NCBI GenBank assembly: GCA_017550525.1
Contig: JAFZOU010000110.1
Coordinates: 1-40,112, forward strand
Origin: Bacteroidales bacterium
Lineage (GTDB): Bacteria; Bacteroidota; Bacteroidia; Bacteroidales; UBA932
DNA length: 40,112 nucleotides
Direction: 5' to 3'
In this document: piece by piece, positions 1-40,112 of the stretch
Layout of the letters: each line of letters starts with the position of its first letter
Position numbering within the stretch: position 1 is the stretch's first letter
Notes under the pieces: model-generated
Database searches by the model: none
Told to the model about the DNA's origin: nothing
What the model saw: the letters and a program-made list of their open reading frames with translations, nothing else
Translations under genes and position numbers: made by a program

Positions 1-263
1 AAGGGAGGAACCTGCCCGGAACGATCCGCGCCATACGTTTGTCCTCAATTGAGTCTTTTGTTGATGCTTACCATTCGCTCAGAGCCTGGCCGCTCTCTTT
101 GCCCGTCTGAAGATTTTTTTCGATATTTGCATTGGTCGATTCGCTCTCAAATTCAGTCCGGTTTAGTGACAAGTGATACCCGTTTTTTCTGAACCATATT
201 TGAACCACGAACGACTTAACTGATTGATTATCAATTAGATTTATAGACTGCATCGGAAAATGA

Positions 264-292
264 CGGTGTCTTTTAAAGAGACAAAGACACCG
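264..292. repeat. Perfect inverted repeat, possible terminator or operator
   Basis: CGGTGTCTTT at 264-273 is exactly complementary to AAAGACACCG at 283-292, with a 9-base loop. There is no long T run directly after it on either strand, so a rho-independent terminator is possible but not clear. It lies about 110 bases upstream of the efflux promoter. Confidence 0.4.
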
Positions 293-404
293 ATAACCGC
301 GGACAGGATTCTTAGGGCTAAGGTTTCATAGTCTGATTATCCGTTTCAGGCGCCATTTTTCACGTTTCACCCATTATACTCTTTCCTACGCGCGGGTAAA
401 GCGT

Positions 405-412
405 TAGTTTTG
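405..412 (+). promoter_or_regulatory. Bacteroidetes-type -7 element (TAGTTTTG) of efflux operon
   Basis: TAGTTTTG matches the TAnnTTTG consensus of the Bacteroidetes primary sigma factor. A weak -33 candidate (TTTC, 382-385) lies 19 bases upstream. Transcription would start near 418, giving a leader of under 20 bases before the ATG at 436; AGAAAGG just before that ATG may act as a weak ribosome binding site. Confidence 0.5.
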
Positions 413-435
413 CCCCCGTTTTATACAGAAAGGGC

Positions 436-1521
436 ATGAAACGGATTCCTTATTATGTTTTGATGACACTGCTCATGTCTGCCTGCCGGATGCAAAGCGA
501 CGGGCAGGCAGAGTCGGTATCCACATACGAGACAATGACCGTAACCCGGTCTGACATTACCCTTGAGCAGACTTATCCGGCTTCCATCGAAGGACGCCAG
601 AGCATCAGGATCATTCCCAGGGTGGAGGGATACCTGTCTGAAATCAGGATAAAGGAAGGACAACGTGTCCGGAAGGGGCAGGTCCTTTTCGTTATTGACC
701 AGGCCACATACAAGGCCGAAGAAAAAGCCGCCAAGGCCAATGTGGAAGTGGCACAGGCGGGAGTGGAAAGCGCCCAGCTCACCTACGACAGCAGAAAGCA
801 GCTCAGGGATAAGGGTATTGTGTCCGAGTATGACCTCCGGACCGCCGCAACGCAGCTTGCCCTTGCAAAGGCACAGCTGGCTCAGGCCCGGGCACAGTGG
901 GAATCGGCACGGAGTAACCTTTCCTACACAGAACTAACCAGCCCGTCTGACGGGGTCGTGGGCAGCCTCCCCTACCGCAAGGGTGACTTTGTGGGCCCGT
1001 CTACACAGGATGGTCTTACCACTGTGGCCGACAACGCCCAGATGTATGTGTACTTCTCGCTTACAGAAAAGGATGTGATGAGCCGGATTGAAGAGTTTGG
1101 TTCTATGGAGAAGATGATTGCGTCTTTCCCCCCCGTATCCTTGCAGACGCTTGGCGGCGCCACGTATCCGATCGAGGGAAGGCTGGAAAGCATCAGCGGC
1201 GTCGTGGACCGCAGTACCGGCGCCCTGTCGGCCAGGGCCGTTTTCCCCAACCCGGACGGTCGTCTGCTCAGCGGAAGCACCGGACGGCTTACTATCCCCT
1301 ACAGGCTCAGGCAGGCTATAATAATACCCCAGGCGGCAACCTATGAAATACAGGACAAGGTCTATGTCTATAAGGTTGCCCACGGTAAGGCGGAATCGGC
1401 CATAATCACAGTCCTTCCCATTTCCGACGGTCGGCATTATGTTGTGACAGGCGGCCTTTCCGAAGGCGAAACCATTGTCGCAAAGGGCGCTTCTTACGTC
1501 AAGGAGGGACAGCAGATATGA
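436..1521 (+). CDS. RND efflux periplasmic adaptor (membrane fusion lipoprotein)
   Basis: A 361-residue AcrA/MexA-type adaptor that would bridge the inner-membrane RND pump (2837-5932) and the outer-membrane channel (5929-7182). The N-terminus is a lipoprotein signal with lipobox LMSAC, lipidated Cys at residue 17. A biotinyl-lipoyl-like half motif (PRVEGYLSEIRIKEGQRVRKG, around residues 56-76, shown here only as a landmark for the family) is followed by a long Ala/Gln-rich helical hairpin (about 85-155), the second lipoyl half (SPSDGVVGSLPYRKGDFV) and a beta-barrel region. Length is normal for the family. The stop overlaps the next start as ATGA (1518-1521), so translation of the MATE gene is probably coupled. 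Substrate cannot be read from sequence. Family assignment is secure. Confidence 0.93.
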   Translation: MKRIPYYVLMTLLMSACRMQSDGQAESVSTYETMTVTRSDITLEQTYPASIEGRQSIRIIPRVEGYLSEIRIKEGQRVRKGQVLFVIDQATYKAEEKAAKANVEVAQAGVESAQLTYDSRKQLRDKGIVSEYDLRTAATQLALAKAQLAQARAQWESARSNLSYTELTSPSDGVVGSLPYRKGDFVGPSTQDGLTTVADNAQMYVYFSLTEKDVMSRIEEFGSMEKMIASFPPVSLQTLGGATYPIEGRLESISGVVDRSTGALSARAVFPNPDGRLLSGSTGRLTIPYRLRQAIIIPQAATYEIQDKVYVYKVAHGKAESAIITVLPISDGRHYVVTGGLSEGETIVAKGASYVKEGQQI

Positions 1522-2840
1522 ACGAACGCGATTATGGCACAGCCCCTATCCTGAAGTTATTCTTCAGATGCACCGTTCCGGCAATGGTCGGAATGGGATT
1601 CTCTGCCATATACAACATCACTGACGGTATCTTTGTGGGGCACTTCATCGGGCAGGAAGCCCTGGCAGCCGTCAACCTTGTGATGCCGCTCATAATGATC
1701 ATCACCGCCCTTGCCGATATGGTGGCAGCGGGCTCCTCCGTCCGCATTTCCATCCTGCTTGGCCAGGAAAAACGTGAAGAAGCCGGCCGTGTCTTTACAG
1801 TGTGCCTGAAACTGATTATCGGCCTGTCCCTTCTATTCACCCTTGCAGGCTTTTTCCTTGCCGGACCGCTCATCCGTCTTATGGGCGCCGACGGGCTCAC
1901 GGCAGAATATGCCGAAGAGTACCTTCGTGTCTTTGCCCTGTTCATGTGCCCGTGCTGCCTGTATTTTTCAACCGACAATTATCTTCGCGTCTGCGGCAAG
2001 GTAAAGCTCAGCATGACCATAAACATAGTCTGCTCCGTATTGAATATCATCCTTGATGCGGTTCTGATAGTATGGCTCAAGCAAGGCCTTTGGGCGGCAG
2101 CCCTTGCCAGCAGCCTGTCCATGACGGTGGGAGCGGTGTGGTCCCTGATCCCCTTTATCAGGAAGAAACTGCCACTTATTCTGACAAGGGGCAGGATTGC
2201 CGTGAAACAGATAGCCCTTATCCTTACCAACGGTTCTTCCGAGTTCTTCACAAGTATGGCGGGCTCACTGCTTGCGATAATAATAAATGTGATACTTCTC
2301 CGTCTGGGGGGCGCAACGGCTGTCGCAGCAGTAGCCATAGTAGAATATGTTCAGAGCCTGACAGGAATGATCATTTACAGTGCCTCGGACGCTCTTCAGC
2401 CGGCCATCAGCTATTGTTATGGAGCCGGTCTATACAAGCGGATGAAAGATATGCTGAAGACCGTTATGGCTGCCGCTGCCATTCTCTCGCTCATCGCCAT
2501 GGTGTTCCTTTTGACCGCCGGAAGAATTATTCTGCCATTATTCATCAAAGACGGCGATACCGCCCTGTTTGATATGTCCTGGCGGGCAATGCGTTTCTTT
2601 GCGCTGAGTTACCTTGTGAGTTGGATAGAGATGACTCTTGCAGGATACCTTACGGCCCTGGAAAAGCCCTGGCATTCGCTGGTCCTTTCTATTCTGGGGA
2701 CGCTAATCTTCCCCCTGATCTTCCTGGCTATTCTGGTTCCGTTATGGGGTCTGGACGGCGTGTGGATGCTTAATGTAGTCTCAGGAACATACAGCGCCAT
2801 CGTCGCCATAGTCATCGTAAAGATTGTAAAAATCAAATGA
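1518..2840 (+). CDS. MATE-family multidrug/Na+ antiporter
   Basis: A 440-residue polytopic inner-membrane protein with about 12 hydrophobic segments arranged as two homologous halves, typical of MATE (NorM/DinF-like) exporters. The opening (start codon through LKLFFRCTVPAMVGMGFSAIYNI, residues about 12-34) and the segment TDGIFVGHFIGQEALAAVNL (35-54) are hallmark MATE N-terminal sequence. It overlaps both neighbours by ATGA, so it is an integral member of the operon rather than a chance insertion. A MATE pump works alone in the inner membrane and needs neither adaptor nor channel, so its place between adaptor and RND pump is unusual; it may share substrates or regulation with the tripartite pump. 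Confidence 0.92.
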   Translation: MNERDYGTAPILKLFFRCTVPAMVGMGFSAIYNITDGIFVGHFIGQEALAAVNLVMPLIMIITALADMVAAGSSVRISILLGQEKREEAGRVFTVCLKLIIGLSLLFTLAGFFLAGPLIRLMGADGLTAEYAEEYLRVFALFMCPCCLYFSTDNYLRVCGKVKLSMTINIVCSVLNIILDAVLIVWLKQGLWAAALASSLSMTVGAVWSLIPFIRKKLPLILTRGRIAVKQIALILTNGSSEFFTSMAGSLLAIIINVILLRLGGATAVAAVAIVEYVQSLTGMIIYSASDALQPAISYCYGAGLYKRMKDMLKTVMAAAAILSLIAMVFLLTAGRIILPLFIKDGDTALFDMSWRAMRFFALSYLVSWIEMTLAGYLTALEKPWHSLVLSILGTLIFPLIFLAILVPLWGLDGVWMLNVVSGTYSAIVAIVIVKIVKIK

Positions 2841-5800
2841 CAATAAAGAGCTTCATAGACCGCCCGTTGCTTTCCATCGTCATTAACGTGATGGTGGTGG
2901 CGCTGGGCGTGATTGCCCTTTCGCGCCTTCCCATCGAGAAGTATCCGGACATAGCGCCGCCCACCGTATATCTTTGGGCATCCTATCCGGGAGCCAGCGC
3001 CGAGACGGTACAGAAAAGCGTCCTGGCACCGCTTGAGCAGGCCATCAACGGCGTGGACAATATGACATATATGACCTCGTCGGCCAGCAACGGGTCTGCC
3101 TCCATAAGCATTTTCTTCAAACAGGGCACAAATGCCGATATGGCTGCGGTGAACGTTCAGAACCGCGTGGTTCAGGCGCAGGCGATGCTGCCCCAGGAGG
3201 TGCTGCGGTTCGGCGTAAGCGTAGAGAAGCAGCAGCCCGGGCAACTCCGTATCCTGGCCCTTGAGAGCCCCGGCGGCACCTATGACGAGAACTTCCTGAG
3301 CAATTACTTCTACAATAATCTCCGTCCGGAAATCCTCCGCATCCAGGGCGTAGGAAAGGTGGAGGTCTGGGGCGGACAGTATGCCCTGCGCATATGGATG
3401 AATCCGGAGGCGATGATGCGCCACGGAATTGTCCCCAGCGACATTACCGCCCTTATGGAGGAGCAGAACGTGGAAGCCAGCGTTGGCTCAATAGGCGAAA
3501 ATACGGCAAACACCTTTCAGTATAATCTTCGCTACAGCGGCCGCAAGAAAGACGTGACGGAGTTTGAGAACCTTGTTCTTGCAAGCAAGACCTCAGGCGA
3601 GACTCTCCTCCTCAAAGATGTTGCAACCCTTGAATTAGGACAATCAGATTACAGTTATATAAACAGAATTAACGGCCATCCCGGAGTGATGGGAAGTATA
3701 TCCCAAGTATCCGCTTCTAATGCTACCCTTATTAATTTGGAAATCGACAGACTCCTCAGGCGGGTGGAAACCAGCCTCCCGAAGGATATTCGCATCGTAA
3801 CTTTCGACAATACCAACGATTTCCTCTTCGCATCTATCCGGGAGGTCGTTTTTACTCTGATTCTGGCCATACTGCTGGTTCTGGTTGTGGTTTTTCTCTT
3901 CGTGCAGGACTTCCGCGCAACACTTATTCCCGCTCTGGGCATAGTTGTTTCACTCATCGGCACATTTGCCTTTATGGCAGTGGCCGGATTCTCCGTGAAT
4001 ATGCTCACGCTCTTTGCCCTGGTGCTGGTAATAGGTACGGTGGTGGACGACAGTATAGTTGTGGTGGAAGCAGTCCAGGCGCGCTTCGATGCCGGTTACA
4101 GGGATGCGCACAAGGCCACCGCAGATGCTATGAACGGCCTTACCGCAGCGCTTTTCACCACAACGCTGGTTTTTATGGTCATTTTCATCCCGGTGTCCTT
4201 CATCAGCGGTACCGCGGGTATCTTCTACAAGCAGTTCGGCCTCACGATGGCAGTAGCGGTGGGTATTTCTCTTCTGGTGGCCCTGACGCTGGCACCTGCG
4301 CTCTGCGCCCTGATCCTGAAGCCCTCCAATGGCTCCGAAGGCATTGGCGCCCGCATACGCAAAGCCTATCAGGTGTCCTTTGCCGCCATCCTTGGGAGAT
4401 ACATCACCCTTGCGATGGCACTCATTAAGCGGAAATGGATAGCCTGGGTTTCCATCGCAGCCGCCCTTGCCCTGATGGCAGTGCTTATGAGAATTGTCCC
4501 CACAGGCTTTGTTCCCGACGAGGATATGGGATCGCTGTATGTAGACCTGAGCACGCAGCCCGGCCGCACGCTTGAGAGCACGGAAGGAATATTGGTGCGC
4601 GCCAGCGACTGCATCCAGGATATCCCTGAAGTGGAATCCGTGGGTGCTGTAGCGGGCTTCGGCGGGGCCAACAAAGGAATGATCCAGGTACAGCTGAAAC
4701 CATGGAAAGAGCGCCGCGGAAGAGCTCATTCGTCCTGGAGCGTGACGGAGCGCATAAATGCTATCCTTGCCGATGAGAAGGAAGCCGAAAGTATGGCGAT
4801 GTCGCCGGGAATGATAGACGGTTACGGGCGTGGCGGCGGCTTTGAAGTCTCCCTGCTGAACAACGGAGGTGCCGATATCCGCTCTTTCTTTGAGGTAAGC
4901 CAACGTTTTATAGATGCCCTGAACCGGCGTCCGGAGATTTCGGATGCCTATTCCGGCTATGCGGTGGACTATCCGCAGTACCGGCTGGATGTGGATGCCG
5001 CCCGCTGCAAAAAGATGGGGGTCTCCCCTGCCTCCGTACTGAATGAACTGAGTGCGTTCCTTGGAAGCAGTTATGCCTCCAACTTCAACCGCTTCAATAT
5101 GGTCTATCAGGTTACTCTCCAACTGAGGCCCGACGACCGCGCCAGCCTGCAGTCCCTGGACCGGCTGTATGTGCGTTCAGAAGCAGGAGTTATGCTTCCC
5201 GTAAGCCAGTTCATCACGCTCACCAAGGAGTATATGCCTCAGTCCCTGAACCGCTTCAATATGGTAAGCAGCATCGATATCTCCGGTTCAGTGACGTCCG
5301 GAAGCAGCACCGGCAGCGCCATCAAAGCCATCCGCGAAGTGGCGGCAACACAGCTTCCGGTGGGCTATTCCGTAGAGTTTGGCGGCATCACCCGCGAAGA
5401 GAGCCAGACAAGCAGCAATGTGGCGATGATCTTCCTGATTTGCATCGTCTTTGTCTATCTTATCATGGTTGCCCTATACGAGAGCCTCTTCATTCCGCTG
5501 GCCGTAATGCTGGGCGTACCCTTCGGCCTGGCCGGTGCCTTTCTCTTCGCCAGGATCTTCGGGGTTGAAAACAACATCTATCTGCAGGTGGGCCTGCTGA
5601 TGCTCATCGGCCTTCTATCCAAAACTGCCATTCTGCTTACTGAGTATGCCACGAAGTGCCGCCAGGGCGGGATGTCCCTGGTTCAAAGCGCCATGGAGGC
5701 CGCCAAGATGCGTCTGAGACCAATCCTGATGACATCGATGACCATGATCTTCGGCATGCTGCCACTGATGTTCGCTTCCGGTGCCGGGGCAAACGGCAGC

Positions 5801-5932
5801 CGGACAATCGGAGTATGCACCATCGGCGGAATGCTCTTCGGCACCTTGGGCATACTTCTCATTGTCCCTACGCTGTTTGTTTTATTTCAAACCATTCAGG
5901 AACGATTCAAACCACTGGAGGACAAGCAATGA
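2837..5932 (+). CDS. RND multidrug efflux pump, inner-membrane permease (AcrB/HAE-1 type)
   Basis: A 1031-residue pump of the hydrophobe/amphiphile RND family, standard length, built of two repeats each with a periplasmic porter/docking domain. N-terminal motif FIDRPLLSIVINVMVV is typical. The proton-relay residues are present: the Asp pair in GTVVDDSIVVVEA (transmembrane helix 4) and the Lys in LLSKTAILLTEYA (helix 10). It would export drugs, bile salts or similar amphiphiles from periplasm through the adaptor and TolC-like partner encoded beside it. It overlaps the MATE gene (ATGA at 2837-2840) and the channel gene (ATGA at 5929-5932). Only one copy of the GGCCGAT motif that is abundant elsewhere in the window lies in this 3.1-kb gene. 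Confidence 0.95.
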   Translation: MTIKSFIDRPLLSIVINVMVVALGVIALSRLPIEKYPDIAPPTVYLWASYPGASAETVQKSVLAPLEQAINGVDNMTYMTSSASNGSASISIFFKQGTNADMAAVNVQNRVVQAQAMLPQEVLRFGVSVEKQQPGQLRILALESPGGTYDENFLSNYFYNNLRPEILRIQGVGKVEVWGGQYALRIWMNPEAMMRHGIVPSDITALMEEQNVEASVGSIGENTANTFQYNLRYSGRKKDVTEFENLVLASKTSGETLLLKDVATLELGQSDYSYINRINGHPGVMGSISQVSASNATLINLEIDRLLRRVETSLPKDIRIVTFDNTNDFLFASIREVVFTLILAILLVLVVVFLFVQDFRATLIPALGIVVSLIGTFAFMAVAGFSVNMLTLFALVLVIGTVVDDSIVVVEAVQARFDAGYRDAHKATADAMNGLTAALFTTTLVFMVIFIPVSFISGTAGIFYKQFGLTMAVAVGISLLVALTLAPALCALILKPSNGSEGIGARIRKAYQVSFAAILGRYITLAMALIKRKWIAWVSIAAALALMAVLMRIVPTGFVPDEDMGSLYVDLSTQPGRTLESTEGILVRASDCIQDIPEVESVGAVAGFGGANKGMIQVQLKPWKERRGRAHSSWSVTERINAILADEKEAESMAMSPGMIDGYGRGGGFEVSLLNNGGADIRSFFEVSQRFIDALNRRPEISDAYSGYAVDYPQYRLDVDAARCKKMGVSPASVLNELSAFLGSSYASNFNRFNMVYQVTLQLRPDDRASLQSLDRLYVRSEAGVMLPVSQFITLTKEYMPQSLNRFNMVSSIDISGSVTSGSSTGSAIKAIREVAATQLPVGYSVEFGGITREESQTSSNVAMIFLICIVFVYLIMVALYESLFIPLAVMLGVPFGLAGAFLFARIFGVENNIYLQVGLLMLIGLLSKTAILLTEYATKCRQGGMSLVQSAMEAAKMRLRPILMTSMTMIFGMLPLMFASGAGANGSRTIGVCTIGGMLFGTLGILLIVPTLFVLFQTIQERFKPLEDKQ

Positions 5933-7182
5933 ATAACAATCGCCTGATATTGTTGATACTGTTTTTAGTGGGCACAATTGCCTCGGCACAGCCTTCAGAA
6001 ACGCTCCACTGGCGGGAAGTGTTCACGGACCCGCAGCTCTCGGCCCTGATTGACACGGCTTTGGCGCACAATACGGACCTTCGCACCGCATCCTTTCGTG
6101 TGGAGCAGGCCGATGCATCTCTCAGGATGTCCAGGCTTTCCATCCTGCCGTCGCTCTCAGTTGGAGGAGAAGGGTCCTTCATCAAAGAGAAAGGGTCCAA
6201 GGCTGCCTTCACATTCAGCCTGCCGGTGCGCCTGCAATGGGAGGTGAGCCTTTCCGGACGTTATTTCGCAGGGAATAAAGCAGCTGAAAGCCTGCTGTGG
6301 AGCGCTGAGGAAACTGAACGGGCGGCACGTCTTCAACTTGTAGCCGCCGTAGCCAGCCAGTACTACACGCTGCTTATTCTGGACGAAGAACTATCCATCA
6401 CCCGGGAAGGCCTGGAGAATGCCAGAAGGACCGTGGAAGTGATTGAAGCCATGAAGGAAGTGGGATTGCAGAATGAGGCGGCCGTAGCCCAGGCCCGTAC
6501 GGCCATGCTCAGTACGGCGGCGTCGGAAAAGACACTCCGGCAGCAGATTGTGGCTGCAGAAAGCGCGATGATGCTCCTTTTGGGAGAGCGGCGGGACAGC
6601 ATTTCCCGCAGCGGATACATCCCTGAGACGCTGCCGATGGATTACTCGGCCGGAATTCCACTGGAAACCCTTTCCCGGCGTCCTGATGTAAAGGCGGCGG
6701 AATGGGCCCTCCGTGCTTCTACGGCGCAGACGGATGTAGCCCGCTCGGCCTTCTATCCAACGCTTAGCATCACGGCTTCTTTCAATCTCCTGGACATGCT
6801 TACGGAAGCGGTGGGATCCCTGGTACAGCCGCTTTTCAATCTTGGCCGGAACAAAGGGAACCTGCGCATTGCCAAAGCCGAACAGGAGGCTTCGCTGGCC
6901 GCTTTCAGCCAGACACTCCTTGTAGCGGGTACAGAACTTCGGGACGCCCTGTCGGCCTGCCGCTTCAGCGGGGAACGCCTCTCACTCCGGGAACAGGAGG
7001 TGGAGGCTGCCACAAAAGCCTGCGAGGCTTCATCGGCCCTGATGCAAAACGGCAGCGCAACCTATCTGGAGGTATTATCGGCCCAGGCGGCCATCCTCGA
7101 GTCCCGCCTTTCCCGTGCAGCCGACCACCTGGACCTCCTGCAAGGTCAGATTAACCTATATAAAGCGCTGGGAGGAAATTAA
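5929..7182 (+). CDS. TolC/OprM-like outer-membrane efflux channel
   Basis: A 417-residue outer-membrane factor. I start it at 5929 because that ATG overlaps the pump stop and is followed by a good signal peptide (NNNRLILLILFLVGTIASAQ, cleaved after SAQ); the frame itself opens further upstream inside the pump gene. Two related coiled repeats rich in Ala, Glu and Leu (about 45-215 and 240-410) are the OEP domains, with the family signature LSRRPDVKAAEWALRAS and PLFNLGRNKGNL. It is somewhat shorter than OprM-type channels and has no obvious lipobox. It completes the tripartite pump. The next gene starts 24 bases later behind its own promoter. Confidence 0.9.
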   Translation: MNNNRLILLILFLVGTIASAQPSETLHWREVFTDPQLSALIDTALAHNTDLRTASFRVEQADASLRMSRLSILPSLSVGGEGSFIKEKGSKAAFTFSLPVRLQWEVSLSGRYFAGNKAAESLLWSAEETERAARLQLVAAVASQYYTLLILDEELSITREGLENARRTVEVIEAMKEVGLQNEAAVAQARTAMLSTAASEKTLRQQIVAAESAMMLLLGERRDSISRSGYIPETLPMDYSAGIPLETLSRRPDVKAAEWALRASTAQTDVARSAFYPTLSITASFNLLDMLTEAVGSLVQPLFNLGRNKGNLRIAKAEQEASLAAFSQTLLVAGTELRDALSACRFSGERLSLREQEVEAATKACEASSALMQNGSATYLEVLSAQAAILESRLSRAADHLDLLQGQINLYKALGGN

Positions 7183-7186
7183 TTTG

Positions 7187-7194
7187 TATCTTTG
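7187..7194 (+). promoter_or_regulatory. -7 element (TATCTTTG) of the kinase/regulator unit
   Basis: TATCTTTG is a perfect TAnnTTTG match placed just after the channel gene stop, 11 bases before the kinase ATG at 7206. It suggests the sensor/regulator pair is transcribed separately from the efflux operon, with a very short leader. Confidence 0.55.
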
Positions 7195-7205
7195 CAGACG
7201 GTACC

Positions 7206-8005
7206 ATGAAAACGCGACGCATCATACACAGCATCCTGCTGGTCCTTGCCCTTGCGGCACTGGGCCTTCTCTTCTACTATGCCATCTGGATCCTTACGGA
7301 CGGCAGTTTCCGGCAGGAAGTCCAGCAGGGATGGCCTTTCAGCACCTGGGAAACGCTGGTGGGCTATACCGCCAGCTGCCTTTTCACCACCGTAGTGACG
7401 CTTTATTACTGGCGTTCCCGGGAAAAGGCGGAAAAAGAGCGTGACAAATTCCGTCTACAGGCGCTGGAGAACCAGCTGAGCCCTCATTTCGTATTCAACA
7501 ACTTCAGCATCCTGGCCGATTTAATTTAATAGAAGTGAATCCCCAAAAAGCATCGGCCTACCTTATGGACCTCTCCAAGGTGTACCGCTATACGCTGTCC
7601 CACCTGGACCACAATACGGTGAGCCTGCAGGAAGAACTGGACTTCCTTGAACGGTACCTTGCCCTCCTGCAGGAGCGCTTCGGAGATGGAATCAAGGTCC
7701 GGATTGCACCGGAAGTAGCCTATTTGAACGGATCGGTACCTCCAGCCACCCTTCAGATGCTCATAGAAAACGCAATCAAGCATAACGAGCACACCCGGGA
7801 GAATCCTCTGGAAGTGTATATTACAGCCGTTTGGAACGGCATCTGCGTAAGCAACCCAAAGCGTCTTCTCCAGAAAGCAGAATCCACCTCCGTGGGCCAG
7901 CATAATATAGTGGAACGCTACCGCCTTCTGACGCGCAAAAGAGTCCGCATCGAAGAGACTGACAGTAATTACAGTGTAACCATCCCTCTTCTTCCTGCCA
8001 AATGA
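7206..8005 (+). pseudogene. LytS-type sensor histidine kinase, frameshifted by a 5-bp tandem duplication
   Basis: Two open frames together make one kinase. The first (7206-7529) has two membrane helices, a short coiled coil and the H-box QLSPHFVFNNF with the phospho-acceptor His94. The second (7535-8005, GTG start) carries the ATP-binding N-box LIENAIKHN and the C-terminus of the His_kinase (PF06580) family. Between them the sequence reads GAT-TTAAT-TTAAT-AGAAGTG. Deleting one TTAAT copy restores a single 264-residue frame reading LADLIEVNPQKAS, exactly what this family shows at that point. As written the first part stops at 7527-7529. It could be a recent pseudogene, a phase-variable switch or an assembly error; translation of both halves with restart at GTG 7535 is also possible. 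It overlaps the regulator gene by ATGA (8002-8005). Confidence 0.85.
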
Positions 8006-8775
8006 TAAGAGTCTTGATCATAGAAGACGAGCAAAGCAGCGCCCAGCGCCTGAAACGCCTGCTGGAGGCCTCAGCCATTTCCTGCAAGGTCATCGGAATG
8101 GTGGAAAGCAATGCTGAGGCCAAGGCTTTCTTCGCCGGGGAGCATCCCGCCATCGATCTTATCCTTTCCGACATCCAGTTAGGAGACGGCCTCAGCTTTG
8201 AGACGCTCCGCTGCGCCCCGGCCCATATTCCCGTCATATTCACCACTGCATACGACCAGTACGCCGTACAGGCATTCAAGTTCAACGGCCTGGATTATCT
8301 GCTGAAGCCCGTTGAAGAGGCCGATTTACAAACCGCCCTGGAAAAGGTCGGCAGTGCCCGCAGTGAGACAGCCGCCACAAGCACGGACGCCATCGCCCGC
8401 CTCCTGGATACCCTGGGCAAAGGCGCCATCCATTACCGGGAGCGTTTTTTGATCCCTCATAAGGCCGATGAATACCTCATTGTGCCGTCCGGCGATGTAA
8501 GTCATATAGCAATCAAGGACGGTGTGGTCGTGCTTTATACTCATTCGGGAAATGCCTTTCCCCTGGGAATGACACTGGAGGAAGCGGAAACCCAGTTGGA
8601 CCCTCGGCGCTTCCTGCGCGCAAACCGCCAGTATATCATCAACGCCGCCGCAGTGGAAAAACTGTCGGCCTGGTTCCAGGGGAAAATACGTATTTTCCTC
8701 AAGGGATACCCCGATGAAGAAATCATAGTAAGCAAGGACAAGGCTACCGCTGTCAAGCGCTGGCTGGATTCCTGA
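8002..8775 (+). CDS. LytTR-family DNA-binding response regulator
   Basis: A 257-residue regulator. Residues 1-120 are a receiver domain with the acidic pair in IIEDEQ, the phospho-acceptor Asp in LILSDIQLGDG, the conserved Thr of FTTAYDQYAVQAF and the Lys of LLKPVEEADL. Residues about 150-255 are a LytTR DNA-binding domain, with the typical RRFLRANRQYIINAAAV segment. It is the natural partner of the kinase just upstream, with which it shares an ATGA overlap. The neighbouring efflux operon is the obvious candidate target, though no binding repeats can be pointed to. Its last 23 bases overlap the convergent aldolase gene. Confidence 0.92.
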   Translation: MIRVLIIEDEQSSAQRLKRLLEASAISCKVIGMVESNAEAKAFFAGEHPAIDLILSDIQLGDGLSFETLRCAPAHIPVIFTTAYDQYAVQAFKFNGLDYLLKPVEEADLQTALEKVGSARSETAATSTDAIARLLDTLGKGAIHYRERFLIPHKADEYLIVPSGDVSHIAIKDGVVVLYTHSGNAFPLGMTLEEAETQLDPRRFLRANRQYIINAAAVEKLSAWFQGKIRIFLKGYPDEEIIVSKDKATAVKRWLDS

Positions 8776-9802
8776 CACTCATCAGGAAATCAAGCTCATC
8801 TATCTGCTGAGCTTCCGTGCACCAGCTGGTGCAGAAGCGCGTGACGTAGCGGCCATCCGGAAGTTTGGCCCAGATTTCAAAAAGGGCCTTCCCTTCCAGG
8901 GCGTCCATCTGCTCCTTTGTGAGGATGGGAAACTGCTGGTTGGTTGGAGAATCAATATAGAAAGGAATGCCCCTGGAGGCAAAGATGCCTTTAAGCCGCT
9001 GTGCCATCTCAATGGCGTGGCGGCTTATTTCCAAATAGAGACCATCCGTGAAAAGAGTCTGGAACTGGATCCCAAGTAGCCTTCCCTTGGCAAGAAGGGC
9101 CCCGTGCTGCTTGATGATGGTGAAAAAGTGCTCCGGGGCATCACCGGAGGGGAAAACCACGGCTTCTCCGCAGAGGGCGCCAACCTTGGTGCCGCCGATA
9201 TAAAACACGTCACAAAGATTAGCTATATCTTTCAGAGTTACATCGGCCTGGGGGCTTGCAAGGCCATATCCAAGGCGGGCTCCGTCTATGAAGAACTTCA
9301 TCCGGTAATCACGGCAAACCGCCTTCAGTTCAGACAGTTCCGCCTTTGAATAAATGGTACCGTACTCCGTAGGGAAAGAGATATAAACCATATCGGGATG
9401 AGCCATATGCGGCCAGGCGGCATCCTCATAGAAAGTCTCAAGATAGGAGCGGAGTTCCCCGGCATCCATCTTTCCGTTATGGGACGGAAGAGTTATCACC
9501 TTGTGACCGCTCAGTTCCACAGCCCCGGACTCGTGCACGGCAATATGGCCTGTATCGGCCGCAATTACGGCTCCATAATGCGGAATAACCGCATCAATTA
9601 CCGTAGAATTGGTCTGTGTGCCGCCAACAAGGAAGAATACCGATGCTTCCGGACGGCCGATAGTCTCACGGATGAGCCTTTTGGCATCCTCTGAGAAAGA
9701 ATCCTCCCCGTAGCCGGGTACCTGAATGAAATTGGTCTTGGCAAGGCGCTCTAAAATAGCGGGATGCGCGCCTTCATTATAGTCACAAGTAAACGAAATC
9801 AT
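8753..9802 (-). CDS. Low-specificity L-threonine aldolase-like PLP enzyme
   Basis: A 349-residue fold-type I PLP enzyme of the beta-eliminating lyase family (PF01212), expected to split L-threonine or L-allo-threonine into glycine and acetaldehyde in the cytoplasm. The signatures are the start TCDYNEGAHPAI, the substrate-binding FLVGGTQTN, FFIDGARLGYGL and the PLP-binding Lys in YIGGTKVGAL. I choose the ATG at 9802 rather than the one at 9838 because a perfect TATATTTG promoter element lies only four bases upstream of 9802 and the family normally begins there. A close alternative is another beta-eliminating lyase of the same fold. It converges on, and overlaps by 23 bases, the response regulator gene. 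Confidence 0.85.
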   Translation of the reverse strand: MISFTCDYNEGAHPAILERLAKTNFIQVPGYGEDSFSEDAKRLIRETIGRPEASVFFLVGGTQTNSTVIDAVIPHYGAVIAADTGHIAVHESGAVELSGHKVITLPSHNGKMDAGELRSYLETFYEDAAWPHMAHPDMVYISFPTEYGTIYSKAELSELKAVCRDYRMKFFIDGARLGYGLASPQADVTLKDIANLCDVFYIGGTKVGALCGEAVVFPSGDAPEHFFTIIKQHGALLAKGRLLGIQFQTLFTDGLYLEISRHAIEMAQRLKGIFASRGIPFYIDSPTNQQFPILTKEQMDALEGKALFEIWAKLPDGRYVTRFCTSWCTEAQQIDELDFLMSVRNPASA

Positions 9803-9806
9803 GACG

Positions 9807-9814
9807 CAAATATA
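9807..9814 (-). promoter_or_regulatory. -7 element TATATTTG, four bases before the aldolase ATG
   Basis: On the minus strand TATATTTG is followed by CGTC and then the ATG at 9802. In Bacteroidota the start point lies a few bases after this element, so the message would be leaderless or nearly so. Confidence 0.6.
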
Positions 9815-9826
9815 CTTGATTTTCAT

Positions 9827-9834
9827 TATATTTG
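9827..9834 (+). promoter_or_regulatory. -7 element TATATTTG, four bases before the deformylase ATG
   Basis: Mirror image of the aldolase promoter: TATATTTG, then CCAT, then the ATG at 9839. The two -7 elements are only 12 bases apart, so the divergent promoters necessarily share their upstream DNA. Confidence 0.6.
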
Positions 9835-9838
9835 CCAT

Positions 9839-10432
9839 ATGAAAGCAAAACTTGCAATACTATTTGCTCTGTGTATCGGCCTTATTGGCTGCAACTCTGC
9901 CTGGACCGCCAGGGAGCGGGAAATCATCCGCACATCTGACTCCCTGATGTACGTAACCACCATTCCGGCCGATAGCGCCATCCTCCGTGCACAATCCGTG
10001 GACATTAGCCCCAGGGAACTGGAATCCCCTGAACTTCAAGCCCTCATTGCCAAGATGCGCTACACAGTCACGGACCCATCCCAGGACGGCGTAGGGATTG
10101 CCGCACCCCAGGTTGGAATTAACCGCCGCATCATCCTTGTACAGCGTTTCGATAAACCAGGAGAACCCTTTGAGGCCTATGTCAACGTGAGGGTTGACTC
10201 CCTTGCAGGAGAGATAGTAATCGGCCCGGAAGGATGCCTTTCCGTCCCAGGTCTCCGCGGCCTTGTGAAGCGCCACAGCAAAATCGGCATAAGTTACACG
10301 GACATTCCCTCCAAAGAGCGTGTGGCTGAGGAAGTTGAGGGCTTTACCGCCGTCATATTCCAACATGAATGCGACCACCTGGACGGCATCCTCTATATTG
10401 ACAAGGCCGATTCTGTTTACGTATCCGATTAA
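9839..10432 (+). CDS. Peptide deformylase with a lipoprotein signal
   Basis: A 197-residue protein with all three peptide deformylase motifs: GVGIAAPQ (84-91), EGCLS with metal ligand Cys133, and QHECDHLDG with ligands His176 and His180 and catalytic Glu177. The enzyme removes formyl groups from N-terminal fMet. Odd feature: it begins with a lipoprotein signal, basic start, hydrophobic core, lipobox LIGC and Cys18, followed by about 60 residues before the catalytic domain. A normal deformylase is cytosolic, so this one would sit on a membrane facing the periplasm. It may be a second, specialised copy acting on exported or released formyl peptides; that role is inference. The start at 9839 follows a perfect promoter element and precedes the signal peptide. 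Confidence 0.88.
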   Translation: MKAKLAILFALCIGLIGCNSAWTAREREIIRTSDSLMYVTTIPADSAILRAQSVDISPRELESPELQALIAKMRYTVTDPSQDGVGIAAPQVGINRRIILVQRFDKPGEPFEAYVNVRVDSLAGEIVIGPEGCLSVPGLRGLVKRHSKIGISYTDIPSKERVAEEVEGFTAVIFQHECDHLDGILYIDKADSVYVSD

Positions 10433-10461
10433 CTTTTTTTGCGTATTTGAGGGGAAAGGAT

Positions 10462-10469
10462 TATTTTTG
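10462..10469 (+). promoter_or_regulatory. Promoter of the DUF1846 gene (TATTTTTG)
   Basis: The -7 element TATTTTTG is preceded at 20 bases by a -33 TTTTG (10437-10441). The start point would be near 10475, leaving about 25 bases of A-rich leader before the ATG at 10500. This supports 10500, not 10590, as the ancestral start. Confidence 0.5.
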
Positions 10470-10499
10470 TATCCCGTATTGAAAAAAGCTATCGGCATC

Positions 10500-11972
10500 A
10501 TGAAATAGGGGTTCGACAACAACAAATACCTTAAAATCCAGTCTGAACACATCAAGGAGCGCATCCAGCACTTCGGGGACAAACTGTACATGGAGTTTGG
10601 CGGCAAACTCTTTGACGACTACCATGCAAGCCGTGTCCTCCCCGGTTTTGAACCGGATTCCAAGCTCCAGATGCTCATGCAGCTTAAGGACGACCTAGAG
10701 ATTATCATCGTAATATCGGCCGTAGACATAGAGAAGAATAAAATCCGCACGGATCTTGGAATTACCTATGATATGGACGTGCTGCGCCTCAGGGATGAAT
10801 TCCTGGCCAGGGATCTCAGCGTAAACAGCGTTGTCATCACCCACTTCAACGGACAGGCCAGCGCAGAAGCATACCGCAAGCGCCTGGAGAACATGGACAT
10901 CCGCGTGTATTACCACCACACCATCGAAGGATATCCCAACAACGTTGCCCTAATTGACTCCGATGAAGGCTTTGGCAAGAATGACTATGTAGAGACATCC
11001 AAACCCCTTGTGGTTGTAACAGCTCCCGGCCCCGGCAGCGGCAAGATGGCTGTATGCCTGAGCCAGCTCTATCAGGAGAACAAGCGCGGCATCAAGGCAG
11101 GATACGCAAAGTTTGAGACCTTCCCCGTCTGGAATCTTCCCCTGAGCCACCCCGTAAACATGGCCTACGAAAGCGCCACCGCAGATCTGGACGACGTCAA
11201 CATGATTGACCCCTACCATCTGGAAGCCTACGGTGAAACTTCAGTGAACTACAACAGGGACATTGAAATATTCCCCGTCATGAACACCCTCTTTGAGGAC
11301 ATCTACGGAGAATCCCCCTACAAGTCCCCTACGGATATGGGCGTTAACATGATAGGCTACTGCATCAGTGACGACGAAGTGTGCCAGGAGGCCTCCAAAC
11401 AGGAGATCATCCGGCGCTACTACACCGCCCTCTGCAATTTTGCCGACGGAAAGGCCACGGAAGCGGAGGTGAACAAGAACAGCCTTGTGATGAAGAAGGC
11501 CAAGCTTACCACGGCCGATAGAAAGACAACCGTTGCTGCCCACGAGCGTCTTGAAAAAGCCGGAGTTGCCACTGCAGCCATAGAGCTTGAAGACGGCACC
11601 ATCCTAACCGGTGAGACCTCTCCCCTGCTTGGTCCATGCAGCGCACTTCTTCTGAATGCCATCAAGCATCTTGCCGGCATAGCTCACAACGTGAAGCTCA
11701 TCCCCCAGCAGATGATTGCCCCCATCCAGAAAACCAAGGTCACATACCTCCACGGCCACAATCCCCGCCTACACACGGATGAAGTCCTTGTAGCCATCTC
11801 CATGATGAGCCTCATCGATGAGAACTGTAAACTGGCCCTTGACCAGCTACCCAACCTGAAGGGTGCACAGGTCCACTCAACGGTAATGCTCTCCGAAGTA
11901 GACCGCAAAACCTTCAACAAACTTGGTATCGGCCTCACCTGCGACCCTATCCGTAAAATCAAAAAACGCTAG
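10500..11972 (+). CDS. DUF1846 family protein, in-frame TAG at codon 3
   Basis: A protein of the DUF1846 family (PF08903), function unknown. The uninterrupted frame begins at 10590 with MEFGGKLFDDYHASRVLPG, 460 residues. In the same frame, conserved family sequence continues upstream: from the ATG at 10500 it reads M-K-stop-G-F-D-N-N-K-Y-L-K. The expected start is ATG AAA ATA GGG TTC; the window has ATG AAA TAG GGG TTC, as though one A were lost and one G gained. So the true gene is about 490 residues and its start is damaged, read through, or mis-assembled. Other landmarks are a P-loop-like APGPGSGKMAVCLSQLY and GETSPLLGPCSALLLNA near the C-terminus. Starting at 10590 would remove about 30 conserved residues. 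Confidence 0.85.
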
Positions 11973-12012
11973 CCGCTGGCCAGGAACACCCTGACCCTCA
12001 GCCACTTACAAG

Positions 12013-12046
12013 AAGTCGGGTGCACAGTGAGGTGCACCCGACTTTT
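12013..12046 (+). terminator. Strong hairpin between convergent genes
   Basis: AAGTCGGGTGCAC (12013-12025) pairs perfectly over 13 bp with GTGCACCCGACTT (12032-12044), loop AGTGAG, followed by TTC. It lies 40 bases past the DUF1846 stop and before the convergent membrane-protein gene. The T run is short, so termination efficiency is uncertain, but the stem is the best in the region. Confidence 0.8.
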
Positions 12047-12070
12047 CATAAATGACTAACTATCAAACAA

Positions 12071-13168
12071 TTAGTCCACAACGGCACGGGCCATTGCATC
12101 CTTGTAGTACTGCTGGTCGATGAAGACATCCTCCTTGTAAGGATTGATGTGACGCTTCTTGGCCTGTACAAAGATGTAGCAAAGGGCAACTGCGTTGGTA
12201 AGGAGAGCCAGGGCGCTGATCACAATCATCATCGTGGGATTTGCAGCCACAAGTGAAGGATCTACGGTTGTGCCAACCACTGCGGCCTCGCCGCCGGCTG
12301 CAGCATAGAGCTGCTCGATGGTAGCGGTGCCCTGAGGATAGAGCACGGGAAGGGTTGCCCAGCTGAACCACTGCTGACCATTCTTGAAGGTCTCCTGGAA
12401 CAGAGGGAATACCTGTGCGAACATGCACCAGATGGCAAGGGTGTTTGCACGGTTCTGGATCCAGCCGCCACGGTTCCACAGCAGAGCTGCGATGGTGGGA
12501 GCAAGAAGCAGTGCGATACCGCAGTACCAGCTGTGAGTAGGCAGGCAGTTGTAGGTGTATGCAAAGTTCCAGATGTCATAGACAAGGATGTAGACCCAGG
12601 TCATATCGGCCCAGATCATGTCCTTCTTGTCCTTGGAAGGATACACGTTCCACCATGCGGTCATACAGAAGATGTTCAGAAGACCGGCAACGCCGTTCAT
12701 GACGTTGTGCCAGCCGCCATACTGCCATACACCTTCGGAGGTGAGCCACCACTTGTTCCAGCCCATCACTGCGCTCTCGAAGTCAGAGACGCATGCAATG
12801 AGGATGTTGATGGCAACGATGATGAACGGGAAGGGCTTGAACCAGTGCTTTGCACCGATACCCCATTTGTACTTGATCATCATGAAGCCGATACACCCGG
12901 CCGTTGCAGCATACAGCTTGGCATAGTGGAACCAGCCCTGCATGTACACGTGAGTCTGGTTTTCAAGGGCCCACTGTGCACCGGTCTTCACACCAACCCA
13001 GATAGCCAGGAAATAGGCTGTGAGGGCCAGAGGAATGGCCAGGAAGGTGATGATGCCACCAAGTTTTGTCCTGCGGGCAAACTCATTGAAGAGGATAAGG
13101 CCCAGAAGGACCACGATCAGCATTCCCCACTGTGAAAGGGCATGCTCTCCATAAACTTGAAAAAACAT
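12071..13168 (-). CDS. Polytopic membrane protein, possibly DUF5692 family
   Basis: A 365-residue protein with roughly nine to ten hydrophobic helices and many Trp and Tyr residues. It opens with FFQVYGEHALSQWGMLIVV and has the segment LGLILFNEFARRTKLGGI in its first helices. I believe it belongs to the uncharacterised DUF5692 family but cannot confirm this without a search. It starts 28 bases after the hypA stop with no promoter visible between them, so it is probably the last gene of the hypB-oxidoreductase-hypA unit. It has no recognisable nickel- or quinone-binding motif. Its position suggests a membrane partner for the redox enzyme upstream, which is inference only. Confidence 0.75.
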   Translation of the reverse strand: MFFQVYGEHALSQWGMLIVVLLGLILFNEFARRTKLGGIITFLAIPLALTAYFLAIWVGVKTGAQWALENQTHVYMQGWFHYAKLYAATAGCIGFMMIKYKWGIGAKHWFKPFPFIIVAINILIACVSDFESAVMGWNKWWLTSEGVWQYGGWHNVMNGVAGLLNIFCMTAWWNVYPSKDKKDMIWADMTWVYILVYDIWNFAYTYNCLPTHSWYCGIALLLAPTIAALLWNRGGWIQNRANTLAIWCMFAQVFPLFQETFKNGQQWFSWATLPVLYPQGTATIEQLYAAAGGEAAVVGTTVDPSLVAANPTMMIVISALALLTNAVALCYIFVQAKKRHINPYKEDVFIDQQYYKDAMARAVVD

Positions 13169-13196
13169 AATTAAAGGTTTAAGTTAAAAAAATTGG

Positions 13197-13547
13197 TTAT
13201 TGGTTTGGAACTTCTATTTCTTTAATTTCAACTTCATTTCCACGCAGAAGATATGTCTTCTCACACCCGCAGTGCGGACAGGTTTTACCAAACCGCACCG
13301 TTTCATACTCCATCCCGCAGTTCTCGCAATAGGACACCGCCGGAAGCGTATTGATCTTCAGTTCAGCGCCCCTCAGAAGGTCCTCTTTATCGGCCGCCCA
13401 TCTCCAGCAGTCCATAATGTACTCCGGAACAATGGTACTCACCTCCCCTATGTTCATCACCACGGCCGATATCCTCTCCACACCATTCTCCTGAGCCGCC
13501 TTCTTGACGTCCCGGATAATATAGAAGACTATACCTAATTCGTGCAC
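13197..13547 (-). CDS. hypA: HypA-like nickel insertion protein
   Basis: A 116-residue nickel metallochaperone that, with HypB, delivers nickel to [NiFe] hydrogenase (in some bacteria to urease). It begins MHELGIVFYI, where His2 is the nickel ligand, and has the zinc site CENC (about residue 73) and CPHC (about 90). The start codon is GTG, required to place His2 correctly. Only two bases separate it from the stop of the oxidoreductase upstream, so it is in the same operon. HypC, D, E and F and the hydrogenase subunits are not in this window. Confidence 0.9.
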   Translation of the reverse strand: MHELGIVFYIIRDVKKAAQENGVERISAVVMNIGEVSTIVPEYIMDCWRWAADKEDLLRGAELKINTLPAVSYCENCGMEYETVRFGKTCPHCGCEKTYLLRGNEVEIKEIEVPNQ

Positions 13548-13549
13548 TA

Positions 13550-16378
13550 TTACTGTTTCTTACTGAAAAGTATACGGCCGGTGCGTTTGATCATATAAGG
13601 AAGGATGCCGCCGAACTTGTCCTCGGAGGTGCGCATTACGCTGGCCTCAGGATGGACACGGTGAAGATGGATGGCATCAAAGCCGCACTTTGTGGTGCAG
13701 ACGCCGCAGCCTATGCACTTGTTCTCATCAACAACGGATGCGCCGCATTTGAGGCAGCGGGCGGTTTCCTTGCGGACCTGCTCCTCCGTGAGAGTGCCGT
13801 GATACTCCTGGAACTTGGACTTCACGGGCACAACGCCGGGATCCTGACGGGAAGAATTGTCGTAGGACTCCACAACGATATTACCCTTGTCAAGTTCAAT
13901 GAAATCCCTCCTGTTGCGGCCGATAGTCAAATGTCCGTGCTGGACAAAGCGGTGCAGGGACTCTGCAGCCTCCTTGCCGGCGGCGATGGCATCAATGGCA
14001 AACTTGGGGCCGGTGAAGCAGTCACCTCCAACAAAGATATCGGGCTCTGCGGTCTGGTAAGTGAGTTTATCGGCCACAGGATAGACGCCGCGGAAGAATT
14101 CAACCTTGGTGTCCTTGAGGAGGTCCTTCAGGATAACGGTTTGGCCGATAGCGAAGATGACCATATCGGCATCCAGAGTTATGAGCTCAGACTCATCGTA
14201 GGTGGGATTGAAGCGGTGATCCTTGTCAAACACGGATGTGCACTTCTTGAACACGATGCCCTTGACCTTATCTTCTCCAAGGACTTCCTTGGGACCCCAG
14301 CCGGGGTTGATCACAACACCGTCCTCACGGGCCTCAGTGCGTTCCTCAAGGGATGCGGGCATGATGTCCTCGGTTTCAAGGGAGAGCATAGTCACCTCTG
14401 AAGCGCCGCTTCTCATAGCAACGCGGGCCGCGTCAATGGCAACGTTGCCGCCGCCTACAACCACTACCTTGCCGGAGACCTTCTTGTCACCGCAGTTGGC
14501 TTCGTGCAGGAAGTCAATGGCGGTTGTGGTGCCGGGGAGGGTTTCTCCGGGGATGCCGGGAAGTCGGCCGCCCTGGCAGCCGATAGCCACGTAGAAACCC
14601 TTGTAGCCCTGTTCACGGAGCTGGGCTATGGTAATGTCCTTACCCACTTCCACGCCGGTACGCACTTCCACGCCAATCTCCTTCATAATGTCAATCTCCG
14701 CTTTGATAACGTCCTTGGCAAGTTTATATGAAGGGATGCCGTAGCGGAGCATACCGCCGGGTTCCTCATTCTTTTCAAACACTGTGGGCCTGTAACCCAT
14801 AGTGGCAAGGTAATTGGCGCAGGACATACCTGCAGGGCCGCCGCCGATGATTGCTATCTTTTCCTCCCAGTGATCCTTCACATTGGAGCAGCAGTTAACC
14901 TCAGGGACAAAGCGGGTTTCCGCGTGGAGGTCACGTTCTGCCAGGAATTTCTTGACGGCGTCAATTGCGATGGGCTGGTCAATGGTACCGCGGGTACAGG
15001 CGTCCTCGCAGCGGCGGTTACATACGCGGCCGCAGACTGCAGGGAACGGATTCTCACGCTTGATAAGCTCCAGAGCCTCTGTGTACTTTCCTTCTGCGGC
15101 CTTCCTGAGATATCCCTGAACGGCAATATGAGCAGGGCAGGCGGTCTTGCAGGGAGATGTACCGGTGTCATAGCAGTTGATGCGGTTCTTGTCACGGTAA
15201 TCCTCTGTCCACTTGTGCTCTCCCCACTTGGATGCATCAGGAAGCTCATGCTTGGGATACTTCACGGGGCCGTCCTTGGTGCAGAGTTTTTGGCCAAGCT
15301 TGACGGCACCGGCGGGGCAGTACTCAACGCACCTTCCACAGGCAACGCATTTTTCAGGCTCAACTTCTGCCACATAGGCGCTGCGGCTCATATTGGGAGT
15401 ATTGAAGAGCTGTGACGTACGGAGGGCATTGCAGATTTTGACGTTGCAGTTGCAGATGGCAAAGATCTTTCCCTCACCGTCAATATTTGTAATCTGGTGC
15501 ACAAATCCGTGGTCCTCAGCCTTCTTCAGGATGGCCATGCACTCATCATAGGTGATATAGTGGCCACGGCCGGTTTCGTTGAGGTATTCCGCCATGTCTC
15601 CAACGCCGATGCACCAGTCATGGTAATCATCGGCACACCCCTCATCAAGGAGTTTACGGCCGATACGGCAGGAGCAGATACCCACTGCCAGATGGCCCTC
15701 ATAGCGCTTTAGCCAATATGAGATATGCTCAATGTCTATGGACTGGTTCTCCATGGAAATGGCTTTCTCCACGGGAATGACATGCATGCCGATACCTGAG
15801 CCGCCCATAGGCACCATAGGCGTAATCTTCTCCAGAGGGAGGAAGGTCATACGCTCGAAGAACATACCAAGTTCCGGGTGCTTTTTCATAAGGGCCTCGT
15901 TCATGTTGGTATATTCTGCGCTGCCGGGAACGAACATGGGGACCCAGTACACGCGGTCTTCACGGTTATACGTGGTGCCTGGAACGGGACCGTCCTTGGT
16001 GTATTTGTCTCCGTAGTCGTATTCCATGATGCCAAGGCGCGCCATGAGGTCCAGAAGTTCATCGAAGGCTTCCGGAGTGGGCATATAATGCTTCTCAGCG
16101 TTGAGGGCGTGAATCTCCTGATAGCTCCAGTGCTTGCGTACCTTGAAAAAGTTTGAAGGCAGCATATCCAGCATAAGGTCAAGGGCAGCCTCGCGGTTTA
16201 CGGGATCCATCTCATCCTCGAAGATGCAGGCAAGGCCCCAGTATTCCGGGGCTTCCGTTGTCATCTTGATTTTGCCGGGGATACGGTCTGTGATGTGACG
16301 GACAAGTTTAAGCAGCTTGGGATTGGGATTCTTGTCTCCAAAATGCTTGGGGACAAACTTTTTTGACATCTCAGGCAT
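13550..16378 (-). CDS. Large FAD/NAD(P) iron-sulfur oxidoreductase, GltD-like
   Basis: A 942-residue cytosolic protein. The N-terminal third (1-340) is a module of unknown function with a Cys cluster (CSC, CNCNVKIC). A ferredoxin-type cluster motif CVACGRCVEYC follows near residue 345. Next comes a GltD-like block: CPAHIAVQGYLRKAAEGKY and CGRVCNRRCEDACTRG (N-terminal Fe-S domain, about 415-470), then two Rossmann sites, IAIIGGGPAGMSCANYLA for FAD (about 510) and VVVVGGGNVAIDAARVA for NAD(P)H (about 645), and the C-terminal FAD signature IFVGGDCFTGPKFAIDAIAAG. A last 4Fe-4S motif CIGCGVCTTKCGF ends the protein. It probably moves electrons between NAD(P)H and a ferredoxin-like partner. Its place between hypB and hypA links it to hydrogen or nickel metabolism; the exact partner is unknown. 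Confidence 0.85.
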   Translation of the reverse strand: MPEMSKKFVPKHFGDKNPNPKLLKLVRHITDRIPGKIKMTTEAPEYWGLACIFEDEMDPVNREAALDLMLDMLPSNFFKVRKHWSYQEIHALNAEKHYMPTPEAFDELLDLMARLGIMEYDYGDKYTKDGPVPGTTYNREDRVYWVPMFVPGSAEYTNMNEALMKKHPELGMFFERMTFLPLEKITPMVPMGGSGIGMHVIPVEKAISMENQSIDIEHISYWLKRYEGHLAVGICSCRIGRKLLDEGCADDYHDWCIGVGDMAEYLNETGRGHYITYDECMAILKKAEDHGFVHQITNIDGEGKIFAICNCNVKICNALRTSQLFNTPNMSRSAYVAEVEPEKCVACGRCVEYCPAGAVKLGQKLCTKDGPVKYPKHELPDASKWGEHKWTEDYRDKNRINCYDTGTSPCKTACPAHIAVQGYLRKAAEGKYTEALELIKRENPFPAVCGRVCNRRCEDACTRGTIDQPIAIDAVKKFLAERDLHAETRFVPEVNCCSNVKDHWEEKIAIIGGGPAGMSCANYLATMGYRPTVFEKNEEPGGMLRYGIPSYKLAKDVIKAEIDIMKEIGVEVRTGVEVGKDITIAQLREQGYKGFYVAIGCQGGRLPGIPGETLPGTTTAIDFLHEANCGDKKVSGKVVVVGGGNVAIDAARVAMRSGASEVTMLSLETEDIMPASLEERTEAREDGVVINPGWGPKEVLGEDKVKGIVFKKCTSVFDKDHRFNPTYDESELITLDADMVIFAIGQTVILKDLLKDTKVEFFRGVYPVADKLTYQTAEPDIFVGGDCFTGPKFAIDAIAAGKEAAESLHRFVQHGHLTIGRNRRDFIELDKGNIVVESYDNSSRQDPGVVPVKSKFQEYHGTLTEEQVRKETARCLKCGASVVDENKCIGCGVCTTKCGFDAIHLHRVHPEASVMRTSEDKFGGILPYMIKRTGRILFSKKQ

Positions 16379-16390
16379 ATAGCGTAAGTT

Positions 16391-17065
16391 TTAGTGTTTT
16401 TTCCAGTTTTTAACAGCTTCCAGGAGCCAGGAGGCAAATTCATCCACGCCCTCACCGGTTTTGGCCGATATAGGGATGACACGGGTATTTGGATTACGCA
16501 TACGGACGTACTCCCTGCACTTTTCCATATCAAAGTCGAAGTAAGGAAGGACGTCAATCTTATTCACCACCACAACGTCGCAGATGGAGAACATCAGGGG
16601 GTACTTGAGTGGTTTGTCGTGGCCTTCCGGGACAGAGAGTATCATGGCGTTGCAGGAGCTCCCGGTATCAAACTCTGCGGGGCACACAAGGTTCCCTACA
16701 TTCTCCAGGATCACAAGGTCCACATCCTCCATGGGCATGTTGTCAAGGCCCTGTCGGGTCATTTCCGCGTCCAGGTGGCACATGCCGCCGGTATGGAGCT
16801 GGATGGAAGGTATGCCGGTGGCTTCCTTGATCTTGACGGCATCTACGTCACTGTCAATATCGGCCTCCATTACCGCCACGCGGATTTTGTCCTTGATGCG
16901 GTTGATAACCTGGATGAGGGTTGTGGTTTTGCCGCTGCCGGGCGACGACATCAGGTTAAGCAAAAAAACGCCTTTGAGTTTCAACTCTTTACGCAGGGCC
17001 TCTGCATCAAGGTTGTTGTCCTCAAAGACGCTTTTTTTTATTTCGATAATCTTTACCGAATTCAT
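16391..17065 (-). CDS. hypB: HypB, GTPase for hydrogenase nickel insertion
   Basis: A 224-residue SIMIBI-class GTPase that works with HypA to load nickel. It has the Walker A SSPGSGKTTTL (about residues 40-50), the metal-site GGMCHLDAEM (about 93-102), ENVGNLVCPAEFD and the base-specificity motif NKID. It lacks the N-terminal His-rich stretch and the CxxCGC motif that some HypB proteins use to store nickel, so it is the minimal form. It is the first gene of its unit: the oxidoreductase begins 12 bases after its stop, and a promoter is visible upstream. Confidence 0.93.
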   Translation of the reverse strand: MNSVKIIEIKKSVFEDNNLDAEALRKELKLKGVFLLNLMSSPGSGKTTTLIQVINRIKDKIRVAVMEADIDSDVDAVKIKEATGIPSIQLHTGGMCHLDAEMTRQGLDNMPMEDVDLVILENVGNLVCPAEFDTGSSCNAMILSVPEGHDKPLKYPLMFSICDVVVVNKIDVLPYFDFDMEKCREYVRMRNPNTRVIPISAKTGEGVDEFASWLLEAVKNWKKH

Positions 17066-17093
17066 AGTTATGCGGTTAGCTTCTAAAAGTGAG

Positions 17094-17125
17094 TAAATAT
17101 ACGCAAAAAAGCGCTATTTACCAAA
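17094..17125 (-). promoter_or_regulatory. Promoter of the hypB unit
   Basis: On the minus strand TTTG (17122-17125) is followed after 20 bases by TATATTTA (17094-17101), one mismatch from the TAnnTTTG consensus. It overlaps the 3' end of the preceding OmpA-like gene and lies about 30 bases upstream of the hypB ATG. Confidence 0.5.
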
Positions 17126-18577
17126 TTCCAGAAGCTCTTTCGCAATTTCACAGGCGGCGGTTGCCTCGGGAACTCCGGAGGCCTTGGCCGATGTGAAGAA
17201 CATTACCGCACCTTCCCAATCTTCCTGGAGAGCACATAGTACTCCCTTGGTGTAGAGTGCCACGGGGCTGTCTCCGGCCCTCTTCAGATAGGCTTCGGCG
17301 GCGGTAAGGTTGCCAAGACTCATTGCGGCGTTGGCCGCATTGATATTGACAACGGGGTCATAGGGGTAAATCCTTGCCGCAATCTTGAAGACCTCGTCAA
17401 ACTCATAGGTACCCATTTCATATCCTTGTGCAGCCAGGAAGAACTCCGTGATGCTCAGATTGGCGGGTGCAGTATGAAGGATGCGCCTGGCATCATCAGC
17501 GGTGGTGTAGCTCTTGACGGTATAGCTGACACGGTAATCTGTGCGCCTGAGAAGCGGGAAGATATCTTTAACCATAGCGGCCCACTGCTTGGGATAAGAA
17601 GCCTTGATCTTTGCCTCTTTCTTATCCAGGGCAATGTCGGAATCAATGATCTCAAGGAGTTTATCCTTGGCCGATAATTCAGAAGCCTCCACGGCAGCGC
17701 GGAGACCATCCCAGTTCTCTGCAACGGATTCGGCCTTGAACACTTTATCGTCCAGGAGGGTATCCAGCTTGCTCACGTAGTCCTTGATGGCCTGCGTACG
17801 CGCCTTGGATAGTTTCTCGTTGGTGGCAAGTTTGCCGTCCGGTGATGAATAACCCTTCAGGATAACGTCCGTAATGGTGACGTCTACATCGGCCCTTACG
17901 GAATCTATGGTGGCGCGGATCTTCTCCAGTTCCAGGGCGTTGTCCTTGTAAGCGGGATCCACGGCCGTTTTGCCGGAAGCAAACACTACGTATGCCTCGC
18001 CGGAGATGTCACGCTGCTTGACGGTGGTCTCTGCGGGCGGCAGCACATAGATAAACTGGGGCCGATAAACGGGTTTCACAGGTTCTGGCTCAATGTATGG
18101 CATGGTGACGCTATTCACCGGGACGCCTTTTACGGTCTCCCCTTCCTTGCCGCAGCAGCCGCCAACCTCCGCGTCTATGCGGATTTTGGCAAGCTCCATC
18201 CACTCCTGATAGGGAGTGTAAACCACAAAGTGGTAGGGCTTGGGGGCATCTTTCCAGTACCAGGTATGCTCCTCGGCCGAAAAGGGCTCTGAAGTTCTGC
18301 GCTCACGGGCGTAATGGTAGAACCAGCGGCGTCCAAGAAGGGTTGCGATGGGGAAATTGATGTAATTGTCCCCTGCGTAAAGAACCAGGGTATAATTACG
18401 CTGCTCAGTTGCAGAAGGATCTATGTATGAGAAATCCAGATCCATCTGGCCCAGCAGGTCTGTTCCGTCAAGGACAAACTCCACGTTGGATACAGCCACG
18501 TCGTTGGAATACTCCTGTCCAAAGGCCAAAGCGCCGCCAAGCAGCGCGAGGCAAATTGTGATAATTGTCTTTTTCAT
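17114..18577 (-). CDS. DUF3868-type protein with OmpA-like domain (fimbrial accessory)
   Basis: A 487-residue exported protein with signal peptide KKTIITICLALLGGALAFGQ. The N-terminal part (20-180) resembles DUF3868, a family found beside fimbrillin genes in Bacteroidales. Residues about 190-275 look like an OmpA C-terminal peptidoglycan-binding domain (VVFASGKTAVDP, then GYSSPDGKLATNEKLSKARTQAIKDY). The C-terminus (about 390-487) has helical, TPR-like Asn/Ala repeats. It would sit in the periplasm or outer membrane and help assemble or anchor surface fibres. It is the last gene of the amylase/fimbrillin operon, three bases after the DUF3575 gene. Family calls are from memory of typical neighbours. 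Confidence 0.8.
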   Translation of the reverse strand: MKKTIITICLALLGGALAFGQEYSNDVAVSNVEFVLDGTDLLGQMDLDFSYIDPSATEQRNYTLVLYAGDNYINFPIATLLGRRWFYHYARERRTSEPFSAEEHTWYWKDAPKPYHFVVYTPYQEWMELAKIRIDAEVGGCCGKEGETVKGVPVNSVTMPYIEPEPVKPVYRPQFIYVLPPAETTVKQRDISGEAYVVFASGKTAVDPAYKDNALELEKIRATIDSVRADVDVTITDVILKGYSSPDGKLATNEKLSKARTQAIKDYVSKLDTLLDDKVFKAESVAENWDGLRAAVEASELSAKDKLLEIIDSDIALDKKEAKIKASYPKQWAAMVKDIFPLLRRTDYRVSYTVKSYTTADDARRILHTAPANLSITEFFLAAQGYEMGTYEFDEVFKIAARIYPYDPVVNINAANAAMSLGNLTAAEAYLKRAGDSPVALYTKGVLCALQEDWEGAVMFFTSAKASGVPEATAACEIAKELLEFGK

Positions 18578-18580
18578 AGC

Positions 18581-19159
18581 CTAGAACAGATAAGAGAACG
18601 TGACTGCAAGCCTTGTGGGGCCGACATAGTCAAACTTGGAACCCTGGAGGATGCGTACCCCGTCGGAGTACTCATCTCCCTTTACGAACATATAGCCAAG
18701 TCCCATCTCAAGCTCCAGGTTCCAGTGCCGGGAGATGATGAAGTCGTAGCCGAAGCCCACGCCTCCGCCAAGCATTTTGGCATTCTGGAGGTAGAAAGTC
18801 TTGAGATTGGGGAACTTTTCATAGTACTGGCTGAAGTCCCAGAAACCGCCGACACTTGGAGTATAACCTCCAATGGCGTGCGCGTCTACGAACCATCCGC
18901 TGAAACGGTCACAGAACCAGTAACGGAGTTCCGGCTGAACAAGAACGTGTTGAAGGCTCATTTCAGCGGGCTGCCACCAGTTGACGCTACCGCTTACTTC
19001 TGCACTCCAATGCGGGGCAAATCCCCATTCTACGGCCAGGTTCACGGACATTGTTGCGTCGTGAAGAACGTTGGTCTTGAGGGCCCAGCGGTTCTGGGCC
19101 CCCAGGGTTCCAACGGATATGAGAGCCGCAATCAATATTGCTATAATTCTTGCTTTCAT
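18581..19159 (-). CDS. DUF3575 outer-membrane beta-barrel protein
   Basis: A 192-residue protein with a cleaved signal (RIIAILIAALISVGTLGAQ). After it come alternating amphipathic strands, with WALKTNVLHDATMSVNLAVEW, PELRYWFCDRFSGWFVDAH and an aromatic C-terminus TFSYLF, as expected for a small outer-membrane barrel. It resembles DUF3575, which commonly pairs with DUF3868 proteins in Bacteroidales fimbrial loci. The next gene follows after three bases. Likely role: outer-membrane component of fibre assembly; this is inference from context. Confidence 0.82.
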   Translation of the reverse strand: MKARIIAILIAALISVGTLGAQNRWALKTNVLHDATMSVNLAVEWGFAPHWSAEVSGSVNWWQPAEMSLQHVLVQPELRYWFCDRFSGWFVDAHAIGGYTPSVGGFWDFSQYYEKFPNLKTFYLQNAKMLGGGVGFGYDFIISRHWNLELEMGLGYMFVKGDEYSDGVRILQGSKFDYVGPTRLAVTFSYLF

Positions 19160-19171
19160 ATTCAGTACCGT

Positions 19172-20017
19172 TTATTTAATAGGTATTTCGCCGTCATCGG
19201 CCCAGTCTGTTACACTGAGAATGAAGGTACCGGTAAGTCCAACAGTAGCCTTATACGCAATTCCCGGTTCAAGGGAAGTGGCAGTTTCAGGTTTAGCATC
19301 AATGACCAGGCCTTCTTTCAGAGTGACTTTAAGGCCGATTGAACCATTCTGGGGCACCATAATGGCCGTGTAGCCAGTGCCACCGTTTGCCTCAACGGCT
19401 TTGCCAAAAGTAACCTGACCTTTCAGGAGGGCCTCGGGCTCTACATTACCGTCTACAAGGTTCAGTCTCAGGCCCGTCACCACATCTTCGGCAACCACTG
19501 ATTGCACCTCAATGTCCGGAACCTCCATAACCACCACAAGCTTACTCAGCGCGTGCTGGAATTTGAGGTCCACAGCATTACCAGGCCTGGCATCCACAAC
19601 GGCGTAGCGAAGGTCAGAGGCCTGATACGCCGCGTAGGTGCTCTGATCGGTCTGAACGCTGAAGGAGTAATCTATGGCTCCCAGATTTGCATTATAAGGC
19701 AGGTATGCGGCAAAACGCGTTGGCTTTGTCTGGTTCAGTTCCCATTTCACACGATAATCCGTAGACACCTTGCTACCTGTCACCGTACCCTTCACATTGT
19801 AAGCGTTGATGGGTTCCAGGGCAAAGATGCCAATGGCGTCACCGTCTTCAAGGGCAGAGTCGGAGGCTTTGGTGAGATAGCCTGAGGCCGATGCGGTAAA
19901 CACCACATCCTCCCTCATATTATACTTCACCTCCTCCGGGTTCTCCTTGCCCCTTCGGCAAGAGCATACACCCAAGGCGAGAATACCTATTGTGAGTATT
20001 ACAATGTATTTTCTCAT
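19172..20017 (-). CDS. Fimbrillin-family lipoprotein (Mfa-like)
   Basis: A 281-residue lipoprotein with signal RKYIVILTIGILALGVCSC (Cys18 or Cys20). The body matches the Mfa_like_1 fimbrillin pattern: VVFTASASGYLTKASDSALEDGD at the start of the mature fold, then AIGIFAL, a central FQHALSKLVVVM and a closing SVTDWADDGEIPIK. Unlike its two upstream neighbours it ends after the fimbrillin domains and has no carbohydrate-binding tail, so it could be the polymerising stalk subunit of the set. It starts 18 bases after the preceding stop. Confidence 0.82.
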   Translation of the reverse strand: MRKYIVILTIGILALGVCSCRRGKENPEEVKYNMREDVVFTASASGYLTKASDSALEDGDAIGIFALEPINAYNVKGTVTGSKVSTDYRVKWELNQTKPTRFAAYLPYNANLGAIDYSFSVQTDQSTYAAYQASDLRYAVVDARPGNAVDLKFQHALSKLVVVMEVPDIEVQSVVAEDVVTGLRLNLVDGNVEPEALLKGQVTFGKAVEANGGTGYTAIMVPQNGSIGLKVTLKEGLVIDAKPETATSLEPGIAYKATVGLTGTFILSVTDWADDGEIPIK

Positions 20018-20035
20018 AATGGGTGAATAACCTAA

Positions 20036-21979
20036 CTATTTTTGGGTTACATAAAGTTCACCCTTCTTGTCCCCGTCTACATAGAGTTTGAACTCATACT
20101 GGTGGGCAAAGGGCTTGATAATGATATTGGCCGAGGCTTGGTTATTGGGCACAAGATCAATCTTCTGATTGGCCTCAGTGATCTCAAACTCATTGTTGGG
20201 AGCGTCGGGAGCGCCAAACTGTGTATCCCAGCCCTGACCCTTGAGTTTGAACTTGAAGCCGACTTTCTCGGCATCTTCTGCACCAAGGGTTACATTAATG
20301 GTCCAGAGATTTGCATCCTCAGTATCCTGAGTCATAGCGTGCTCTGTGTTCCAGTCATTTGCAAGACCTATCACTGCCCATACATCTCCTTGAGGTTCCG
20401 GAGCGACGGTGGGAGTGAATGTGGCAGGATTCTCAATCACTGCTACGCTCTTGTCGGACTTCAGCTCCAGATAGACTGTGGTCTGTGCTGCCGTAAGGGT
20501 TACAGGGAACTTGAGGTTCAAGGTCTTCTTGTCATCGCTACCGTTTGAGTTAAGGATATAATAGAGGTTATCCTTGTTAAGCGGAGCGGCATCAAACACG
20601 AATGACTTATAGGTCACCTCATTTACAACAACGTCAGTTGCTGCAGGAGCAGCACCGGGCCATTCAGTAAGGCTCTGGGAGTCTACTCCTGCCTCAAGCC
20701 ACATATGAAGGTTAAGGCTTTCCCAACCTGCGCCATCATAGACGTTTACAGTAAGTTTGCCGGTTTCTGCGGGCTGGGGATCTTCACCGCCACCGTTGGC
20801 AGTTACTACAAACCACTTGGTATCAGGAGCAAAGAAGAGGTGATACTCGCCAGCGGCAGCAAGGACAATGTTCTTAGCACTGGGATCATCAGATAGATAA
20901 TTGCTATTATCACCAAAATCACCTAATCCATATGTATCACCCCAATCGGGTTTCATACCTACCCAGGTATCACCGCATTTGAGCTTGAATTCATCGCCGG
21001 CAGCGTATGTGATGTCTGCGCTCCAGTTATGATACTCATCTTCTATCATATTGATAACTGCGGGATTATCCCAGGTGTTTCCGTTAAGTTTACCGATTAC
21101 AATCCAGGAGTTCTCCGGATCTACGGGAGCATCCTCAATCTCGGGATCACCAAATACAAGGGCTTCGTCGTCAACCTCCCAGTCAGATACGGTGAAGCTG
21201 AATTCAACCTGACCTTCCTCTGCTTCAGGAGCAACGGTAAGGTTTGCAGTAGCCTTCTTGCCAGCCTTGAATTCAAAGGCCGATGCAAGTGCGAATACGT
21301 ATGCCTTGCCGTTGGAAAGGCTCACGCGCACCTTGGGACTGGCAGTCTGAGGCACAAGAATGAGCTTGTAGTCATTTCCGTCCTTGGCAGCCTTGATGTT
21401 TGCCATAGAGTTATCCAGGCCGGAAATGGCGGCTGTCTTGAGATCGATGGTAGCGCCAAGGGCCACACCTTCAAATGCTACGGAATTGACCGTAGTGTTC
21501 TCTACGGTGTTGGTGACCTTGAATACAACCTTTGAAAGGGCGTGCTTGAAAGCAAGCTCCACGGCATTCTCTGTAGGGGCAGTTGATTTGGCAGCCAGCA
21601 TAAGGTCACTCTTTGCGTAACCGGTGCTCTGGTCGGCCTGGACTGCAAAATTATAGGATTGTGCTACATTATCGGCATAAGGATAATATGCAAAGAAGTC
21701 TACTACGCCGTTGTCGCCTTCCTTCCATTTGATAGGAGTTGAAGGGATAAGGCTGGTGCCGGAAACGGTAGCCTGAACGTTTGTCTTACTGATGGGGGTA
21801 CCGGCAAAGATACCAACCTTGTCACCGTTATCAAAAGCGGTGTCAGTAGCCTTAACGGTATAGGTCTGGATGTTGGTGGTAAACCTCACCTCACCGGGCC
21901 GTGCCGTGCGAACTGTTTCCTGCTTGGCGCAGGCTGCAAGAGCCAGAGCCGCTACAAGTATTATTGATATTTTTTTCAT
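20036..21979 (-). CDS. Fimbrillin-like lipoprotein fused to three starch-binding-type modules
   Basis: A 647-residue lipoprotein (lipobox LAAC, Cys17). Residues about 28-285 follow the fimbrillin pattern (VRFTTNIQTYTVKATDTAFDNGD, VGIFAGTP, FKHALSKVVFKV, FSFTVSDWEVDDE). An acidic linker leads to a SusE/SusF-like module (about 290-392, WIVIGKLNGNTWDNPAVINM), a CBM26-like module (about 403-520, VNVYDGAGWESLNLHMWLEAG, then ILNSNGSDDKKTLNL) and a second SusE/F-like module (about 530-647, VWAVIGLANDW). The same module types occur in the amylase at the head of this operon, which implies a shared starch or alpha-glucan ligand. The fusion suggests an adhesive, glycan-binding fibre or tip subunit. Binding is inferred, not shown. 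Confidence 0.8.
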   Translation of the reverse strand: MKKISIILVAALALAACAKQETVRTARPGEVRFTTNIQTYTVKATDTAFDNGDKVGIFAGTPISKTNVQATVSGTSLIPSTPIKWKEGDNGVVDFFAYYPYADNVAQSYNFAVQADQSTGYAKSDLMLAAKSTAPTENAVELAFKHALSKVVFKVTNTVENTTVNSVAFEGVALGATIDLKTAAISGLDNSMANIKAAKDGNDYKLILVPQTASPKVRVSLSNGKAYVFALASAFEFKAGKKATANLTVAPEAEEGQVEFSFTVSDWEVDDEALVFGDPEIEDAPVDPENSWIVIGKLNGNTWDNPAVINMIEDEYHNWSADITYAAGDEFKLKCGDTWVGMKPDWGDTYGLGDFGDNSNYLSDDPSAKNIVLAAAGEYHLFFAPDTKWFVVTANGGGEDPQPAETGKLTVNVYDGAGWESLNLHMWLEAGVDSQSLTEWPGAAPAATDVVVNEVTYKSFVFDAAPLNKDNLYYILNSNGSDDKKTLNLKFPVTLTAAQTTVYLELKSDKSVAVIENPATFTPTVAPEPQGDVWAVIGLANDWNTEHAMTQDTEDANLWTINVTLGAEDAEKVGFKFKLKGQGWDTQFGAPDAPNNEFEITEANQKIDLVPNNQASANIIIKPFAHQYEFKLYVDGDKKGELYVTQK

Positions 21980-21981
21980 AA

Positions 21982-23295
21982 TTATTCAGTTGTTGCTGAT
22001 GTTACATCTCCAAGACGGGTTGCAGTAAGATCATCATCAGTCAGGACAAGACGCCACTGACCCTTGGATGCAAGACGGATATTCTTGCTGGACTGTTCAG
22101 AAGACAGATTCTGATAAGTGTCCTCGCTAGTAAGAGTCCAGTCGTCAGCAGTTGATGTCTGGAAGCCAAACTGGGTAGCCCACCTGTCATCTCCGGTAAC
22201 GCCATTGGTGAAACGACGGAGTTTAAGGCCCTTGCCGGTATCAGACATAGCCTCATCATAGTTGATGTCGATAGTCCAGCTGCCGTTTTGCAGAAGGGCC
22301 ATAGGATAGTCATAATTCCAGGCGGGATATGAGCCAAGGCTCTTGTGGTCGTCATCATAGACGCAGCCCACTACGTGCCAGTAGTTGCCCAGAGTCTGAG
22401 ATGTGCTGCTGTTCACAGGATTTGAAGCAGCATTTCCCCAATCAGTGGTTGAATAGGACATAGAGACGGACTGAAGGTCTCCACCGCCGCCTGATCCTCC
22501 GATGGGAGCAAGAGTAACAGCCGCTGTGGCTACCTTACCGGCAGTGAATGTATAACTGGCAGTAAGGCTGAATGTGTAAACGGAGCCAAGGGTGGTTGTA
22601 ACCACAATGTTGGGCTGGGCAGCCTGAGGCATAACAATGAGCTGATAGACACCTTCTGCCGAGTTGTATGCCAACATATCCTTTGTGTCTTCTGCTTCGG
22701 CAGAAAGGGCTGTAACAGGGCTTTCTTCAGCCACGTTGAATGTTGAAGCCTTGCACTTCATACCGGTGAGTTTCACGGAAGCGATGCCGTCTCCACCCAA
22801 CTGGTTTGTGACATTGATAACAACCTTGGCGAAGGGGTGTTTGAAGTTGAAAACTACACCGCCAACTGTGCTGGGAGAAGCTGTAGCCACGGCAGTCACA
22901 ATATTGTTCTGATAGGTGAATGCGTCTTCATTTGTCTGGTCTGCGGGAATATCATATTCACCGGAAGCGTTTGCCGCAACGTAAGGATAACGTGCGCAGA
23001 ACGTTGTGCTGGCCGTCTGACCCAGACCCCAATAAATAGTGGTGCTTACAGGAGTAAGGGTGTTGCTCTGGCCAACAGCGTACTCCACGTGATTTGCACC
23101 AAGGTCTGAGGCATAGATTGCCACGTTGTCACAATTCTCTTCACCGATTGCGACTGACTTGAATTCGTAAACGTTAAGGTTGTTCATTGAGAACGATACC
23201 TCACGCGGTCCCTGATCCATTGTAGGGGCCGCCTGCTTCTGGCAAGCCACAAGTGTTGCGGCAGCTGCCAAAACAATTAATAGTGTTTTTCTCAT
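21982..23295 (-). CDS. Fimbrillin-like lipoprotein with one SusE/F-like C-terminal module
   Basis: A 437-residue lipoprotein (lipobox LVAC, Cys18). Residues about 30-265 are fimbrillin-like (REVSFSMNNLNVYEF, FNFKHPFAKVVINVTNQ, LIVMPQAAQPNIVV). A Gly/Ser linker (GGSGGGG, about residue 268-275) joins a C-terminal module (about 300-437, YWHVVGCVYDDDHKS, then WTIDINYDEA and WATQFGFQT) like the last module of the neighbouring 647-residue protein. Only two bases separate the two genes, so they are expressed together. With the amylase upstream it is probably a second alpha-glucan-binding surface subunit. Confidence 0.8.
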   Translation of the reverse strand: MRKTLLIVLAAAATLVACQKQAAPTMDQGPREVSFSMNNLNVYEFKSVAIGEENCDNVAIYASDLGANHVEYAVGQSNTLTPVSTTIYWGLGQTASTTFCARYPYVAANASGEYDIPADQTNEDAFTYQNNIVTAVATASPSTVGGVVFNFKHPFAKVVINVTNQLGGDGIASVKLTGMKCKASTFNVAEESPVTALSAEAEDTKDMLAYNSAEGVYQLIVMPQAAQPNIVVTTTLGSVYTFSLTASYTFTAGKVATAAVTLAPIGGSGGGGDLQSVSMSYSTTDWGNAASNPVNSSTSQTLGNYWHVVGCVYDDDHKSLGSYPAWNYDYPMALLQNGSWTIDINYDEAMSDTGKGLKLRRFTNGVTGDDRWATQFGFQTSTADDWTLTSEDTYQNLSSEQSSKNIRLASKGQWRLVLTDDDLTATRLGDVTSATTE

Positions 23296-23329
23296 AACGA
23301 TTTGAGTTTTAGTGATATATTGAATTTGT

Positions 23330-26300
23330 TTAGTTCAATGCAAATACTACGGAGCTGTAACCGGGCATAGTGACATTGTAGCCGCTCACGGTCACCTTGC
23401 CGGAGGAAACCAGAATGTGGCTAAGGTCATTGCCGTGGGCGCTGCGGTCTACGGTTATGGTGTAGCTGGAGAGGTTGTGGAGCACCAGCACTACCTTGTC
23501 TCCGCCGTTCTGATGCATATACCAGCCGGCGATACGACCGTCGTAACCACCTGTGGTTGCATCATCGGGTTCCGGCCAGCCGTCTGCCAGGGCGGGATTA
23601 ACGCTTCTGGCGTAAGCAAAGTGGCGGTAGAGGTTGAGGAGGGACGCATCATCGGCCGCTTGGCTTTCCACGCTGATTGCAGGGGTAAGCATTGTCCAGT
23701 CAACCTTGTTGGAAACGCCCTTTGAAGCCGCACTTGACTTCTGTGGAGTCCAGAGGATGGGCGTACGTACATACTCGTCACCAAACTGCTTGGTGCCCCA
23801 GTAGCCCAGCTCTTCACCCTGATAGATATAGGGGCGACCGGCCGATGTAAGCAGAACGCACGCAGCCAGACGGACCTTGGGCTTATAGTTGCCAAGGGTG
23901 GAAGCCGTACGGTCTTCGTCGTGATTGGCCAGCTTGGGCGTTGAGATTGCATCGGCCCTTACGCCCTTGTGATTGTCCCAGCGGTACCTGAGGGAGCCAG
24001 GGAAATTCTGGCCGTAGCCGGCGCGATAGATTGTTTCTGCGTTCAGGCATTCGCGGAGATCCCACCAGAACTGGAACTCGAACAGGGCGGGCAGGCCCTC
24101 GTAGAACGGGGTGCAGTCTCCATCTCCGGAGAGGACCTCGCCTACCATGAAGATGTTTTCATCGGCCCAACCTGTAAGATCCTGGCGCGCCATGGTAGCA
24201 ACGGAGCCCTTGTAAATCTCATTGCAGGCGCTGTAGAACTTCTTCCAGAAGGTCTTGTTTTCAGGACCGGTCTCATTCTGATAGATGTGCTTCACAGCAT
24301 CCAGGCGGAAGCCGTCCACACCCATTTCCAGCCACTTCTTGGCGCTCTGGATGATAGCCTTGAAGGCATTGGAGTTCTGGCAGTTATCGGCCGGTCCATA
24401 GTTGAAGTCCACAAACATTCCGGTGCCGAACTCCGTGTAATAGTAGTACATGTCTCCGCCTGGCATCACAATGTTTTTGATGATGTCGTTGTTTTCCGTG
24501 GAGTTGTAGAGGACGTGAGGGACGCCAAGCTTAATCTGGTCTCCCATTGAGTTGAATCCCCACTTGCTGCCAAGCGGCCACTCGTCTCCCTTGTTGGTAC
24601 GCACAAGGCATCCCCAGCTACTCTGGAAGTCAAGCACCAGGGTGTACTTGTTGGTTCCGTTGTCCTGGAAGCGGGTAGTTGATGTACCCCACTGGAGGTA
24701 GCGTTCCGGATTGGTACCGGAAGTGACTGTGGGCGTAACACTTGCGGTGGTTTCCGTCACTGTCATAGTAGGGGCGCTGGAATTGGTCCAATCGAGATCA
24801 ATCTTAAAGCGATATTTACCTTCTCCGCCGATTAGCACGGGGAACCACTTGCCGGATTCGTAGTACTGTGTCTGGGCGATCTTGCCGGCGGCAACATCGG
24901 CCTCAGGATTCTTTGACAGGGAGAAATAATCCCAGTAATCGCTCTCCGGGCCCTTCTTTTTAATGTCATTAAACCATTCGCTGTCGTCTCCGGCGTGGTT
25001 GATCACGTAGTCCATATAGATACGGATATTGTGCTTGTGGGCCTCCTGGATGAGCTCCTGGAAGTCTTCCTCCGTACCGTATTTCTTGTTCAGGGAGAAG
25101 TAATCCTTGACATCGTATCCGTGGTAGGACTGTGCGGGCTGAAGCGGTGAGAGCCACAGGCCGGTTACACCCAGCTTGTCAAAGTAATCCAGGCTATGGG
25201 TAAGGCCCTTGAGGTCTCCATAGCCGTCTCCGTTGGAATCCTTGAAGGAGAAGACGTTCACCTGATAAGTTATACCGGAAAGCTTATTTGCAGGGGCCAG
25301 GTTGGGGTCATAATCTCCTGAACCAGAGTATTCCGGCTTGCCCTCGGCCTCATGGGTCCAGGCCGATCCTGCAGGGAGAATGTAGCAGATCTTGTTCTCT
25401 GCTGCAAGGTAGATGTCATAGCTGCCGGGTGCCACAGAGATGTTTGCGCCGCCGGGCTGCATATCAAGCTTGGCGCCGGGAGTTGCCTCGCGGGCATTAT
25501 CTCCCATATTGTCTCCGTAGCCGTAGTTATTGCCCCAGCTGCGGTTCTGGCGGAACTTGAACATATCCCCTGACGCAACGGTGACATCCTTTGCAACTTC
25601 CCAGTAGCCTTCCGTATCCATTGCAAGGTCCATATCCCAACTGGAACCTTCAATTATGCCGATTATGGTCCAGGAACTGGTGCCGAACTTTACAAAATCC
25701 GGGGTAATACCCTTGCCTTCCACGCCGGGCTTCGAAGGATCATCAACCTGGGTCAACTTATTGCCGTCCCACACATAGAAGAGGTTGTTATGGATGGTAA
25801 GGTTGCTCCAGAGGGGATCCTTTTCATCTTTAGCGGGATATTGATCCTTGCCGTTATTGTTCAGGATGAGGTTGATTGAACCCACGCCACTGAAACCGGA
25901 AGCCTCCCAGTATGTCCAGGTGTAGCCGTTAAATTCCTTGGTGCCGGCAGAGTAGGTGCCGGGCCACTGGCCGTAGGGCTGCATTTCGCCTGAACCTACG
26001 TACGCATACATATAGGGTTTTGTCCAAGTGGAGTTGTTGAGGACGTAGATACGGACGTTCTCGTCCTCGTGGCTTTCTGCCTGGGCGTCTCCGTGGGCGA
26101 ATTCATCTCCGGCATTCTCCACATACATCATCATAAACTGAGGATGCAGATATATGTCATATGTGCCTACAGGAAGTGCGAAGTTGTTGTCCATACCGTC
26201 ATCGGCCACATAATACCTGCGGTCTATGGAAGGCTGACCGGCGCCAGTACCAAGGTTCACGGCCCAGCTGTTGTCCTGGCGGAACTTGAACTGCTCCCCT

Positions 26301-26878
26301 TCTGCGGCCACCACCACGTCAAATGCTGCAAGCCAGCCGCTGCCGCCAACATCTTCCTTCATTGGAATGTCAGTTGCGCCTGAGTTGCCCCAGTTAAGAC
26401 TCATAATGGAGCCCGTGATGCCCCAGCTGGATTCAACGGAGAAGTTTTCCCTTGGAATTACCTCACCGGGTTCTTCCGGTTCATCCGACCCTCCTTCTCC
26501 TTTGGCCGATTGTTTTATGTCAATTGTGGCCTTTACGTCCGGATAAGCGGTGAGGATAAAGACTACCGTGCCGGTACGCTCCTGGTCTGTGGTGTTGGGA
26601 TCCACCTTCATTGTGACCGTCTTATTGCCGGCCGCACTTTCCGGGGATATAGTTATCCACTTTTCCGACACCTGGACAGTCCATGCGCCGTTTGCGGTGA
26701 TTTCAATGGTTCTGTCACCGCCATTGCCGGCAAAAGTAATATAGTCTCTTGAAGATTGAATCTTTGGCATTTCTTCTTCGGGTGTTTCCGGTCTTACGCA
26801 GGAATACAACGGTAGAAGCATCAAGAATGCCATCACAGTAGCATAGAAGCCACATTTCCTTCTCAAACAGTCTCTCAT
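23330..26878 (-). CDS. SusG-like GH13 alpha-amylase lipoprotein with N-terminal binding modules
   Basis: A 1182-residue lipoprotein (lipobox PLYSC, Cys27, followed by acidic residues as in surface-exported Bacteroidota lipoproteins). Order of parts: BACON-like domain (about 42-125), SusE/F-like module (145-262), CBM26-like module (270-385), second SusE/F-like module (395-512), GH13 barrel (about 532 on), and a C-terminal beta domain. Catalysis looks intact: DYVINH (His628), GFRLDAVKH with nucleophile Asp860, FMVGEV with acid/base Glu914, and NHDEDR with Asp987. An insert of about 100 residues (688-790) between the first and second catalytic motifs matches the place where SusG carries CBM58. 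It would cut starch at the cell surface. It is the first gene of the fimbrillin operon and follows a promoter at 26915-26922. Confidence 0.92.
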   Translation of the reverse strand: MRDCLRRKCGFYATVMAFLMLLPLYSCVRPETPEEEMPKIQSSRDYITFAGNGGDRTIEITANGAWTVQVSEKWITISPESAAGNKTVTMKVDPNTTDQERTGTVVFILTAYPDVKATIDIKQSAKGEGGSDEPEEPGEVIPRENFSVESSWGITGSIMSLNWGNSGATDIPMKEDVGGSGWLAAFDVVVAAEGEQFKFRQDNSWAVNLGTGAGQPSIDRRYYVADDGMDNNFALPVGTYDIYLHPQFMMMYVENAGDEFAHGDAQAESHEDENVRIYVLNNSTWTKPYMYAYVGSGEMQPYGQWPGTYSAGTKEFNGYTWTYWEASGFSGVGSINLILNNNGKDQYPAKDEKDPLWSNLTIHNNLFYVWDGNKLTQVDDPSKPGVEGKGITPDFVKFGTSSWTIIGIIEGSSWDMDLAMDTEGYWEVAKDVTVASGDMFKFRQNRSWGNNYGYGDNMGDNAREATPGAKLDMQPGGANISVAPGSYDIYLAAENKICYILPAGSAWTHEAEGKPEYSGSGDYDPNLAPANKLSGITYQVNVFSFKDSNGDGYGDLKGLTHSLDYFDKLGVTGLWLSPLQPAQSYHGYDVKDYFSLNKKYGTEEDFQELIQEAHKHNIRIYMDYVINHAGDDSEWFNDIKKKGPESDYWDYFSLSKNPEADVAAGKIAQTQYYESGKWFPVLIGGEGKYRFKIDLDWTNSSAPTMTVTETTASVTPTVTSGTNPERYLQWGTSTTRFQDNGTNKYTLVLDFQSSWGCLVRTNKGDEWPLGSKWGFNSMGDQIKLGVPHVLYNSTENNDIIKNIVMPGGDMYYYYTEFGTGMFVDFNYGPADNCQNSNAFKAIIQSAKKWLEMGVDGFRLDAVKHIYQNETGPENKTFWKKFYSACNEIYKGSVATMARQDLTGWADENIFMVGEVLSGDGDCTPFYEGLPALFEFQFWWDLRECLNAETIYRAGYGQNFPGSLRYRWDNHKGVRADAISTPKLANHDEDRTASTLGNYKPKVRLAACVLLTSAGRPYIYQGEELGYWGTKQFGDEYVRTPILWTPQKSSAASKGVSNKVDWTMLTPAISVESQAADDASLLNLYRHFAYARSVNPALADGWPEPDDATTGGYDGRIAGWYMHQNGGDKVVLVLHNLSSYTITVDRSAHGNDLSHILVSSGKVTVSGYNVTMPGYSSVVFALN

Positions 26879-26914
26879 TTGGTTCTGTTTTGGTTGTTAC
26901 ATAATTATGGTTTA

Positions 26915-26922
26915 CAAAGTTA
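26915..26922 (-). promoter_or_regulatory. -7 element (TAACTTTG) of the amylase/fimbrillin operon
   Basis: TAACTTTG on the minus strand fits TAnnTTTG and would give a leader of about 30 bases before the amylase ATG at 26878. No good TTTG is seen at the -33 spacing, which is often a sign of an activator-dependent promoter; the inverted repeat at 26925-26939 lies in that place. Confidence 0.5.
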
Positions 26923-26924
26923 CT

Positions 26925-26939
26925 CAATACAAAGTATTG
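26925..26939. promoter_or_regulatory. Inverted repeat CAATACAAAGTATTG, candidate operator
   Basis: Two perfect 6-bp arms (CAATAC and GTATTG) flank AAA, immediately upstream of the amylase-operon -7 element. Size and position fit an operator for a dimeric regulator controlling starch use. No regulator gene for it is in the window. Confidence 0.4.
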
Positions 26940-26967
26940 TTTCTATCCCGTTCATCCCTTAAAAGTA

Positions 26968-26975
26968 TACCTTTG
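26968..26975 (+). promoter_or_regulatory. Possible second plus-strand promoter element (TACCTTTG)
   Basis: TACCTTTG matches TAnnTTTG and points toward glpA, 244 bases upstream of its ATG. No gene follows directly except a 14-codon frame at 27000-27044. It may start a longer glp leader or a small RNA, or be a chance match. Confidence 0.2.
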
Positions 26976-27074
26976 CTCCCAAAACTCACCCATTCGTCAT
27001 ATGTGTGCCCGTATGCAGGCGCGGCCGCGGGATGGCAGAACGTAAGTGCCTGATTATTAGTGAATTGCAAATTG

Positions 27075-27100
27075 TTTTACCAAAACCGGTAATGGTAAAA
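27075..27100. repeat. Inverted repeat TTTTACCA...TGGTAAAA upstream of glpA
   Basis: TTTTACCA (27075-27082) and TGGTAAAA (27093-27100) are perfect 8-bp arms around a 10-base centre that itself holds the palindrome ACCGGT. It lies about 70 bases upstream of the glpA -33 element. It may be a regulator site, or a hairpin in a longer transcript. Confidence 0.35.
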
Positions 27101-27166
27101 CATTCTGTAAAAGGCTGGCAGTCTGATAGTTACGCCACACCAACGGGGGAAAACGCCAGATGGGGG

Positions 27167-27197
27167 TTGCAGGGGTGAGGGAAATTGATTAAATTTG
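27167..27197 (+). promoter_or_regulatory. Promoter of the glpABC operon
   Basis: A TTG at 27167-27169 and TAAATTTG at 27190-27197 are spaced 20 bases apart, fitting the Bacteroidota -33/-7 pattern. Transcription would begin near 27203, giving a leader of about 15 bases. A possible TTG start codon at 27195 falls inside the -7 element and is therefore excluded. Confidence 0.6.
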
Positions 27198-27218
27198 CGT
27201 GATAGTAACACGCGAACT

Positions 27219-28811
27219 ATGAAGCCAAACGAATTTGACGTAATTATCATAGGCGGTGGCATAACAGGGGCCGGAACGCAGAGAGACTGCGCAATGAGAG
27301 GCCTCAGAACCCTGCTTATCGAGCGTTCAGACATCGCTACCGGCGCCACCGGGCGCAATCACGGCCTCCTTCACAGCGGTGCACGGTATGCCGTGAATGA
27401 CTCGGAATCGGCCCGGGAATGCATTGAGGAGAATATGATCCTGAGGCGCATCGCAGCCCACTGCATAGATGAGACAGACGGCCTTTTCATCACCCTCCCG
27501 GAAGACGACCTCGCATACCAGCAAACCTTTGTCCAGGCATGCCAGAACGCGGGAATCAATGCAGAGATAATTGACCCTGACCTTGCCAGGAGGCTGGAGC
27601 CTTCCGTGAATCCCGCCCTCATCGGTGCGGTGCGCGTCCCCGACGGCAGTGTGGATCCCTTCCGCCTCTGCGCCGCAAACATGCTGGACGCCAAGCTCCA
27701 CGGCGGTCAGGTGCGCCTCCAGACAGAGGTCACAGGCTTTATCCGTGAGGGAGACACCATAATCGGCGTACATACACGCAATATCGCAGGAGAAGAGGCC
27801 GATTATTACGCCCCCGTCACCGTGAACGCCTGCGGAATCTGGGGCCACAGCATAGCTTCCCTTGCCGGCGTAAATGTTGGAATGTACCCCGCAAAGGGCG
27901 CCCTCCTCATCTTTGCCCACAGGGTGAACAATATGGTCATAAACCGCTGCAGAAAGCCTTCAAATGCCGATATTCTTGTGCCCGGAGACACCGTCTGCGT
28001 GATTGGAACCACCAGCACCCGCATCCCGTTCGAGGAATGCGACCACGTGGCCGTAACGCCTGACGAAGTGACCCTCCTAATTACTGAAGGAGCCAAACTT
28101 GCGCCGTCACTTTCTTCCACCAGAATCCTCCGCGCCTATGCGGGAGTTAGACCGCTTGTTTCGGCCGATGACGACCCTACCGGCCGCAACATCTCCCGCG
28201 GCATAGTGTGCCTGGACCACGAGGTCCGTGACGGACTTAAAGGATTTATCACAATCACAGGTGGTAAACTCATGACCTATAGGCTTATGGCAGAGATTGC
28301 AACTAATGCCGTATGCCAGAAACTTGGAGTTGACAAACCCTGTGAAACAGCCACCACTCCCCTTCCCGGAAGTGAGGAAAAATCTTATGAGGAGGTGGCC
28401 CAGAAGATATGGGAAACTCCTTCATCGGCCCAAAAGGCGGCGGCTTCCAGGATGGGTACAAGGGCCTCCCGCCTCCGTACCGGAGACCGCCGCGACGACG
28501 CCCTCATCTGTGAATGCGAGGAAGTGTCCGTGGGTGAGATTAACGCCGCCATCGACCGCCTTGAGGTAAGTACCCTTACTGATTTGCGCAGGCGCACGCG
28601 TGTGGGCATGGGCACCTGCCAGGGAGAGTTCTGCGCCTGCCGTGCAGCAGGCCTTCTTGCCAAGGCCCACGGCTGCATAGAAAGGGAGAGAAAAGACCTG
28701 GCCGATTTCCTCCAGGAGCGCTGGAAGGGTAACTTTCCCATCGGCTGGGGAGACACTCTCCGTGAAGCGGAATACACTCAGTGGGTTTATAAACACGTTC
28801 TTGGCCTATGA
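27219..28811 (+). CDS. glpA: Anaerobic glycerol-3-phosphate dehydrogenase subunit A
   Basis: A 530-residue flavoprotein, the catalytic subunit of the GlpABC complex that oxidises glycerol-3-phosphate to dihydroxyacetone phosphate at the membrane. It opens with the FAD-binding FDVIIIGGGITGAGTQRDCA and continues with the DAO fold (TGATGRNHGLLHSGARYAV, GGKLMTYRLMAEIA). The C-terminus has a BFD-like [2Fe-2S] domain with the Cys set CECEE and GTCQGEFCACR, found in GlpA but not in aerobic GlpD. I start it at ATG 27219, just after a clear promoter. It overlaps glpB by ATGA (28808-28811). Confidence 0.95.
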   Translation: MKPNEFDVIIIGGGITGAGTQRDCAMRGLRTLLIERSDIATGATGRNHGLLHSGARYAVNDSESARECIEENMILRRIAAHCIDETDGLFITLPEDDLAYQQTFVQACQNAGINAEIIDPDLARRLEPSVNPALIGAVRVPDGSVDPFRLCAANMLDAKLHGGQVRLQTEVTGFIREGDTIIGVHTRNIAGEEADYYAPVTVNACGIWGHSIASLAGVNVGMYPAKGALLIFAHRVNNMVINRCRKPSNADILVPGDTVCVIGTTSTRIPFEECDHVAVTPDEVTLLITEGAKLAPSLSSTRILRAYAGVRPLVSADDDPTGRNISRGIVCLDHEVRDGLKGFITITGGKLMTYRLMAEIATNAVCQKLGVDKPCETATTPLPGSEEKSYEEVAQKIWETPSSAQKAAASRMGTRASRLRTGDRRDDALICECEEVSVGEINAAIDRLEVSTLTDLRRRTRVGMGTCQGEFCACRAAGLLAKAHGCIERERKDLADFLQERWKGNFPIGWGDTLREAEYTQWVYKHVLGL

Positions 28812-29929
28812 AATTTGACGTCGTTATAGTTGGTGGCGGCCTTGCCGGAATGGTGGCGGGCATAAGCCTTCAGAAAGCCGGTCTTTCTACGGCCATTATA
28901 TCGGGCGGCCAGAACGCCCTGCACTTTTTCTCCGGATCGTTTGAGAGCCTCAAGTCACCTGATGCCAGGCTTTCCACCCTTTTCCAGGAAGCCGGAATCC
29001 ACGTCCATTACAAGGACGGCGTGCGCCTTATGCCCCTTGGCACCTTCCGCCCAAGCGCCCTGTCACTTGAAGACATAAGTCTTTTTGACGGCCCCAAAAT
29101 CGGCCGCAAAGCCCTTGTAGTCAATTTCCTCGGCTATCACGACTTCTTCTCCTCCTTCCTTGCCGATGGCCTTGAAAAGGAGGGTATGGAATGCCGCATA
29201 CGCTTTATATCACTGCCGGAGTTGGAGCAGCTACAGCTCTCTCCCTCAGAGATGCGCTCTGTCCAGATTGCCCGCAAGATGGACCGCGTGTGGGAGAAAG
29301 TGGTTCAGGAGGTTCGCGTGCTCCTGAAGGATGAAGACACAGTGGTCCTGCCGCAGGTCTTCGGCCTTCTGGACCCTTCCGTTCCAAGCCGCATCCGCCA
29401 GGGCATTCCCGCACAGGTGGTATTTGCCGGAACCATGCCTCCGTCCGTCCCTGGAATTCGCACCCAGATGCTCCTCAAACGCCGTTTTGAGGTGCTTGGA
29501 GGCACTTTCCTGGCAGGTGATGAGGCCCTTGAGGCCCACATCCATCAGGGCGTTGTCCACAGCATAGTCACACGCAATCTGGACTCCCATTACATTGAGG
29601 GCAAATGGTTTATCCTGGCAACTGGCGGATACTTCTCCAAGGGCCTCAGGACTAATCCTTTTGAGGTGTCAGAACCCGTGTTCGGCCTGGATGTGGAAAG
29701 CGCCCCGGACCGCAACGACTGGTACAATCCATCCTTTGCCGGAGACCAGCCCTATATGGGTTACGGAGTAAAAACAGATGATAATCTTCACGGTTTCCGT
29801 GAGGGTGCTCCCCTTCAGAATCTCTTTGCAATAGGCTCCGTCCTTGGCGCCACCCGTCCGGAATTCGGATCGGCCGCCGGAATGGCCATCAACAGCGCTT
29901 TCGCAGCCGTAGATCAAATCTTGAAATAG
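28808..29929 (+). CDS. glpB: Anaerobic glycerol-3-phosphate dehydrogenase subunit B
   Basis: A 373-residue flavoprotein with an N-terminal dinucleotide-binding motif FDVVIVGGGLAGMVAGISLQ and the GlpB hallmark QNALHFFSGSFE. The C-terminal NLFAIGSVLGATRPEFGSAAGMAINSAF is also typical. It joins GlpA to GlpC and probably carries FMN. It is coupled to glpA by overlap and is followed by glpC after two bases. Confidence 0.93.
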   Translation: MKFDVVIVGGGLAGMVAGISLQKAGLSTAIISGGQNALHFFSGSFESLKSPDARLSTLFQEAGIHVHYKDGVRLMPLGTFRPSALSLEDISLFDGPKIGRKALVVNFLGYHDFFSSFLADGLEKEGMECRIRFISLPELEQLQLSPSEMRSVQIARKMDRVWEKVVQEVRVLLKDEDTVVLPQVFGLLDPSVPSRIRQGIPAQVVFAGTMPPSVPGIRTQMLLKRRFEVLGGTFLAGDEALEAHIHQGVVHSIVTRNLDSHYIEGKWFILATGGYFSKGLRTNPFEVSEPVFGLDVESAPDRNDWYNPSFAGDQPYMGYGVKTDDNLHGFREGAPLQNLFAIGSVLGATRPEFGSAAGMAINSAFAAVDQILK

Positions 29930-29931
29930 AC

Positions 29932-31149
29932 ATGGCAAAACTTCAGGAATATACTTCCAGTTCCCACAATTTTGAGGAATGCATGAAGTGCACGGTGTGC
30001 ACGGCATACTGCCCGGTGCTGCAGGTGAATCCCCTCTACCCCGGTCCCAAGCAGGCCGGGCCTGACGGAGAGCGCCTGCGCCTAAAGGACCCCTACTTCT
30101 TCAATTACGCCCTCAAGTACTGCCTCAATTGCAAACGCTGCGAGGTAGCCTGCCCGTCGGGGGTGGATGTGGCCGATCTTATCCAGAGCGCACGCATAAA
30201 GTATGAGAAACAGCCTCCGAAACTACGTGACGTGATTCTGGCAAACACAGACTTCATGGGCACCGTGGCGCGTCCTTTCGCTCCAATCGTTAACGGCGTC
30301 ACCAGCCTTGGAGTCACAAAGCAGGCACTTGACTGGACTCTTGCAATTGACCGTCACCGCACTTTCCCCAAGTACAGCGCCCGTAGCTTCGAGGGCTGGC
30401 TTAAGCGCCGCCGCAAGGAGCAGGCCGCTTTCCCTGAGCAGGTGGCATATTTCCACGGCTGCTTTGTGAATTACAACTATCCCCAGTTGGGAAAGGACCT
30501 TGTGAAGGTTCTCAATGCCCTTGGCGTTGGCGTACAGCTTCTTGACAAGGAAAAGTGCTGCGGTATAGCCCTTATTACAAACGGGCTCTCAAAGCAGGCT
30601 GCAAAACAGGCAAACCACAATGTGGAGGTGCTTAAGAAGGCCGTTGTAGAAGGCGGGCTAAAGGTTGTAACAACCTCTTCAACCTGCACGCTCACCATCC
30701 GTGATGAATATCCTAACCTCCTTGGAGTGGACAACTCGGAGGTAAGGGATGCCGTCCAGATGGCCGTCCGCTTCATCTTTGAAAAACTGGAAAAGGGCGC
30801 TACGCTTAAGTTCAAGCCCGATTACCACAAGAAGGTAGCCTATCACGTCCCCTGCCATATGGAAAAGCTTGGGTGGGGCGTTTTCACTGAGAAACTCCTC
30901 AGGATGATTCCCGGCGTGGAGTTCACGCTCCTTGAATCGGCCTGCTGCGGCATTGCCGGCACCTACGGCTTCAAGAAGGAGAACTACGAGGCCTCCCAGG
31001 CAATAGGCGCCGCCCTCTTTGACCAGATCAAGAACGTTAACCCTGACGTTGTGGCCTGCGACTGCGAAACCTGCAAATGGCAGATCGAGATGAGCACCGG
31101 CTACACCGTAATGAATCCAATATCAATTTTAGCAGAAGCTCTTGAATAA
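29932..31149 (+). CDS. glpC: Anaerobic glycerol-3-phosphate dehydrogenase subunit C
   Basis: A 405-residue iron-sulfur subunit that passes electrons from GlpAB to the quinone pool. The N-terminal part has two 4Fe-4S motifs, CMKCTVCTAYCPV and CLNCKRCEVACPSG. Two CCG domains follow, with KCCGIALITNG (about residue 206) and ACCGIAGTYG (about 341). No membrane helix is apparent, so attachment may be peripheral, as in Escherichia coli. The next gene begins one base after its stop. Confidence 0.94.
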   Translation: MAKLQEYTSSSHNFEECMKCTVCTAYCPVLQVNPLYPGPKQAGPDGERLRLKDPYFFNYALKYCLNCKRCEVACPSGVDVADLIQSARIKYEKQPPKLRDVILANTDFMGTVARPFAPIVNGVTSLGVTKQALDWTLAIDRHRTFPKYSARSFEGWLKRRRKEQAAFPEQVAYFHGCFVNYNYPQLGKDLVKVLNALGVGVQLLDKEKCCGIALITNGLSKQAAKQANHNVEVLKKAVVEGGLKVVTTSSTCTLTIRDEYPNLLGVDNSEVRDAVQMAVRFIFEKLEKGATLKFKPDYHKKVAYHVPCHMEKLGWGVFTEKLLRMIPGVEFTLLESACCGIAGTYGFKKENYEASQAIGAALFDQIKNVNPDVVACDCETCKWQIEMSTGYTVMNPISILAEALE

Positions 31150-31150
31150 T

Positions 31151-32032
31151 ATGAAAAAACTTCTTCTTCCCTTTGTGATTGTGGCTGCAGTATCATGCGG
31201 CACATCGGCCCCTCATGGTCCCATTGACGTACAGGCCCACCGCGGAGGCGCCGGACTGTATCCGGAGAACACCATCCCCGCCATGAAAAATGCCCTGGAC
31301 ATGGACGTGAATACGCTGGAATTTGACCTGCATCTGTCGTCGGACCTCCAGGTGGTGGTTTCCCACGATCCTTACTTCCATGAGCGCTACTCAACGCGCC
31401 CGGACGGCTCCCTTGTGAAAAAGGGTGAGCCCAAGGAATACCTCTTCACAATGCCCTATGACAGCATTGCAAAGTACGATGTAGGCCTCAGGCACGTAGA
31501 CCGCTGGCCGGATCAGGTAAAGGTTGCCGTGGCAAAGCCCCTGGCATCGGAGCTTATAGATTTCACTGAAAGCTATGCAAAGCAGCCCGTGAACTATAAC
31601 ATTGAGATTAAGTCAGTGGATGATGAAGGCGAGGGAACACTGTGGCCCGATTACAAGACTTTCTGCGACGTATGCATTCCCCTCCTCCTTTCAAAGAACC
31701 TTGGAGACAGGCTGATTGTCCAGAGCTTTGACACCCGTGCGCTCAATTACATCCATGAGAAATGGCCTGAGGTAACCCTTTCATACCTCACGGAACCCTT
31801 TGACGGCGGAAACATAGAAAAGTTGCTTGAGAACCTGGACTTCCAGCCCCAGTGGTGGAGCCCCGAATCTCACGTTGTAACAAAGAAAAACGTGGCCTGG
31901 TGCCATGAGCACGGCATTGGTGTAGTGCCCTGGACCGTAGACAGCAAGGCCGAGATGCGCCGTATGGTAAAATGCGGCGTGGAGGCCATCATTTCCAATT
32001 ATCCTGACCGTCTGATTGAAGTAGTAAGATAA
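31151..32032 (+). CDS. Glycerophosphodiester phosphodiesterase lipoprotein
   Basis: A 293-residue GDPD-family enzyme that releases glycerol-3-phosphate from deacylated phospholipids. The lipoprotein signal ends at VSC (Cys16). The active-site pattern is clear: QAHRGGAGLYPENT with the catalytic His-Arg, EFDLHLSSD (metal-binding Glu and Asp), and VVSHDP with the second catalytic His; WTVDSKAEM lies near the end. ATG 31151 is preferred over a TTG nine bases upstream because it follows the glpC stop and starts the signal sequence. It shares the base pair overlap TAATG with glpT, which would import its product. GlpQ-like by role. Confidence 0.93.
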   Translation: MKKLLLPFVIVAAVSCGTSAPHGPIDVQAHRGGAGLYPENTIPAMKNALDMDVNTLEFDLHLSSDLQVVVSHDPYFHERYSTRPDGSLVKKGEPKEYLFTMPYDSIAKYDVGLRHVDRWPDQVKVAVAKPLASELIDFTESYAKQPVNYNIEIKSVDDEGEGTLWPDYKTFCDVCIPLLLSKNLGDRLIVQSFDTRALNYIHEKWPEVTLSYLTEPFDGGNIEKLLENLDFQPQWWSPESHVVTKKNVAWCHEHGIGVVPWTVDSKAEMRRMVKCGVEAIISNYPDRLIEVVR

Positions 32033-33405
32033 TGCTCAGTTTCCTTCGTCAACCCGCTTACCTCCCCGCCCAGACGGGCCCTGAGGCCGATTCAAAATAC
32101 AAACGCCTGCGGTGGCAGGTGTTCCTGGGAGCGTTCATCGGATACGCCGGTTTCTATCTGGTGCGAAAGAACCTTTCCCTTGCCATTCCGTTTATGGCAC
32201 CCCTTGGGTTCCAGAAGGCGGAACTTGGCTTTGTGCTTGGTATCAACGCTGCCGCATACGCCCTTTCAAAGTTCCTGATGGGAAGCGTCTCTGACCGCTC
32301 AAACGCCCGCATATTCCTCCCATTGGGACTTATCCTCAGCGCCCTCTCGATGGCCTTCATGATAGTTCCCATCAAGTATTTAGGGGCCGATAACAAGGCT
32401 CTGGCCATTGTGGTGATGGGTATCCTTAACGCCTGCGTAGGCTGGTTCAACGGTATGGGCTGGCCCCCATGCGGCCGAATCATGACTCACTGGTTCTCTC
32501 CTGGAGAACGAGGTACAATGATGAGTATCTGGAACTGCGCCCATAACGTTGGCGGCGGCCTTGTAGGCCTTATGGCCACATACGGCGCCATCTGGTTCGG
32601 AAGCTGGTTCTACGGCGCTCATACGGAGCTTTACTTCCTTATCGGCACATTTGCTTTCCCTGCAGCGGTTGCTCTTCTGATAGCCGTTCTTGCCTTCCTG
32701 CTTCTGCGTGATACGCCTCAGTCCTGCGGCCTTCAGTCCGTGGAGGCCTGGCGCAACGACTACCCCAAGAACTACTCTGAGAAGCATGAAGAGACTTTAT
32801 CGGCCAAAGATATCTTCTTCAAGTACGTCCTTAACAACAAGTTCCTGTGGTTCATAGCGCTGGCAAATGCCTTTGTGTATATGGTCCGCTACGGCTGTCT
32901 GGACTGGGCCCCCACCCTCCTCACTGAAAAGGGCATAGACATCAAGTCAATGGGCTGGGCATACTCCGCCTATGAATTTGCCGCCATTCCCGGGACCATC
33001 ATCTGCGGATGGCTGTCCGACAAAGTCTTCCATGGCCGCCGCGCCCTTCCCACCATCATCTTCATGGCGCTTGTGCTGGTGTTCGTGGTGCTCTACTGGC
33101 AATTCATGGACAACATCACCGTGGTGATGATCTGCCTTATCGGCATTGGATTCTTCATCTACGGCCCCGTAATGCTCATCGGCGTACAGGCACTGGATCT
33201 GGCTCCAAAGAACGCTGCAGGCACCGCAGCGGGCCTTACGGGCTTCTTCGGCTACTTCTTTGGCACCTTCCTCCTTGCCAACTGGATCCTTGGCCTTGTA
33301 GCTCAGTCCATGGGCTGGAACTCCACGTTTGTGCTGCTCATCGCCGCCTGCATCCTCTCCATGCTATTTATGGGCCTGACACTAAAAGAAGAGCGCCGCG
33401 GTTAA
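32032..33405 (+). CDS. glpT: Glycerol-3-phosphate:phosphate antiporter
   Basis: A 457-residue major facilitator of the organophosphate:phosphate antiporter group, with 12 hydrophobic segments. The start KYKRLRWQVFLGAFIGYAGF and YLVRKNLSLAIPFM is typical of GlpT/UhpT, with the phosphate-binding Arg of the first helix in YLVRKN. GNMWPPCGR-type family sequence appears as GMGWPPCGRIMTHWFSPGERG. The gene order (glpABC, GDPD, glpT) favours glycerol-3-phosphate over hexose phosphate as substrate. Its last codons form half of the terminator hairpin. Confidence 0.92.
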   Translation: MLSFLRQPAYLPAQTGPEADSKYKRLRWQVFLGAFIGYAGFYLVRKNLSLAIPFMAPLGFQKAELGFVLGINAAAYALSKFLMGSVSDRSNARIFLPLGLILSALSMAFMIVPIKYLGADNKALAIVVMGILNACVGWFNGMGWPPCGRIMTHWFSPGERGTMMSIWNCAHNVGGGLVGLMATYGAIWFGSWFYGAHTELYFLIGTFAFPAAVALLIAVLAFLLLRDTPQSCGLQSVEAWRNDYPKNYSEKHEETLSAKDIFFKYVLNNKFLWFIALANAFVYMVRYGCLDWAPTLLTEKGIDIKSMGWAYSAYEFAAIPGTIICGWLSDKVFHGRRALPTIIFMALVLVFVVLYWQFMDNITVVMICLIGIGFFIYGPVMLIGVQALDLAPKNAAGTAAGLTGFFGYFFGTFLLANWILGLVAQSMGWNSTFVLLIAACILSMLFMGLTLKEERRG

Positions 33406-33424
33406 GCAGCGCTCTTCTTTTTTA
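33385..33424. terminator. Bidirectional terminator shared by glpT and glpF units
   Basis: AAAGAAGAGCGC (33385-33396) pairs perfectly over 12 bp with GCGCTCTTCTTT (33409-33420), loop of 12 bases, with T runs on both strands. The left arm lies inside the glpT coding sequence, whose stop (33403-33405) is in the loop. It sits between the two convergent units. Confidence 0.9.
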
Positions 33425-33433
33425 TATAAATAA

Positions 33434-34174
33434 TTAGAAGACCAGGAGGAAGAGGCCTGCAGCCAGGGCGGCGCCGGCCATAGGGCCGCATACGGGAACC
33501 CAGCTGTACCACCAGCCACTGGAACCCTTTCCTTCAATAGGAAGGACTGCGTGAGCGCAGCGGGGGCTGAGGTCACGGGCGGGGTTCAGGGCATAACCTG
33601 TGGTAGCGCCAAGGGACATACCTATGGACATAATGAGGCAGGTCACGGGCCATGAGCCGATAGCGCCGGTAGAAGCGCTCACAGGACCCACCTGGAAGGC
33701 ATTGCCCTGAGTGCCAAGGGCCAGGATTACAAACACCAGGACGCAGGTTGCAATTACCTCGGAGAGGAAGTTCCTCCAGGGATTTGCAATGGCAGGCATG
33801 GTGCAGAATGTGCCAAGCATTGTATCAGGCTCTGAAGCAGTTGCCTTGTAGTGGTCCTTGTAGAAGAGCCACACAAGCACTGCGCCGACAAAGCCGCCCA
33901 GCATCTGGGCAACTATATATCCAAGCACAAGGTCCCAGCCAAACTTGCCGGCAATGGCAAGTCCAAGGGTTACTGCAGGGTTAAGGTGAGCACCGGAAGA
34001 CGGACCTGCAATGAGCACGCCCATCATGACGGCAAGGCCCCAGCCAAGGGTGATTACCACCCAGCCGGCACCTTTTGCCTTACTCTTATTGAGAGAACAC
34101 GCTGCGCATACGCCGTCGCCAAGCAGCACAAGCACCAGAGTGCCGATAAATTCAAATATAAATGCGGGATTCAT
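33434..34174 (-). CDS. glpF: Glycerol facilitator (MIP/aquaglyceroporin)
   Basis: A 246-residue channel of the major intrinsic protein family with six hydrophobic helices and both half-helix motifs: SGAHLNPAVTLG (NPA) and GYALNPARDLSPR (NPAR). The Asp after NPAR is the residue that marks glycerol facilitators as opposed to water channels. It admits glycerol for phosphorylation by GlpK, whose gene ends two bases upstream. Confidence 0.94.
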   Translation of the reverse strand: MNPAFIFEFIGTLVLVLLGDGVCAACSLNKSKAKGAGWVVITLGWGLAVMMGVLIAGPSSGAHLNPAVTLGLAIAGKFGWDLVLGYIVAQMLGGFVGAVLVWLFYKDHYKATASEPDTMLGTFCTMPAIANPWRNFLSEVIATCVLVFVILALGTQGNAFQVGPVSASTGAIGSWPVTCLIMSIGMSLGATTGYALNPARDLSPRCAHAVLPIEGKGSSGWWYSWVPVCGPMAGAALAAGLFLLVF

Positions 34175-34176
34175 AG

Positions 34177-35661
34177 TTATTGTTTACTGACAGTTCTTGA
34201 AATTGCATCGGCCCAGCCTTTGCGTGCGGCGGTCATGTCAGCGGCGGTAGGCGTGAATGTTCGGTCGGCCTGCCACTGCTGCTTGATCTCATCCAGGGAG
34301 CTCCAGAAGCCCACCGCAAGGCCTGCAAGATATGCTGCTCCCATAGCGGTTGTCTCCACAACGCGGGGACGGACAACGGTGGTTTCCAGGATATCGGCCT
34401 GGAACTGCATCATGAGGTTATTGGCCGATGCACCGCCGTCAACCTTCAGCTCTGCGAGTTTCACGCCGGCGTCACGCTCCATGGCACGGACGATATCCAT
34501 GGTCTGGAAGGCGATTCCCTCAAGGGCTGCACGGGCAATGTGAGCCGCAGTAGTGCCGCGGGTGATGCCGCAGATAACTCCGTGTGCGTACTGGTCCCAG
34601 TAAGGGGCGCCCATACCCGTAAGGGCAGGTACAAAGTAAACACCGCCGTTATCCGGAACGGAAGCCGCAAGGGCCTCCACCTCAGAGGAACTCTTGATAA
34701 CGCCAAGCCCGTCACGCAGCCACTGGACAACGGAACCTCCCACGAAGATGGAACCTTCAAGGGCATAGTTCACGGTGTCCCCTATCTTCCATGCAACCGT
34801 TGTGAGGAGGTTGTTCATGGAAAGAATGGGCTCCTTGCCTGTGTTCATGAGGAGGAAGCAGCCGGTGCCGTAGGTGTTCTTGACCGAACCTGGAGCCGTG
34901 CACATCTGGCCAAAAAGGGCCGCCTGCTGGTCACCTGCAATACCAGAGATGGGAACCTCGTGGGCAAAGATGGTGGTTTTGGTGTAACCGTATATCTCTG
35001 ACGAGGAGCACACCTTTGGCATCATGGAGAGCGGAACGTCCAGGAGGTCCAGAAGTTCAGGATCCCATTCCAGGGTGTTGATGTTGAACAGCATGGTACG
35101 GGAAGCGTTGGACACATCCGTGATGTGCACCTCTCCCCTTGTGAGCTGCCAAACCAGCCAGGAATCAACGGTGCCGAAACGGAGTTTGCCCGCGCTGGCC
35201 TTCTCACGTGCACCGGGGACGTTGTCAAGTATCCACTTGATCTTGGTCCCTGAGAAATAGGCGTCAATGATAAGGCCGGTCTTACGGCGGATCTTCTCCA
35301 CAAGGCCCTGTGCCTTGAGAGAATCACAGAACTCCGACGTGCGGCGGTCCTGCCATACAATTGCATTGTACACGGGAAGACCGGTCTCTGCGTCCCACAC
35401 AATGGTGGTTTCCCTCTGATTGGTTATGCCGATACCGGCAATGTCCAGGCCATTGATTCCTATCTTGGAGATGGCCTGGGCAATTACTGCAGCCTCGGAG
35501 GACCATATTTCCATGGGGTCATGCTCCACCCAGCCCGGTTTGGGAAAATGCTGGGTGAACTCCTGCTGTGCGCTGGAGCAAATGTTACCGTTGTGGTCAA
35601 AGACGATGGCCCTGGAGGAACTGGTTCCCTGGTCAAGGGCAAGAACGTATTTCTTACTCAT
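34177..35661 (-). CDS. glpK: Glycerol kinase
   Basis: A 494-residue FGGY-family kinase making glycerol-3-phosphate from glycerol and ATP. It begins [19 protein letters not shown] (ATP/phosphate loop), has [44 protein letters not shown] and the C-terminal [20 protein letters not shown]. Length matches the family. Its ATG overlaps the stop of the lipase-like gene (TAATG) and glpF follows after two bases, so it belongs to the minus-strand lipid/glycerol operon. Confidence 0.96.
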
Positions 35662-36671
35662 TATTTGTTAACGATGTATCCGCTGGGAGCGCCAAGGGGA
35701 TAATTGCCCACGGCAATCATGTTCTTGACGGTCTTGAGGAAGTTTTCAACCTTCTGGGTATAGACCTCAGGGTATTTTGCATAGGAATTGGCATGAACCG
35801 CACCCGGTGCCACCCAGTAGTCCTTGTAACCGGTCTTCTTGGCGTTGTAGTTCTCCCAGAGGTGGCTGAACGGCACAAAGTCGTCGGCGTCTCCGTGGAT
35901 GAAGAACATGGGGCGCTCGCACTTCGCAAGGGCCTTGCGGCAATCGGCCTCCTTGAACTTCCATCCGAATTCCTTGCCGGAAACGATGCCGGCGCTGGTG
36001 ATGATGGCGTTGGGAAGGAGTTTGGACATATCGTCAAGATTCTTCTCAAACTGTTCTGTGACGGAGCAGTAGCCGCAGTCCTCTACAAAGCACTTCACGT
36101 AATCCGGAAGGTCCTCACCGCTGGTAAACATTACAGTAGCGGCACCCATGGATACGCCGTGGAGCACCATGAAATCATCATCAAACTTCTCATGTGCAAC
36201 CTCAATCCACTTCATCACGTCAAGGCGGTCCTTCCAGCCCATCTGGATCTCATCACCTTCTGAATAACCATGGTACTGGAGATCCGGGAACAGGACGTTG
36301 TAGTTGAATGTATCCCTGTACATGCGTACAAGATAGAGGAATACAAAGTGGTTGTCACCGTAACCGTGGACAACGATTGCGGTACCCTGTGCATTTGCAG
36401 GGTCCTTTGCGGGGATGTAGCAGGCGTGAAGCTTGTAGCCGTCATCGCTGGTAATCCATTCGTCCTTGAGGATGCCCTGGGCCTTGTAGCCATCGTACCA
36501 GGCGGTGGAGCCGGGAAGGAGGGAATCGGCCTTATGGCGCGTGCGTTCAATATCATCCACACCGTGAGGGGTGGGAGTAAGGGCATAATGAGCCATGAAC
36601 TTACCGGCAAGGCAGCCGCTGAGGGAGAGGGCCATCAGGCCGATGGCCAAAGCATTGAAAAACCTTTTCAT
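35661..36671 (-). CDS. Alpha/beta-hydrolase lipoprotein, lipase/esterase-like
   Basis: A 336-residue lipoprotein (signal [18 protein letters not shown], Cys20). The hydrolase fold shows the oxyanion segment [10 protein letters not shown], the nucleophile elbow HGVSMGAA (Ser), the acid in [11 protein letters not shown] and the final His in GAVHANSY, so a full Ser-Asp-His triad. It would act in the periplasm or at the surface. Substrate is not given by sequence; lying directly upstream of glpK and glpF, a (lyso)phospholipase or glyceride lipase that frees glycerol is a reasonable guess. It starts three bases after the barrel gene stop. Confidence 0.85.
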
Positions 36672-36674
36672 AGT

Positions 36675-38123
36675 TTAGAACTGATAGTTAATGCCGATAC
36701 CGATCCAGAGGCCAGCGTCAAGGCCAGGGGTGAAGCACTTTGCAAATTCTGCAGAGACGATGAAGTTCTGGTTCATGGCGATCTTCAGGCCAGCACCAGC
36801 GCTATAGATAAACTCCTTGATATGGGAGTCATCATAAATAGTACCGTTGTAGTTGGCGTCATGGAGTGCTTCAAACCTTGCCTTATTTGCAGCTTCTTTG
36901 GGATTGTTCGCAAGGTAATCCCTATAGGCGTTGAAGTCATAGTTCTTAAGAGCATCATCAGCGATAATACCCTTCATGACGTCTGTCCTGTAAGGCTTAG
37001 TTATGATACCGGCATCAAAGAAGGGGTTCAACGCCACATAGAAATACTGGTTGAAGAGTTTGAAATTCACGAGTTTAACACGCAATTCAGTGTTTGCCCA
37101 TGCCATGCCCTCTGCAAGAATGCGGTTTTCGCGAAGACCACGGATGGTATTGGAAGAACCGAAGCCTTCGGAGATCATATTACGCTGGACCAGCAGCGGA
37201 ACGTTCTGGATCATATAGATAGGAGTCTCTCCAAGAAGGGTCTGCTGCCAGGCAAGGCGATATGCAAATACTGGATTGCCGGCAGGAATGGGAATGGGAA
37301 TGCTTACATAGTGACGGAAATAGACACAGGCCTTGAGGTATTGGTGCTGGAGAACGTTACCATTGAGGTATGCCTCTGCCCAGATACCCTTGTTAGGAGC
37401 AGCCTCCATATCACGGGTGTCAAATACAACACCGGCATTCAGTTCAAGCGCAAGACCTCCGTTTTTCTCATCTTCATGAATTGCGCCCAGCTGAACGTAT
37501 TTGTTATAAAGGGTAACATCAGTGTTGTATTTCTGAACATCATCGAATGTCTCGTTACCAACCTTCTTAACGCCATTGTCACGCATAGCACCCATCTTCC
37601 AGTACCAGAAGTTAACGCCGGCAGCCCAGTTGAGGTGAGGAACAATCTGCCCCTGGAAATTGGCAAGTACACGGAGCATATCACGGCTCATGCCATAATA
37701 ATTGAGATGGTTTCCTGCGCCGGTATGGCGGTTTGACCAGATGTCATAATCCTGAACGGCAGCAGGACCGTTGAAGCCCCAGAAGCTGTACAGGGGGTCT
37801 GTCACATATGTTACAGATGCGTTTACCCTCATCTTAGGGATGAGATATTTGGAGTCATAGGCCAGGTACAGACGCATACGGTGGCTGTGGGTGAAGTAGG
37901 AGCCTTCCCAGCTGATCTTATGGACGGGATCCGGATAGGTGGAGCCGTCTCCATAATAATAAACGTCACCGAAAAGACCTGCCTGGAAACCGTTATCTAC
38001 GGAATAGGTGGCAGTGGGCAGAACGCCGAAGCTCCAGCCCTTCTTCATTTCCTTCTCTTCTTCCTGCGCAAATGCTGCAACTGTTGCAGCAAGGAGCAGT
38101 GTAGTCAGTAAAAACTTTTTCAT
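36675..38123 (-). CDS. Omp85-superfamily outer-membrane barrel without POTRA domains
   Basis: A 482-residue protein with signal peptide KKFLLTTLLLAATVAAFAQ. The barrel begins at once (GWSFGVLPTATYSVDNGFQAG), so no POTRA repeats are present. The second half has Omp85 landmarks: GVVFDTRDMEAAPNKG, FAYRLAWQQTLLG, GSSNTIRGLRENR (the RGxR loop), TELRVKLV and a terminal aromatic residue in GIGINYQF. A similar short, N-terminal-domain-free Omp85 group is known in Bacteroidota. I start it at ATG 38123; the frame runs upstream into the tRNA gene. Its operon partners are a lipase-like lipoprotein, glpK and glpF, hinting that it exports or presents the lipase, or imports lipid products. Confidence 0.8.
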   Translation of the reverse strand: MKKFLLTTLLLAATVAAFAQEEEKEMKKGWSFGVLPTATYSVDNGFQAGLFGDVYYYGDGSTYPDPVHKISWEGSYFTHSHRMRLYLAYDSKYLIPKMRVNASVTYVTDPLYSFWGFNGPAAVQDYDIWSNRHTGAGNHLNYYGMSRDMLRVLANFQGQIVPHLNWAAGVNFWYWKMGAMRDNGVKKVGNETFDDVQKYNTDVTLYNKYVQLGAIHEDEKNGGLALELNAGVVFDTRDMEAAPNKGIWAEAYLNGNVLQHQYLKACVYFRHYVSIPIPIPAGNPVFAYRLAWQQTLLGETPIYMIQNVPLLVQRNMISEGFGSSNTIRGLRENRILAEGMAWANTELRVKLVNFKLFNQYFYVALNPFFDAGIITKPYRTDVMKGIIADDALKNYDFNAYRDYLANNPKEAANKARFEALHDANYNGTIYDDSHIKEFIYSAGAGLKIAMNQNFIVSAEFAKCFTPGLDAGLWIGIGINYQF

Positions 38124-38159
38124 AAGTTGGTTATTGGTTAATAATTTTAGTTTACCTTG

Positions 38160-38231
38160 TACCTCCGCTCGGAATCGAACCGGGACCAACGGAACCGGAA
38201 TCCGTTATTCTATCCTTTAAACTACGGAGGC
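38160..38231 (-). tRNA. tRNA-Arg, anticodon CCG
   Basis: A 72-base cloverleaf on the minus strand. The acceptor arm pairs GCCTCCG with CGGAGGT (one G-T pair), the anticodon stem is ACGGA/TCCGT with loop TTCCGGT, giving anticodon CCG for codon CGG, and the T arm holds GGTTCGATTCC. CCA is not encoded. The -7 promoter element TATCTTTG lies 12 bases upstream of the 5' end. The outer-membrane barrel gene begins 36 bases after its 3' end. Confidence 0.92.
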
Positions 38232-38242
38232 AGTAAAGTGTA

Positions 38243-38250
38243 CAAAGATA
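38243..38250 (-). promoter_or_regulatory. -7 element (TATCTTTG) of tRNA-Arg, perhaps of the whole minus operon
   Basis: TATCTTTG on the minus strand is a perfect consensus match. No TAnnTTTG element is found in the 36 bases between the tRNA and the barrel gene, so this promoter may also serve the barrel, lipase, glpK and glpF genes. Confidence 0.55.
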
Positions 38251-38259
38251 AGCAATTTT

Positions 38260-38290
38260 TTTGTAAGCTGCCTGTTTTTTGATATATTTG
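38260..38290 (+). promoter_or_regulatory. Promoter of the M48 peptidase gene
   Basis: TTTG (38260-38263), a 19-base spacer and TATATTTG (38283-38290) make a textbook Bacteroidota promoter, about 28 bases upstream of the ATG at 38319. Confidence 0.65.
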
Positions 38291-38318
38291 CTGAATCACA
38301 ATTCAGAACACTTTGATT

Positions 38319-39527
38319 ATGAACCTTTTCAATCCGGAAATCAAACTTGAGAAACAGCTCCAGGCGCAAATCTACAACGCCCTTGAAGGAGATGTAGTGA
38401 ACTTCATCCTGGCCCACGCCGGTGAGACTCAGGACGACATATACCACAAAAGTGAGATGGAGGGCCAGAGTATGAAGGTGGACAAGGACGTGATGGGAGA
38501 TTTCTACAGGCTCTGTATGGACGTGAAGTCCCGCCTTGGGTTCAAGGCTCCGGTCGATTTCTACATCACGGGAAGCCAGCAGGTAAATGCCTGGTCCCTT
38601 GCCGCCCGGACAGACGGTAACGCCCACATAGTGAACGTCTACTCGGGTCTATACAACCTTATGAACGAGGATGAACTCCGCTTCATAATCGGCCACGAAC
38701 TAGGACACCTTATCAATCACGACACATCCCTGAGGCGTCTCATTAATTTCATCTATCCCCAGGGCACTCAGATTCCCGTTGCTCTGCAGTACAAGATCAA
38801 CCTCCACGACCAACTTGCAGAACTTGTGGCAGACCGCTACGGCTACATTGCATGCGGAAAACTGGAGGCCTGCGTAACCGGCTTTTTCAAGCTATCCTCC
38901 GGCCTTGACCTCACAAAACTTGGCGTGAGCATTGAGGAACTGATGGAAAAGAATGACAAATCCCTGGATTTCTTCCTCAACGGCGGTGGTCTCAGTTTTG
39001 AAGACCACCCTGTCCACCCCATCCGCACCCAGGCCATAAAACTATTTGCCAGGGCAAGCTCGGAAAAGGAACTGGAGGATGGAATGGACCAGCTTATCCA
39101 GGTACTCCTGAAGAGCGGCAGCAACCCTATGGACCCGCCCATGTCAGTGTTCATCGCAACCGCCGGAATAATTGCGGCCAGTATAGACGGTCAGGTATCC
39201 AAGGAGGAATATGAGCACATTGTCCGCACCCTTGCGTCTTCCCACCTGTTCCCGTCACAGTTTGTGGAGAACATCGCCCAGGGCAATGTAGACCAGCTCT
39301 TCTCAGATTCCGTTAAGGCCCTCACAGAGGCAAATCCCTCCATACGCCCCGGCCTTCTCCAATATATGATAGAGGTTATCATTGCCGATAAGGACATCCA
39401 TGAAAAAGAGGTCAATTTCATCTACGAAATAGGTCAGAAACTAGGCCTCGACGTGAAGGAAATCTCCAGGATATTCGCCGGTATGGTGCAGGGGTACTTC
39501 AGCCCCAGTCTGTCATCCCTGGCATAA
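38319..39527 (+). CDS. Soluble M48-type metallopeptidase with TerB-like C-terminal domain
   Basis: A 402-residue protein. The zinc site is intact: HELGHLINHD (about residue 127) with the third ligand Glu in QLAELVADRYG. The C-terminal part (about 270-395) is helical, with ATAGIIAASIDGQVSKEEYEHI and IADKDIHEKEVNFIYEIGQKLGL, a pattern like TerB/tellurite-resistance domains. Unlike HtpX or Ste24 relatives it has no signal peptide or membrane helix, so it should be cytosolic. ATG 38319 is chosen over an upstream TTG because of the promoter spacing. A single gene with its own promoter and terminator. Substrate unknown. Confidence 0.82.
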   Translation: MNLFNPEIKLEKQLQAQIYNALEGDVVNFILAHAGETQDDIYHKSEMEGQSMKVDKDVMGDFYRLCMDVKSRLGFKAPVDFYITGSQQVNAWSLAARTDGNAHIVNVYSGLYNLMNEDELRFIIGHELGHLINHDTSLRRLINFIYPQGTQIPVALQYKINLHDQLAELVADRYGYIACGKLEACVTGFFKLSSGLDLTKLGVSIEELMEKNDKSLDFFLNGGGLSFEDHPVHPIRTQAIKLFARASSEKELEDGMDQLIQVLLKSGSNPMDPPMSVFIATAGIIAASIDGQVSKEEYEHIVRTLASSHLFPSQFVENIAQGNVDQLFSDSVKALTEANPSIRPGLLQYMIEVIIADKDIHEKEVNFIYEIGQKLGLDVKEISRIFAGMVQGYFSPSLSSLA

Positions 39528-39544
39528 TTGGAAGTTATTATGTT

Positions 39545-39571
39545 AAAGGAGCGCTTCGGCGCTCTTTTTTT
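39545..39571 (+). terminator. Rho-independent terminator after the M48 gene
   Basis: GAGCGC (39549-39554), the tetraloop TTCG, GCGCTC (39559-39564) and a run of seven T. It ends just upstream of the fabD promoter. Confidence 0.92.
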
Positions 39572-39587
39572 GTTGTAAAAAATTTGT

Positions 39588-39595
39588 TATCTTTG
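39588..39595 (+). promoter_or_regulatory. -7 element (TATCTTTG) of fabD
   Basis: A perfect TAnnTTTG match 18 bases upstream of the fabD ATG; TTTG at 39569-39572 is a possible -33 with a shorter-than-usual 15-base spacer. Confidence 0.6.
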
Positions 39596-39613
39596 TACGA
39601 TTATACGTATTTA

Positions 39614-40112
39614 ATGAAGACAGCATACATTTTCCCCGGCCAGGGCTCCCAATTCCCGGGAATGGCCAAAGACCTCTACCCCTCCCGCAAGGAGCTGTTC
39701 GAAAAGGCCAATGACATCCTTGGCTTCCGCATAACAGACATTATGTTTGAAGGGGAGGCAGAAGACCTCAAGGCCACCAAAGTCACTCAGCCCGCTATCT
39801 TCATCCACTCCACCATCCTGGCAATGGAACAGGCACAACAGCCGGATATGGTTGCAGGACACTCCCTTGGAGAGTTCAGCGCTCTTGTCGCAGCCGGTGC
39901 ACTCAGCTTTGAGGACGGCCTCAGTCTTGTAGCCACCCGCGCTATTGAGATGCAGAAGTGCTGTGAGAAAGTCCCCGGCTCAATGGCCGCCGTCATCAAA
40001 CTGGACGACGAAACCATCGAGAGAATTTGTGCAAATATCCCCGGCGTAGTTCCCGCAAACTACAACTCCCCCGGGCAGGTTGTGATTTCAGGTGAACTAT
40101 CGGCCGTAGAAG
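39614..40112 (+). CDS. fabD: Malonyl-CoA:ACP transacylase (partial, runs off the window)
   Basis: The first 166 residues of FabD, which loads malonate onto acyl carrier protein for fatty acid synthesis. It begins KTAYIFPGQGSQFPGM, has the nucleophile motif GHSLGEFSALVAAG (Ser84), RAIEMQKCC and the segment NYNSPGQVVISG. Roughly half the gene is present, and the frame is open at the window edge. The start follows a clear promoter. Confidence 0.95.
   Translation, partial: MKTAYIFPGQGSQFPGMAKDLYPSRKELFEKANDILGFRITDIMFEGEAEDLKATKVTQPAIFIHSTILAMEQAQQPDMVAGHSLGEFSALVAAGALSFEDGLSLVATRAIEMQKCCEKVPGSMAAVIKLDDETIERICANIPGVVPANYNSPGQVVISGELSAVE

Follow-up and report, generated by a model that had tools for sequence, protein, structure and literature searches.

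The locus described here raises the question of whether a starch-degrading enzyme and a set of fimbrial subunits, encoded side by side, belong to one surface apparatus or are neighbours by coincidence. The window, by which we mean the whole 40,112-nucleotide stretch of Bacteroidales DNA that was analysed, contains six ORFs on the minus strand (17114..26878) with intergenic gaps of 34, 2, 18, 12, and 3 bases. Read 5' to 3', these encode a SusG-type GH13 lipoprotein (Amy), three PF13149 fimbrillins (FimA, FimB, and FimC), a DUF3575 protein, and a DUF3868/OmpA-type protein (Table 1). An earlier note, made from the sequence alone, had listed six minus-strand genes with gaps of 2 to 34 bases, and all of these ORFs were recovered. 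A second, named MAG has the identical gene order on one of its contigs, 136 kb long, which shows that the linkage did not arise from an artefact in a single assembly. We propose, with a probability of about 60%, that the operon encodes a type V-pilus-like surface apparatus for alpha-glucan adhesion and digestion that carries its own amylase.

Table 1. Features of the amylase-fimbrillin operon and their positions in the window
Feature	Positions	Strand	Basis
Promoter -7 box, predicted, TAACTTTGT (consensus TANNTTTGY)	26914..26922	-	starts 44 bases before Amy start
Amy, 1182-aa SusG-type GH13 amylase lipoprotein	23330..26878	-	Pfam, SusG alignment, motifs
Amy BACON domain	26510..26683	-	Pfam, residues 66-123, E 1.5e-8
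Amy CBM 1, SusE/F-like family	26093..26458	-	82-domain alignment
Amy CBM26	25829..26050	-	Pfam, residues 277-350, E 1.7e-6
Amy CBM 3, same domain family as fimbrillin tails	25319..25723	-	alignment and profile comparison
Amy CBM58, inserted in GH13 domain	24482..24814	-	Pfam, residues 689-799, E 7.8e-27
FimA, 437-aa lipoprotein, fimbrillin domain and C-terminal module	21982..23295	-	
FimA C-terminal module, SusE/F-like CBM	21985..22395	-	sequence profiles; no confident structure model
FimB, 647-aa lipoprotein, fimbrillin domain and three C-terminal modules	20036..21979	-	
FimB CBM 1, SusE-like	20780..21130	-	
FimB CBM 2, CBM26-like, weak	20540..20734	-	Pfam, residues 416-480, E 0.0036, below curated cut-off
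FimB CBM 3	20039..20419	-	
FimC, 281-aa plain fimbrillin lipoprotein, candidate stalk or anchor	19172..20017	-	PF13149, E 3.6e-29; role predicted
DUF3575 outer-membrane barrel-type protein	18581..19159	-	Pfam, E 4.6e-43
DUF3868/OmpA-type accessory protein, TPR-like C-terminus	17114..18577	-	OmpA, E 0.0077; DUF3868 via family
~8-kb amylase-to-FimC block, about 99% identical to MAG Tb.RUG.384 (L009)	19100..27200	.	DNA comparison

A -7 box was sought in the 420 bases upstream of each operon (335 for G006) using the TANNTTTGY consensus given in excerpts of PMC12632263. All nine amylase-fimbrillin operons that were checked have one box upstream of the amylase gene, 44 to 147 bases away from its called start, and the background of this motif in the window is 0.24 per kb per strand. 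The -7 box and the short gaps together suggest that the operon is read as a single transcript. An invertible promoter was also considered, and no case could be made for one: near the amylase start there are only weak inverted repeats, one of 23 nt (78%) with adjacent arms and a second of 14 nt (79%) that spans the -7 box.

Amy consists of a BACON domain, N-terminal CBMs, a CBM26, a GH13 domain with an inserted CBM58, and SusG_C. Its identification as a SusG-like GH13 amylase lipoprotein was borne out, since residues 525-1181 align with residues 28-667 of SusG (3k8k; E 3.4e-141), the CBM58 is accompanied by Pfam matches to Alpha-amylase (E 3.7e-67) and SusG_C (E 8.2e-9), and the N-terminus carries a lipobox-like LYSC. 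The GH13 motifs DYVINH, GFRLDA, VGEV, and ANHD are kept. By sequence this is a SusG-type amylase, and it is probably located on the cell surface. No SusC/SusD pair accompanies it in the window, as had been noted earlier: 22 SusD matches were found in the genome and none on contig C126, and no ORF in the window matched the SusC or SusD of L069. Such pairs do occur in hybrid loci of two related genomes, G511 and G515.

The three following proteins were predicted to be two tailed and one plain fimbrillin lipoproteins, which agrees with their Pfam matches to PF13149 Mfa_like_1 (FimA, E 2.4e-21; FimB, E 1.9e-41; FimC, Table 1) and with the Cys-bearing signal-type start of each. The pilin domains of FimA and FimB match the pilin fold, so that fimbrillin-fold subunits of the type V pilus kind are present. 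Among the 43 fimbrillins of these loci, 41 have Cys at the lipobox column, as expected of lipoprotein precursors, and at the alignment position taken to be the pilin trimming site, 39 have Lys and one has Arg. The gene caller, which scored codon use, placed the start of FimC too late in G546, G448, G626, G527, and G512. The genome of the window encodes 14 fimbrillins over the cut-off and also a clostripain, the class of protease said to trim these pilins in excerpts of PMC12632263. The same excerpts define tip pilins by an extra C-terminal domain.

Such a domain is seen in FimB, whose tail fold matches the solved starch-binding domains of SusE, SusF, the AmyP SBD, and the X25 module of Ruminococcus bromii Sca5, and which would on this basis be a tip subunit with a C-terminal ligand-binding domain, both ligand and tip position being predictions; its second module was modelled with a pLDDT under 50. 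The FimA tail has no Pfam match and a low-confidence structure model. The starch-binding-type tails described in the earlier note are upheld by fold for FimB, and for FimA the evidence is that of profiles. PF16411 SusF_SusE did not match FimA or FimB of the window at E up to 1, and across the 43 fimbrillins SusF_SusE matched seven and CBM26 matched five (E up to 0.01). When single sequences were searched against the PDB (E up to 1), the sole match to FimB was the pilin 4k4k (0.0027) and FimA gave just one weak, unrelated match; a profile of the FimA tail gave nothing up to E 5. An alignment of 82 domains was built from five window domains and 77 of 111 domain hits at 19 loci, after removal of three query types and of hits that scored no more than 30 bits. 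Whether they come from amylases, SusE/F-like lipoproteins, or fimbrillins, the domains form a single aligned family: one Gly and one Trp are present in every one of the 82, and 93% have a second Trp. A 12-domain profile searched against the PDB gave SusF (4fe9, E 0.0016) as its best match and the R. bromii X25 module (7rpy, E 0.13) as its second, with four other matches up to E 5 that look unrelated. A profile of four amylase CBMs and one SusE/F-like domain, compared with a profile of four FimA tails, gave a probability of 87 and an E of 4.1e-6. On these alignments, one CBM family is common to the enzyme and the fimbrillins.

DUF3575 and DUF3868 genes are typical neighbours of fimbrillin genes. 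The Pfam search of all six proteins upheld the GH13, fimbrillin, and DUF3575 assignments. The sixth protein, which had been called DUF3868/OmpA-like, does not itself match DUF3868 in Pfam and gave only weak OmpA and TPR matches; of 14 proteins aligned from its family, nine do match DUF3868 (E up to 0.05, the lowest 5.4e-13), and the assignment stands through the family. DUF3575 and OmpA-type genes accompany seven of the nine amylase-fimbrillin operons, and there was no trace of accessory genes in the stretches examined from G006 and G512.

In order to determine whether the amylase and the fimbrillins travel together, 400 species of the genus, each represented by a single genome, were surveyed for orthologues of Amy (E up to 1e-215; best two candidates per genome scored) and relatives of FimA (E up to 1e-28; best four scored), so that the counts hold for the best places in each genome. 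Orthologues of the amylase were found in 25 genomes and relatives of FimA in 16, and all 16 fall within the 25, for which the chance is about 1e-22 if phylogeny is ignored. The neighbourhoods of 24 of the 25 were inspected, and G524 was judged from survey coordinates, by which FimA follows the amylase at a distance of some 40 bases. As the amylase coordinate of G524 coincides with that of L009, the two are apparently the same genome. The gene order was found again elsewhere: in 11 of the 25 genomes, fimbrillins lie downstream of the amylase and share its strand. Nine of these are G000, G524, G546, G448, G487, G626, G512, G006, and G527, and in the other two, G504 and G482, the fimbrillins follow a more distant amylase with one or two ORFs between. 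In G400, G464, and G589 the contig breaks off in the amylase gene or at its edge, and in G569 it continues for 1.2 kb past the gene. The remaining orthologues have Sus-type or other surroundings and no adjacent fimbrillin, those in G070, G092, G452, G488, and G515 lying beside SusC and SusD. Random placement would give 0.15 adjacent cases among 22, a figure that uses the 14 fimbrillins of the window's own genome and an assumed gene number, versus the 11 of 25 observed. On an amylase tree of 24 rows the fimbrillin label forms four separate groups and needs three changes, a number as low being reached in three of 500 shuffles; the label is clustered on the tree and the species are not independent. 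As judged from these gene positions, the linkage of amylase and fimbrillins is not due to chance.

At 13 of the 16 FimA loci a GH13 gene is found in the same cluster. In three of these (G091, G511, and G515) the cluster begins with a different, smaller GH13, and at least two of these three enzymes have a lipobox-type start. The hybrid loci mentioned above (L136, G515:C20; L138, G511:C16) contain a GH13, five fimbrillins, most of them with CBM-type tails, a SusE/F-like protein (two in G515), SusC, and SusD. The FimA loci of G089, G092, and G488 have no GH13 in the stretches examined, and a 1089-aa predicted ORF before the fimbrillins of G089 had no Pfam match at E up to 0.1. When a profile of the 43 fimbrillins was searched against 247 genomes of the order (E up to 1e-28; best seven or fewer candidates per genome scored), matches were found in four genomes, three of them outside the genus, and covered only the pilin part of the profile, positions 1-287.

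Comparison of close relatives indicated that the tails can be replaced. G546 and G448 are alike in amylase (98%), FimB pilin domain (96.7%), FimC (97.2%), DUF3575 (99%), and OmpA (96.4%), whereas FimA pilin (44.6%), FimA tail (39.4%), and FimB tail (48.5%) diverge. Between G546 and G487 the amylase is 93.3-95.9% and FimA 96.4-96.7% identical, the FimB tail just 59.6%. The DNA identity drops after the FimB pilin part and returns at the FimB end, and judged by domain matches the replacing tails retain the same kinds of modules. On these comparisons, the CBM tails have been replaced in relatives that remain 93-98% alike in the amylase and the pilin domain of FimB. The proteins of these operons (L131, L132, and L133) are otherwise about 91-99% alike, with FimB tails and, in one pair, a whole FimA replaced. 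A larger unit was seen between the window and L009, where the genes of the block are 99.1-99.9% identical, versus flanks of 83-97% (DUF3575 83.4, OmpA 84.2, next genes 90.7, 85.8, 96.6, and 91.4, and 92.5 on the glp side). A block of about 99% inside such flanks makes a recent exchange between species probable, in which the amylase with its promoter and all three fimbrillins moved as a unit, although the block may instead be a chimeric metagenome assembly.

On comparative evidence, a co-expressed apparatus for alpha-glucan adhesion and digestion is well supported. The analysis establishes the gene content, the pilin-domain folds of FimA and FimB, the starch-type folds of FimB, the conserved linkage, and the CBM family common to enzyme and fimbrillins; fibre formation, starch binding, surface location, the roles of FimC and the accessory proteins, and the import route we infer. 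The first gene would give a lipoprotein amylase, probably at the cell surface. FimA and FimB would be type V-pilus-type subunits with C-terminal modules that bind starch, probably at fibre tips, and FimC, the plain subunit, would form the stalk or the anchor. Assembly or anchoring would be aided by the DUF3575 and DUF3868/OmpA proteins. Such an apparatus would keep starch close to the amylase, and the released maltodextrins might be imported via another locus. One guess is the alpha-glucan cluster on C9 of the same genome (L082), with a TonB receptor, GH97, two GH13 lipoproteins, and a uridine-kinase-like protein, and with no SusD within the 19 kb examined. The earlier reading of a fibre that holds starch near a co-expressed amylase, with its products imported elsewhere, is supported.

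The main rival reading is that no fibre is formed: FimA and FimB would then stay unpolymerised at the surface as glycan-binding lipoproteins which substitute for SusE and SusF, using the fimbrillin scaffold as a spacer, and feed a membrane amylase. Such a surface array on a pilin scaffold would suit the two tailed subunits versus one plain, the operons of G006 and G512 in which accessory genes were not seen in the stretches examined, and the CBM-fimbrillins of G511 and G515 that share a locus with SusE/F-like proteins, SusC, and SusD. It is a serious rival, but we regard it as less likely than a fibre given the Lys conserved at the pilin processing position, the DUF3575/OmpA-type genes in seven of nine operons, the clostripain in the genome, and the pilin-fold matches, and a fibre is the likely form on these predictions.

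The ligand could be another alpha-glucan, such as glycogen or a host or bacterial alpha-glucan coat, in which case the role would be in biofilm or cell-cell contact instead of dietary starch. CBM26, CBM58, and SusE/F folds generally bind alpha-1,4-glucan. We nevertheless think this improbable, as the amylase is SusG-type, with orthologues beside SusC/SusD in five genomes, and the tails match proteins named as starch-binding. That an ordinary adhesive fimbria has come to lie next to an unrelated amylase is less probable still: fimbrillin and GH13 genes are each multi-copy in the genome and some fimbrillin loci lack a GH13, but the conserved linkage, its recurrence with a second GH13 type, the common CBM family, and the block transfer already disfavour it.

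The adhesion-and-digestion apparatus that we propose resembles type V pili of Bacteroidota (the Fim and Mfa fimbriae of Porphyromonas gingivalis and pilins of gut Bacteroides) in having subunits of the fimbrillin fold with a lipoprotein signal, a basic residue conserved near the first strand, and, as in tip pilins, an additional C-terminal domain, and in the presence of a clostripain in the genome. It differs in having starch-binding-type modules as tails and an amylase as the first gene, and its fibre is a predicted one. Like the Sus system (SusC, D, E, F, and G) it has a SusG-type amylase and SusE/F-type CBMs, but SusC and SusD are missing from the operon and the CBMs ride on fimbrillins too. 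Sca5 of the R. bromii amylosome, a cohesin-containing protein of a Gram-positive, bears X25 modules without a pilin fold. The nearest described parallel found is a resistant-starch cluster of Bifidobacterium globosum, in which excerpts of PMC13271388 place amylase genes and two pilin-related proteins in one cluster figure and report these proteins as up-regulated with starch; unlike those of the window operon, they are Gram-positive isopeptide-type pilins, and the excerpts report no starch binding for them. The Pil proteins of Ruminococcus albus are pilin-type proteins tied to adhesion to a rumen polysaccharide, cellulose; as described in excerpts of PMC4300822 they differ in being type IV pilin-like, with no operon shared with an enzyme, and no transcriptional change of the pil locus on cellulose is reported there. 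In searches of open-licence PMC literature neither an amylase combined with starch-binding fimbrillins nor any system merging Sus and fimbrial parts was found, as the earlier note had anticipated; the parts are of known kinds and the combination is new so far as those searches show. More tentatively, at slightly less than even odds, these loci may represent a 'fimbrial Sus': within a single large Bacteroidales genus, one class of type V pili would have exchangeable starch-binding tail cassettes and a pilin-plus-amylase block that is mobile between species as a unit, and an extended fibre would capture starch and feed it to a co-expressed surface amylase, either without SusC/SusD or fused with them in hybrids. 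If this is true, a poorly understood class of pilus gains a predictable, testable target: the ligand can be predicted because the tails of the fimbrillins and the adjacent amylase have a domain family in common, which reduces the question to a simple binding assay. A second, possibly longer-range strategy of starch capture would also join the Sus paradigm. The loci show, in addition, that ligand modules are swapped on a conserved pilin.

Several other features were observed in passing. At 436-7182 of the window, an efflux system is encoded in a row, with an HlyD-type fusion protein, a MatE transporter, an AcrB-type pump, and an OEP outer-membrane protein. A 942-aa iron-sulfur/glutamate-synthase-like oxidoreductase (13550-16378) and a HypB-like GTPase (16391-17065) were named by eye. 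ORFs of roughly these two lengths also follow the operon in G546 and G448, and also in G487 and G626, where they are cut by the contig or stretch end. Clusters of long fimbrillins of about 650-1480 aa, several with CBM-like domains, occur at L081 (C26 of the window's own genome), L080, L110, L111, and L112, with no GH13 in the stretches examined. At L077 (G091:C29, 11675-13188), short pieces of fimbrillin and CBM lie in separate ORFs that look like broken copies or frame shifts.
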